DNA of 45,519 nucleotides from Pseudobutyrivibrio sp. (GTDB taxonomy: Bacteria; Bacillota; Clostridia; Lachnospirales; Lachnospiraceae), in assembly GCF_017471675.1 (NCBI RefSeq), contig NZ_JAFUSK010000091.1, positions 1 to 45,519 on the forward strand, read 5' to 3'. How positions within the stretch are numbered: position 1 is the first letter of the stretch; each line of letters begins with the position of its first letter. A program made the translations under genes and the position numbers. The notes beneath the pieces are model-generated. The model was not told the DNA's origin and did no database searches. It worked only from the letters and a program-made list of their open reading frames with translations. Shown in pieces: positions 1 to 45,519 of this stretch.

Positions 1-26
1 AGTTTCTTTAAATGTTTTGGTTTCAT
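1..26 (-). CDS. 5' end of an unknown gene running off the left edge
   Basis: On the minus strand an AGGAGG Shine-Dalgarno site (about 32-37) lies a proper distance upstream of an ATG at 26-24, followed by codons reading MKPKHLKK. Only eight full codons are inside the window, so neither family nor function can be given. The basic start could be the beginning of a signal peptide or a cytosolic protein. The leader upstream contains the inverted repeats at 51-108. Confidence 0.5.
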
Positions 27-65
27 ATGCGACCTCCTTGCAATCAAGATTCCCTTAATTACAAG

Positions 66-108
66 GGCCGCTTTCGCTTCTTTGCTTGAGTTCAAAGCGA
101 AAGCGGCC
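66..108. repeat. GC-rich 14-bp perfect inverted repeat
   Basis: Positions 66-79 and 95-108 are perfect inverted complements (GGCCGCTTTCGCTT and its complement) around a 15-nt loop. The stem is much more GC-rich than its surroundings. It lies between the terminator at 144-184 and the gene starting at 26 on the minus strand, so it would sit in that gene's leader or form a further termination hairpin. A second small inverted repeat (CCCTT/AAGGG, 52-67) shares its edge, so the two could be alternative folds. Confidence 0.6.
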
Positions 109-143
109 GCACATCTGAAACACCTTGTCAACCCCTTTATCAC

Positions 144-184
144 AAAATAAAAAGACCCCTATACCATTTCTGGTATAGAGATCC
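144..184 (-). terminator. Intrinsic terminator after the permease stub
   Basis: Read on the minus strand, a stem of about 12 bp containing CTATACC/GGTATAG with a 6-nt loop is followed by TTTTTATTTT. It starts about 14 nt after the stop codon of the truncated permease and should end the ABC transporter transcript. Confidence 0.8.
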
Positions 185-197
185 TTTGGCTGCCATC

Positions 198-464
198 TTA
201 ACTTAATGACATTGGCTCTACAGCCCTTGCTTTTATATTATTTCCCAGATAATTTATATCTTCATCTTCAAGCCCTAATGTAGAAACTAATCGAAAATCA
301 AAAAATTCCTTGTCCTTTAAATAATCGTGCATAGATGTGCGCATAGCAGGATCTGTTACCTTTAATCCTGCAAAAAATCCCACGCCAAGAGCAATGATTA
401 ATAGCAATGCTAAAAATCTGCCAAAGGTATCTTTAATTTCTCTTAATAATGAAACCAACAGCAT
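198..464 (-). pseudogene. Truncated FtsX/MacB-type ABC permease (N-terminal stub)
   Basis: This 88-aa product matches the start of large ABC permeases of the FtsX/MacB class: a short cytosolic segment, one transmembrane helix (about residues 14-36) and the beginning of the extracellular domain. Such permeases normally have several hundred to over a thousand residues and at least four membrane segments, so most of the protein is missing. I prefer the ATG at 464, which has AGGTGA five bases upstream; a GTG at 473 is the alternative. The gene lies 58 nt after the ABC ATPase in the same direction and is followed at once by a terminator. The reading frame after the stop shows no permease residues, so the rest was deleted rather than frameshifted. 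It is probably non-functional as a transporter. Confidence 0.7.
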
Positions 465-522
465 ACATATCACCTATAAACAAGGAATACCAATTTGAAA
501 CTATGTTCTAAAATAATTACAT

Positions 523-1224
523 TTACCAAATTATCTCATCAACGCTCTTAGGATTCTCGTTTAGCTTAATGCTTGAAACTGTTCCAGATTTTACGGTTAT
601 CACTCTATCAGCCATTGCCGTCAAGGCATGATTGTGGGTAATTACAACTACTGTTTTATGATTCTTCTTGCAGGTTTCCTGCAATAGCTTAAGCACCGCT
701 CGTCCTGTTTCATCATCAAGGGCTCCTGTAGGCTCATCACACAAAAGTAGCTTAGGATTTTTTGCCAAAGCTCTTGCTATAGCAACTCTTTGTTGCTCGC
801 CACCTGATAGCTGAGCAGGAAAATTATTCATTCTATCCTTTAAACCCACAGAAGTAAGTATTTCCTCTGCTCCAATAGGATCCTTGCAAATCTGAGCTGC
901 CAATTCCACATTTTCCTTAGCAGTAAGATTTCCCACCAGATTATAAAACTGAAATACAAAGCCTACATCATAACGCCTATAGCTGGTTAGTTCCCTAGGA
1001 CTATAGCCTGATATGTCTCTATCAGCAAGATATACTCCACCAGCTGTAAGGGTATCCATACCACCTAGAATATTAAGTATTGTAGTCTTGCCTGCCCCTG
1101 AGGCTCCTACAATAATACAAAATTCCCCCTCTTCTATCTCAAAATTAACATCCTTCAATGCTTCAATTTTTATATCACCAGTCTTATAGGTTTTGCCTAC
1201 ATTCTTAAATTCAACAAATGCCAT
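523..1224 (-). CDS. ABC transporter ATP-binding protein (MacB/LolD type)
   Basis: This 233-aa ATPase drives an FtsX-type permease, a family used for export of peptides or antibiotics, or for cell-envelope signalling. It shows Walker [10 protein letters not shown], the Q-loop in FVFQFYNL, the signature LSGGEQQR, Walker [13 protein letters not shown] and the switch His in ITHN. The GALD ending is typical of the MacB/LolD/FtsE branch. The open frame extends to 1287, but the ATG at 1224 has GGAGGT seven bases upstream and begins MAFVEFKNV as the family does. Its partner permease just downstream is a stub, so this ATPase may be orphaned or may serve a permease elsewhere. Confidence 0.9.
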
Positions 1225-1292
1225 AGGTAATACCTCCATCGCAAAACTTAAGGATTGTAAAGCAAATATATCATGAATTTGTGACATAAATA

Positions 1293-1324
1293 AGAAAATC
1301 CACCCTAAATAAGGTGGATTTTCT
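1293..1324 (-). terminator. Intrinsic terminator after nfnB
   Basis: Twelve-base perfect stem (AGAAAATCCACC and its complement) around an 8-nt loop. The A and T runs are part of the stem, so it can act in both directions. It lies directly after the nfnB stop at 1338 and separates the nfn operon from the ABC transporter pair. Confidence 0.8.
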
Positions 1325-1337
1325 AACCAATAACATT

Positions 1338-2723
1338 TTATTTATTCTTGAAATATTCATCGATGGCTGCAGCTGCTGTCTTTCCAGCACCCATAGCCAG
1401 GATAACTGTTGCGGCACCTGTTACCGCATCACCACCAGCGTAAACGCCAGCCTTTGTTGTTGCGCCATCCTCTGTTGCAATAAGGCAGCCCTTCTTGTTT
1501 GTCTCAAGTCCTGCTGTTGTGCTTGAGATAAGTGGGTTTGGTGATGTACCAAGTGACATGATTACTGTATCACATTCAATTTCATATTCTGAACCTGGGA
1601 TTTCAACTGGTCTGCGTCTGCCTGAAGCATCTGGCTCGCCCAGTTCCATCTTAATAATCTTACAGCCCTTAACTGAACCTTCCTCGTTAACAAGAATTTC
1701 AACAGGGTTCTGAAGAAGATCAAAGATAACGCCCTCTTCCTTAGCATGATGTACTTCTTCTGCTCTTGCAGGCAGCTCAGCCTCTGAACGACGATATACT
1801 ACGTGAACCTCTGCCCCAAGACGAAGTGCTGTACGTGCAGCATCCATAGCAACGTTACCACCACCAACAACTACTACCTTCTTGCCGCGGGCAATTGGTG
1901 TGTCATAGCCTTCCTTGAATGCCTTCATAAGATTGTTTCTTGTAAGGAATTCGTTTGCTGAGAACACGCCGTTAGCCTGCTCACCAGGAATATGCATAAA
2001 CATTGGAAGTCCTGCACCTGAACCAATAAATACTGCCTCAAAGCCTTCCTTTTCAATAAGCTCATCAATTGTAATTGAGCGGCCAATGATTACGTTCTTT
2101 TCAAACTTAACACCAAGGGCCTTTACGTTTTCAACCTCGGCCTTAACTACCTTATCCTTAGGAAGACGGAACTCTGGGATACCATAAACAAGTACACCGC
2201 CCATCTCATGAAGAGCTTCAAATACTGTAACATCATATCCAGCCTTTGCAAGGTCTCCTGCTGCTGTAAGACCAGAAGGGCCTGAACCAATAACAGCTAC
2301 CTTGTGGCCATTAGGAGTAGATGTATTCTTAGGCTTGATTCCATTTTCTCTAGCCCAGTCAGCTACAAATCTCTCTAGCTTACCAATAGCTACAGCCTCG
2401 CCCTTGATACCACGGATACATTTACCTTCGCACTGAGATTCCTGTGGACAAACACGTCCGCAAACTGCTGGAAGTGCTGATGACTCAGATATAATCTCGT
2501 AAGCCTTTTCAAAATTGCGTTCCTTAACCTGCTCAATAAATGCAGGGATATTAATAGAAACCGGGCAACCGCCTACGCACATTGGCTTTTTACAATTAAG
2601 ACAACGGCTTGCCTCAGCAACTGCCTCTTCTTCTGTATATCCTAAACATACCTCTTCAAAGTTTGTAGCACGAACCTTAGGGTCCTGCTCTGAAATAGGT
2701 ACTCTAACCATCATATCTGCCAT
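1338..2723 (-). CDS. nfnB: NfnB: NADPH-binding subunit of bifurcating ferredoxin:NADP oxidoreductase (GltD-like)
   Basis: This 461-aa iron-sulfur flavoprotein belongs to the glutamate synthase small-subunit family. Next to an NfnA partner it is best read as NfnB, which with NfnA couples NADH and reduced ferredoxin to NADP+ reduction by electron bifurcation. The N-terminal ferredoxin-like domain has two Cys clusters, C41-x2-C44-x4-C49-x3-C53 and C88-x3-C92-x5-C98-x3-C102. An FAD site GSGPSG follows near residue 145 and an NADP site GGGNVA near residue 285, in the usual order and length. The start ATG overlaps the nfnA stop by one base (TAATG), so the two are translationally coupled. No large glutamate synthase subunit is nearby, which argues against a GltD role. 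Confidence 0.9.
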   Translation of the reverse strand: MADMMVRVPISEQDPKVRATNFEEVCLGYTEEEAVAEASRCLNCKKPMCVGGCPVSINIPAFIEQVKERNFEKAYEIISESSALPAVCGRVCPQESQCEGKCIRGIKGEAVAIGKLERFVADWARENGIKPKNTSTPNGHKVAVIGSGPSGLTAAGDLAKAGYDVTVFEALHEMGGVLVYGIPEFRLPKDKVVKAEVENVKALGVKFEKNVIIGRSITIDELIEKEGFEAVFIGSGAGLPMFMHIPGEQANGVFSANEFLTRNNLMKAFKEGYDTPIARGKKVVVVGGGNVAMDAARTALRLGAEVHVVYRRSEAELPARAEEVHHAKEEGVIFDLLQNPVEILVNEEGSVKGCKIIKMELGEPDASGRRRPVEIPGSEYEIECDTVIMSLGTSPNPLISSTTAGLETNKKGCLIATEDGATTKAGVYAGGDAVTGAATVILAMGAGKTAAAAIDEYFKNK

Positions 2724-3613
2724 TATTTGTCACCTCCGCAATTTCCGCATCCGCCGTGGTGTGTATCGCCCTCCTGAAGCTTCAGAAGTGCTCTACCTTC
2801 CTCTGTCTTGTACTGCTTGCTACGAGCCATAGCCTGATCAAAATCAACTAGGTGTCCGTCAAACTCTGGTCCATCAACACAAGCAAACTTAACCTCATCG
2901 CCAACAACAAGACGGCAAGCTCCACACATACCAGTTCCATCAACCATGATTGGGTTCATAGAAACTACTGTAGGAATGCCAAGATCCTTTGTAAGTAAGC
3001 ATACAAATTTCATCATAATCATAGGACCAATTGCTACGCAGTGATCAAATCTCTTGCCTTCATCCCATAAAGCCTGAAGCTGCTGACAACCATTTCCATG
3101 GAATCCGTAGCTTCCATCATCTGTTGCAAGATAAAGATTAGTTGCTACAGCCTTCATTTCCTCTTCGTAGAAAAGGATGTCCTTTGTACGTGCACCAATG
3201 ATAACTGTTGAATCAATGCCATGTTCCTTAAGCCATTTAACCTGAGGATATACTGGCGCTGTACCAACACCACCTGCTATGAAAACGATGTTCTTCTTTT
3301 TAGTCTCTTCAAGATTCTCTTCTAAGCAAAGCTCTGATGGCTGACCAAGTGGTCCAACAAAATCATCAAATGCATCCCCCTCATTAAGAAGTGCCATACG
3401 CTCTGTAGATGCACCAACAGTCTGAAATACTATTGTAACTGTACCCTCGGCTCTATCGTAATCACAAATAGTAAGTGGAATACGCTCGCCCTCTTCGTCG
3501 ATTTTTACAATAATAAACTGTCCTGGCAAACATCCTGCAGCAACGCGAGGTGCCTTGACAACCATTAGGAAAATCTTATCTGAAAGCTTTTCCTTTTTTA
3601 AGATTGAATACAT
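2723..3613 (-). CDS. nfnA: NfnA: FAD/NAD-binding subunit of bifurcating ferredoxin:NADP oxidoreductase
   Basis: This 296-aa protein belongs to the dihydroorotate dehydrogenase electron-transfer subunit (PyrK)/NfnA family. It has an N-terminal FAD-binding barrel with RIPLTI, an NAD-binding domain starting at GGVGTAP, and a C-terminal [2Fe-2S] site in GTGMCGACR plus a later Cys. The tail is rich in His, Gly and Cys (HHGGCGNCGG), an oddity that could add metal binding. The start at 3613 follows GAAGGAGT. A consensus promoter (3650-3678) lies just upstream, so nfnA-nfnB forms its own two-gene operon. The complex should supply NADPH for biosynthesis in a fermentative anaerobe. Confidence 0.88.
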   Translation of the reverse strand: MYSILKKEKLSDKIFLMVVKAPRVAAGCLPGQFIIVKIDEEGERIPLTICDYDRAEGTVTIVFQTVGASTERMALLNEGDAFDDFVGPLGQPSELCLEENLEETKKKNIVFIAGGVGTAPVYPQVKWLKEHGIDSTVIIGARTKDILFYEEEMKAVATNLYLATDDGSYGFHGNGCQQLQALWDEGKRFDHCVAIGPMIMMKFVCLLTKDLGIPTVVSMNPIMVDGTGMCGACRLVVGDEVKFACVDGPEFDGHLVDFDQAMARSKQYKTEEGRALLKLQEGDTHHGGCGNCGGDK

Positions 3614-3649
3614 AAATTAGACTCCTTCCCTATCATCCTTTAATCAGGT

Positions 3650-3678
3650 ATTATATCTTTTTACTTTAGCATTGTAAA
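3650..3678 (-). promoter_or_regulatory. Sigma-A-type promoter of nfnAB
   Basis: On the minus strand TTTACA (3678-3673), a 17-base spacer and a perfect TATAAT (3655-3650) precede the nfnA ribosome-binding site by about 30 bases. Confidence 0.75.
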
Positions 3679-3702
3679 GTGTTAAATTAACCAAATACTA
3701 AT

Positions 3703-3737
3703 AAATAGCCTCTAGTTTATTTACTAGAGGCTATTTT
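3703..3737 (-). terminator. Terminator after the G3E GTPase pair
   Basis: A 14-bp stem (AAATAGCCTCTAGT and complement) around a short loop lies next to the stop of the 318-aa G3E protein. On the minus strand it is followed by a moderately T-rich stretch. It can end the metal-chaperone operon before the nfn promoter. Confidence 0.7.
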
Positions 3738-3745
3738 AAAGACTT

Positions 3746-4702
3746 TTAACTAAAATATACTAACTCATCCTCAGGCTTTTCAGTAGGTTCTACACTAATT
3801 GGATAAAGAACTGGCCCCTTACCCTTATATTCCTTAGCGAACTCAACCTTTATCTGAGCTGTAATATCAATCCAGCTTCTATGCTCTAATGATGATGCCT
3901 TGTCCCATTTACATTTCATACCAAGGAACTGAATATCCTCTACGCAACATGTCATAGCAAATCTTCCTGGAACAAATACATCACGGCGAAGCTTTCCATC
4001 GTTAGGATTGTAAACAAGGCCAGTGAAATGAACCTTCTTACCATCATACTTCTTAGGTGTCTCCATACAATCCATAAACCAAAGAGCATAATCAGCATCT
4101 GTAATCTCTATCACATCTGCATTAATATCAAATGGAAGCTCCTCTGGAGAATCATCAACAGTACCATCTGCTCTCTCATATACAATCTGAGCTGGTCTGT
4201 TCATAGATTTAATCTGACCGCGGAACTTAGTCTTTGGTGTGTCATCTGTACATCTGTTAAAAATAACTACCTCTGCCTTAAACAGCTGTTCCATCATCAT
4301 GGTACGCATATTGTTAAGGTAATTCTCAAATGTGGTAGCATCAACAGTTGCTAAAGACTGAGCTGGTACCCAACCTTCTGGAAGCTGTTCATCATATATG
4401 TGATCCACACCCCAGGTACCGTTGTACTCAAGGAAGATAACATCTGGGTCATATTCCTTCTGAAGCTTGTTAAGGTTCTCTAGATTGAAATCCTCTTCGT
4501 TTTCAATCATTGTAACCTTAGCATTAACTGTCTTAAGCTTTTCAATGTCGTATTCAACATCTCCATCCTCACATGCAATAATGAGGATTTTATCATCACC
4601 GCCCTGGGTGAAATCATTTTCAAACAAAGTCTCCTGGATAAGGGTAGTTTTTCCACTATCCATAAATCCAGTAAAGACGTAAACTGGTATATCCTTTGCC
4701 AT
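3746..4702 (-). CDS. G3E-family GTPase lacking the CxCC motif, with a YcgQ/TIGR03943-like C-terminal domain
   Basis: This 318-aa protein starts with a COG0523-type GTPase domain: Walker A GFMDSGKTT at residues 12-20 and an acidic middle. The usual metal-binding CxCC after the first strand-helix unit is missing; CEDGDVEY stands at about that place. From roughly residue 218 the sequence (GRFAMTCCVEDIQ, later SWIDITAQI and a P-rich end) resembles the C-terminal domain of YcgQ/TIGR03943 proteins, which occur beside COG0523 GTPases. It lies 14 bases after the His-rich G3E gene and is probably cotranscribed, so the two may work as a pair in metal delivery. The metal cannot be read from sequence. 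GTPase assignment is firm; the C-terminal comparison is from memory. Confidence 0.75.
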   Translation of the reverse strand: MAKDIPVYVFTGFMDSGKTTLIQETLFENDFTQGGDDKILIIACEDGDVEYDIEKLKTVNAKVTMIENEEDFNLENLNKLQKEYDPDVIFLEYNGTWGVDHIYDEQLPEGWVPAQSLATVDATTFENYLNNMRTMMMEQLFKAEVVIFNRCTDDTPKTKFRGQIKSMNRPAQIVYERADGTVDDSPEELPFDINADVIEITDADYALWFMDCMETPKKYDGKKVHFTGLVYNPNDGKLRRDVFVPGRFAMTCCVEDIQFLGMKCKWDKASSLEHRSWIDITAQIKVEFAKEYKGKGPVLYPISVEPTEKPEDELVYFS

Positions 4703-4716
4703 AAAAAACCTCTAAA

Positions 4717-5856
4717 TTATAATCCGAAAATCTCTTCAATCTTGTGCTCGTCAATATCAGCACCGATAACTACAAGACGTCCTGTGTAATCTGGCTCGCC
4801 ACTTCTTAATTCATACTCGCCATCAACGAAGTCGAAGTAAATCCATCCACCGTTAACATCCTCAACCATACCCTTTGAACGGATGATTGTTCCATAATCG
4901 TTTGTGTTAGCAAATGCCTTCATAGCATTTTCGATAGTAGACTTCTCGAACTTGTGAGGTGTCTCCTTGCCCCATGTAGTAAATACATCATCTGCATGAT
5001 GGTGATGATGATGCTCATGGTCGTGATCATGACAACCGCATGTGCAATTCTCGCCATGCTCATGATGATGTTCGTGATCGTGTTCCTCATGGTCATGATC
5101 GTGATGATGCTCGTGCTCATGCTCCTCGTGGTCATGATCGTGATGATGCTCGTGCTCATGCTCCTCGTGGTCATGATTATGATGATGCTCGTGCTCATGT
5201 TCCTCTTCTTCATGCTCATGGGCTTCTTCTGCAAGATGCTTCATCTCTGATGCAAGATTGTCCTGTCCCTCCATAACTGAGAGAAGCTTTTCACCTGTGA
5301 TTTCATCCCAAGGTGTTGTAATAATAGCAGCCTTTGGATTAAGCTTCTGAATCTGCTTAACGCAGAACTCAAGCTGATCCTCAGTAGCTGTCTGTGAACG
5401 TGATAATACTACTGTTGTAGCAAACTCAATCTGGTTGTTGAAGAACTCACCAAAGGCCTTCATCTGCTTAGAAGCCTTAAGAGCATTAACGACTGTAACA
5501 AGACCAGTAAGCTTAACATCAGCTGATTCCTCAAGCTTGATAACTGATGTCATAACATCTGAAAGCTTACCAACACCTGATGGCTCAATAAGAATTCTGT
5601 CTGGGCTGAATTTCTCAAGAACCTCGTGAAGATTCTTATCAAAATCTCCAACAAGTGAGCAACAAATACATCCTGAGTTCATTTCTGAAATAGTAATACC
5701 AGCATCCTTAAGGAAACCGCCATCGATACCTACCTCACCAAATTCGTTTTCAATAAGAACTACCTTCTCACCCTTGTATGCTTCCTCAAGCATCTTCTTA
5801 ATGTAAGTAGTCTTACCTGCACCTAAAAAACCTGAAATTATATCAATCTTTGTCAT
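4717..5856 (-). CDS. CobW/ZNG1-like G3E GTPase metallochaperone with a His-rich insert
   Basis: This 379-aa protein is a canonical G3E GTPase that uses GTP to load a metal (Zn, Co or Ni in characterised relatives) into a client. Walker A is GFLGAGKT (9-16) and the metal-binding motif is C63-x-C65-C66. Between the GTPase domain and the C-terminal CobW domain (from about residue 300) lies a region of about 80 residues, mostly His, Glu and Asp, with an extra CTCGC cluster. It is built from a 13-residue unit repeated about four times and is probably a metal store or sensor. The C-terminal domain ends normally. The gene has its own upstream region with a TATAAT box and is followed by the CxCC-less paralogue. 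Despite the CobW name, nothing ties it to the cobalamin operon. Confidence 0.88.
   Translation of the reverse strand: MTKIDIISGFLGAGKTTYIKKMLEEAYKGEKVVLIENEFGEVGIDGGFLKDAGITISEMNSGCICCSLVGDFDKNLHEVLEKFSPDRILIEPSGVGKLSDVMTSVIKLEESADVKLTGLVTVVNALKASKQMKAFGEFFNNQIEFATTVVLSRSQTATEDQLEFCVKQIQKLNPKAAIITTPWDEITGEKLLSVMEGQDNLASEMKHLAEEAHEHEEEEHEHEHHHNHDHEEHEHEHHHDHDHEEHEHEHHHDHDHEEHDHEHHHEHGENCTCGCHDHDHEHHHHHHADDVFTTWGKETPHKFEKSTIENAMKAFANTNDYGTIIRSKGMVEDVNGGWIYFDFVDGEYELRSGEPDYTGRLVVIGADIDEHKIEEIFGL
5052..5207. repeat. 39-bp tandem repeat encoding the His-rich region
   Basis: Units begin at 5091, 5130 and 5169. The first two are identical over 39 bases, the third has a few changes, and a more degenerate unit precedes them at 5052. 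Each unit encodes 13 residues of the pattern HDHEEHEHEHHH plus D, N or E. Identity at the DNA level points to recent unit duplication, so copy number may vary between strains. Confidence 0.9.
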
Positions 5857-5917
5857 AATGTAACCTTCCTTCCAAAGAAAAATTTATTATCTAAACAACA
5901 CTTAATTTTAGCACACT

Positions 5918-5935
5918 ATTATAAAAAGTGCTATA
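5918..5935 (-). promoter_or_regulatory. Possible -10 box and small inverted repeat upstream of the G3E operon
   Basis: A perfect TATAAT on the minus strand (5923-5918) lies inside an AGCAC/GTGCT inverted repeat (about 5910-5932), some 60 bases before the G3E start. No clear -35 box is seen. The inverted repeat overlapping the -10 could be a metal-regulator operator, but it does not match a consensus I can name. Confidence 0.35.
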
Positions 5936-5984
5936 TTAATAGTGTATATATTGTGTACAATTTAATTTGTCTTTTAATGCATTT

Positions 5985-7550
5985 TTATAATACTTTTGTA
6001 GTCCATTGACTAACATCCCACACATCTGTTGCAAGACCTTCATAAAACTCTGGCTCATGACAAACCATGAGGATAGAGCCATTATATTCCTTAAGGGCGC
6101 GCTTTAGCTCATCCTTTGCATCCACATCCAAGTGGTTAGTAGGCTCGTCAAGAAGAAGTAAATTAGTCTCACGATTAAGTAGCTTGCAAAGTCTAACCTT
6201 AGCCTGCTCTCCACCTGATAATACGCGGCATAGGCTTTCAATGTGTTTTGTTGTAAGGCCGCACTTTGCAAGAGCAGCACGTACTTCGCTTTGGTTGTAA
6301 GAAGGGAACTCATTCCATATCTCTTCAATACATGTAGTTGAAATATGCTGATCCATCTCCTGCTCAAAATATCCTATTTCAAGGAACTCTCCCTGATATA
6401 CTGTGCCTGAAATTGGTGGAATCAAACCTAAAATACTCTTAAGCAGTGTTGTCTTTCCAATACCATTTGCTCCTGTAAGAACCACTTTCTGCTTTCTTTG
6501 CATCTCCAGGTTAAGCGGCTTTGATAAAGGCTCATCCTTATCATATCCAATTACCAAATCCTTTGTTGAGAAAATCACTCTACTTGGTGTTCTCGCTTCC
6601 TTAAAATAAAATTCCGGCTTTGGCTTTTCAGCAGCAAGCTCAATCTTATCCATCTTATCAAGCTTCTTCTGACGAGACATTGCCATATTACGAGTAGCCA
6701 CATTTGCTTTATTTCTGGCAACAAAATCCTTAAGCTCGGCAATCTCCTTCTGCTGCTTGTTATATGCAGCCTCCAGCTGAGCCTGCTTCATAGCATATAC
6801 TTCCTGGAACTTATCATAATCTCCCACGTATCGCTCCAGCTTCTTGTTATCCATGTGATAAATCAGATTAATAACAGAATTCAAAAATGGCACATCATGG
6901 GAAATAAGAATGAAGGCATTTTCATAATCATTAAGATATCTTTTAAGCCATTCAATATGTTCCACATCCAAATAGTTAGTAGGCTCATCCAAAAGCAGTA
7001 TGTCAGGCTTTTCAAGGAGCAGCTTCGCCATCAGCACCTTGGTACGCTGTCCACCTGATAGCTCAGTAACATCTCTGTCAAGGCCAAGGTCAAGTACTCC
7101 AAGTGCTCTTGCAACCTCTTCCACCTTAGAATCTATCATGTAAAAATCATGCATTGTAAGAAGGTCTGCAATAGTTCCAGCCTCCTCCATGCGCTTGTTC
7201 ATTTCATTATCATCAGTAACATCACCAAGGCTTGCATAGATATCGTTCATCTCTGTTTCCATCTCATATAGGAAATCAAAGGCTGAACGAAGCACATCAC
7301 CGATAGTCATTCCCTTTTCAAGGACTGTGTGCTGGTCAAGATAGCCAACACGCACCTTCTTAGACCACTCTATCTTACCTTCGTCTGGCTGAAGCTTTCC
7401 TGTGATAATATTCATAAAAGTAGATTTACCTTCACCGTTAGCTCCAACAAGCCCAATGTGCTCTCCCTTAAGTAATCTAAAGGAAACATCTTCAAAAATC
7501 GCTCTATCACCAAATCCATGGGATAAATGCTCAACATTTAAAATACTCAT
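5985..7550 (-). CDS. ABC-F family ATPase (YkpA/YbiT-like translation factor)
   Basis: This 521-aa soluble protein has two ABC ATPase domains in one chain and no membrane segments, as in ABC-F proteins that bind the ribosomal E site and relieve stalled elongation. Domain 1 has Walker A GANGEGKST (36-44), LSGGQRTK and LLLDEPTNYLD. A charged helical linker of about 70 residues follows. Domain 2 has GANGIGKTT, LSGGEQAK and LLLDEPTNHLD. The linker length and starting sequence fit the housekeeping YkpA/YbiT group better than antibiotic-resistance ABC-F proteins, but I cannot exclude the latter. It is transcribed alone from a promoter at 7586-7615. Confidence 0.88.
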   Translation of the reverse strand: MSILNVEHLSHGFGDRAIFEDVSFRLLKGEHIGLVGANGEGKSTFMNIITGKLQPDEGKIEWSKKVRVGYLDQHTVLEKGMTIGDVLRSAFDFLYEMETEMNDIYASLGDVTDDNEMNKRMEEAGTIADLLTMHDFYMIDSKVEEVARALGVLDLGLDRDVTELSGGQRTKVLMAKLLLEKPDILLLDEPTNYLDVEHIEWLKRYLNDYENAFILISHDVPFLNSVINLIYHMDNKKLERYVGDYDKFQEVYAMKQAQLEAAYNKQQKEIAELKDFVARNKANVATRNMAMSRQKKLDKMDKIELAAEKPKPEFYFKEARTPSRVIFSTKDLVIGYDKDEPLSKPLNLEMQRKQKVVLTGANGIGKTTLLKSILGLIPPISGTVYQGEFLEIGYFEQEMDQHISTTCIEEIWNEFPSYNQSEVRAALAKCGLTTKHIESLCRVLSGGEQAKVRLCKLLNRETNLLLLDEPTNHLDVDAKDELKRALKEYNGSILMVCHEPEFYEGLATDVWDVSQWTTKVL

Positions 7551-7585
7551 ACTATTAATCCATTTCTATATTCAAACTTCGCCCT

Positions 7586-7615
7586 ATTTTAACAGATAAT
7601 CAGTGGCGCTAACAA
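7586..7615 (-). promoter_or_regulatory. Promoter of the ABC-F gene
   Basis: Minus strand TTGTTA (7615-7610), an 18-base spacer and TAAAAT (7591-7586), about 35 bases upstream of the ABC-F start codon. Confidence 0.55.
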
Positions 7616-7643
7616 GCTTTATTTCTAGGACACAAATTGTTCA

Positions 7644-7673
7644 TTGGAAAAGACTGTTCCACTCAAATAAAAT
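7644..7673 (+). promoter_or_regulatory. Promoter of the EAL-domain gene
   Basis: Plus strand TTGGAA (7644-7649), an 18-base spacer and TAAAAT (7668-7673). The AGGAGA ribosome-binding site and the ATG at 7719 follow at a normal distance. Confidence 0.5.
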
Positions 7674-7718
7674 AAGAGTGAAAGGTTTGTTTATTACATC
7701 ATTTTTAGGAGACTAAAT

Positions 7719-9611
7719 ATGTGGGATTACAGCTTTGCCATACCTAGCCTTATGATACTAGGCCTATTAATGTCAAATTATTTTTTACTTAAGCGTCTTC
7801 CGCTTAGGGTTGATAGATATTTCGTAGATTTATTAATTATTGAAGCTATAGTCATTTCTTCTAATATTATTTCCAGCTGGGCATGTGAAGAATATAGAGA
7901 TTTACCTAGAACTATTGTTATATTGACAAACATGGTATTCTTCATTTTCTTTGCAATCCAAGGGCAAGCCTTCTTTGCCTTTACCTGCAGTTTTTTGGGA
8001 CTAGACCCTAGTGAAAATAAATTTAGAACCTTTCTATGCCAACTTCCGCTAATATTCAATGAACTTGTTATTATTTCATCCCCATGGACCAAAGCCATAT
8101 ATAGTGTAGATGAAACTGGCTATCATCGTGGAAAATACTATATGTTAATTGTATTTATATTTTTCTTCTATATATTATTTAGTGCTTATGTTTCCATAGT
8201 TTATCGAAAAAATATAAAACGACGTCGCGAATTATATGGAATTGCCATATATCTTGTATTGCTATGCATTGGCCTAACTTGCAGAACCTTTATACCACAA
8301 TTTCTTTTGATGGATACATTTTGTATCATGGCAATTTTGACAATCAATCTTGTGTTTATGAATCCTGATTTTTATATCGATATAAGAACCAGGCTCTTTA
8401 ATACAGAAGGGCTTAGAATGTATTTAAATGAAATGAATTCTAAAAAACACTTTGTGATTGCCGCATTTATTATAAACCATTATGAAGAGGTTGTAGAAAT
8501 ATATGGACGAAAACAAATGGATAACGGTATCGGCTTAATTGGTTCTTATTTAAAGAAGACTTTTCCTGATTTACTTTTATTCTATTATCGCTCCGGCAGG
8601 TTCATTATAATTGCAAAACCTGATGTGGACATGGATGATATTTTAACAGATATCGAAAATAGATTTAGTGAGCCTTGGACATCTGATGATACTGAGCTTT
8701 ACTTAAACGTAAGCTTTACAAAAATTGATTGCAACTGCACCAGATACTCTACAGATGCAATCTTAAACGTGTTAGCCAATTCCTTAGAGTTTGTCAGCAA
8801 CACAGAAAATGAAACATACATAATAAGCGAAACTCAATTTGATGCAAGCGAGGAATCCACCACTATAAAAAGATGCTTAGAAAAATCCATCGAAAGCAAT
8901 TCTGTAGAAATATTCCTACAGCCTATTGTGGATGCCCATACATATGAGCTTGTTGGCGCAGAAAGTCTATGCAGAATCAGAGATTATGAAGGAAACATCA
9001 TTCCTCCTGGCAAGTTTATATCCATTGCCGAAAGTAATGGTAGAATTAATCAGTTAGGTGAGCAGGTATTTGAAAACACCTGTAAGTTTATCAGTGAAAA
9101 CAGCCTATCTTCCTTTAATATGAAGTGGATTAACGTAAACCTTTCCACTGCCCAGTTTATGAAGAACGACTTAGCCCATACCTTTGAAGCTTTTACTAAG
9201 AAATACAATGTAAATCCATCTGAAATACATTTAGAGATTACAGAAGCCGCTATTATTGATGAATCCATTATGAAAAGCCAGATTCAGGAAATTCAAAAGA
9301 TTGGCTTTGTATTCGCATTAGATGATTACGGCACAGGATATTCAAACGCCAGCCGCCTAAAGCATTTCCCATTCATCAATGTAAAGATAGATATGAGTCT
9401 TGTTTGGGATTACTGTGCTGCACCTGACCAGATGCTTCCAATGTTAATTGAAACACTAAAAAGCAACGGTTACAGCATCACAGCCGAAGGAATAGAAACC
9501 CTTGAAATGGCAAAAGCCATGACCGAAATCGGTTGCGATTATCTACAAGGCTGGTACTTCTCAAAGCCAATACCACCAGATGAATTTATAGCAAAATACA
9601 AGAAAAGCTAG
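7719..9611 (+). CDS. Membrane EAL-domain c-di-GMP phosphodiesterase with degenerate GGDEF
   Basis: This 630-aa protein has six or seven hydrophobic segments in residues 1-215, a GGDEF-like domain (about 225-365) and an EAL domain (about 375-628). The GGDEF signature is replaced by RSGRF, so it is unlikely to make c-di-GMP and may sense GTP or act structurally. The EAL domain keeps the catalytic residues: ESL for EAL, VNLS, EITEA, DDYGTGYS, KID and EGIET. It should therefore hydrolyse c-di-GMP under control of its membrane sensor. The start at 7719 follows AGGAGA. It is one of three plus-strand genes, is transcribed alone and shares a terminator with the convergent phosphatase gene. Confidence 0.9.
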   Translation: MWDYSFAIPSLMILGLLMSNYFLLKRLPLRVDRYFVDLLIIEAIVISSNIISSWACEEYRDLPRTIVILTNMVFFIFFAIQGQAFFAFTCSFLGLDPSENKFRTFLCQLPLIFNELVIISSPWTKAIYSVDETGYHRGKYYMLIVFIFFFYILFSAYVSIVYRKNIKRRRELYGIAIYLVLLCIGLTCRTFIPQFLLMDTFCIMAILTINLVFMNPDFYIDIRTRLFNTEGLRMYLNEMNSKKHFVIAAFIINHYEEVVEIYGRKQMDNGIGLIGSYLKKTFPDLLLFYYRSGRFIIIAKPDVDMDDILTDIENRFSEPWTSDDTELYLNVSFTKIDCNCTRYSTDAILNVLANSLEFVSNTENETYIISETQFDASEESTTIKRCLEKSIESNSVEIFLQPIVDAHTYELVGAESLCRIRDYEGNIIPPGKFISIAESNGRINQLGEQVFENTCKFISENSLSSFNMKWINVNLSTAQFMKNDLAHTFEAFTKKYNVNPSEIHLEITEAAIIDESIMKSQIQEIQKIGFVFALDDYGTGYSNASRLKHFPFINVKIDMSLVWDYCAAPDQMLPMLIETLKSNGYSITAEGIETLEMAKAMTEIGCDYLQGWYFSKPIPPDEFIAKYKKS

Positions 9612-9630
9612 CGTTTTGCTAGCTTTTCTT
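9601..9630. terminator. Bidirectional terminator between the EAL and phosphatase genes
   Basis: Perfect 12-bp stem (AGAAAAGCTAGC and complement) with a 5-nt loop, flanked by A and T runs. It overlaps the EAL stop codon and lies two bases from the end of the convergent gene, so it serves both transcripts. Confidence 0.85.
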
Positions 9631-9632
9631 AG

Positions 9633-10091
9633 TTAAATATCATATCCTAAATGCTTTAATAATCCATTACAACCATTTACTACATCTTCATAGCAAACAT
9701 CGAACTTTCTTGTGTACCATGGATCATCAATATCCCTAGGCCTATCAGTAAAATCTAACAATCTATAGATTTTGCCTTCCCTGTCCTCGCCAAATTCATA
9801 CCTAAGGTCACGCATATTTTCTGCATCCATCCCGATGATATAGTCAAAATCCCTATACTCATCCTTTCTAATATGTCGCGCCCCATATCCACTGCAATCT
9901 ATCCCCTTGCTATTTAGCAGCTGCCTAACTGGTGGATACACTGGATTTCCAATTTCTTCGTAGGTCATAGCAGCACAATCTATATAAAACTCCTCCGCTA
10001 TTCCTTTCTTTTCAACCATATCCTGCATAACGTACTTAGCCATTGGTGAGCGACAGATTGAACCATGGCAAACAAATAAAATTCTTGTCAT
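9633..10091 (-). CDS. Low-molecular-weight protein-tyrosine phosphatase
   Basis: This 152-aa cytosolic protein has the P-loop of the family at its very start, C8-HGSIC-R14-S, and the late DDPW motif that supplies the general acid Asp. It would remove phosphate from tyrosine (or arginine) residues in proteins. Length is standard. The start follows AGGGGA. It lies 24 bases after the esterase gene and is probably cotranscribed. No capsule or tyrosine-kinase genes are near, so the substrate is unknown. Confidence 0.9.
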   Translation of the reverse strand: MTRILFVCHGSICRSPMAKYVMQDMVEKKGIAEEFYIDCAAMTYEEIGNPVYPPVRQLLNSKGIDCSGYGARHIRKDEYRDFDYIIGMDAENMRDLRYEFGEDREGKIYRLLDFTDRPRDIDDPWYTRKFDVCYEDVVNGCNGLLKHLGYDI

Positions 10092-10115
10092 TGTGAAATC
10101 CCCTTGTTTTTTTTG

Positions 10116-11651
10116 CTATTTTGTAAATGATGACATGAAGTTCCAAGCCACCTCACAGGTGTGTTCTCTACATTCATGTACCTGATTATCCACACTTCCA
10201 AAGGCTGTACGGCACACTCCATCTTTGCTGTCATAATAATTGACAGTAAGCACACCACCAGTAGATGGATCCTTAAACTTCTCTACCCTGTCACCTGGTA
10301 TACCGTAGATTTTATCTTCCCAGTTGTCTTTATCTGAAAAATCCACATCAAAATTAATCTTTAGCTTATTAACCGATGCTGCATATTGAATACGCTCTAA
10401 AGATTCATTTGCCTGAAATGGCAATTCTGGAAGTGGACTCTTTACACCTCCGGCATAAAAGATTGGAACTGACACTGATGTGTTCATGCCTGGGTCACCA
10501 AGTGATTTGCCAAATGGATTATCCTTTACTGGAAACAGTGCGCTCTGTGGAGCCACTGCAGCAAATACATTTGGATATTCCTGAAACATATCCCAAGTCT
10601 TTGCACTTCCCATAGAAAATCCTGTGGCATAAATTCTCTTCTCATCTATGTTGTATCGCTTCTTAAGACCTTCAATAATCTGTATAGCCTTGGTAGGTGT
10701 TACATTCTGATGATTTTCGATTGCAACAAACAAAAAGTTATGCTTATGGCAAACCTCCCACCAGCCTGAAACGTATGTTAAAAATAATGCGGAATCACCG
10801 CCACCATGAAATCCTATTACAAGAGGCGCTGGTCCTTTGTCAAATATGCCTTTATTGTAGTAGGCAAAATAACCATCTCCAGGCTCTGCCACCATACCTA
10901 TTTCATTAAAGTCTGGCTCGATTTCCACCTTGCCACACCACATTTTATATTTCCAGATAAAGCTCTTAAAATCTGCAACATAATCAGCCTTATCCTTAAT
11001 CATCACATGCTCACATGACTCAAAAGCCTCGTTAACTTCTAAAGAATTCCCTACACTTATAATAGCAATATCCTTACGCCTTACATCAGGTACAACTGAA
11101 AGACCTTCCATAGAAATCATTATCGGTGTAATCTCACCTGGTCCCCAAAGATATTCCCCATCAATTGTCTGTATAAGATTCTTAGCACAATAATCAGCAG
11201 ATTTGCCAAAGCTAAAAATATCTGCTCTGTAAATAGCACCGCGGATATAATATCCCCTAAACTGCTTGTTTGGAAAATCGTAGTATTCTACAATTCCATC
11301 TTCGTATCTAGGGTCAATTCTAGTATTGGCAATAAGCTCTTTGTAAAGGCTAACATCTGCATTATCCCAACCGCCATTGCAAGTAGGATATACAAATAAC
11401 ACACTTGAATCGTATGAAGCTGCAATATCGGCTAATCCTGATTCCTTAGCAAAAGCAATTGCCTCTTCCTCTGTCTTTTTAGTTTCCTCAAAAACAATTA
11501 ACATTGGAGCCTTAAATCCGTAGTTAAGCACTGTTCCATCTATATCTGTTTTTGGAACGTAAGCCTTTAGATAGAAGTGCTCATATTCATGCTCCCAAAA
11601 CTTTCCTCCATCAGTAAGCTTTCTAACTGTTGGTCTAATCATTATTCCCAT
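10116..11651 (-). CDS. Alpha/beta-hydrolase esterase (PHB-depolymerase/LpqC-like)
   Basis: This 511-aa protein has a C-terminal half with the alpha/beta-hydrolase signs: an oxyanion-hole stretch GFHGGG, the nucleophile elbow GFSMGS near residue 345, and a late His near the end (HECREH). The first 230 residues do not match anything I recognise and may be a substrate-binding or cap domain. No signal peptide is visible, so it acts inside the cell, perhaps on acylated sugars or aromatic esters taken up by the cell; this is a guess from family range. The start ATG at 11651 follows AAGGGGGA. It is probably cotranscribed with the phosphatase. Confidence 0.75.
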   Translation of the reverse strand: MGIMIRPTVRKLTDGGKFWEHEYEHFYLKAYVPKTDIDGTVLNYGFKAPMLIVFEETKKTEEEAIAFAKESGLADIAASYDSSVLFVYPTCNGGWDNADVSLYKELIANTRIDPRYEDGIVEYYDFPNKQFRGYYIRGAIYRADIFSFGKSADYCAKNLIQTIDGEYLWGPGEITPIMISMEGLSVVPDVRRKDIAIISVGNSLEVNEAFESCEHVMIKDKADYVADFKSFIWKYKMWCGKVEIEPDFNEIGMVAEPGDGYFAYYNKGIFDKGPAPLVIGFHGGGDSALFLTYVSGWWEVCHKHNFLFVAIENHQNVTPTKAIQIIEGLKKRYNIDEKRIYATGFSMGSAKTWDMFQEYPNVFAAVAPQSALFPVKDNPFGKSLGDPGMNTSVSVPIFYAGGVKSPLPELPFQANESLERIQYAASVNKLKINFDVDFSDKDNWEDKIYGIPGDRVEKFKDPSTGGVLTVNYYDSKDGVCRTAFGSVDNQVHECREHTCEVAWNFMSSFTK

Positions 11652-11745
11652 GTCTAATTCCCCCTTTATTTGATGGTGTAATCTTACTATTTCAAAGAGG
11701 AATTAAACACCTGTATTCTTTAGAAAAAACCTTGAAAAATTATTG

Positions 11746-12987
11746 CTATTTTTCTCTATTGTCTTCCATTTCTGCCTTATGACGCCTGTTAATATTTTTG
11801 CTGGTATCAATGGTGCTGGCTCTTTGGACAGAAGCATTTCCAAATTTACCCCTGATGGAATCCAGTGCCCCATCCAACGCCTTTCTTTTTTCCTTATTTT
11901 CATCTGCAAATAAGCTCATTTGTTCAAAGCCATCTCTATCTATATCAGTAACAGAAAGCCCTATAAGTCTAAGGGGCTCTCCTTGCCAGCTTTCCCTCAT
12001 AAGCCTTTTGGCAGTTTGATATATAACCTCTGTAACATCTGTAGCATCACTTAGCTTAGTTTGATGTGATTTATTAACAAAATCAAGATTCCTGAAGGTA
12101 ACCCCGACACACCTGCATTTACCATTATCTGCCCTCATTCTGGCAGCCACCACATCAGCCTGAGCCAAAAGCAATCTGTTAATAGATTCCAAATCTACCA
12201 AATCATCCTCTACCGTTGTCTCGGCTGAATATCCCTTAGCATCCTCAGGCTCATCCACAACAGGCGAGTCGTCATACCCATTAGCATAGTTATGAAAATG
12301 CACTGCCGCCCTTTCGCCAAGAACCAGTGCCAGCTGATTTACAGGAGTTGCTGCAAGCTCACCTATTGTTTTTATATTAAGGCTCTTTAACCTGGCTGTA
12401 GTAGATTTGCCACATGAAAAAAGCTCACCTACAGGAAGAGGCCACATTTTCTTAGGTATTTCATCTAAAAATAATGTATGAACCTTATTAGGCTTTTCGA
12501 AATCTGATGCCATCTTAGCGCAAAGCTTGTTAGGACCTATTCCAACATTTACAGTAAATCCAAGCTCCTTATAAATCCTATCCTTTATTTCATGAGCTGT
12601 GGCAATAGGGTCTGGATAAATCAGATGCATGCCTGACATATCAAGGAACACTTCGTCAATTGAAAAGGATTGCATACAAGGAGTATATTCCTGACAAATT
12701 GCCTTAAAAGCTCTGGAGCATTTCACGTACCACTTAAAGTTGGAACCAGCGATAACCAGATTAGGGCATTTTCTTAGGGCTGCACTAACTGGCTCCCCTG
12801 TTACTATTCCGTACTTTTTGGCAGGAATAGATTTGGCTGCAACTATGCCTCGCCTTGATTTTGGATCACCACCAACTATAGATGGAACCTCACGCAAATC
12901 AGGCCCGCCGTTTTTAAGCATCTCAACAGCCGACCAGGAAACAAAAGCACTATTAACATCTACGTGAAAAATCAATCTATCTGACAT
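11746..12987 (-). CDS. dinB: Y-family DNA polymerase (DinB/Pol IV-like)
   Basis: This 413-aa translesion polymerase has the palm motifs HVDVNSAF at the start and SIDEVFLDM near residue 105, which hold the catalytic acidic residues, then a helix-hairpin-helix region and a little-finger domain. The residues NSAF-VSWSA after the first Asp differ from E. coli Pol IV but are usual in Firmicute UmuC/ImpB-type members. The frame opens at 13071, but the ATG at 12987 with AGAGGT upstream gives the family start MSDRLIFHVD. A LexA-like palindrome at the promoter suggests SOS control. No beta-clamp gene is adjacent. Confidence 0.9.
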   Translation of the reverse strand: MSDRLIFHVDVNSAFVSWSAVEMLKNGGPDLREVPSIVGGDPKSRRGIVAAKSIPAKKYGIVTGEPVSAALRKCPNLVIAGSNFKWYVKCSRAFKAICQEYTPCMQSFSIDEVFLDMSGMHLIYPDPIATAHEIKDRIYKELGFTVNVGIGPNKLCAKMASDFEKPNKVHTLFLDEIPKKMWPLPVGELFSCGKSTTARLKSLNIKTIGELAATPVNQLALVLGERAAVHFHNYANGYDDSPVVDEPEDAKGYSAETTVEDDLVDLESINRLLLAQADVVAARMRADNGKCRCVGVTFRNLDFVNKSHQTKLSDATDVTEVIYQTAKRLMRESWQGEPLRLIGLSVTDIDRDGFEQMSLFADENKEKRKALDGALDSIRGKFGNASVQRASTIDTSKNINRRHKAEMEDNREK

Positions 12988-13005
12988 AAAATAACCTCTT
13001 AATAT

Positions 13006-13033
13006 ATAATACAACATATTTAGGCAAATGCAA
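13006..13033 (-). promoter_or_regulatory. Putative promoter of the Y-family polymerase
   Basis: Minus strand TTGCAT (13033-13028), a 16-base spacer and TATTAT (13011-13006), about 20 bases before the start codon. The LexA-like site touches the -35 box. Confidence 0.5.
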
Positions 13034-13044
13034 ACAAACGTTTT
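13031..13044. promoter_or_regulatory. LexA/DinR-like operator
   Basis: CAAACAAACGTTTT agrees at 12 of 14 places with the Gram-positive LexA consensus CGAACRNRYGTTYC. It overlaps the -35 box of the polymerase gene and lies 12 bases before the -35 box of the divergent radical SAM gene. The AAAC/GTTT half sites are weaker than the ideal GAAC/GTTC. Confidence 0.45.
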
Positions 13045-13055
13045 CCTGTCGACTA

Positions 13056-13084
13056 TTGAAAAATAAGCCAATGGACTATATTAT
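13056..13084 (+). promoter_or_regulatory. Promoter of the radical SAM gene, abutting its start codon
   Basis: Plus strand TTGAAA (13056-13061), a 17-base spacer and TATTAT (13079-13084). The ATG is at 13091, only six bases after the -10 box, so the transcript would begin at about the start codon. No Shine-Dalgarno sequence is present. Confidence 0.6.
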
Positions 13085-13090
13085 CTTAGT

Positions 13091-13990
13091 ATGAATTACA
13101 TTAGTTTATCCGATTATCTAAAAAGTAAATATGGAACAAAAGTGTACAAGCTTTCTCTTTCAACAGGCTGCACATGCCCTAATAGGGATGGAACTATTTC
13201 TTATGGTGGCTGCATATTCTGCTCCGAGGGTGGCTCTGGGGATTTTGCCGCTACAGGCATGGATTTAGATGAACAGATTGCCTATGCCCGTGAAAAAGTC
13301 GATGCTAAAATACCAGCTAAGATTCCAGCAAACGAACGAAAATATATAGCATATTTCCAGTCCTTTACTAACACCTATGGGGATGAAGCATATCTTATGG
13401 ATTTGTTTAAACGAGTGCTTGATTATCCAGAGATTGTAGGTCTTTCCATTGGAACCAGACCAGATTGCCTGTCTGATGAAATGATTGATTTTTTGGGGAA
13501 TCTAAATAAGGATAAGGAATTCTGGGTGGAGCTTGGCCTTCAGACTATTCATGAAAGTACTGCAAAGCTAATTAATCGTGGTTATGAACTGCCTGTTTTT
13601 GAGGATGCATATAAAAGGCTTACTAATGCTGGGCTTAAGGTGGTAGTCCATGTAATTTTAGGCCTACCTGGGGAATCAGATGACGACATTATTGAAACAG
13701 TAAAATATTTAGCAAAGCTTAATCCTACTTTATTTGGAATCAAGCTACAGCTTCTTCACGTGCTTAAGGGCACAAAGCTGGCTGAGATGTATGAAGAAAA
13801 TCCATTTCGTATATACGAATTAGATGAATACTGTGAAATTGTAGGCCGCTGCCTAATGGCTCTTCCTAAAGAAACTATTATTCACCGGCTTACTGGCGAC
13901 GGACCAAAAAAGCTCCTCATTGCCCCTCTTTGGAGTGGCAACAAGAAGCTTGTAATGAACACAATGCGAAGCTATATTGCTAAGCTGTAG
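13091..13990 (+). CDS. Radical SAM protein, TIGR01212 (YhcC/YtqA) family
   Basis: This 299-aa enzyme has the family start, with Cys at 27, 29, 41 and 44 in the pattern CTCPNRDGT...GGCIFC, and then GGSGDFA. It uses a [4Fe-4S] cluster and S-adenosylmethionine. I recall the Bacillus relative YtqA being linked to synthesis of the mnm5s2U wobble modification in tRNA (with YtqB); that link is from memory and the role here is inferred. The first Met agrees with the family start and the next Met is some 58 residues in, so the start is well supported although no ribosome-binding site precedes it. Its 3' end overlaps the convergent oxidoreductase gene by 11 bases. Confidence 0.88.
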   Translation: MNYISLSDYLKSKYGTKVYKLSLSTGCTCPNRDGTISYGGCIFCSEGGSGDFAATGMDLDEQIAYAREKVDAKIPAKIPANERKYIAYFQSFTNTYGDEAYLMDLFKRVLDYPEIVGLSIGTRPDCLSDEMIDFLGNLNKDKEFWVELGLQTIHESTAKLINRGYELPVFEDAYKRLTNAGLKVVVHVILGLPGESDDDIIETVKYLAKLNPTLFGIKLQLLHVLKGTKLAEMYEENPFRIYELDEYCEIVGRCLMALPKETIIHRLTGDGPKKLLIAPLWSGNKKLVMNTMRSYIAKL

Positions 13991-14939
13991 CCAAGTCAAT
14001 AATCTTCGCCACCATCTTACTATATCCTAAAATCTTTTCCATCAAAGAAGTGTCCTTCTCTTCAATGGCACGCTTAAATTCAGCAAATTCAAAGTACAGG
14101 CGATTACTTCCATCTGAAAGAGACACTTCTTTTGTATCAGTATCTGCATCATTGAAAAGTACATCATACTCAGTCATCCCATTTACATGAGGATAAATAC
14201 AAACTGTACCATCCACCCCCTGAATAGTGCTTGGTCCTGGAGCATTACAATCCTTTGTAGCCATGCAGATGCACTTAAAGCTGCCATAATCTGCAAGCAA
14301 AGCTCCACTTGTATCAATGCCTCGCTCCATATTTGCACTGTATATCACCTGTTCAGGCATTCCAAACAATCCCACCATTGCAGAAATATTATATACATTC
14401 AAATCCCTAAGGCATCCCCCTGCATGGTCAGGTGAAAACACAGCCGGTGCCTCACCGCCTTCATGGAAAGCCTTATATCTTCTGGACATCTGACTATAAT
14501 TGAAGTTACAAAACTTCACATCACCCACAAGCTTTACATCTTGCTGCAGCTGTTTATAAGCTGGCATATGATATATACTCATAGCTTCAAATATCATCAC
14601 ACCATTTTCCTTAGCCTTCTTCTCAAGCTCTTCCACCTCAGCTAAAGTAACACACATAGGCTTCTCGCATATCACATGCTTTTTAGCCTGAAGTGCCTTC
14701 ACAGCGTAATCATAATGCATATCATTAAGCAGCCCAATATATATCACATCTACATCACTTGAAAGTAGCTTATCATAATCTGTAAAAACCTGATTCAAAT
14801 GAAATTTACTTGCCAAAGCATTAAGCTTGTCCTCACTTGCCTTTCTTCCGCAAATATAAATCTCATCAAAACCAATCTCATCAATAAATGTAAGTATCTC
14901 TTGAACGATAACTCCATTTCCAACTATTCCAAGTTTCAT
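13980..14939 (-). CDS. Gfo/Idh/MocA-family NAD(P)-dependent oxidoreductase
   Basis: This 319-aa protein has an N-terminal Rossmann fold starting IVGNGVIV and the family motif EKPMCV near residue 95, followed by the alpha/beta substrate domain. Members oxidise or reduce hydroxyl groups of sugars, inositols or related compounds; the substrate cannot be told. The start at 14939 follows AGAAGGAG. It lies 56 bases after cobD in the same direction with no clear terminator between, only a short GCAGCGCTGC palindrome, so it may be the last gene on the long cobalamin transcript without having a part in it. Confidence 0.88.
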   Translation of the reverse strand: MKLGIVGNGVIVQEILTFIDEIGFDEIYICGRKASEDKLNALASKFHLNQVFTDYDKLLSSDVDVIYIGLLNDMHYDYAVKALQAKKHVICEKPMCVTLAEVEELEKKAKENGVMIFEAMSIYHMPAYKQLQQDVKLVGDVKFCNFNYSQMSRRYKAFHEGGEAPAVFSPDHAGGCLRDLNVYNISAMVGLFGMPEQVIYSANMERGIDTSGALLADYGSFKCICMATKDCNAPGPSTIQGVDGTVCIYPHVNGMTEYDVLFNDADTDTKEVSLSDGSNRLYFEFAEFKRAIEEKDTSLMEKILGYSKMVAKIIDLATA

Positions 14940-14995
14940 AATGCTATTCTCCTTCTATTTTCTAACACACTACAGCAGCGCTGCCACAAGTTGTC

Positions 14996-16039
14996 TTACT
15001 CATTCAGAATATTCTCCAATGCTGAAATCAATCCATTATTCTCATTGTGTAATTTGATTGCAACTCTATAATAGCCTTCCTCAAGCCCTACGTAATCTGA
15101 GCAATCTCTTATCATGATATTATACTCAAGTAATCTTTCTGCCAAATCCCTTTTTTTTGTTTTAAACAGGATGTAATTAGCCTCCGTAGGATAAACCTCA
15201 AAGCCTAAAGCTGTGAGCTCCTCACTCAAATATTTTCGCTCTGCGTTTAGGATTTTTACTGAATCTTCTACATAATCCATGTGCTTAAGACATTCTGCCC
15301 CTGCCATTTGGGCAAAGATAGATAGATTCCATTCAGGCAAATGAGCCTTAATGCCTTCTGCAAGAATTTTGCGTGAGCAGATGGCGTAACCTAGTCTAAC
15401 TCCAGGAATAGCAAAGGTCTTTGTAAATGCCCTAAGGACAACAAGTGATTTATACTTTCTGATGTTGTAAGCTAATGAAAGTTCCTTTTCCTTGCCTGTA
15501 AGTGTAAGGAAACACTCATCAACTACCACTGTACAAGAAATGCTTTCGCAGGTTTCAATTATTCGCTCAAGCAAATCCTTATCAATTAATAGCCCATTAG
15601 GATTGTTAGGATTTGTAAGAAACAGTACCCTAGGCTTTTCTGTTTCGATGGCATCTAATATGCCTCCTGTCAGTTTAAAATCATCGCTTTCCTTTAGCTG
15701 ATAATAAACCACATCACATTTTGGGCAGGCTCCCTGTAAGCAGTATTCGTATCCTGAAAAACAGGGAACTACAAGCATAGCCTTTTTAGGAAGCAGGGCA
15801 TGGCATATAGCCATTATGATTTCAGATGCGCCATTTCCATATACCACAACATCATTTATTACATTAAACATCTTAGCTGTTTCTGTAACTAAGCTTTCGT
15901 GAACAATGTCAGGATATCTTCCTGCGTGTAAAGCTGCTTCAGTAAGAACCCACTGTACCTCTGATGGAACCCCCAGTGGATTAGTGTTTACTGAAAAATC
16001 GAAATGAATACTGTTTCTGTAAATATCACCGCCGTGCAT
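14996..16039 (-). CDS. cobD: CobD: L-threonine-O-3-phosphate decarboxylase
   Basis: This 347-aa PLP enzyme of the histidinol-phosphate aminotransferase fold begins MHGGDIYR, the usual CobD start. It has TNPNNPNG near the cofactor site, VVDECF, and the PLP lysine in FTKTFAIPG with the following Arg. It makes (R)-1-amino-2-propanol phosphate, which CbiB joins to the corrin ring. It begins one base after the cbiB stop, with AAGGAAGG upstream. A HisC role is less likely because of the start and the position at the end of the cobalamin operon. Confidence 0.88.
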   Translation of the reverse strand: MHGGDIYRNSIHFDFSVNTNPLGVPSEVQWVLTEAALHAGRYPDIVHESLVTETAKMFNVINDVVVYGNGASEIIMAICHALLPKKAMLVVPCFSGYEYCLQGACPKCDVVYYQLKESDDFKLTGGILDAIETEKPRVLFLTNPNNPNGLLIDKDLLERIIETCESISCTVVVDECFLTLTGKEKELSLAYNIRKYKSLVVLRAFTKTFAIPGVRLGYAICSRKILAEGIKAHLPEWNLSIFAQMAGAECLKHMDYVEDSVKILNAERKYLSEELTALGFEVYPTEANYILFKTKKRDLAERLLEYNIMIRDCSDYVGLEEGYYRVAIKLHNENNGLISALENILNE

Positions 16040-16040
16040 G

Positions 16041-17012
16041 TTAAAACCTTCCTTCTACTGCCAAAATCAAAATGCTGCAAATTATCACACATAAATTAGA
16101 GGTGCATGCCATAAGCTTATTTGTCCTTTTAATATCCTCTATTTCTATGGTTCTTAACATATCTCCAATATAAGGCTTATCCTTAAGCTTTCCAAAATAG
16201 CTAGCAGGACCTGCCAGCTGTACTCCTAATGCCCCTGCACAAACACTTTCTGTCTGAGCAGAATTAGGGCTTGGATGATTAAACCTGTCTCTCTTAAAAA
16301 TATATATGGCATTTACGGTATTATAACCCTTTCCTAAAAAAAATGTAGCCATAATCATAAGATAAGCGCTAATTCTTGCAGGAATAAAATTTACTACATC
16401 ATCTAATTTCGCTGCTGCCCTGCCAAAATCCATATATTTATCATTCTTATATCCAATCATGGAATCCATGGTGTTAATGGCCTTGTAGCAAATTCCAAGT
16501 ATAGGACCGCCTATAGCTAAATATATCATTGGGGCAATTATTCCATCTGAAGTATTTTCTGCTACAGTTTCTACCGCAGCCTTTGTAACCCCAGCTTCAT
16601 CAAGGGATGCAGTGTCTCTTCCTACAATCATTGAAACTGCCGCCCTTCCAGCTTCAAGTGAAGTCTCCTTAAGTGCATGATACACCTTCATGCTCTCAGT
16701 ATAAAGACTCTTTGTTGCAAGACATTGATATGTGATTATTGACTCTACTACAATTCCAATATAGGCATTAATTTTATATGCTAAAATACTGCAAATACCT
16801 GTAACTAAAACCGATATCGTAATTACGATAACAACAAGTAATATTCCCTTTTTTCTTTTTTTATCAGATGAATCATTTTCCTTTAAAAGCTTTTGTGTAA
16901 ATGCTGAAATAATCTTCCCAATCCAGACCACCGGATGAAAGCTGCCAAATGGATCACCTAATAAAAGATCTAGTACGTAGCCCATGATAAAGGCCGTTAG
17001 ATGATAATTCAA
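16041..17012 (-). CDS. cbiB: CbiB: adenosylcobinamide-phosphate synthase
   Basis: This membrane protein of about 323 aa attaches aminopropanol phosphate to adenosylcobyric acid. It has the family start LDLLLGDP...HPVVWIGK, VAENTSDG, several membrane segments and the C-terminal NHPSPNS region. The frame opens at 17030, but a TTG at 17012 with GAGGG eight bases upstream gives the natural start MNYHLTAFIMGY; an ATG at 16985 is a third option without a ribosome-binding site. Any of these overlaps the end of cobC by 32-77 bases, so the two are tightly coupled. Confidence 0.9.
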   Translation of the reverse strand: MNYHLTAFIMGYVLDLLLGDPFGSFHPVVWIGKIISAFTQKLLKENDSSDKKRKKGILLVVIVITISVLVTGICSILAYKINAYIGIVVESIITYQCLATKSLYTESMKVYHALKETSLEAGRAAVSMIVGRDTASLDEAGVTKAAVETVAENTSDGIIAPMIYLAIGGPILGICYKAINTMDSMIGYKNDKYMDFGRAAAKLDDVVNFIPARISAYLMIMATFFLGKGYNTVNAIYIFKRDRFNHPSPNSAQTESVCAGALGVQLAGPASYFGKLKDKPYIGDMLRTIEIEDIKRTNKLMACTSNLCVIICSILILAVEGRF

Positions 17013-17529
17013 ATGTATATCCCTCGCCATTTTCTACATGATATGAATAATAATCCCCATCAAAAAGACTGCTTAAAATCGCCATGATAGTTCCGCCGTG
17101 GCAAACGACTGAAATATTCTTACAATCGCCGCTTAGCTTAATAAGCTTTTGAAAACCAATCATGGTACGGCTATTTGCCTCATCCCTACTTTCTCCATTT
17201 GGAAAAGGCGCCGTTCCTCCTGATTCTATCCAATCTATATATTCCTTGTTGTCAGCAAGCTCTAAGTAATTTTTCCCCTCAAAAATACCAAAATCTGTTT
17301 CCCGTAATTCCTCTATAATAACAGGCTTACATTCGGGATATATAAGCTCTGCCGTCCTGACACAACGCATCAGTGGACTAGAAAAAACTATATCGCATTT
17401 CGGATAATGCCTTGATATTATTTCCTTTTCGCCATCTACGCTCAAGGGTTCATCAGTGATTCCAATATACCTTTTTTCATAATTTCCTGGAGTCTTACCA
17501 TGGCGGATTAAAGTGATTGTCTTTTCCAT
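16954..17529 (-). CDS. cobC: CobC-like histidine phosphatase (alpha-ribazole phosphatase)
   Basis: This 191-aa member of the histidine phosphatase family has the catalytic R9-H10-G11 and the second His in VVCHGG. In this place it should take the phosphate from alpha-ribazole 5'-phosphate or from adenosylcobalamin 5'-phosphate, the last step of nucleotide-loop assembly. The start overlaps the stop of the short cobU-like gene by one base (TAATG). By sequence alone other phosphoglycerate-mutase-like roles are possible; the operon position decides. Confidence 0.8.
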   Translation of the reverse strand: MEKTITLIRHGKTPGNYEKRYIGITDEPLSVDGEKEIISRHYPKCDIVFSSPLMRCVRTAELIYPECKPVIIEELRETDFGIFEGKNYLELADNKEYIDWIESGGTAPFPNGESRDEANSRTMIGFQKLIKLSGDCKNISVVCHGGTIMAILSSLFDGDYYSYHVENGEGYTFELSSNGLYHGLRTRSFIR

Positions 17530-17861
17530 TATTTAATCCTTTGACCTATGCCTAAAACTACCCTGTGCACCTCTGTAGCTTCCTTGGCAAGCTCTATTAA
17601 TATTTGACCTGCAATATCACGCCAATTTCTTTCATTGGCATCCATTGGAACCACGCCATTTCCTATTTCGTCAGCAATAATTACCCATTGCCCCTCAGAT
17701 GTAGTCTCAAGAATTTCGGCCAAAATTTCTTCTTGTGTCTTATCCTCAGATAACCTCTTTTTTATAAATAGATGGGCCTGATTAAAAAATCTGGCTTTAG
17801 GAAAAGTATTAAGAGCATATTCTGTTTTCCCCTGATAGCTACCGCCTATTACAAGATTCAT
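17529..17861 (-). CDS. Short CobU-like protein (second copy)
   Basis: This 110-aa protein looks like a shrunken CobU. It has a P-loop GGSYQGKT at its start and the CobU C-terminal block ADEIGNGVVP...RDIAGQ...GIGQRIK, but the middle of the usual 170-180-residue protein is missing, including the His that carries GMP during guanylyl transfer. The ATG at 17861 has AGGTG upstream; the ATG at 17873, overlapping the cobS stop (ATGA), is the alternative. It stands between cobS and cobC, four genes of nucleotide-loop assembly in a row. It may be a kinase-only form or a partner of the full CobU. The family assignment is my reading; the role is unknown. Confidence 0.7.
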   Translation of the reverse strand: MNLVIGGSYQGKTEYALNTFPKARFFNQAHLFIKKRLSEDKTQEEILAEILETTSEGQWVIIADEIGNGVVPMDANERNWRDIAGQILIELAKEATEVHRVVLGIGQRIK

Positions 17862-17869
17862 TTCACACC

Positions 17870-18628
17870 TCATAGATATTTATATAATGCAAGAAAAAGA
17901 GCAGCTAGAAACTCAGCGTTTACCACATACCAGCCAGCAACATCTCCGGTGATTCCACCAAACAATCTACCTGCTCTTTTTGCAAGTGTTAGGACTGTTA
18001 CGATAGGAATAACAAATGCGAAACAAGCTCTAAAAGGAGATACTACAAATGCCAAACAAAAGCTTATTATTAATTCTATGCACAAGCATGCAAATACTGG
18101 TTTGTCCAATGTATTTTGGGCTTCTGAATAAAGCATCCCATCTGACTTAGCCTTCTTCCCCTTTACTACAAGCATTCCGCTTAAAGCTCGTGCCATAAAA
18201 AATGAAAAGCTCCAGATTATGAAGCTTTCTCTATCCATAATAAGAATGGAAGCAAATAGTAATAATCCAACAATGATTACATTGATAACAGAAAAAGCTC
18301 CGATGTGAGGGTCCTTAAGTATTTCAAGGCGCTCTTCCCTAGTCTTAAAAGAGCTAATAGCATCTTCAACATCCATAAAACCATCCAGATGAAAGCCCCC
18401 TGTTACTATAAGAGGTATTGCTATTGCAAGAGCCCCAAATGAAGCATTTGGAAAACCATACTTTTCAGTTAATAGCAATAGCCCGTACTCTAACAACCCT
18501 ATTACAGCCCCAACCCATGGGAAGAAAATAAGATGATATTTCATATCCTCACTATCCCAGGTAAATCTTGGCATGGGAATTCTTGAATACATTGAAAAAG
18601 CTACAATAAACGATTTTATAATTCTCAT
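17870..18628 (-). CDS. cobS: CobS: adenosylcobinamide-GDP ribazoletransferase
   Basis: This 252-aa integral membrane enzyme joins adenosylcobinamide-GDP to alpha-ribazole (or its phosphate). It shows the family marks SRIPMP near the start, FPWVGAVIG, the conserved acidic stretch GGFHLDGFMDVEDA and about six membrane segments. It overlaps both neighbours by four bases (ATGA), cobU upstream and the short cobU-like gene downstream. Confidence 0.92.
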   Translation of the reverse strand: MRIIKSFIVAFSMYSRIPMPRFTWDSEDMKYHLIFFPWVGAVIGLLEYGLLLLTEKYGFPNASFGALAIAIPLIVTGGFHLDGFMDVEDAISSFKTREERLEILKDPHIGAFSVINVIIVGLLLFASILIMDRESFIIWSFSFFMARALSGMLVVKGKKAKSDGMLYSEAQNTLDKPVFACLCIELIISFCLAFVVSPFRACFAFVIPIVTVLTLAKRAGRLFGGITGDVAGWYVVNAEFLAALFLALYKYL

Positions 18629-19140
18629 AATTTTATTCCAATCCCTACCACTACTTCGTATACTTCATTAGAAAGCTTAGCCAGTCTTTCGTTTATTAGC
18701 CCTAAGGCTCTCATGTATTCCTTAGTACCTTCATCATAGCTTACCCCATCTTCAAATATGTTATTAGTAACTATTACAAGGGCAGCTGCTTTCTTAGACA
18801 AAGCAATTACATCATCTATTATCTTATCTGCACATTCTGTAAAAGAGACATTTCTTTCAACTGCAAACATTTCATTAGCCACTAGATTAGACATACATTC
18901 AAGAAGCACTATAGAATCAGCATCTACTATCGTATTTGCGATATCTGTAGGCTGTTCTATTGTGATGAAGCCCATGCCTTCTCTTTGCTTTCTATGCTTT
19001 TCAATTCGCCTATCAGCTTCTTCATCAAATGATTTCATTGTGGCTAGATAATATCTGTTTGGGTAATTAGTTTTACAAACTAAATCCTCAGCAAATGCTG
19101 ATTTACCACTACCACTTCCACCATATACTAATGTAATCAT
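18625..19140 (-). CDS. cobU: CobU: adenosylcobinamide kinase/guanylyltransferase
   Basis: This 171-aa protein has the P-loop GGSGSGKS at residues 7-14, YLAT, and the segment RRIEKHRKQR with the His that accepts GMP. It phosphorylates adenosylcobinamide and then transfers GMP from GTP. The C-terminal motif usually TNEVG...GIVP reads TNNIFEDGVSYDEGT here and has diverged, while the short second copy downstream keeps that motif. It overlaps cobT and cobS by four bases each. Confidence 0.88.
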   Translation of the reverse strand: MITLVYGGSGSGKSAFAEDLVCKTNYPNRYYLATMKSFDEEADRRIEKHRKQREGMGFITIEQPTDIANTIVDADSIVLLECMSNLVANEMFAVERNVSFTECADKIIDDVIALSKKAAALVIVTNNIFEDGVSYDEGTKEYMRALGLINERLAKLSNEVYEVVVGIGIKL

Positions 19141-20222
19141 GCTTCCTCTTTAAAATCCTTATACTGCTCCACTCCAGAATCGCCGAACTTTAATGCATCA
19201 TGAAATGCAATATCTACTATCCTAAGGGAAGATACCATCATAACTGCACCTACACCCTCGCCTACAGCCATAGCTGCATCAATTGCAGGCGTAAGTTTAA
19301 GCTTATTTACAAGCTTCTTTGCCACCGGTTCTTTACTAATATGTGATGGAATCAGATAATCCTTAGTATTATCTAATAACCTGTCAGCCACAAGAGCTGA
19401 TACCATACTAAGCATTCCGTCTAACACTACCGGCACACTATACACAGCACCACCAAGAATGATTCCTGTCATTGCTGCAAGCTCAAGACCACCAAAATTA
19501 CTGCAAATCTCCACTGGTGACAGACCGCTGTACATTGATAAGGCCATAGATACAACGGCACGCTTTTTGCTGAAGCCTTCATCATCTAAGCCAGCCCCTC
19601 TTCCGGTAACCGCCTCTGCATTCAAATCCAGCAGATAGCCTGCAATGACTGCAGCTGATGTGGTATTTCCGATTCCCATTTCACCAACCAGCAGTAAATC
19701 ATATCCACTTTCCTTGCTCTCCAAAGCTAAGTCCATACCAACCTGAACAGCTCTTGAAAATTCTTCAACAGACATAGCTGGCTGCTTTAAAAAATTGCAG
19801 GTTCCGTATTTCACTCTTCTATTTAGTGTATATGGCACCTCTTTGGCATAATTAATACCAACATCCACAGCCATAATATCTATCCCCAGGGATTTGGCCA
19901 TGACACCAGCAGTAGTAAGCCCTTTTCCAATATTTGTTGCGCAGATTCTAGTGACATCCTGATCTGCCTGACTCACCCCTTCTTCAACAATGCCATGGTC
20001 TCCACAACACACAATAAGCCTTGGATGATATAAATCAGGTGCATCAACGCCTTGAATGGCAGCGATTTTGGAATGAATATTCTCAAAGTTTCCAAAGCTA
20101 TCAATAGGCTTTGAAACCCTGTTCCATTCCTGCTTTACCTGTTTAATTTTTTCTTTATTAACAGGCTCTATTTTAATTTTATCCTCTAAAATGTCGTCAA
20201 ATAATACTCTAGTATCCCCCAT
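19137..20222 (-). CDS. cobT: CobT: nicotinate-nucleotide:dimethylbenzimidazole phosphoribosyltransferase
   Basis: This 361-aa enzyme activates the lower-ligand base of cobalamin to alpha-ribazole phosphate. It has KIAAIQG, CCGDHGI, GEMGIGNTTSAA, VTGRGAG and the catalytic Glu in VGEGVGAV near the C-terminus. Length is usual. No genes for anaerobic benzimidazole synthesis (bza) are in the window, so the base comes from another locus or from outside. The start ATG lies inside the end of cbiA, 14 bases before its stop. Confidence 0.92.
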   Translation of the reverse strand: MGDTRVLFDDILEDKIKIEPVNKEKIKQVKQEWNRVSKPIDSFGNFENIHSKIAAIQGVDAPDLYHPRLIVCCGDHGIVEEGVSQADQDVTRICATNIGKGLTTAGVMAKSLGIDIMAVDVGINYAKEVPYTLNRRVKYGTCNFLKQPAMSVEEFSRAVQVGMDLALESKESGYDLLLVGEMGIGNTTSAAVIAGYLLDLNAEAVTGRGAGLDDEGFSKKRAVVSMALSMYSGLSPVEICSNFGGLELAAMTGIILGGAVYSVPVVLDGMLSMVSALVADRLLDNTKDYLIPSHISKEPVAKKLVNKLKLTPAIDAAMAVGEGVGAVMMVSSLRIVDIAFHDALKFGDSGVEQYKDFKEEA

Positions 20223-21570
20223 AATTTTTCATAGCCTCCACAAAATTTTTGATAAAATCCGGATTAGAAAGATAATATAGATGTGGGAACCCCACGAACC
20301 CACCATTTGCCTTATGAATGCACTGCCAGCTTCTTGTTGAAGATGGCTTTGTTGCCTTACAATCACTTCCATTATTATCTGTATCATAATAATGAAATTC
20401 ATGCCCGTTAATCTTTCTTTCTCCATCATCTATTATAGCATATCCGAACCTAACAAGATGCCCTGTAAATGTGGCTTTTCCATTTATGGCAGAAACCATT
20501 TTATAAGCTGTATTATCACTATCTACTATCTCATCCATAAGATACATAAAGCCTCCACATTCAGCCATTATAGGCATCCTTTTTTCATAGGCTAATCTTA
20601 TTTCATTTTTTATTTGATTATTAATAGAAAGCTCCTTTAGATGGTTTTCTGGATAACCACCGCCAAGCAATATTCCACTAATACCTTCTGGAAGATAAGA
20701 ATCATATATAGGTGAAAAAAAGCAAAGTTCAATTCCAATGCTTTCAAATAGCTTTAAGTTTTCTTTATAATAAAAACAAAATGCTTCATCCTTTGCAACA
20801 GCAAGCTTTATCGTATTTACGGATTGCATACTGTTCATTAGTGCATCTAATTGCTCAGGTGCTTTAGCCTTTCCTATATCCTCACATGCCCCATTGGCAA
20901 GCTCCAATATCGTATCAACATCTATCTCTTCCTCAACCTTATTACCAAGAAGGGATAGCTGACTTTTAATATCTGCAATTTCCTCAGGAAGATATAATCC
21001 TAAATGCCTGCTTGAAATATTGATATCTGAAATATCAGAAAGGGTACCAAGATATTTTACGCCAAGCTCCTGTTCAATTATAGGCTTTAGAATCTGCCCA
21101 AAGCTCTTTGAAGTTTTATTTAAAATCACACCCTTAATAAGCTTATGCTTATCATAATCAATAAAGCCTTTTAAGGTAGCCACCACTGATTTGCCAGCAC
21201 CCTTGGCATTAACTACTAAAATAATCGGGCAATTTAGCACTCTTGCTAAATCATAGCTGGAGCCTGTTTCTTCAACACCCCTTACACCATCAAAAAGCCC
21301 CATTACACCTTCTATAACACTGATTTCACCAGTGCATTCTTTGCCGTAAATCCATCTGGTAACCTCATCCTCTGTAAAAAAAGTATCCAGGTTACCTGAC
21401 TCTATCCCTAGCACATTTCTGTGATACATAGGGTCAATATAATCTGGGCCACACTTAAAGCTGCAGGGCTTTACGCCTCTTTGCTTTAGGGCTGTAAGCA
21501 GGCCACATGTAATTGTAGTTTTTCCACTGCCACTGGCTGTGGCTGCTATCATAACTCTTGGTTTCTTCAT
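20209..21570 (-). CDS. cbiA: CbiA: cobyrinate a,c-diamide synthase
   Basis: This enzyme amidates the a and c side chains with glutamine and ATP. It has an N-terminal P-loop ATASGSGKTT, KCGPDYIDPMYH, and a C-terminal class-I-like glutaminase domain with the Cys in MAECGGFMYL and the His in HEFHYYD. The frame opens at 21693, but family proteins start at the ATG at 21570 (MKKPRVMIAA, giving 453 aa). GGAGG lies some 26 bases before this ATG; a TTG four codons upstream is closer to it. The 41 extra codons upstream look like an inserted element and not like CbiA. Confidence 0.9.
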   Translation of the reverse strand: MKKPRVMIAATASGSGKTTITCGLLTALKQRGVKPCSFKCGPDYIDPMYHRNVLGIESGNLDTFFTEDEVTRWIYGKECTGEISVIEGVMGLFDGVRGVEETGSSYDLARVLNCPIILVVNAKGAGKSVVATLKGFIDYDKHKLIKGVILNKTSKSFGQILKPIIEQELGVKYLGTLSDISDINISSRHLGLYLPEEIADIKSQLSLLGNKVEEEIDVDTILELANGACEDIGKAKAPEQLDALMNSMQSVNTIKLAVAKDEAFCFYYKENLKLFESIGIELCFFSPIYDSYLPEGISGILLGGGYPENHLKELSINNQIKNEIRLAYEKRMPIMAECGGFMYLMDEIVDSDNTAYKMVSAINGKATFTGHLVRFGYAIIDDGERKINGHEFHYYDTDNNGSDCKATKPSSTRSWQCIHKANGGFVGFPHLYYLSNPDFIKNFVEAMKNYGGY

Positions 21571-21705
21571 TTGAGTTTCCAATATTCTAATCTTCCTCCG
21601 CTCGTTACGGTCACAAGCCATTATATTCCTACGCTTCGCATGAAAAGCTCTGCTTAAGAAACATAAGAGCTTGTTACCTACGAGCTCATCCAAATGCTAA
21701 TCTAA
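21571..21705 (-). other. Odd spacer between cbiJET and cbiA, open in frame with cbiA
   Basis: This 135-base spacer stands out in an operon whose other genes overlap or nearly touch. Read on the minus strand it stays open in frame with cbiA and would encode 41 basic residues (MACDRNERRKIRI near the end) with no match to CbiA. It contains GAGCTC/GAGCTT-type short inverted repeats. It may be a second family of inserted repeat; I see no further copy in this window. Confidence 0.4.
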
Positions 21706-23751
21706 TTACAAAGAAAACGATACCACGTATACGGGATTTTGAGCTTGCATTACGTTGTAATCACCAATAGTTTTTGCTTTACTTATAGCAACTTGAACCA
21801 CATCAGCATCACTTATTGCATAATCCTTTAGGATACCATTAACCTCTGCTATAGTCTCAAGGGTAACCGCATTTATTACAACCCTTGTATTATTTCCTTT
21901 GGCTTTTATAGTCCTTAGAATCTCTTCTAGTCTGCCTCCACTACCGCCTATAAACACATGAGTAGGCGCAGGCAGGTTTTCTAATGCTTCTGGCGCAACT
22001 CCCTTGTATAGCTTTACATTCTTCAGATTGAATTTGTTAATATTAGCTCTTATAAGCTCACAGGCCTCTTCCTTAAACTCTACCGTATATACGTTAATTG
22101 ATGGGTGAAGCAATCCAATTTCAACAGAAACAGAGCCACTGCCTCCACCTATATCATAGACAACAGCATTCTCTGTAAGCCCTAGCTTGCAAATAGAAAG
22201 CGCTCTTATCTCTTCCTTTGACATAGGAGTCTTGTTACGCAAGAAAGCATCATCTGCTAATCCAGGTGATAACCTTCTGGTGGTAGGCTTTTTATTTTTT
22301 ATCATAAGAACCACAAGACCATCCTCTGGGAATGTGGAACACTTCATGGCACTTAATTTAACAATCTTTTCATAGGAATATAGATTAACGCCAGCCACTA
22401 TTTCATATTTAACATCGTAATCTTCTTCCAGCTTGCATAGGATTTCACCGATAATGCGAACATCTTTACCACCTGATGTAAGTGTAAAGACCTTTGCATT
22501 ATGCAAGGTAGCATCAATAAGCTTAGGTTGCCATACACTTTCTTCAATACCATGGCAGCTCATAACAACTGCATCATCATAGCTTTCCCCTATACGGCTT
22601 GCCAGGGCACTTACTGATGAAATGCCAGGCATTACATTTACCTTTATCCTACCATCTGCTTTAAGTGCATCCCTAAGCTTTTTTGTTCCACTATAAAATC
22701 CGGTATCCCCCGAAAACAGTACCAATGCATTAAGAATTCCATAAGGCAGTGCTTCAATCCGTTCATTTAATACAGGCATAATATCCTTCGCCAGGTAATA
22801 TGGATACTTCTTTCCCTTACACTCTATAGAAGAAAGCATCCTGGCAGCCCCAAATATAATGTCTGCATTTTGAATCGTCTCTTTAACCTCTTCCGTAATA
22901 GAGCCAAATCCCATTCCAAATCCTGCTAATGTAATATGGCATTTCACATCAGGAGTAATTTCTGAAAAAGCATTAGGCTTAAGGCTAACCTGTAAAACCT
23001 CTTCTAGCTTTTTAATTGCATCTTCATTAGATAAGCCTTCTGCTGAATCATTAGGCCTTTTTATGATGAAGCATTGTACCCCTTCTTCTTTTGCTGCATT
23101 TATTCGCTCAGCTTCTCCACTGGATTTGCCACTACTTTTAAGAACCATAATCTTAGCATTAGTTTCTTTTAGTTGAATTCTATTCATAGCCTTAGAAAAT
23201 GGTCCCTGCATTGCAATGATTTGCTTTCCTGTAAGCCCGTTATCCATGCATATTTTAAGGCTTTCAATGCTTGGAATCACTCTTACAACTAATCGCTCTT
23301 TCAAAGCTTCATTCTTGCAAAAGGCGCTTAGCTCTTTGCTTCCAGTTGTAAGAAATATAATTCCACTGGTAGATTCTAGTGCCTTTTCGCATGAATCAAC
23401 ATCTTCAAAGAAAGTACAATCTGTATAATCTACCTCGTCTGCATCACGGCACACTCTTATAAATGATGTATCTTTGTATGAAAAAACTGCGCTATCTATT
23501 TCCTTTTTTACAATTTCTGCAAAAGGATGAGTGGCATCTACTATTACATCTGGATTTTCAGCTTCAAACAGCTTTATCATTTGGTTACTGTCAAGCCTAC
23601 CTACCCTAACATCTATGCCATTATCACCTAGCACCATATCTTTGCCATATTCAGTTGCAACGCAGTAAATTACAGCTATCTTAGCCAGATTTAATTTCTC
23701 TGCCAGCTGTCTTCCCTCTGTAGTTCCACCAAAAACAATTGCTTTTTTCAA
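21706..23751 (-). CDS. CbiJ-CbiE-CbiT trifunctional fusion
   Basis: This 681-aa protein joins three corrin enzymes. Residues 1-255 are a CbiJ-type cobalt-precorrin-6A reductase (FGGTTEGRQLA, DATHPFA). Residues about 268-470 are a CbiE-type C5-methyltransferase (GFGMGFGSIT, FSGDTGFYSG, PGISSV). Residues about 485-681 are a CbiT-type C15-methyltransferase/decarboxylase (YDIGGGSGSVSVEI, FIGGSGG). The CbiE-CbiT join is common (CobL); CbiJ at the front makes one chain for three late steps. Translation begins at a TTG that overlaps the cbiH stop (TTGA). All three parts look complete. Confidence 0.9.
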   Translation of the reverse strand: MKKAIVFGGTTEGRQLAEKLNLAKIAVIYCVATEYGKDMVLGDNGIDVRVGRLDSNQMIKLFEAENPDVIVDATHPFAEIVKKEIDSAVFSYKDTSFIRVCRDADEVDYTDCTFFEDVDSCEKALESTSGIIFLTTGSKELSAFCKNEALKERLVVRVIPSIESLKICMDNGLTGKQIIAMQGPFSKAMNRIQLKETNAKIMVLKSSGKSSGEAERINAAKEEGVQCFIIKRPNDSAEGLSNEDAIKKLEEVLQVSLKPNAFSEITPDVKCHITLAGFGMGFGSITEEVKETIQNADIIFGAARMLSSIECKGKKYPYYLAKDIMPVLNERIEALPYGILNALVLFSGDTGFYSGTKKLRDALKADGRIKVNVMPGISSVSALASRIGESYDDAVVMSCHGIEESVWQPKLIDATLHNAKVFTLTSGGKDVRIIGEILCKLEEDYDVKYEIVAGVNLYSYEKIVKLSAMKCSTFPEDGLVVLMIKNKKPTTRRLSPGLADDAFLRNKTPMSKEEIRALSICKLGLTENAVVYDIGGGSGSVSVEIGLLHPSINVYTVEFKEEACELIRANINKFNLKNVKLYKGVAPEALENLPAPTHVFIGGSGGRLEEILRTIKAKGNNTRVVINAVTLETIAEVNGILKDYAISDADVVQVAISKAKTIGDYNVMQAQNPVYVVSFSL

Positions 23752-24503
23752 ATCTGATATCCTCGTTTTGTTACAAGCTTACCTTTTATAATTTCACTTT
23801 TAGAATTGCCTATAAATACTGTAGTAAACATATTTACAGAAGCATCCTTCAGCTCGTCTAAGGTAAGTACCTTTGAGTTAGTTCCTTCCCTTCCAATATT
23901 TTCTACATAGCCACAGGCTCTTTTATTATCTGCTCCCGCATCTAACATTATTTCGCAGGCTCTCTGTAGATAATCATGCCTCTTTTTACTAGAAGGATTA
24001 TATAAAACAATGGCAAAATCTCCCATTATTGCTGCCCTTAGTCTCTTTTCAATCACTTCCCATGGAGTAAGCAAATCGCTTAGACTGATTACACAGAAAT
24101 CATGATTTATAGGTGCCCCTAAAACTGCCGCACCTGATATAGCCGCTGTTACTCCTGGAATAACAATGATATTATCTTCCGTAAAATCTGAATTCGTATT
24201 TACGTATTCAGGAAGAAGCTCATACATAGGGGCTGCCATGCCATACACCCCTGCATCTCCGCTACAAATAAAAGCAACATTATTACCTTCATTAGCAAAA
24301 TCAAAGCATGCCCTGCACCGTTCTATTTCCTGCCGCATTGGAGTAGTAAAAAACTCTTTATCCTCAAAATACTCTTTTACCAAATCCACATAGACTGTAT
24401 AGCCTACGATAACATCAGATTTTTTCATGGCACTAAAGGCTTCATCAGTCATCATATTTCTGTCCCCAGGTCCTATGCCAATTATGTATATTATTCCTGC
24501 CAT
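23748..24503 (-). CDS. cbiH: CbiH: cobalt-precorrin-3 C17-methyltransferase (ring contraction)
   Basis: This 251-aa SAM-dependent methyltransferase has the start IIGIGPGDRNMMT, a GDAGVYGMA loop and the PGVTAA stretch typical of CbiH/CobJ. It methylates C17 and promotes ring contraction to the lactone that CbiG opens. It overlaps the end of cbiG by 13 bases and has AAGGAG seven bases before its ATG. Confidence 0.92.
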   Translation of the reverse strand: MAGIIYIIGIGPGDRNMMTDEAFSAMKKSDVIVGYTVYVDLVKEYFEDKEFFTTPMRQEIERCRACFDFANEGNNVAFICSGDAGVYGMAAPMYELLPEYVNTNSDFTEDNIIVIPGVTAAISGAAVLGAPINHDFCVISLSDLLTPWEVIEKRLRAAIMGDFAIVLYNPSSKKRHDYLQRACEIMLDAGADNKRACGYVENIGREGTNSKVLTLDELKDASVNMFTTVFIGNSKSEIIKGKLVTKRGYQI

Positions 24504-25501
24504 TTTATGCTCCTTAAATCTCTAGTGCCGTAAGCCTTTGTCATGCCATCACGTGCCTGTTTTTTAGCTATTAGCTTAGCCCCTACACACACTGCTGCTC
24601 TTTCACTTACGTTTCCTACGCCTACATTTTCCTTCACAAACTCTGATTCACTAAAATCTCCTGAAACCGATTCTAATTCCTCAACCATAAAGGTTATAAA
24701 TTTGCAATGAAGATATGCCGCAAGCTTAAGTAAGCCTATCTCATTTGCCTTTTTATCTATTGAACAAATTCCATATAGATTATCCTTAAGTTCTTCTAAG
24801 GTGTAATCCTCTAGGATAAAATCAAGCAATTCTTCAAAGCTTTTTCCTCTTTTACAGCCCATGCCAATTACTAAAGTCTTGGGCTTTAATATAAGGGTGC
24901 CATCATCTTTCTTTTTATCATTCATAAATACGAAGTCTATTTTTTCGCCACTTGCCTGATTAATATTTTTAGGCTCTTTATCTTGGAATTTTAAATCTTC
25001 GATTTCATTTTTGTAATAAACTATCTGGCCTTCTAAAAGCTTCATGGATACATCTTTAATCTTTGATTTATCAAGAATTATAAAGCCATTTCTTGCTGCA
25101 AAAGAATCTATAGCATATACACCTTCCACATCTGTTGCAGTAGTAATCACAGGATTTGCATTAAGTACTTTTGCAAAATCTCTCGCCAAATCGTTACCCA
25201 TCCCATAGTGTCCAGACAAAACAGGAATAACATTTAATCCTTTTTCATCAATAACAATCACTGGAATATCTGAAAGCTTATTATCTATAAAAGGTGCAAT
25301 AGTCCGTACAGCAATTCCCACAGCTCCAATAAAAATAAGCGGAATATGCCCCTCAAAGCTATCCCTTGCAAACTCCTTTAAAGATGTATTGTCATCCTTC
25401 ACTTCAAAAGTAGCATTGCCTAAGGCCTGTTCAAGCTTGCTATAAACCTTCCTACCTTCGTCGGTAAAATATGAAATTCTAATAAGAAAATTTTCAATCA
25501 T
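24491..25501 (-). CDS. cbiG: CbiG: cobalt-precorrin-5A hydrolase
   Basis: This 336-aa enzyme opens the lactone and releases the C20 carbon as acetaldehyde. It has the N-terminal domain ending in PVLSGHYGMGNDLA, a middle linker and the C-terminal domain starting IGMGCKRGKS. The start ATG at 25501 follows GGAGAG, which comes from the edge of repeat R1. Next gene cbiH overlaps it. Confidence 0.9.
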   Translation of the reverse strand: MIENFLIRISYFTDEGRKVYSKLEQALGNATFEVKDDNTSLKEFARDSFEGHIPLIFIGAVGIAVRTIAPFIDNKLSDIPVIVIDEKGLNVIPVLSGHYGMGNDLARDFAKVLNANPVITTATDVEGVYAIDSFAARNGFIILDKSKIKDVSMKLLEGQIVYYKNEIEDLKFQDKEPKNINQASGEKIDFVFMNDKKKDDGTLILKPKTLVIGMGCKRGKSFEELLDFILEDYTLEELKDNLYGICSIDKKANEIGLLKLAAYLHCKFITFMVEELESVSGDFSESEFVKENVGVGNVSERAAVCVGAKLIAKKQARDGMTKAYGTRDLRSIKWQE

Positions 25502-25510
25502 ATACTCTCC

Positions 25511-25560
25511 AAAGGCTTCTCCCTCTGGGAGAAGCTGTCACCGAAGGTGGCTGATGAGGG
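25511..25560 (-). repeat. Double-hairpin repeat R1 (short form)
   Basis: Minus-strand copy lying in the 65-base gap between cbiF and cbiG. It has the two hairpins of the family (GGTGGC...GTCACC type, and AAGCTTC-type GAGAAGC/GCTTCTC) and the ends CCCTCATC...AAGCCTTT. Confidence 0.85.
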
Positions 25561-25566
25561 CAACCA

Positions 25567-26454
25567 TCATCTACTCTTCCTAAACTCCGTCTCAAATTCA
25601 GCATCATATAGTTTCGACAAAGAATACCCCGACTTCGAAATCACATCCCCTACAAGCACCACAGCCAAATTCTTTATGCCATGAGCCTCAGCCGTTTCAG
25701 CCAAAGTCCCAACAGTACAAATATATTTTTCCTCATCTGGCCAGCTAGCCTTATAAACTATAGCCGCCGGTGTATCCTTAGAATATCCACCATTTATAAG
25801 TGCTCTTGATAGCTTATCCATCATACCACTACTAAGATAAATTGCCATAGATGCATTATGTGTAGCCAGCTTTTCAATAGATTCCCTTTCCGGTACTGCA
25901 GTGCGCCCAGCCATTCTTGTAATAATAAGCGTCTGGCTTACATCCGGAAGAGTATACTCCAGATTAAGGCTTGCTGCCGCGCCAAAGCATGCACTCACCC
26001 CCGGACAGCTTTCATACTCAATACCATTAGCTTCCAATATCTGCATCTGCTCAAGCACTGCGCCATATATACTAGGCTCACCTGTATGCAATCTAACAAC
26101 CATTTTCCCCTGCCTTGCAGAAGCAATTATCACAATCATTACCTCTTCAAGAGTCATGGTAGCACTATTATGAATCTCACAATTCCTCTTTGCATAATTC
26201 AAAAGCTCTGGATTCACTAAAGACCCAGTGTATATAATCACATCAGCCGCCTTCAGCAGATTCATACCTCTCACCGTAATCAAATCCGCCGCCCCGCAGC
26301 CAGCTCCAACAAAATAAACCAAAGGCTTCTCCCTTTTAAGGGGCGAAAGAGGTCCAGTGGACCTCTGCTCTGAGCCGACCGAAGCGGAAGCGGAGAAGAA
26401 GCTGTCACCGGAGGTGACTGATGAGGGTCTTTCCCCTTTGTTATTATCTATCAT
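25567..26454 (-). CDS. cbiF: CbiF: cobalt-precorrin-4 C11-methyltransferase with a repeat-derived N-terminal extension
   Basis: This 295-aa SAM methyltransferase has the core start VYFVGAGCGAADLITVRG, HTGEPSIYGA and the CPGVSACFGAAA stretch of CbiF/CobM. The family normally begins right at VYFVGAG, but here some 43 residues precede it and about 35 of these are encoded by repeat R2. Two starts are possible. The ATG at 26454 has AGAGG upstream and reads through the repeat. A TTG directly before VYFVGAG has AGGGAG six bases upstream, supplied by the repeat, and would give a normal-sized protein. Which is used cannot be decided from sequence. Confidence 0.88.
   Translation of the reverse strand: MIDNNKGERPSSVTSGDSFFSASASVGSEQRSTGPLSPLKREKPLVYFVGAGCGAADLITVRGMNLLKAADVIIYTGSLVNPELLNYAKRNCEIHNSATMTLEEVMIVIIASARQGKMVVRLHTGEPSIYGAVLEQMQILEANGIEYESCPGVSACFGAAASLNLEYTLPDVSQTLIITRMAGRTAVPERESIEKLATHNASMAIYLSSGMMDKLSRALINGGYSKDTPAAIVYKASWPDEEKYICTVGTLAETAEAHGIKNLAVVLVGDVISKSGYSLSKLYDAEFETEFRKSR
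26321..26427 (-). repeat. Double-hairpin repeat R2 (long form, inside the cbiF reading frame)
   Basis: Minus-strand copy of about 107 bases with the family ends CCCTCATCAGTCACC and GAGAAGCCTTTGG. A 50-60-base insert separates the halves and contains the palindrome AGAGGTCCA-g-TGGACCTCT. It lies in frame in cbiF. Confidence 0.85.
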
Positions 26455-26485
26455 AAAAATTTCCTCTCACTCTAAATCAATCTAT

Positions 26486-26842
26486 CTACATAATCCTCTC
26501 TTTAATCTTGGCATCTATATCTTCACAAACTGCCACAAAATTATTGTTTATATCATAATTAGAATATCTTAAAATCTTTATTCCCAAATCAGCTAAATAT
26601 TTATCTCTAACTAAATCAGCTTCATGTCCTTCTTTTTCATAATGCTGACTTCCATCTAGTTCTATTACTATTTTTGCCTTAGCACAATAAAAATCTACTA
26701 TATATTTTTCAAAGACTTTTTGTCTTTTGATTGTAATTGAATATGATTTTAAAAAGTCATACCAAAGATGTTTTTCCTCTTTGGTCATGTCATTTCTTAA
26801 GTTTCGAGAGTATTGCTTTAATTTAGGGTCCAGTTTTGGCAT
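26486..26842 (-). CDS. DUF559 (Vsr-like PD-(D/E)XK) endonuclease-domain protein
   Basis: This 118-aa protein has the DUF559 marks: RNLRNDMTKEE near the start, then KYIVDFYC with Asp50 and IELDGSQHYE with Glu61, Asp63 and His67, the likely metal-binding site of a nuclease fold related to Vsr and restriction enzymes. No methylase, toxin partner or transposase lies beside it. It has AAAGGA before its ATG. It interrupts the cobalamin operon between cbiD and cbiF and is bracketed by repeats R2 and R3 in opposite orientation. It has no place in cobalamin synthesis. Function unknown; a link to the repeats is inferred from position only. Confidence 0.85.
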   Translation of the reverse strand: MPKLDPKLKQYSRNLRNDMTKEEKHLWYDFLKSYSITIKRQKVFEKYIVDFYCAKAKIVIELDGSQHYEKEGHEADLVRDKYLADLGIKILRYSNYDINNNFVAVCEDIDAKIKERIM

Positions 26843-26887
26843 GGAAAATCCTTTCTGCTAAAAAGCGTTCTATAAATGTTATTACTC

Positions 26888-26943
26888 CCCCTCATCAGTC
26901 ACCTACGGTGACAGCTTCCCCCCTAAAGAGGGGAAGCCTTTGG
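26888..26943 (+). repeat. Double-hairpin repeat R3 (short form, in the 3' end of cbiD)
   Basis: Plus-strand copy CCCTCATCAGTCACC...AAGCCTTT with hairpins GGTGAC/GTCACC and CTTCCCC/GGGGAAG. It supplies the last dozen codons and the stop codon of cbiD and is inverted relative to R2 on the other side of the DUF559 gene. Confidence 0.88.
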
Positions 26944-28012
26944 ATTCTGCTAATAATCCAAATTCATTTGAATACAATAAACACTCTATTTTTATTCTAC
27001 CTTGGGCTCTGAAGTCTAGGTAGAATAGGATTCGTTCTAGGACGATATCCATTGTTGGCTTTAGTAAGCCTGCATCCTCTATGTGATGAAGTGCTTCTTC
27101 AGTGTTTAGGCAGGCTAGAATCTTTCTGGCTAGTTCAGCATCTGCGCCTGCTTTAATGGCGCAGGCTGAAAGAATTTCCATTCTGGCATCCGCCTCATGG
27201 GAATGGGTATTCATTATGCCGCCAGCTACCTTAACAAGCTTTCCAATGTGGCCTGTGATGGCAAGAGTTTCAAAGCCCATCTCACAAACCATGTCTACAG
27301 TCTCTCCTATGAAGTTAGAGCACTTTACACTTTTATCTAAATCATAGTCATAATTATCCTTCATAAATTTCAGGCCGTAGTTGCCTGGGGTTACGAAGGC
27401 TGTTTTAAATCCTAAGGCTTTCTTCTGGGAAAGCTCAACTCTTATTGTATCCACCAATGCTTTTGCACTCATTGGCTCAACGATACCTGTTGTTCCGAGT
27501 ATTGAAATACCTCCTACAATTCCAAGACGAGGATTGAAGGTGTGACTGGCAAGCTCTTTTCCTTCAGGAACAGATATGATTACACTAAGCTTTCCACAGA
27601 AATCAAAAAGCTTGCAGACCTGTAGCACTTCCTTTTCAATCATCTCTCTTGGCACATGATTAATTGCAGCATTTCCCACAGGCTGATCCAGACCTGGCAA
27701 TGTTACCCTGCCTACACCAAAGCCTCCATCTATGGTAATAGCACAATCTCCTGTATCACAGGATTCAACCATACTCACTGTAGCCACCACATGACTTCCA
27801 GTAGTCACATCAGGGTCATCTCCACCATCCTTTATAACAGCGCAGCTCACCCGCGACTCTTCTCGTTTAATATCTACAATATCCGCATTAAACATAATCC
27901 CTGCAGGAGTTTCTATTTCAATATTCAGTTTTTCCTTCCCCGACAAAAGCATGTAGGTCGCCGCCTTCGCAGCCGCCGCCCCACAGCTTCCCGTGGTAAA
28001 ACCTTTTTTCAT
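26903..28012 (-). CDS. cbiD: CbiD: cobalt-precorrin-5B C1-methyltransferase
   Basis: This 369-aa enzyme begins KGFTTGSCGAAAAKAA and has ITIDGGFGVGRVT, NHVPR and GGISILGTTGIVEPMS, all typical of CbiD. It methylates C1 in the anaerobic pathway and is therefore a marker for early cobalt insertion. The last residues, after ESK, come from repeat R3, which also holds the TAG stop; the natural CbiD end was probably replaced by insertion of the repeat. The core of the enzyme is intact. Confidence 0.92.
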   Translation of the reverse strand: MKKGFTTGSCGAAAAKAATYMLLSGKEKLNIEIETPAGIMFNADIVDIKREESRVSCAVIKDGGDDPDVTTGSHVVATVSMVESCDTGDCAITIDGGFGVGRVTLPGLDQPVGNAAINHVPREMIEKEVLQVCKLFDFCGKLSVIISVPEGKELASHTFNPRLGIVGGISILGTTGIVEPMSAKALVDTIRVELSQKKALGFKTAFVTPGNYGLKFMKDNYDYDLDKSVKCSNFIGETVDMVCEMGFETLAITGHIGKLVKVAGGIMNTHSHEADARMEILSACAIKAGADAELARKILACLNTEEALHHIEDAGLLKPTMDIVLERILFYLDFRAQGRIKIECLLYSNEFGLLAESKGFPSLGGKLSP

Positions 28013-28027
28013 GGAAAACTACCTTTT

Positions 28028-28654
28028 CTATAAGCTATATAGTAACGCATTTACGATGGCAGCGGCGATGTTGCTGCCGCCTTTGCGGCCTTTGTTGATG
28101 ATGTACGGAACTGAGGAGTTAAGGAAAAGTTCCTTGGCTGCCTCTACATTTACGAAGCCAACTGATACGCCGATGACAAACTCGGGTGTGAATATGCCTT
28201 GCTCCATCATTTCGTATAGGGAAATGAGAGCTGTTGGGGCGTTGCCTATGGCAAAGATTACTGGCATAGGCAGGGCTGCTGCTCGTTCCATGGATACAGT
28301 AGCTCTTGTAACCTGGCGTTCCTTTGCTTCCTTGGCTACGTCTTCATCTGCCATGAAGCAGTGTACCTGGCCTCCGAAGGATGCCAATTTCTTTTTGTTG
28401 ATGCCGGCTAATGCCATGTTAGTGTCAGTAACTATGTGAGCACCATTTTTTATTAATTCCTTGGCAAGATCAATTGCACCTTGCGAATAACACATGGTTT
28501 TTGCATAATCGAAATCAGCACTGGTGTGGATTACACGCTTTGTGATGGGAGCTTCTTCCTCGGGGATTGTGATTCCCAGGGAGTCTAGCTCGGCGGTTAT
28601 GATTTCGAAGCTTTTGTGTTCGATTTCGGTTGGTAGAATGTAGTCTATTTTCAT
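28028..28654 (-). CDS. cbiC: CbiC: cobalt-precorrin-8 methylmutase
   Basis: This 208-aa enzyme moves a methyl group from C11 to C12 to form cobyrinate. It has the catalytic His in RVIHTSADFDYA, TDTNMALAGI, the segment AIGNAPTAL and the C-terminal GRKGGSN. The frame opens at 28666, but the ATG at 28654 (MKIDYILPTEIE) has GAGGGTG upstream, part of repeat R4. It lies 15 bases upstream of cbiD in the same direction. Confidence 0.92.
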   Translation of the reverse strand: MKIDYILPTEIEHKSFEIITAELDSLGITIPEEEAPITKRVIHTSADFDYAKTMCYSQGAIDLAKELIKNGAHIVTDTNMALAGINKKKLASFGGQVHCFMADEDVAKEAKERQVTRATVSMERAAALPMPVIFAIGNAPTALISLYEMMEQGIFTPEFVIGVSVGFVNVEAAKELFLNSSVPYIINKGRKGGSNIAAAIVNALLYSL

Positions 28655-28659
28655 GTTCA

Positions 28660-28707
28660 CCCTCATCCGCCCCTTCGGGGCACCTTCCCCCTACTTAGGG
28701 GGAAGGC
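28660..28707 (+). repeat. Double-hairpin repeat R4 (short form, between cobQ and cbiC)
   Basis: Plus-strand copy of the second sequence type, CCCTCATCCGCCCC-TTCG-GGGGC followed by CCTTCCCCC/GGGGGAAGG. It carries the last codons and stop of cobQ and, on the other edge, the Shine-Dalgarno site of cbiC. Confidence 0.9.
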
Positions 28708-30166
28708 TCATTATTTCGTATATATAGTTTATATCGAGATTTGCTCGGACTATGTAGGCGAGTTTGTCGTATTCTTTTTCTTTCATGGCCATATAGTCCA
28801 TGGTTTCATCCGATAAGCTTAGGCCTTTTTTGGCTGCTAAGGACTTAGCAAGCTTTAGGGCTAAATCTCCATTGTCAAAACAGCCGTGTACATAGGTGCC
28901 AAATATATTACCGTTTTGATAGCTACTTACAAATTCTTCGCTAATTTTTGAGCGTCCATTATGTATCTCATAGCCTTCAAAATATTCTCCTGAGAGACTT
29001 TCGAAAATTCCGTCCATTATTCTAAAATGGCCTTTTGTCTGGCTTCTGTATTTGCCATCAACAATAACTGTATCCATAGGAATAAGCCCTAGTCCATTAA
29101 TTCTGCCTACTCCTGCGCCCTCAACTAAATCTGGATCACTGATGGTGTTTCCCAAAATCTGAAAGCCTCCGCAGATTCCTACTACAGGCCCATGGTTTGC
29201 AAATTTTTTGATGGCGGTAGACATGCCAGTTTCAATAAGCCATACCATGTCTGAAATGGTATTTTTGCTGCCTGGAATAATCACCATATCCGCCCCATCC
29301 AGCTCAGATGGTTTTGAGACAAATTTAACCTTTATGCCATCAATATTTTCAAATGGTGCCACATCAGTGAAGTTAGAAATCTTAGGTAAACGAATAACTG
29401 CAATTTCAATTACTGCATCGTCCTTAGCTAACCCCTTATTATCAAGCCTTTCGCTAAGACTATCCTCATCATCTATCATAAGCCTTGTATAAGGAATGGT
29501 TCCAACCACCGGAACGCCACCCCTGTCTTCTAGCATATCTATGCCAGAATCAAGCAGTGTTTTATCCCCTCTAAATTTGTTAATTATTAATCCTTTTACT
29601 CTATCTCTTTCATCTTCTTCTAAAAGCTCCAATGTTCCAAGCAATTGTGCAAATACACCGCCTCTATCAATATCTCCCACAAGAAGGACCGGGGCATCCA
29701 CCAGCTTTGCCATTCCCATATTAACAATATCATCTGCCTTTAGATTAATCTCCGCAGGGCTTCCTGCACCTTCTATAACTATTACATCTGCCCACTGAGC
29801 AAGCTTATTGTATGCAGCCTTAATATCGCTTATTAAGTTTTTCTTATAAGCAAAATATTCCCTAGCTGTCATGTTGCCTAGCACTTCCCCATTTACAATC
29901 ACCTGAGAGCCTACATCATTAGTAGGCTTTAATAGAATGGGGTTCATATATACACTAGGCTCTACACCTGCGCACTCAGCCTGCATTACCTGGGCGCGGC
30001 CCATTTCAAGGCCTTCCTTTGTTACGAAGGAGTTTAGGGCCATGTTTTGAGATTTAAATGGTGCCACTTTTAGGCCGTCTTGTTTAAATATTCTGCATAA
30101 GGCACCCACCAATAGGCTTTTGCCTACGTTTGACATGGTGCCTTGGATCATGATTACTTTTGACAT
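28691..30166 (-). CDS. cobQ: CobQ/CbiP: cobyric acid synthase
   Basis: This 491-aa enzyme adds amides at four side chains using glutamine and ATP. It has the N-terminal P-loop [33 protein letters not shown], and a glutaminase domain with the Cys in [11 protein letters not shown] and the His in GTYVHGCFD. The ends are touched by repeats: the final SLPPK and the stop lie in R4, and the GAGGGT before the start ATG lies in R5. The core is complete and of usual length. Confidence 0.92.
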
Positions 30167-30175
30167 ATATTCATA

Positions 30176-30220
30176 CCCTCATCCGCCCCTTCGGGGCACC
30201 TTCCCCCAGAGGGGAAAGGC
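30176..30220 (+). repeat. Double-hairpin repeat R5 (short form, between the importer ATPase and cobQ)
   Basis: Plus-strand copy with CCGCCCC-TTCG-GGGGC and CCTTCCCCC...GGGGAAAGGC. It fills nearly the whole gap between the ABC ATPase gene and cobQ, and its GAGGGT edge serves as cobQ ribosome-binding site. Confidence 0.88.
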
Positions 30221-30225
30221 ATAAT

Positions 30226-31017
30226 TTAGAGAAGCCTCCGAATTGATGTTGAATAGTTCCAGAGGCCGCTGCATATTATTTCTCCGGTGCCGGGGGTCAT
30301 TTTGTACATTGTTTCCAGGTTGGCTCCTGTTAGGACTTCTTCTGGGGAGCCAGTGACGTACACTTCATCGCCAGCGATTCCGATTACTTTATCAGCTACG
30401 GCTGGGACAAATTCTAATTCGTGTATAGACATGAGAACTGCAACATTCTTTTCCTTTGCCATTTTCTTAATTACCTTTAGAATATCCAGCTTATACTGCA
30501 AATCCAAAAATGAAGTAGGCTCATCTAAAACCATTATTCCTGTATCCTGGCAAATAGCTCTGGCAAGCATTATGCGCTGCTTTTGGCCATCACTGATTTT
30601 TGAAAAATCTTTATCTATTATCTTTCTTGCCCCTACTAAATCTATAGCATAATTCACAGCTTCCTTGTCTTCATCAGACAAAAAGCCTAATCTGCCTGTA
30701 TATGGATATCTTCCTGTGGCTACCACCTCAAAGCATGTCATAAGCTCAGGATGAATCCGCTCTGTCATTACCATAGAAACAGACTTTGCCACATCCTCTT
30801 CACGAAGGTTCGCCTCATTTACTCCATCAATGATAATGCTTCCTTCCAGCTTTTTTAGCTGCCTTACAATAGTCTTAAGCACTGTAGATTTGCCAGCCCC
30901 ATTGGCACCTATAAGGCATACTATCTCTCCAGGTAAAATATCTATGTTAACATTATTAAGTACAATAGATGTGCCGTAGCCCACCTTTAAATCTTCTAAT
31001 CTTATTCCCTTATCCAC
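30226..31017 (-). CDS. btuD: Corrinoid/iron-chelate type ABC importer ATPase (BtuD-like)
   Basis: This 263-aa ATPase has Walker A GANGAGKST, the Q-loop, a signature reading ISDGQKQRIM in place of LSGGQ, Walker B GIMVLDEPTSFLD and the switch His in SIHELE. It belongs to the FepC/BtuD group that works with FecCD permeases. The start is a GTG with GGGAGGT seven bases upstream and it overlaps the permease end by eight bases. Location in a B12-riboswitch operon makes a corrinoid or cobalt-chelate substrate most likely. Confidence 0.85.
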   Translation of the reverse strand: MDKGIRLEDLKVGYGTSIVLNNVNIDILPGEIVCLIGANGAGKSTVLKTIVRQLKKLEGSIIIDGVNEANLREEDVAKSVSMVMTERIHPELMTCFEVVATGRYPYTGRLGFLSDEDKEAVNYAIDLVGARKIIDKDFSKISDGQKQRIMLARAICQDTGIMVLDEPTSFLDLQYKLDILKVIKKMAKEKNVAVLMSIHELEFVPAVADKVIGIAGDEVYVTGSPEEVLTGANLETMYKMTPGTGEIICSGLWNYSTSIRRLL

Positions 31018-32026
31018 GGGATACCTCCCTTCTTGCCACCAATAGATAAATCACAACTGGTGCAAGAAAAACAGATGTAACTGCACTAATGCTAATTTCG
31101 GTTGGTGCAAAAGCTGTACGGGCAATGCAATCACACAAAAGGGTGATAATTGCTCCTCCTAAGAAACAGCCTGGCACCATCACAACAGGCTTGGCTGTTT
31201 TCATAGCCATTCGCATAATATGAGGCACAGCTATTCCCACAAAAGATATAGGTCCTGCAAAAGCTGTAACAGTTGCAGATAAAATGCTAGAAAGTAAAAT
31301 CAAAATTATTCTAATACGTTTTATATTTACACCCATATTTCTGGCATAATTCTCACCTAGCTGAAAAGCCCCAATAGGCTTAGAAAATATGAATGTACAA
31401 ATAACTGCAATAATCACAATTACAGATGATACAAGCACCTGTTCCATATTAATTCCAGAAAAACTTCCCAAGGACCAGTTATGAAGATTTACTATGTTTG
31501 TATCGTCTGCAAATGTAACTACAAATTCTGTTATAGCTGAACAGATATATCCAATCATTACTCCGCACACTACTAAAAGCGACATGTTGCGCACCTTCTG
31601 TGCCAATGCCATAACAGCAGCCATGGCAATAATAGAGCCGATAAATGCTGCAATGACCATTACAAGAGAGCTAATCATTACTCCCCTACCAAGCAAAAAC
31701 ACCATAGATAATGCAACGAAAAGCTTTGCCGCAGAAGATATTCCAAGAACATAAGGACCTGCTATTGGATTTCCAAAAAAGATTTGCAATAAATATCCAG
31801 ACACTGATAACGCCCCACCTAAAACTATGGCAGCAATAATCCTAGGAAGTCTGATAGAAAGTAAAATCCTTCCCATATAAACATCCCCAGGATTAATAAG
31901 AGATTTACTGATATCCACTACAGAAATATCTGCACTTCCAACTCCCATTCCTACAAAAAAGAATATAACAAGTGCACAAATCATCACTAGAAAACAAACC
32001 TTATATCTTTTCTTATTTGAATCCAT
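31010..32026 (-). CDS. btuC: FecCD-family ABC importer permease (BtuC-like)
   Basis: This 338-aa protein has about nine or ten membrane segments and family motifs RLPRIIAAIVLGGALSVSG (near residue 55), GPYVLGIS and GPISFVGIAVPHIMR. These permeases import corrinoids, haem and iron-siderophores. The gene is between the lipoprotein and ATPase genes, which together make a full importer. Confidence 0.88.
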   Translation of the reverse strand: MDSNKKRYKVCFLVMICALVIFFFVGMGVGSADISVVDISKSLINPGDVYMGRILLSIRLPRIIAAIVLGGALSVSGYLLQIFFGNPIAGPYVLGISSAAKLFVALSMVFLLGRGVMISSLVMVIAAFIGSIIAMAAVMALAQKVRNMSLLVVCGVMIGYICSAITEFVVTFADDTNIVNLHNWSLGSFSGINMEQVLVSSVIVIIAVICTFIFSKPIGAFQLGENYARNMGVNIKRIRIILILLSSILSATVTAFAGPISFVGIAVPHIMRMAMKTAKPVVMVPGCFLGGAIITLLCDCIARTAFAPTEISISAVTSVFLAPVVIYLLVARREVSRG

Positions 32027-32030
32027 TTTT

Positions 32031-33557
32031 CTACTCCCTTAGCCTTATAAAGCAATCTCCCTTATCAAAAGAGCCCTCTAGAATTTCATTAAGCTCCTCT
32101 ATAAATTCTGCCACATTTGTACTCTTTTGGAAATAACCTTCTCTTAAACAATACACATTTTTTTGTTTTATCGCCTTAAAATCCCCCAAAGACTGCTCTA
32201 AAGCTATCAGCTCATCCAGAGTTTCAATCTCCCCTTCAATGGTGCTGTTGTATATAAGAACATCAGCATCTAATGCTCTAATATAAAAATCCTCAGTGGT
32301 AATTTTCATGGTGGATAATGCATTATCTTCTGTTACGCTTATATCATCAGGCACATAATGTCCCCCTGCCATAGATATCATGGTAGCAATATAATCCTTA
32401 GGCTTTCTTACTATTATTTGTCCATTGGAATTAACAGAAAAGAATGCCACCTTTTTTCCATTAGACTGAAGCTGCCCGATTTTATCTACTCTTGCAACCT
32501 GCTGATTAAAATAAGCTTCCGCCACATCCTGCTTATCATACAGTATCCCGTATAATTTAATCCACTCTAATCTTCCCAGAGGATTTTCCTCGTAGCTGGA
32601 ACGCTCTACCATCACAGGGATTCCTATCTCCTCTAGCTTTTCCTTAACCTCTGGATTGTGATATATCATGGTATTTTCTATTGAAAAATTACAGCCAGAT
32701 GATAAGAGCAATTCATAATCAGGTGCTGAGTATTTTCCAGCGTAAATTATTTCTCCTGATTTCATAGCAACTTTTGCTGCTGATACATACCAATCCTTTG
32801 CCTTTGTGCCAGACAATGCAATACTTTTAAGAGCATCTATTTGGCATACCATATCCATCACAGATGTTGACACCAGATAGGTCTTTGAAATATCTGGTAA
32901 ATATTTAATATAATCAGATACCCCTTTAGGCCTTTCATGTGCCCCCTTCATAGGCTTAAGAAAGCACTGCATGCTATCACCGCTTCCAATTGTGATTGCA
33001 GCATATTCATTACTATCACTATCTACATAAAAATCCACAGAATATTCCCTGGCATAATCAAGTGGATAGGAGCTTACAAAAGTTAAATCACCAAATGAAC
33101 GGTCTTCATTCTTAGCTACTGATTTATTACCAACTGTCGATTCTTTCTTTTCCTGAACCGATGTACCTTTTTTCTCAGAAAAAACAGTGAGCTCATACTC
33201 TATTTCATGAGGTGTGCTCATTGCAGTGGTATCGCCTATTACAGTGAATGGTTCATTGAATGAATCAAATGGTATGGTAAATACGGAGTTGGCATTTGCT
33301 TCTGCCTCATTATCGTATCTAATATCATCTACTATCATGTAATCGTAGTTAGAGCTGGACCAAACAAGCTTTACCGTATTTCCCGATTCAGAAGTTACTA
33401 CTTCGGCTGGAGATTCTACAGTGACTTTGCCGCTGCCACCAGTAAGTGTTACCTCACAAAAGCAGGTTCCATATTCAGTTTCGTTGTTATTAAAAAAGCT
33501 GCAGGCTGTTAGAAGTATAGCCAGCGCTGCAGCGATTATATATAGATTTTTTTTCAT
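32031..33557 (-). CDS. Substrate-binding lipoprotein of the corrinoid importer, with an extra N-terminal domain
   Basis: This 508-aa lipoprotein has a signal peptide with lipobox LTAC and Cys19. Residues about 28-130 form an extra beta-rich domain (SSNYDYMIVDD, FTIPFDSFNEPF, AMSTPHEIEYELTV) ahead of the substrate-binding part (about 150-508), which follows the helical-backbone pattern of BtuF/FepB proteins. The extra domain resembles the C-terminal domain of the neighbouring CbiK lipoprotein. It should capture a corrinoid or related chelate at the cell surface. Its ATG lies only three to four bases after the GAGGG of repeat R6, a short spacing. Substrate is inferred from the operon. Confidence 0.82.
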   Translation of the reverse strand: MKKNLYIIAAALAILLTACSFFNNNETEYGTCFCEVTLTGGSGKVTVESPAEVVTSESGNTVKLVWSSSNYDYMIVDDIRYDNEAEANANSVFTIPFDSFNEPFTVIGDTTAMSTPHEIEYELTVFSEKKGTSVQEKKESTVGNKSVAKNEDRSFGDLTFVSSYPLDYAREYSVDFYVDSDSNEYAAITIGSGDSMQCFLKPMKGAHERPKGVSDYIKYLPDISKTYLVSTSVMDMVCQIDALKSIALSGTKAKDWYVSAAKVAMKSGEIIYAGKYSAPDYELLLSSGCNFSIENTMIYHNPEVKEKLEEIGIPVMVERSSYEENPLGRLEWIKLYGILYDKQDVAEAYFNQQVARVDKIGQLQSNGKKVAFFSVNSNGQIIVRKPKDYIATMISMAGGHYVPDDISVTEDNALSTMKITTEDFYIRALDADVLIYNSTIEGEIETLDELIALEQSLGDFKAIKQKNVYCLREGYFQKSTNVAEFIEELNEILEGSFDKGDCFIRLRE

Positions 33558-33560
33558 TTA

Positions 33561-33656
33561 CCCTCATCCGCCCCTTCGGGGCACCTTGTCTCGCCTCCCG
33601 GCTCGGTCGTTGCTAAACAGGCTCCACTGGAGCCTAGCAACCCATAGGGGGAAGGC
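33561..33656 (+). repeat. Double-hairpin repeat R6 (long form, between cbiK and the binding-protein gene)
   Basis: Plus-strand copy of 96 bases with the ends CCCTCATCCGCCCC and GGGGGAAGGCTT. Its central insert has a nested hairpin, GTTGCTA...TAGCAAC outside AGGCTCCA-c-TGGAGCCT, and a CTCGGTCG stretch also seen in R2. It begins next to the cbiK stop codon. Confidence 0.88.
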
Positions 33657-33657
33657 T

Positions 33658-35235
33658 TTATAGTGTTACAGATACTACGTGGTCGTACCAAGTACCTTTT
33701 TCACCTAAAATTGCTAAATCAAAATCCTTATCAAGTGCCTCAACAGGAACATCAAATCCATTAACTGTTTCTGTTGTTCCATCAGAATATGTTACCTCAT
33801 CCTTTGTAGGCTGAAGCCAGTTAGCCTTGTCGCTTTCAGCATCAGCTGCTTTACCTACATAGAGGTTTACAATCTTATCAGATACAAGCGAGATATGAAT
33901 TGTCATCTTGCCATCTTTAACAGTAAGCTCACCCTTGCCATTCTTTGCTTCGTTCACATGGAACATGCTGCTATCTGTTGTAAACTTTGCTTCGTAAGTT
34001 TCGCCTTCCTTAAGCTCATCTGTATGTGCAACTTCTGCAGGCTTAACACCAGTAGCCTCTGATGTATGTGCTACATAAATAGCCTGAACATCTGCAATCT
34101 CACCAAGACCTGCAATCTGGCACTCAACTGATTCAAAAGCACCATCAGCTTCAAACATAGACTTCCAAGAATCCTCTTCATCACCAGCCATATCGTTGTT
34201 AGCGTGGTCACCAGCAACTACCATAAGTGGACGAAGGATTACCTTCTTATATCCAGCCTCCTTAACAGCCTCGATAATGTTCTCACAAGCTGTCTCCTCT
34301 GGCTCACCCTCTACTGTACCGATGAATACGTTCTTGTAACCAAGCTTATCCATCTGTGTCTGCATCTGGCTGTATGTAACCTTTGCAGTGTGGCTTGTAC
34401 CATGACCCATAAATACAAATGCTGTAGAATCATCAGCTGCAGCATCAAGTGAATCAAAGCCTGCTGTCTTAACAGCCTCTGCTGTAATTGCCTTTGCAAC
34501 TGTTTCCTTATCACTGTTTACTGCACTAGCGTCTGCACCAACTTCTCCAAGTAATGGCTCAGCGATCTTTACACTTTCAAACTTATCAGCGTACTCATTT
34601 ACCGCCTCTGTTAATTCATCGTACTCAGCACCATGCATTAAATGAGTTGGCTGAACTACCAAATTCTTCACCCCGTTTGCAACAGCTCTATCTAAAGCCT
34701 GTTGCATGTTATCAATCTTCTCCTCATCACGAGCCTGGATATGATTGATAATAATCTGTGCTGTGAAAGCTCGTCTTACAGACCACTCTGGATATGCAGC
34801 TGCGATTGCCTTTTCTACACCACCGATATCAGCAACACGGCTATCATTAAATGATGTACCAAAGCTTACTACAAGAATCTCATTCTCACCAATTTCGTCC
34901 TGGTTTAATGGGTCATCCTTAGATGCATCACCTGTATCTCTTCCAAAATAATCAGGATCAGCAAATTCACCCTCAACCAATTCCTTTTGAGCATCGCTAA
35001 GTGCGTCCCATGCTTCCTTAGCAGCCTTGCACTGCTCATCTGTCTTATCTGTACGCTCCTGTACATAGATAGCATCGATTAATGCTGCACAATTATCTGC
35101 CATAGCCTGATCATCCACCTCAGTCTCAGCCTCTACAGCTGTATCTACTGTTTCTTCTGATTTTGTTCCACATGCTGCAAACATCATTGTGGCACTTAGC
35201 ATTAAAGCCAAGCTTGTAACTAATTTCTTCTTCAT
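33658..35235 (-). CDS. cbiK: CbiK-type cobaltochelatase as an extracytoplasmic lipoprotein
   Basis: This 525-aa protein has a signal peptide with lipobox FAAC and Cys22, then a short helical region, then a CbiK chelatase domain (about 120-400), then a beta-rich C-terminal domain. The chelatase part has ILVVSFGTSF, THLMHGAEYDE, FMGHGTSH and VVAGDHANND, holding the His residues used for metal insertion into sirohydrochlorin. Usual CbiK proteins have about 260-300 residues and no lipid anchor. The frame opens at 35256, but the ATG at 35235 has AGGAGG upstream. It is the first gene after the B12 riboswitch. A secreted chelatase must either meet its tetrapyrrole outside or have another role such as metal or tetrapyrrole capture. 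Confidence 0.85.
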   Translation of the reverse strand: MKKKLVTSLALMLSATMMFAACGTKSEETVDTAVEAETEVDDQAMADNCAALIDAIYVQERTDKTDEQCKAAKEAWDALSDAQKELVEGEFADPDYFGRDTGDASKDDPLNQDEIGENEILVVSFGTSFNDSRVADIGGVEKAIAAAYPEWSVRRAFTAQIIINHIQARDEEKIDNMQQALDRAVANGVKNLVVQPTHLMHGAEYDELTEAVNEYADKFESVKIAEPLLGEVGADASAVNSDKETVAKAITAEAVKTAGFDSLDAAADDSTAFVFMGHGTSHTAKVTYSQMQTQMDKLGYKNVFIGTVEGEPEETACENIIEAVKEAGYKKVILRPLMVVAGDHANNDMAGDEEDSWKSMFEADGAFESVECQIAGLGEIADVQAIYVAHTSEATGVKPAEVAHTDELKEGETYEAKFTTDSSMFHVNEAKNGKGELTVKDGKMTIHISLVSDKIVNLYVGKAADAESDKANWLQPTKDEVTYSDGTTETVNGFDVPVEALDKDFDLAILGEKGTWYDHVVSVTL

Positions 35236-35277
35236 GTTAATCCTCCTAAAATTCATTTGGTAATTTTGACACGAGAA

Positions 35278-35307
35278 ATAAAAAGACTGCTATTAAATAG
35301 CAGTCTC
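35278..35307 (-). terminator. Terminator of the cobalamin riboswitch expression platform
   Basis: Minus strand AGACTGCTATT/AATAGCAGTCT stem followed by TTTTTATTT, between the riboswitch aptamer and cbiK. It should stop transcription of the whole operon when cobalamin is bound. Confidence 0.88.
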
Positions 35308-35377
35308 TAAAATCAAAGCTTGGCACATAAAAACCTAAAATGCGTTTTGCTAATCTGATTCGAGTTCCGCAAATCAA

Positions 35378-35548
35378 AATTACCTGATATAGGCAGGTCT
35401 CCTGACTTCGATCATCATTTGCACTCTCTTCCCAAGACTAGCTCAGTGATATGAGTACAAACTCCCTAACACAGTGACGGCTTCGCTCTGGATTCTCACC
35501 AGATTCCCTTTTCACCTATGCAAATTAATATTCCATAGGCACCTAAAT
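35378..35548 (-). ncRNA. Cobalamin (B12) riboswitch
   Basis: On the minus strand the leader has the conserved B12 box AGTCAGGAGACCTGCC (35407-35392), an upstream AGGTGCC start, the GGGAATCTGGTGAGAATCC block and GCCGTCACTGTG. These come in the right order and spacing for the cobalamin aptamer. It is followed by an intrinsic terminator at 35278-35307, so control is by transcription termination. It should regulate the chelatase, importer and synthesis genes down to cobD. The space 35257-35603 holds only this leader and its promoter. Confidence 0.95.
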
Positions 35549-35571
35549 CATATTTTTAAATTTCGTAAAAG

Positions 35572-35600
35572 AACATACCACATTTATCAAATACTGTCAA
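35572..35600 (-). promoter_or_regulatory. Promoter of the cobalamin operon
   Basis: Minus strand perfect TTGACA (35600-35595), a 17-base spacer and TATGTT (35577-35572). It starts transcription about 20 bases before the riboswitch aptamer. The -35 box nearly touches the stop codon of the upstream EAL gene. Confidence 0.8.
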
Positions 35601-35603
35601 ACC

Positions 35604-37766
35604 CTAGTCCCCACTACTTACAGCCACAATAACAACTTCAAAGGCTTCATATCCGTATACAGGATTTTTGCTAATTTTTCTAATGAATAAATTCATTATC
35701 AATCCTTCTATTTTTAGGTTCTCAACAATTGCCCATTTATTAATTTTATTACATGTTTTTATAACATCTAAGAAGTCTTTTTCTGGCGGACGTTTTTGCT
35801 TGATTAATTCATGTCCCAAATCAATCTCATCTAGATAGTCAACTTTCAGCATAAACTCAGCAAAGGTTCTGTTGTAACGCACTATATAAACATCTTCACC
35901 TCTTAATTCAAGCACACCTGTAGGAAGCTGTCCAAAGAATTCATCAGCTTTCCAATTGTAATCCTCATTGACAAGTGGTTCTACTAAATTAGCCCTACTT
36001 ATAGCTTCGTAATAGTCATTTTCTTTATAATCTTCAATTCTATTACCAACCTTAGCATTACAAATAGCATACCATTCTGCAAGAGGTATTGGCTTTGCAA
36101 ATAAAAATCCCTGCATCTTGCTACATCCAATTTCTCGTAAGAATTTCACCTGTTCTATGGTTTCTACACCTTCAACAACTGTATCTAATCCAAGCTTGGT
36201 AGCCATCTGAATTAATTCCTGCAATATGATATGATTCTTCTTTGACATATCAAATTCACGCATGAATTTCATGTCAAATTTAATCAAATCAAAATCAAAC
36301 TTCTGTAAGGTATTAAGTGATGAGTATCCACTTCCAAAATCATCCATCCACACCTTAAAGCCTGCTTCATGGAATCTACGAATCTGGGTGGCAACAAAAT
36401 CACTATCAAGGCTTGATACACTTTCTGTTATTTCAATGGTAATCATGTCAGGTGTAATGGTTGATGCCTTTACCCTCTTATTTATTTCTTCTACTATATC
36501 GCAAAGTTCAAAATCGTATTTTGATAGATTAATAGAAACCGGCACAATAGGTAAATTCCTTTCAGCCACTTCCTCTAAATCCCTTAATACGCAATCAAGG
36601 ATATATAAATCAAGCTTATGTATAAGCTTTGAATCCTCTAATACATAGATAAAATGGTTTGGAGGTATTAATCCTCTGGTAGGGTCTATCCACCTGGCAA
36701 GAGCCTCTTCGTCGCACACTAATCCATTAACAGATCTTATCAGCTGTTGATAGTATGGCTGAATCCAGCCCTCTTCCATTGCCTTTTCAAAATTATTAAT
36801 TACATATTCAAAGTGAGTTGCTGCAGCATGAGTGTTCTCATCATAGTAGGCGAACTTGGAAACATATGCTCCCTTTTCCTTATCGCTGACAATCTTTGCC
36901 CTATCACACGCACTAGAGGCTGTAACATCTTCAAACTCCATGGAATATATGCCCACGTGTACTGGCAATGTTTTACCATCATTGGCGGACTTAATATCTT
37001 CAAATATTTCATGGAGAATTTCTTCAATTCCTTCCATCTCAGCAAATACAGCAAAATGATCCTGACCCATTCTTCCGCAATCTTCATTGGAGAAATACTT
37101 TTTCAGAATCATACTAAAGGCAACCAGTAGATTGTCCCCTTCTCTCAGACCATATTTTTCATTAAAGAATTTCATACCTGTAAGGTCAAAAAATACTATT
37201 CCAGGGGTACATCCCTTTTTATAAATAGCTTCTTTTCCTGCATCAGCAAGAGTAAGAAAATATGACATATTTGGTAGACCTGTTAATGTGTCATAGAAAT
37301 TATCACGGATAAGACTTTCCTTAGTCATTAACTCCTTAAAATTAGAAGCAAGCTTTTCTGTAAGTGGATTTTCACAATCCTCTCCTATACCCTCAAGCAT
37401 ATATATAGTGGTAGAAAGCATTATTCCATTTTCAGTAAAGAAATGACTGCCATGAGAATGAATAATTACATAATCCCCTGTTAAATGAGATTTAGTCCTG
37501 TAAACGCAGTCAAAGGAATCTCCGCCAGAAGCAAATTTAAGGGCAGCATCAGCCACCCTGGCTTTATCATCTGGATGGGTGTCACGATACATATCGTTAT
37601 CTAAAATCCTAATCACTTCATCCCGCTTAACTCCCATCATATTGCATAGTCCATCTGTAACAAGAAGTGTTACCACCCTCTTATCAATAAACTGGTATAT
37701 AGCCATTGGGATATTAAGCTTCTCAAGTACCATTCTTTCGTTATCGCCAAATTCGTATCTGACCAT
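35604..37766 (-). CDS. PAS-GGDEF-EAL protein, probable c-di-GMP phosphodiesterase
   Basis: This 720-aa soluble protein has an N-terminal PAS-like domain (about 15-125), a GGDEF domain (about 155-315), an EAL domain (about 325-575) and a second PAS-like part at the end (about 595-720). The cyclase signature reads GQDHF, so synthesis of c-di-GMP is unlikely. The EAL part is intact: EEALARW, INLSKYDF, EITES, DDFGSGYSS, KFD and EGVET. It should degrade c-di-GMP in response to signals read by its PAS domains. The start ATG follows GGAGG at eight bases. The stop is just before the cobalamin promoter and no terminator is seen between. Confidence 0.9.
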   Translation of the reverse strand: MVRYEFGDNERMVLEKLNIPMAIYQFIDKRVVTLLVTDGLCNMMGVKRDEVIRILDNDMYRDTHPDDKARVADAALKFASGGDSFDCVYRTKSHLTGDYVIIHSHGSHFFTENGIMLSTTIYMLEGIGEDCENPLTEKLASNFKELMTKESLIRDNFYDTLTGLPNMSYFLTLADAGKEAIYKKGCTPGIVFFDLTGMKFFNEKYGLREGDNLLVAFSMILKKYFSNEDCGRMGQDHFAVFAEMEGIEEILHEIFEDIKSANDGKTLPVHVGIYSMEFEDVTASSACDRAKIVSDKEKGAYVSKFAYYDENTHAAATHFEYVINNFEKAMEEGWIQPYYQQLIRSVNGLVCDEEALARWIDPTRGLIPPNHFIYVLEDSKLIHKLDLYILDCVLRDLEEVAERNLPIVPVSINLSKYDFELCDIVEEINKRVKASTITPDMITIEITESVSSLDSDFVATQIRRFHEAGFKVWMDDFGSGYSSLNTLQKFDFDLIKFDMKFMREFDMSKKNHIILQELIQMATKLGLDTVVEGVETIEQVKFLREIGCSKMQGFLFAKPIPLAEWYAICNAKVGNRIEDYKENDYYEAISRANLVEPLVNEDYNWKADEFFGQLPTGVLELRGEDVYIVRYNRTFAEFMLKVDYLDEIDLGHELIKQKRPPEKDFLDVIKTCNKINKWAIVENLKIEGLIMNLFIRKISKNPVYGYEAFEVVIVAVSSGD

Positions 37767-37847
37767 ATTTTCATCCTCCGTGAATGTTTTCAGGTCACCT
37801 CATGATGCGTCTATTTAACTATAATCAAAACCTATGAATTTTCTGTT

Positions 37848-37874
37848 AAAAAAATGTATTTAGCCTTTTAAATA
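37848..37874 (-). terminator. Weak AT-rich terminator at the end of the argS-tet operon
   Basis: Minus strand TATTTA/TAAATA stem around a 6-nt loop followed by CATTTTTTTAA, directly after the YacP part. The stem is short and only A/T, so the call is tentative. Confidence 0.4.
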
Positions 37875-37876
37875 GT

Positions 37877-38245
37877 TTATTTTATGTTATAGCTTTCTCT
37901 TAGTTCCTTTGCCTTTCGCTCCACTTCTTCTATAAAATCTCTTGATGAAAAAAGTCTAGCTCCAGCCCCTCTGATAATAACCTGTTCCAAGCCATCAGAA
38001 GTTACTACTGTAATATCATATTTTTTACCATGCTCATGGGTAAAACGCTCTATGTATGCATCAGCAGTTTGGGCTTCTGCAGTGAATACCTGATGAATAT
38101 TAAGATAGTCCGATGCTGTCACCTCATGCCCTTTTACCTTATAAGCATCAAATACAGCAATCACCTCATAATCAGTCATGGCTTTGTAGTTACTAAGTAT
38201 ATCAAGTAGTTTTCCTCTTGCTCCGTCTAAGTTTACATCTAACAC
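37877..38245 (-). CDS. YacP/NYN RNase-like domain, cut off from the TetM-like protein by an amber codon
   Basis: These 122 codons continue in the same frame after the TAG at 38255 and encode the body of a YacP-type NYN domain: DGARGKLLDILSNY, VIAVFDAYKVKG, VFTAEAQTADAYIE, TVVTSDGLEQ. The first strand of that domain, YLLVDGYNLIYAWP, is at the end of the upstream protein. So this is the rest of a fused domain. The only near start is a GTG with a poor AAAGAA before it; separate translation would lack the first catalytic Asp. It is either a fragment after a recent nonsense mutation or is made by readthrough. Confidence 0.8.
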   Translation of the reverse strand: MLDVNLDGARGKLLDILSNYKAMTDYEVIAVFDAYKVKGHEVTASDYLNIHQVFTAEAQTADAYIERFTHEHGKKYDITVVTSDGLEQVIIRGAGARLFSSRDFIEEVERKAKELRESYNIK

Positions 38246-38254
38246 TTCTTTAAG

Positions 38255-38257
38255 CTA
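38255..38257 (-). other. In-frame amber codon between the GTPase and the YacP domain
   Basis: The codons around it read GCA TGG CCT TAG CTT AAA GAA. Bacillus YacP has AWPQLK at the same place, so TAG replaces a Gln (CAG) or Glu (GAG) codon by one base change. The frame is open for 126 codons after it and the domain sequence is well kept. Confidence 0.85.
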
Positions 38258-40444
38258 AGGCCATGCATAGATAAGATTGTAGCCATCCACAAGAAGATAC
38301 TTCTGCCTTGGCTTAACCTCCTTTGGTGCAGTATACACGTAATCCGAATCCACTCTCCTTGGTCTTGTAGAATCCCCATAATGCCAGCCCTTCTTAGGAT
38401 TCTTACCATGATTACTATGTGTAGCCTGCCTTAAGATACTGTCTATCTCATCAGGATCTAACCATTCGTCCACGCTGTGATTCATTCGCTTTGAGTTGAT
38501 TGGAATATTCATATCTATATCCTTATCAACTGCATTTTCAATACATGGTACATGACACTTATCCTTTACCTCATACCATGGTACGATAACCCCAGCCCCG
38601 TGAGAGCAGAATACTGAATCCGCCGGATTATCTATATCCGCTTCAGGATTATAATTAGAGCTTGCAATTACCTCTTCACTATTTTTGCATTTATCGTAGT
38701 GTGCATTGCTTAAAGTAATTCGACCCATGCCCTTTGTAAATGTCACAAGACTGGCCTGATAATTTCTGATTGCAACAGCCGGTGCCTGACCTGTGATTTT
38801 GGAATCGCCGCCTAAATCCTCTGGTGCATCAAAGCTTCCACCCATATTTTCAATATCAGTCATAACTCGTCCTATTTGAGTGGATGGTAATACTATTTCA
38901 AAATCAAAATATGGCTCTAAAATCTCTGTGCCAACCTCCATAAGACCTTGCCTGATAGCTCTGTAAGTGGCTTCTCTAAAATCACCGCCTTCTGTATGTT
39001 TAATATGGGCTCTACCTCCCACTATAGTAAACCTAACATCTGTAAGTGGAGCGCCTATTGCAGTTCCTAGATGTTCCCTTTCAAGGATGTGGGTAGTGAT
39101 TAATCTTTGCCAGTTAAGTGCCAAATCATCTGTAGAAACCTGGCTTTTAACTTCTATTCCGCTTCCAGTAGGAAGTGGCTCCATAAGAATATGGGCTTCT
39201 GCATAATGACGAAGAGGTTCAAAATGCCCTACCCCCTCCACTGGCTCCTTTATAGTTTCCTTGTAAAGTACCCCTGCCTCTGTAAACTTAGCCTTAATAC
39301 CAAGCTCTGTTTCGATACGTGTAAGTAAGATTTCTGTTTGAACCTCACCCATCAGGTTAAATGTAATTTCTTCCAAGGCCTCATTCCATTTTACATTTAA
39401 GGATGAATCCTCATCACCTAAAGCCATCAGCTTAGGGTATGCAAGACGAGGAATAGTATCATCCAAAAACTCAAGCTTATATTTAAGCACAGGAGTAATA
39501 TTTAGCTCCGGTCTGTTAGAAACTATCCCTAAGCCTTGTCCTGCAAATGTATTTTTAGGACCTACAAATGCCACAACATCACCAGCATTTGCTTCATCCA
39601 GTTGGGTGTATTTTGCCCCTGAATACAGGCGAATCTGATCTACCTTTTCACCATTTGATAGTGTATCCTTAACCTTTATTTTTCCTGAAGTAATTTTGAC
39701 AAAGGTAAGGCGACTGTCTCTTCCAAGGCTTTCTATCTTATAGATTTTAGCTCCAAATTCAGCCTCTTTCACATCTTCATTTTTCTTATTTTTATATTCA
39801 CTTAAGCCTTTAATAAAACTAAGCAATTCATCTACGCCTTGATTTTTCAAGGCTGAACCTTTAAAAACCGGGAACAATTCCCTATTAACTGTTAATTCGT
39901 ATATACGATTATCTGATAGAGTGTCTGTATCTAAGTATTCCTCCATTGCCTCTTCATTTGCCATAGCAATATCCTCAAGTGAGGTAAGCAAATGACAAGA
40001 GTTTGATATTTCTTTTAAAGCATTAAGACACATAGCCTCATCGAAGCCTGGCATATCAGTCTTGTTTATAAAGATAACTGTAGGTACATTATTCTTTTTT
40101 AGAAGGGAAAACAGTGTCTTAGTATGAGCCTGCACTCCATCTGTACCGCTAATAAGAAGAATAGCAAAATCAAGTGCCCAGATTGCACGCTCTGTTTCTG
40201 TGGCAAAATCCACATGCCCTGGAGTATCAAGAAGTGTTATCTTAGTTCCCTCATATTCAAATACTGCTGGCTTTGAAAATATAGTGATCCCCCTGTTTTT
40301 TTCCTGCTGATTTGTATCCAAAAAGGCGGACCCCTTGTCTACTCGACCAAGGTCCGCCAAAACTCCAGCGTTATATAAAATTGCTTCTGATAGTGTAGTC
40401 TTGCCTGCATCTACGTGAGCAAGAATTCCCCATGCCTCATTCAT
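38255..40444 (-). CDS. TetM-like ribosomal-protection GTPase homologue
   Basis: This 729-aa protein is an EF-G-like translation GTPase: AHVDAGKTT (9-17), DTPGHVDF near residue 73 and NKTDM near 127, followed by EF-G domains II to V. Its start resembles TetM and TetO, which remove tetracycline from the ribosome, but it is longer and ends with the first strand of a YacP domain, so a native translation role is as likely as resistance. Similar proteins with a C-terminal NYN domain are, as I recall, found in Lachnospiraceae chromosomes. The start overlaps the YitT stop by one base (TAATG) in an operon of translation genes. There is no sign of transfer around it. Confidence 0.85.
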   Translation of the reverse strand: MNEAWGILAHVDAGKTTLSEAILYNAGVLADLGRVDKGSAFLDTNQQEKNRGITIFSKPAVFEYEGTKITLLDTPGHVDFATETERAIWALDFAILLISGTDGVQAHTKTLFSLLKKNNVPTVIFINKTDMPGFDEAMCLNALKEISNSCHLLTSLEDIAMANEEAMEEYLDTDTLSDNRIYELTVNRELFPVFKGSALKNQGVDELLSFIKGLSEYKNKKNEDVKEAEFGAKIYKIESLGRDSRLTFVKITSGKIKVKDTLSNGEKVDQIRLYSGAKYTQLDEANAGDVVAFVGPKNTFAGQGLGIVSNRPELNITPVLKYKLEFLDDTIPRLAYPKLMALGDEDSSLNVKWNEALEEITFNLMGEVQTEILLTRIETELGIKAKFTEAGVLYKETIKEPVEGVGHFEPLRHYAEAHILMEPLPTGSGIEVKSQVSTDDLALNWQRLITTHILEREHLGTAIGAPLTDVRFTIVGGRAHIKHTEGGDFREATYRAIRQGLMEVGTEILEPYFDFEIVLPSTQIGRVMTDIENMGGSFDAPEDLGGDSKITGQAPAVAIRNYQASLVTFTKGMGRITLSNAHYDKCKNSEEVIASSNYNPEADIDNPADSVFCSHGAGVIVPWYEVKDKCHVPCIENAVDKDIDMNIPINSKRMNHSVDEWLDPDEIDSILRQATHSNHGKNPKKGWHYGDSTRPRRVDSDYVYTAPKEVKPRQKYLLVDGYNLIYAWP

Positions 40445-41310
40445 TAATTGTATCCTCTAAAGCCTTTTCCTATAATTTCGCTACTGTTTGTAATCGCAAT
40501 AAATGCTCCAGGCTGATTGCGTCTGATAAAGTTCTTAAGCTCCACTGCCTGCTGACGCTTAAGAATTGTAAGAATAACTGTCTTTTCAGTGTGACCATAA
40601 GCTCCCTCAGCCTTGTACACTGTAGCCCCTTTGCCTAAATCATTCATAATATAATCTACTATAGGCTCAGGATTTGTACAGATTATTGTAAAATACTTGG
40701 CAAGATTGATGTTTTCTATTGTCTCATCAACTACCAGTGATTTTGCAAGAAGACCTACAAGGGAGAACAATCCTGTTTCAACATTAAATACTAAGCATGC
40801 CAAAATAACGATAATAACATCTGACATAAAAAGTGCTGTACCAATATCTACCTTAGTGTATTTCTTAAGTACCATGGCAACTATATCTGTTCCACCACTA
40901 GATGCACCTAAGTTAAAAAATACTGCAGATGCAAAGGCAGGAAGTGCTATGGCAAACATAAGCTCAAGCACTGGCTGGCTGGTAAGTGGCCCATTCATAG
41001 GAGCAATCTTCTCTAAGATGCTAGGTCCAAAAGAAACAAGCAGTGTAATATATGTTGTCTTAATTCCAAAGGATTTGCCAAAGGTAACAAATCCCAAAAT
41101 AAGCAAAATAATATTAATCACCAGGTTAATATAGCCAGGTGTATGAGGTAGTAGCTGTGCTAATACAATAGAAAGACCACTAACTCCACCAAAAGAAAAA
41201 TGGTTTGGGAATTTAAAGAAATATATTCCAATTACCATTACCGCAGATGCTATGGTAAACATAAGATATTCATATATGTCTTGTTTATGTCTGTAAATTT
41301 TATGTATCAT
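40444..41310 (-). CDS. YitT-family membrane protein (DUF161/DUF2179)
   Basis: This 288-aa protein has about five or six membrane segments (residues 15-215) with FPNHFSFGGVSGLSIVL and SSGGTDIVA, and a C-terminal soluble DUF2179 domain (about 220-285) with ILTILKRQQ. The family is widespread in Firmicutes and its transport role is not settled. It overlaps the rRNA methyltransferase gene by 11 bases and the TetM-like gene by one base. Confidence 0.88.
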   Translation of the reverse strand: MIHKIYRHKQDIYEYLMFTIASAVMVIGIYFFKFPNHFSFGGVSGLSIVLAQLLPHTPGYINLVINIILLILGFVTFGKSFGIKTTYITLLVSFGPSILEKIAPMNGPLTSQPVLELMFAIALPAFASAVFFNLGASSGGTDIVAMVLKKYTKVDIGTALFMSDVIIVILACLVFNVETGLFSLVGLLAKSLVVDETIENINLAKYFTIICTNPEPIVDYIMNDLGKGATVYKAEGAYGHTEKTVILTILKRQQAVELKNFIRRNQPGAFIAITNSSEIIGKGFRGYN

Positions 41311-42619
41311 ATCTTCTTAGTCCCTTCGGATAGTGATTCTTTATCTGACCTTTAACAGATTTTCCCCAACCAATAGAAACCCCATCAACAGTAATTAAAG
41401 CCCATCCATCAGCTACGCCATCTATACGAAGTGATTGACCTAATAGATAGTTTTTAATCTCCTGACTGTCACAAGAAAAATCTATGCTGTTATTAACCTC
41501 ATCAGCCTTAAGCGCCAAAGCCATAGCATGGCTTGGTTCAAAACGATTCTTCTTAAGGGTGCCAAGGAATAGCCCACCTCTTAGCACATGAAGTCCGCTA
41601 AAATCAGGACAATTCTCCGGTAATTTATACAGCAAATCATTAATAAGAAGCAGATTATTCTTCCACTCCTTAGGCGCCTTAAATATCTCCTTAATAAAGG
41701 CATAATAATCCACTAACATTTTATCACTAGGCCGCTTAATATCATAGTAGTTTCTATCAAAGCTTTCCATACCAGCCTTTTCAAGAAGGCATGCATAGTG
41801 ACCTTCACCCTTATCCTTATGCGGCCACAGCCTACGCTCCTCTACCACCTTCATATCCGGATGTCTTTCTACAAATGCTGCTACTGCTTCCTCATCCTCA
41901 AGCCTTGCAAAGGTGCAGGTGCTATAGCACATCCTTCCACCAGAAATTAACATTTCGTAGGCACTATCAAGGATTTCAGCCTGACGCGATGCACACATCT
42001 TAACAGAATCAAGAGACCATTCATCACAGGCATCGTGATTCTTTCTAAACATCCCTTCCCCAGAGCAAGGTGCATCCACCATAATCTTATCGAAATATTC
42101 AGGGAATTTATCTGCAAGCTTATCTGGATATTCAGATGTTACGATACAGTTTCTGATTCCAAGACGCTCTACATTCTCTGAAAGAATCTTGGCTCTGTTT
42201 TTCATAGGCTCGTTGGAAACTAAGATTCCCTCTCCAGCTAAATATCCAGCAATCTGTGTAGATTTTCCACCAGGAGCAGCACAAAGATCAAGACAAATAT
42301 CTCCAGGCTTTGGAGCTAACATCTCCACTGGAAGCTGGGCTGATGCATCCTGAATATAGTACAAGCCTGCCGCATGATATGGATGAATACCTGGACGGTT
42401 TATTTCATCATAGTAATAGCCATTAGGGCTCCACTTCAACTGCTCTTCAAGCATAGACTTAGTGTTTTCAACAGCCTTTTCATTTGATTTTATAGGATTA
42501 AAACGTAAAGCTGATATCTTGCTTTCCTCAAATGAACGCAAAAACGCATGGAAGTCAGGACCTAAGTCCTGCTCCATGCGATTAACAAAATCAATTGGTA
42601 AAAATGAATGATCACTCAT
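41300..42619 (-). CDS. RsmF/NOL1-NOP2-Sun type rRNA m5C methyltransferase
   Basis: This 439-aa enzyme has a short N-terminal part, a SAM-binding domain with LDLCAAPGGKST near residue 110, VDAPCSGEGMFRK with the PC motif Cys, and CYSTCTF with the catalytic TC motif Cys. A C-terminal domain like the RsmF PUA part follows (LRGGLFLG, SHAMALAL, YLLGQSLRIDG). It methylates cytosine C5 in 16S rRNA (the exact site is not readable). The start overlaps the argS stop by one base (TAATG). Confidence 0.9.
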   Translation of the reverse strand: MSDHSFLPIDFVNRMEQDLGPDFHAFLRSFEESKISALRFNPIKSNEKAVENTKSMLEEQLKWSPNGYYYDEINRPGIHPYHAAGLYYIQDASAQLPVEMLAPKPGDICLDLCAAPGGKSTQIAGYLAGEGILVSNEPMKNRAKILSENVERLGIRNCIVTSEYPDKLADKFPEYFDKIMVDAPCSGEGMFRKNHDACDEWSLDSVKMCASRQAEILDSAYEMLISGGRMCYSTCTFARLEDEEAVAAFVERHPDMKVVEERRLWPHKDKGEGHYACLLEKAGMESFDRNYYDIKRPSDKMLVDYYAFIKEIFKAPKEWKNNLLLINDLLYKLPENCPDFSGLHVLRGGLFLGTLKKNRFEPSHAMALALKADEVNNSIDFSCDSQEIKNYLLGQSLRIDGVADGWALITVDGVSIGWGKSVKGQIKNHYPKGLRRYDT

Positions 42620-44379
42620 TACATACGCTCCGGTGCCTTAAAGCCAAGTAAATCGATAGACTTTTCAAGGACGCTACGTGTAAGCATAAGAAGCTTAAGG
42701 TAGCTTGCCTTTGTAGCCTCATCCTCCTCAGCTAAAATCTTAGTGTCGTGATAGAATCTATTAAATGCATTTGCTAAATCATAGATATATGCACAAATCT
42801 TGTGTGGTGCCATATCTTCATAAGCTGATGTAAGAGCAGCCATAAACTTAGTAAGCTCAAGCTGTAAACCACGCTCTGAATCAGAATGTGCTGGAAGGAT
42901 AGCGCCATCAATGCTTTCTACTCCTGCCTTAGCAAGAATTGACTTACATCTAACAATTGTGTAAAGGATGTAAGGACCTGTGTTACCTTCTGCAGATGTG
43001 AATCTGTCAATATCGAAGATATAATCCTTAGAAGCCTGGTTAGATAAATCACCATACTTAACAGCTGAAAGGCCAACAATCTGAGCTGTCTTAATAGCAT
43101 CCTCATCACTCATTGTGCCATTCTCTTTAATCTTCTCAAGCATCTTATCTTCTACTTCCTTAAGAAGATATTCAAGACGCATAACTCCGCCCTGGCGAGT
43201 CTTAAATGGCTTACCATCCTTACCGTTCATAGTACCAAAGCCTACGAAGTAAAGATTCTTGTCAGCTGGAACAATGCCTGTTTTCTTAGCACAACGGAAC
43301 ACCTGTGTAAAGTAAAGCTCCTGACGCTTATCAACAACATAAATGATTGAATCTGGATTATAATCCTTCATTCTCCATACCATTGTTGCAAGGTCCGTTG
43401 TATTGTAAAGAGAAGCACCATCTGATTTAAGAATCATACATGGTGGAACTTCCTTAGTATCTGTTTCTTCCTTAACATCAACAACAAGAGCGCCTTCAGA
43501 AATGTAAGCGAATCCATCATCCTTCATCTTCTGAACCATATCAGGGATGTAAGGTTGTGCGTCTGATTCACCCTTCCATAAATCAAAAGTAACATCAAGC
43601 TTCTCGTAGTTTCTCTTAAGATCTGTAACTGAAACATTAAGGATGTGTGAAAGAAGTGCCTGATAGCCCTTTCTTCCATGCTGAAGCTCGTAAGTAGCTC
43701 TAAGAGCTGCTTCCTTGTATGCCTCATCCTCCTTAGACTTACCTGATGCACATGGGTAAATCTCCTCAAGCTCTGAAATAGTAAATGGTGGCTCTGTAGG
43801 ATATTCACCATCATAATTCTCATCAAAGTAAACAAGCTCTGGCTTACGAAGCTTAAGCTCTGTAATGATAAGACCCATCTGAAGACCCCAGTCACCAAGA
43901 TGAACATCGCCTATCACCTCATCACCCATGAAACGAGCTGTACGCTTAATAGACTCACCTATAATAGCTGAACGAAGATGTCCTACGTGAAGTGGCTTAG
44001 CAACGTTTGGTCCGCCGTAGTCAATCATAACCTTCTTAGGTGTGGCAACCTTTTCAACGCCAAATCTTTCAGTATCTGCTGCCATGCCTGAAACAAAGCC
44101 TGCAATAAACTCATCCGAAAGATTCATATTAATAAATCCTGGAGGACATGCCTCACACTTTGAAAACATTGCATTTTCTGCAAGCTTCTCTACCACTTCG
44201 TTGGCAATAGCTATAGGAGCCTTCTTGTATTCCTTAGCAGCTGCCATAGCGCCATTACACTGAAACTGGCATAAATCAGGTCTGTTTGAGAGGGTAACCA
44301 TCGCATATTTCTCATCAAACCCGCAAGCTGCAAAGCCCTTAACTACTTCTTCTTTAATCTGCTGAAGTATTTCTTTCAT
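42619..44379 (-). CDS. argS: Arginyl-tRNA synthetase
   Basis: This 586-aa class I synthetase charges tRNA-Arg. It has the N-terminal add-on domain, the HIGH-type motif KPLHVGHLRS near residue 135, and the KMSKS-equivalent GKPFKTRQGG. The C-terminal anticodon-binding domain ends RSVLEKSIDLLGF. The frame opens with a TTG at 44391 that lies within GGAGGACGAG; the ATG at 44379 right after this ribosome-binding site is the natural start. It follows queT by 21 bases and leads the translation genes. Confidence 0.93.
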   Translation of the reverse strand: MKEILQQIKEEVVKGFAACGFDEKYAMVTLSNRPDLCQFQCNGAMAAAKEYKKAPIAIANEVVEKLAENAMFSKCEACPPGFINMNLSDEFIAGFVSGMAADTERFGVEKVATPKKVMIDYGGPNVAKPLHVGHLRSAIIGESIKRTARFMGDEVIGDVHLGDWGLQMGLIITELKLRKPELVYFDENYDGEYPTEPPFTISELEEIYPCASGKSKEDEAYKEAALRATYELQHGRKGYQALLSHILNVSVTDLKRNYEKLDVTFDLWKGESDAQPYIPDMVQKMKDDGFAYISEGALVVDVKEETDTKEVPPCMILKSDGASLYNTTDLATMVWRMKDYNPDSIIYVVDKRQELYFTQVFRCAKKTGIVPADKNLYFVGFGTMNGKDGKPFKTRQGGVMRLEYLLKEVEDKMLEKIKENGTMSDEDAIKTAQIVGLSAVKYGDLSNQASKDYIFDIDRFTSAEGNTGPYILYTIVRCKSILAKAGVESIDGAILPAHSDSERGLQLELTKFMAALTSAYEDMAPHKICAYIYDLANAFNRFYHDTKILAEEDEATKASYLKLLMLTRSVLEKSIDLLGFKAPERM

Positions 44380-44400
44380 CTCGTCCTCCAAAAAATAATA

Positions 44401-44901
44401 TTAGGCATTCACCTGATTATCTCTAAAAATAAACATTCTCTCTTTCCAAAGAGCTGCCTTTAAAATCATTCCTAAAATGCAAACGCTAATAACCTCTCCT
44501 ACGCATACTGTTACAACTAAGAACCAATATGCATCAGGCATTTTATAAGCGAATCTAAGTACTAATGGAATTATAACACCATTTGCGATAACTGGTGGTA
44601 ATGTAAATAAAAATTTTGTTTTTCTAAGGTAATAAGTACCGATTGCACCAAGTAATGTAGCAAGACTTCCAAAAACAATATCATAGATAGCGCAGCCAGT
44701 AATGATGTTGGAAAGTACACAACCTACGAAAAGTCCAGGAATTGCTGCTGGTGTAAAAATAGGTAAAATGCAAAGAGCCTCAGATATACGAATCTGAATT
44801 GCACCATTTGCAAGACCGAATGCATTGATAAATACTGTCAATGCAACATAAATGGCTGCAATCATTGCACCCTGACATAATAATAAAACTTTTCTATTCA
44901 T
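44401..44901 (-). CDS. queT: QueT-family queuosine-precursor transporter (ECF S component)
   Basis: This 166-aa protein has five or six membrane segments and motifs of the QueT family: NAFGLANGAIQIRISEAL near the N-terminus and LFVGCVLSNI. It is the substrate-binding part of an energy-coupling-factor transporter and imports preQ1 or a related queuosine precursor; the ECF energising module is not in the window. It is followed closely by argS. The leader in front has a small hairpin with an A-rich tail like a preQ1 riboswitch, which agrees with this role. Confidence 0.88.
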   Translation of the reverse strand: MNRKVLLLCQGAMIAAIYVALTVFINAFGLANGAIQIRISEALCILPIFTPAAIPGLFVGCVLSNIITGCAIYDIVFGSLATLLGAIGTYYLRKTKFLFTLPPVIANGVIIPLVLRFAYKMPDAYWFLVVTVCVGEVISVCILGMILKAALWKERMFIFRDNQVNA

Positions 44902-44905
44902 TTAA

Positions 44906-44952
44906 ATATCTCCTAGTTTTGATTTACGTGAGGATGGTTACGAACTCACGGA
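44906..44952 (-). ncRNA. Candidate preQ1-type riboswitch leader of queT
   Basis: The short leader begins near 44951 with CTCCGTGAG, forms a CGTGAG/CTCACG stem with a 12-base loop containing GTAACC, then has an A-rich tail TAAATCAAAAC running into the ribosome-binding site TAGGAG. Size, loop and tail resemble preQ1-I aptamers, and CTCC at the 5' end can pair with GGAG of the ribosome-binding site. I could not confirm the pseudoknot pairing by eye; the gene identity adds weight. Confidence 0.55.
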
Positions 44953-44953
44953 G

Positions 44954-44982
44954 TTGAATTATAGCACAAAAATGGCTATTAT
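44954..44982 (+). promoter_or_regulatory. Promoter of the thioesterase gene
   Basis: Plus strand TTGAAT (44954-44959), a 17-base spacer and TATTAT (44977-44982), about 35 bases before the start at 45018. It occupies the same DNA as the queT promoter. Confidence 0.65.
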
Positions 44983-44986
44983 ACAA
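44958..44986 (-). promoter_or_regulatory. Promoter of the queT-argS operon
   Basis: Minus strand TTGTAT (44986-44981), a 17-base spacer and perfect TATAAT (44963-44958). Start of transcription would be near 44951. Confidence 0.75.
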
Positions 44987-45017
44987 ACCATAGAACACAG
45001 GAAAAGAGGTAGAAATA

Positions 45018-45407
45018 ATGCTAGAAGTTGGTATGAAGGGCACAGCCCAGACAAAAGTAACAAAAGAGAACACAGCCAAGGCTTTTTGCAGTGGCGCACT
45101 TGATGTATTTGCTACACCTGCCATGCTTTCTTTAATGGAAGAGACCTGCTGGAAAATGATTCAGCCAGAACTTGGTGATGGTGAAGGAAGCGTTGGCACA
45201 AAGGTTGATATCAGCCATGACCGTGCATCAGCTATTGGTCACACTATCAAATGCGAAGCAACACTTGTAGAAATCGACAGACGCCGTCTTGTTTTTGAAG
45301 TAACCTGCTTTGATGGGGACAATGTAATCGGCAAGGGAACCCACGAGCGTTTCATTATCAACAATGAAAAATTTATGGAAAAAGGGGCTGTTAAAAAACT
45401 CCCCTAA
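45018..45407 (+). CDS. Hotdog-fold acyl-CoA thioesterase (FlK-like)
   Basis: This 129-aa protein resembles the thioesterase family that includes fluoroacetyl-CoA thioesterase FlK. The candidate catalytic residues are in place: Thr in FATPAM, Glu in LMEETCW and His in IGHTIKCE. These proteins cleave acyl-CoA esters; here a housekeeping role on short acyl-CoA is more likely than fluoroacetate resistance. The start follows AGAGGTAG. It is transcribed alone, divergent from queT, with a strong terminator after it. Confidence 0.85.
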   Translation: MLEVGMKGTAQTKVTKENTAKAFCSGALDVFATPAMLSLMEETCWKMIQPELGDGEGSVGTKVDISHDRASAIGHTIKCEATLVEIDRRRLVFEVTCFDGDNVIGKGTHERFIINNEKFMEKGAVKKLP

Positions 45408-45413
45408 AAGGTA

Positions 45414-45446
45414 AGGAGTGAAATCTTCGGATTTCACTCCTCTTTT
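45414..45446 (+). terminator. Intrinsic terminator after the thioesterase gene
   Basis: Stem AGGAGTGAAATC with a TTCG tetraloop and perfect complement, then CTTTTATT. It starts a few bases after the stop codon. Confidence 0.92.
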
Positions 45447-45490
45447 ATTAAAAAAATGAGCCACAGACCTATGGCTGTGACCCAAATCCG

Positions 45491-45505
45491 GTATATAATA
45501 TACCT
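45491..45505 (+). promoter_or_regulatory. Possible -10 region of the next gene to the right
   Basis: TATAAT at 45494-45499 lies within the near-palindrome GGTATATAATATACC. No good -35 box is present and the window ends 14 bases later. A hairpin CACAG/CTGTG (about 45462-45479) precedes it. Confidence 0.3.
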
Positions 45506-45519
45506 ATGCTAACCACTAC

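Follow-up and report, generated by a model that had tools for sequence, protein, structure and literature searches.

In the cobalamin operon of a Pseudobutyrivibrio sp. (GCF_017471675.1, contig NZ_JAFUSK010000091.1), a short DUF559 gene has a copy of a hairpin repeat on each side, the two in inverted orientation. We suggest that this unit is probably a minimal REP-type mobile element, having a Vsr-like nuclease, DUF559, as its sole gene, with the single repeats and the tail-to-tail repeat pairs as its non-autonomous forms. The whole stretch of DNA analyzed, 45,519 nucleotides long, is called the window below. Short hairpin repeats of unknown origin occur in many bacterial genomes and RAYTs explain only some of them; a second, unrelated enzyme paired with such repeats would give the repeats a source and DUF559 a role. 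If true, populations of REP-like sequences have more than one origin and differ in their chemistry, and the autonomous form, of about 450-620 bp, is among the smallest known mobile elements. The pairing of a small nuclease gene with hairpin repeats suggests a little-noticed kind of tiny mobile DNA carrying its own enzyme.

The unit at the cbiF-cbiD junction

The whole unit has about 615 bp (26324-26938) and is set between cbiF and cbiD, in an operon recognized as cobalamin by profiles for CbiG, CbiF, CbiD, precorrin-8 methylmutase and cobyric acid synthase. In window coordinates, the unit and its surroundings contain:

25514-25560, plus strand: R1, single repeat between cbiF and cbiG, folding as two hairpins and an unpaired tail
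25567-26454, minus strand: cbiF (NCBIfam), with opening codons running through R2, leader MIDNNKGERPSSVTSG...
26324-26427, plus strand: R2, left terminal repeat, long form, with the tail TGATGAGGG aimed at the DUF559 gene
26486-26842, minus strand: DUF559 (PF04480) gene, 118 aa, PD-(D/E)XK / Vsr-like nuclease (PF04480 E 6.3e-29)
26889-26938, minus strand: R3, right terminal repeat, with the unpaired tail TGATGAGGGG aimed at the DUF559 gene
26903-28012, minus strand: cbiD (NCBIfam), with final codons running through R3
27985-28075, minus strand: cbiC-cbiD junction, empty in the window genome
28660-28707, minus strand: R4, single repeat of the CGG subtype, with hairpin 2 GCCCC..GGGGC
30176-30220, minus strand: R5, single repeat of the CGG subtype, with a slightly degenerate hairpin 1
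33561-33656, minus strand: R6, long-form repeat, with the palindromic insert GGCTCCACTGGAGCC

The protein scores 100.5 bits against PF04480 (curated cut-off 20.6), covering positions 2-108 of the 109 in the profile, and no second DUF559 match was found in the window genome assembly, this gene being the sole one. The first-pass annotation had placed it between inverted repeat copies within a cobalamin operon, and this is borne out by two inverted pairs, one between 26398-26427 and 26889-26918 (30 nt, 97% complementary) and the other between 26316-26343 and 26919-26946 (28 nt, 82% complementary). The inverted-flank score of the gene, 27.5, was matched at 0 of 40 control positions of the same locus. 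R3 folds into a hairpin 1 of 9 bp and a hairpin 2 of 6 bp, followed by the unpaired tail (z -4.16). Hairpin 1 of R2 carries an extra palindromic insert, and this left copy folds with additional hairpins.

Both terminal repeats are read in frame by the neighboring genes. The CbiF profile match begins at residue 46 and R2 is read within the preceding 45 residues; in unit-less relatives, cbiF starts near the YFVG motif. The CbiD profile match stops at residue 354 of 369, with R3 read beyond it at the C-terminus, which differs in relatives without the unit. At the R1 site, an orthologous repeat of another subtype is found in L062 and L065, while genome G206 looks empty there, and the orthologous repeats of this site differ between species as whole modules.

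An Rfam RNA family was rejected for the repeats, with no match at them up to E 0.5 in window positions 19000-36000. The matches in this interval were a cobalamin riboswitch (35375-35561) and a sub-threshold IS009 (33735-33926), and nothing else.

Structure and number of the repeats

The plan of the repeat comprises hairpin 1, with a stem starting with GCTTC or CCTTC, hairpin 2, with a 6-bp stem and a 3-nt loop, and an unpaired tail GATGAGGG. The left border is sharp: all 66 distinct occurrences, counting orthologues, have a G there, preceded by A or T. In hairpin 2, pairing is kept through double changes (96.9% of cells paired in 30 copies, 16 of them distinct): 3 of the 6 pairs changed on both sides, a value as high being found in 13 of 500 shuffles, and the covariation score was matched by 0 of 500 shuffles. 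The segment taken for L080 in the folding analysis misses its repeat.

The window genome contains 55 copies by a pattern allowing up to 2 mismatches and 65 by a looser pattern, while the same patterns read backwards, used as a control, returned 0 copies. Among 200 genomes of the family (nearly one per genus), no other genome has more than 4 repeat matches, and nearly all of these few look like chance by eye, excepting those of G153, which belongs to the same genus. There are two subtypes, with coupled bases in hairpin 1 and ahead of the tail. Within 56 distinct full matches, 23 are of type G-C-T, 20 of type C-G-G and 13 mixed, the mixed rows being probably regex matches that span two copies. 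Close pairs also occur: in the examined loci of the window genome, 4 are tail to tail, 14-15 nt apart, and 1 is head to head, and 2 tandem pairs were found in other loci. The DUF559 unit looks like a tail-to-tail pair with a gene in the gap.

DUF559 genes and inverted repeats in other genomes

As our initial cross-genome motif was too narrow and recovered few loci outside Pseudobutyrivibrio, we used a motif-free score: flanks of 250 bp were taken on the two sides of the gene and aligned in inverted orientation, the best alignment giving the score, with 15 as the pass value. The best 80 of 230 matches in GTDB contigs gave 79 clostridial loci with 51-95% identity, a sample that for this reason leans to close relatives; its 71 distinct neighbor pairs are an overcount, since several loci of one 16-row clade share flanks. 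An inverted match was found at 55 of the 74 loci scored (5 with short flanks were left out), against 4 of 2960 control positions taken within these loci. With four tail motifs, inward tails occur on at least one side of 69 of these 79 best loci (54 of 2370 controls) and on both sides of 45 (0 of 2370 controls). DUF559 genes are thus flanked by the repeat far above chance, a check that the first-pass annotation had asked for, and on these flank and tail tests we set aside a chance neighborhood of gene and repeats. Counting against a REP-like reading, direct-orientation matches are likewise enriched (22/74 against 20/2960), as are outward tails (16/79 of the best loci against 62/2370), so that the repeats cluster at DUF559 loci in more than one arrangement.

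Within Pseudobutyrivibrio, all 14 DUF559 genes have inverted flanks (0 of 560 controls); this set shares six genes with the 79 loci, since L061-L066 and L141-L146 come from the same genomes. Vsr-like genes, taken as the longest frame through the match, have inverted flanks in 0 of the 24 scored among 25, and the 10 of these 25 proteins that were scanned all match PF03852 (Vsr). Plasmid or phage records of other phyla contributed 17 scored DUF559 genes, 8 of which have inverted flanks (6 of 680 controls); the very large protein of L196 was omitted from the scoring of the 18 regions. At some of the genes of other phyla the tails point outward.

An even sample of 398 genomes of the phylum contains 29 with a DUF559 match at 1e-10. 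We scored 28 of 32 places, as one has a short flank, two have no locus and the window's own was not rescored. Small DUF559 genes pass the flank test in 3 of 18 cases (0 of 540 controls), being 3 of 6 canonical genes (above 84 bits) and 0 of 12 divergent ones (48-63 bits), while ten longer frames, including L219 with 122.7 bits, gave no inverted-flank pass. As the passes are confined to canonical genes in this sample, the repeat association appears to be a property of canonical, lone DUF559 genes. Homologues without repeats, named in the first-pass annotation as evidence against the proposal, are thus found in part, among the divergent small PF04480 genes.

Filled, empty and decayed sites

Clade-A units are found at the cbiF-cbiD junction and clade-B units at cbiD-cbiC, while the unit of G219 lies at a third junction, read by eye as cbiF-cbiP. 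The junctions without the unit that the first-pass annotation had looked to are present in relatives: the cbiD-cbiF distance is 83-136 bp in seven unit-less genomes and 569-670 bp in seven filled ones, and four further genomes were judged empty by eye. The cbiC-cbiD site is filled with a clade-B DUF559 unit in G203, G204, G205 and G225. The window presents the empty form of this site, and the filled form of G203 begins right after the common GTAGTTTTCC. In G221, G222 and G224, the same site holds a single repeat, inserted at the cbiC end. No target duplication is apparent at this single-repeat site or at the few unit sites compared.

A decayed state was found in G206, where the right flank and a degenerate right repeat of unit A are kept and the gene is gone; exact-pattern repeat counts in this genome are 1 and 0. 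The genes of L097 and L122 share 91% of their DNA, but the two units, about 450 bp long, are homologous only as far as the outer edges of their repeats. Unrelated operons contain lone DUF559 genes in other phyla (paaD/paaZ, three hpa arrangements, pnt and suf). In the 200 family genomes, 28 contain PF04480 matches and the full short DUF559 is found only in the window genome. The other 27 matches are partial and lie in frames of 149-180 aa, of which 10 of 10 shorter ones scanned are Vsr, or in large proteins.

Repeat number and tail type in relation to the gene

We counted the two tail types in 29 Pseudobutyrivibrio genomes, with G213, which has a gene fragment, placed in neither group. The 12 genomes with an intact DUF559 gene contain 9-99 repeat cores and the 16 without it 0-40 (Mann-Whitney p 3.4e-5, treating the genomes as independent). 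Gene and repeat do not follow a strict one-to-one rule, which is broken by G153 (40 cores) and G226 (23 cores), both gene-less yet repeat-rich. Repeats persisting without the gene, a further point against the first proposal, are found in part: 2 of the 16 gene-less genomes keep many. In G153, the DUF559 search returned only a spurious hit of 23% identity in a 728-aa frame.

The tails co-vary with the gene clades. Clade-A tails make up 79-89% of cores in eight clade-A genomes and 0 in G204 and G225, which have clade B only. Clade-B tails are present in all twelve gene-bearing genomes, fewer in clade-A genomes, which makes the separation of tails by gene clade one-sided. G203 and G205 have both genes, the clade-A gene with GATGAGGGT or GATGAGGGG tails and the clade-B gene with GATGAGGTGT tails. 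Since the two gene clades within one genome each have their own tail, host lineage alone is no explanation of the co-variation.

At a deeper level, we placed tail types on a tree of 85 clostridial DUF559 proteins, 78 of which received tail labels. Tail type needs 13 changes, against 38.8 when the labels are shuffled, and 0 of 200 shuffles were as low. The deep split sets GATGAGG tails apart from most GAGGGATTG tails, with a small clade (L107, L131, L137 and L139, with GAGGGATTG or GAGGAATTG tails) on the opposite side. Genomes with the corresponding gene type contain a median of 10 GATGAGG-type repeats (25 genomes) and the others 2 (23 genomes, p 0.005); this count covered 50 of 71 loci, and G641, which holds both types, was counted with the GATGAGG group. 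There are clear exceptions, among them G658, with 174 such repeats, and the specificity of repeats between the deep clades is only statistical.

The DUF559 protein

An alignment of 54 sequences shows no variation at residues D50, E61, D63, G64, Q66, H67, D76 and R79. We take the acidic and His residues among them to be the active site of PD-(D/E)XK type, which on this alignment appears intact. The gene is under purifying selection, with dN/dS of 0.07-0.30 among clade-A orthologues and 0.48 in one clade-B pair. The structure model has a mean pLDDT of 78. When a profile built from the clostridial proteins was compared with PDB, 3hrl came first among the solved chains (E 8.9e-20), followed by 3r3p, a 'mobile intron protein' (E 0.0048), and the remaining PDB hits (E >= 0.04) look like chance, PvuRts1 I perhaps excepted; no Vsr chain was retrieved from PDB with this profile. 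At E 0.001, the window protein matches PF04480, PF18741 and PF10881 only, with no match to Vsr (PF03852). A defence system was considered and rejected, the PADLOC matches being weak and partial (DpdF 1.9e-8, mREase_II 1.3e-5).

The family DUF559 / YcjD / VsrA (PF04480), to which the window protein belongs, presumably corresponds to COG2852. The likeness to Vsr is based on PMC1189080 and PMC12907096 and on the partial DUF559 matches of Vsr proteins. PMC1189080 assigns YcjD to the PD-(D/E)XK superfamily and finds Vsr with a YcjD profile. PMC12907096 describes the Caulobacter DUF559 protein VsrA, which is needed for the SOS response in cells without the ScmA methyltransferase, and its authors read this as mismatch repair gone wrong. 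This nearest experimental work, treating a DUF559 protein as a mismatch-repair enzyme, counts against a REP-like reading. In the papers examined, the family appears as repair or unknown nucleases, and no link of DUF559 to repeats was found in the open-licence literature searched.

Comparison with known systems

Like REP/BIME-RAYT (TnpA-REP) systems, the unit has one gene between two inverted palindromic repeats. As in those systems, many scattered repeats occur together with inverted pairs, there are two repeat subtypes, repeat number correlates with the presence of the gene, and repeat and protein co-vary (RAYT features from PMC2817692 and PMC8266576). The analogy with RAYTs proposed in the first-pass annotation holds for architecture, copy-number correlation and co-variation, and the window genome has no Y1_Tnp match. 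Unlike RAYTs, the unit encodes a nuclease of PD-(D/E)XK type (PF04480) and no HuH (Y1_Tnp) tyrosine transposase, so that no covalent tyrosine intermediate would be expected, and each DUF559-linked repeat comprises a pair of hairpins with a G-rich tail at the 3' end. We have filed the system as a variant of the REP kind; 'new class' would be apter if the enzyme were proved.

MITEs, mobilized by DDE transposases, are short non-autonomous inverted-repeat elements. Unlike them, the unit encodes DUF559 only; the few sites compared show no target duplication. DUF559-type and EDxHD homing nucleases are alike in fold, and in I-Bth0305I, as in the unit, a nuclease of a related kind serves as the protein of a mobile element, the profile hit to 3r3p, which we take to be I-Bth0305I, being weak. 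We know of no such flanking repeats for EDxHD homing endonucleases. Enzymes of the I-Bth0305I type are long multi-domain proteins of group I introns, according to PMC3943268.

Alternative explanations

The repeats of the cobalamin operon sit at gene ends and form stable hairpins, as would ordinary host terminators or mRNA hairpins to which DUF559 is adjacent by chance. We give this next to no credence, considering the inward pairing on both sides at 45 of the 79 best loci (0 of 2370 controls), the conservation of an unpaired tail, the way in which tails track the protein tree and the sporadic presence of the repeats between species of one genus. Very improbable too, if a little less so, is that DUF559 would be a host mismatch-repair (VSP-like) nuclease and the repeats a selfish family at a safe site or regulators of the gene. 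The gene is sporadic, with a full short match in 1 of 200 family genomes, and occurs in unrelated operons, and 0 of 24 Vsr-like genes are flanked; these data disagree with a repair role, which has in its favor the PF04480 relatives without repeats and the need for VsrA in the SOS response of ScmA-less Caulobacter cells (PMC12907096). A repair gene that adopted repeats is possible for the divergent DUF559 proteins and unlikely at the window gene.

Alternatively, a HuH transposase (Y1/RAYT or IS200) elsewhere in the genome could move the repeats, with DUF559 as a passenger. Y1_Tnp matches exist in 10 of the 29 genomes of the genus, including the gene-less, repeat-rich G153 (four short partial matches) and G226 (three of equal score). 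We consider this improbable nonetheless, as the window genome has no such match, nor do 8 of the 12 genomes carrying an intact DUF559 gene, and G200, G206, G209 and G218, which do have Y1_Tnp, contain just 0-11 repeat cores. Moreover, a full repeat core was found in 0 of 18 Y1_Tnp loci (up to 1.5 kb per side), three of which have 1-2 isolated tail motifs. A homing-type nuclease, causing double-strand breaks at repeats or empty sites so that recombination (gene conversion) copies the repeats or the unit with no transposition proper, has a small but real chance of being the right explanation, perhaps as a variant of the mechanism that we propose. The match to 3r3p (E 0.0048), presumably I-Bth0305I, would agree with it; I-Bth0305I and other homing endonucleases of the EDxHD type are treated in PMC3943268. 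The R1 site would agree as well, since its orthologous repeats differ from one species to another by whole modules. A homing gene, however, is inserted within its own target. The DUF559 gene is instead bordered by two complete inverted repeats in an intergenic gap, and single repeats occupy many unrelated sites; from this arrangement, entry into new sites seems independent of homology.

Proposed mechanism and distribution

For the REP-kind mobile element that we prefer, DUF559 would be the mobilizer of the repeat and folded single strands its substrate. The hairpins may fold when the strand is single, at a replication fork or in a transcription bubble. DUF559 would recognize the hairpin pair together with the unpaired tail and cut at the repeat edge, and host repair would then place either a repeat or the complete pair with its gene, by copying or joining, in another AT-rich gap at the end of a gene. 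Being unpaired yet conserved, and varying with the protein clade, the tail is the likely specificity element. Since a hydrolytic nuclease has no tyrosine to carry a strand, we infer that copying must use host repair. The whole-module differences at the R1 site would fit cutting and repair from another copy. No movement of the unit or of the repeats was observed, nor any target duplication at the few sites compared. A small nuclease choosing folded DNA by stem and tail would be a useful biochemical object.

We lean slightly towards a wider reading, in which canonical DUF559 proteins that occur alone serve a new and widespread class of REP-type elements as their enzymes, with a Vsr-like PD-(D/E)XK nuclease acting on hairpin repeats in place of a HuH transposase. 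Many G+C-rich intergenic repeats so far unexplained, in Clostridia, Deinococcus, Alphaproteobacteria and cyanobacteria, would then derive from these elements, and BoxC of E. coli (with ycjD) might as well. In E. coli KE47, a DUF559 gene (L203) has two opposed G+C-rich repeats just downstream, the first overlapping the 3' end of the gene; the palindrome on the upstream side is of another kind, and this gene scores below zero in the flank test. We take this gene to be ycjD, which is beside fabI in E. coli, and the repeat to be BoxC. PMC2267715 gives 22 BoxC copies found and 32 known. With such repeats next to a DUF559 gene in E. coli, an old question becomes open to testing in a laboratory strain. 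The second of these E. coli repeats supplied a 46-nt query, which was found in 5375 of 5426 E. coli genomes, at a median of 18 places.

Repeats in host genes and at the R1 site

The two-hairpin repeats that bracket the DUF559 nuclease gene are translated as parts of the host cobalamin genes. In the CbiF frame the leader is encoded by a repeat (26324-26454), and in the CbiD frame the tail is (26889-26960); in the genomes with clade-B DUF559 proteins, the repeat is read back through by the cbiD frame. Near the site of R1, the single repeat between cbiF and cbiG, three loci (L062, L065 and L066) share one orthologous position, where whole modules of the repeat vary from species to species. The two hairpins (1 and 2) and the base preceding the tail change together there, as if the repeat had been substituted by another copy.

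Repeat density and genomes lacking the gene

Close to the DUF559 gene (25514-33656), raw counts give 6 repeats per ~8 kb versus 65-78 cores per 3.1 Mb. By these counts the repeats appear crowded around the gene. Some REPs are likewise reported to be crowded near RAYT transposase genes (PMC2817692).

Many GATGAGGTG repeats are found in two Pseudobutyrivibrio-set genomes, G153 and G226, where the DUF559 gene is absent. Y1_Tnp matches are present in both, being short and partial in G153 and three of equal score in G226.

DUF559 loci in other bacteria

In Clostridia, the repeats beside DUF559 have inward tails, unlike those of the inverted repeats in Deinococcus and Azospirillum (L186, L197, L201 and L202), which by eye seem to point outward. 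In Escherichia coli KE47 (L203:2930-3600), two G+C-rich repeats in opposite orientation lie on the 3' side of the DUF559 gene, and a different palindrome is located just upstream of its start.

Other features of the window

35375-35561, minus strand, cobalamin riboswitch upstream of the operon
4999-5249, a run of short direct repeats, imperfect and built with CATG/GATG units
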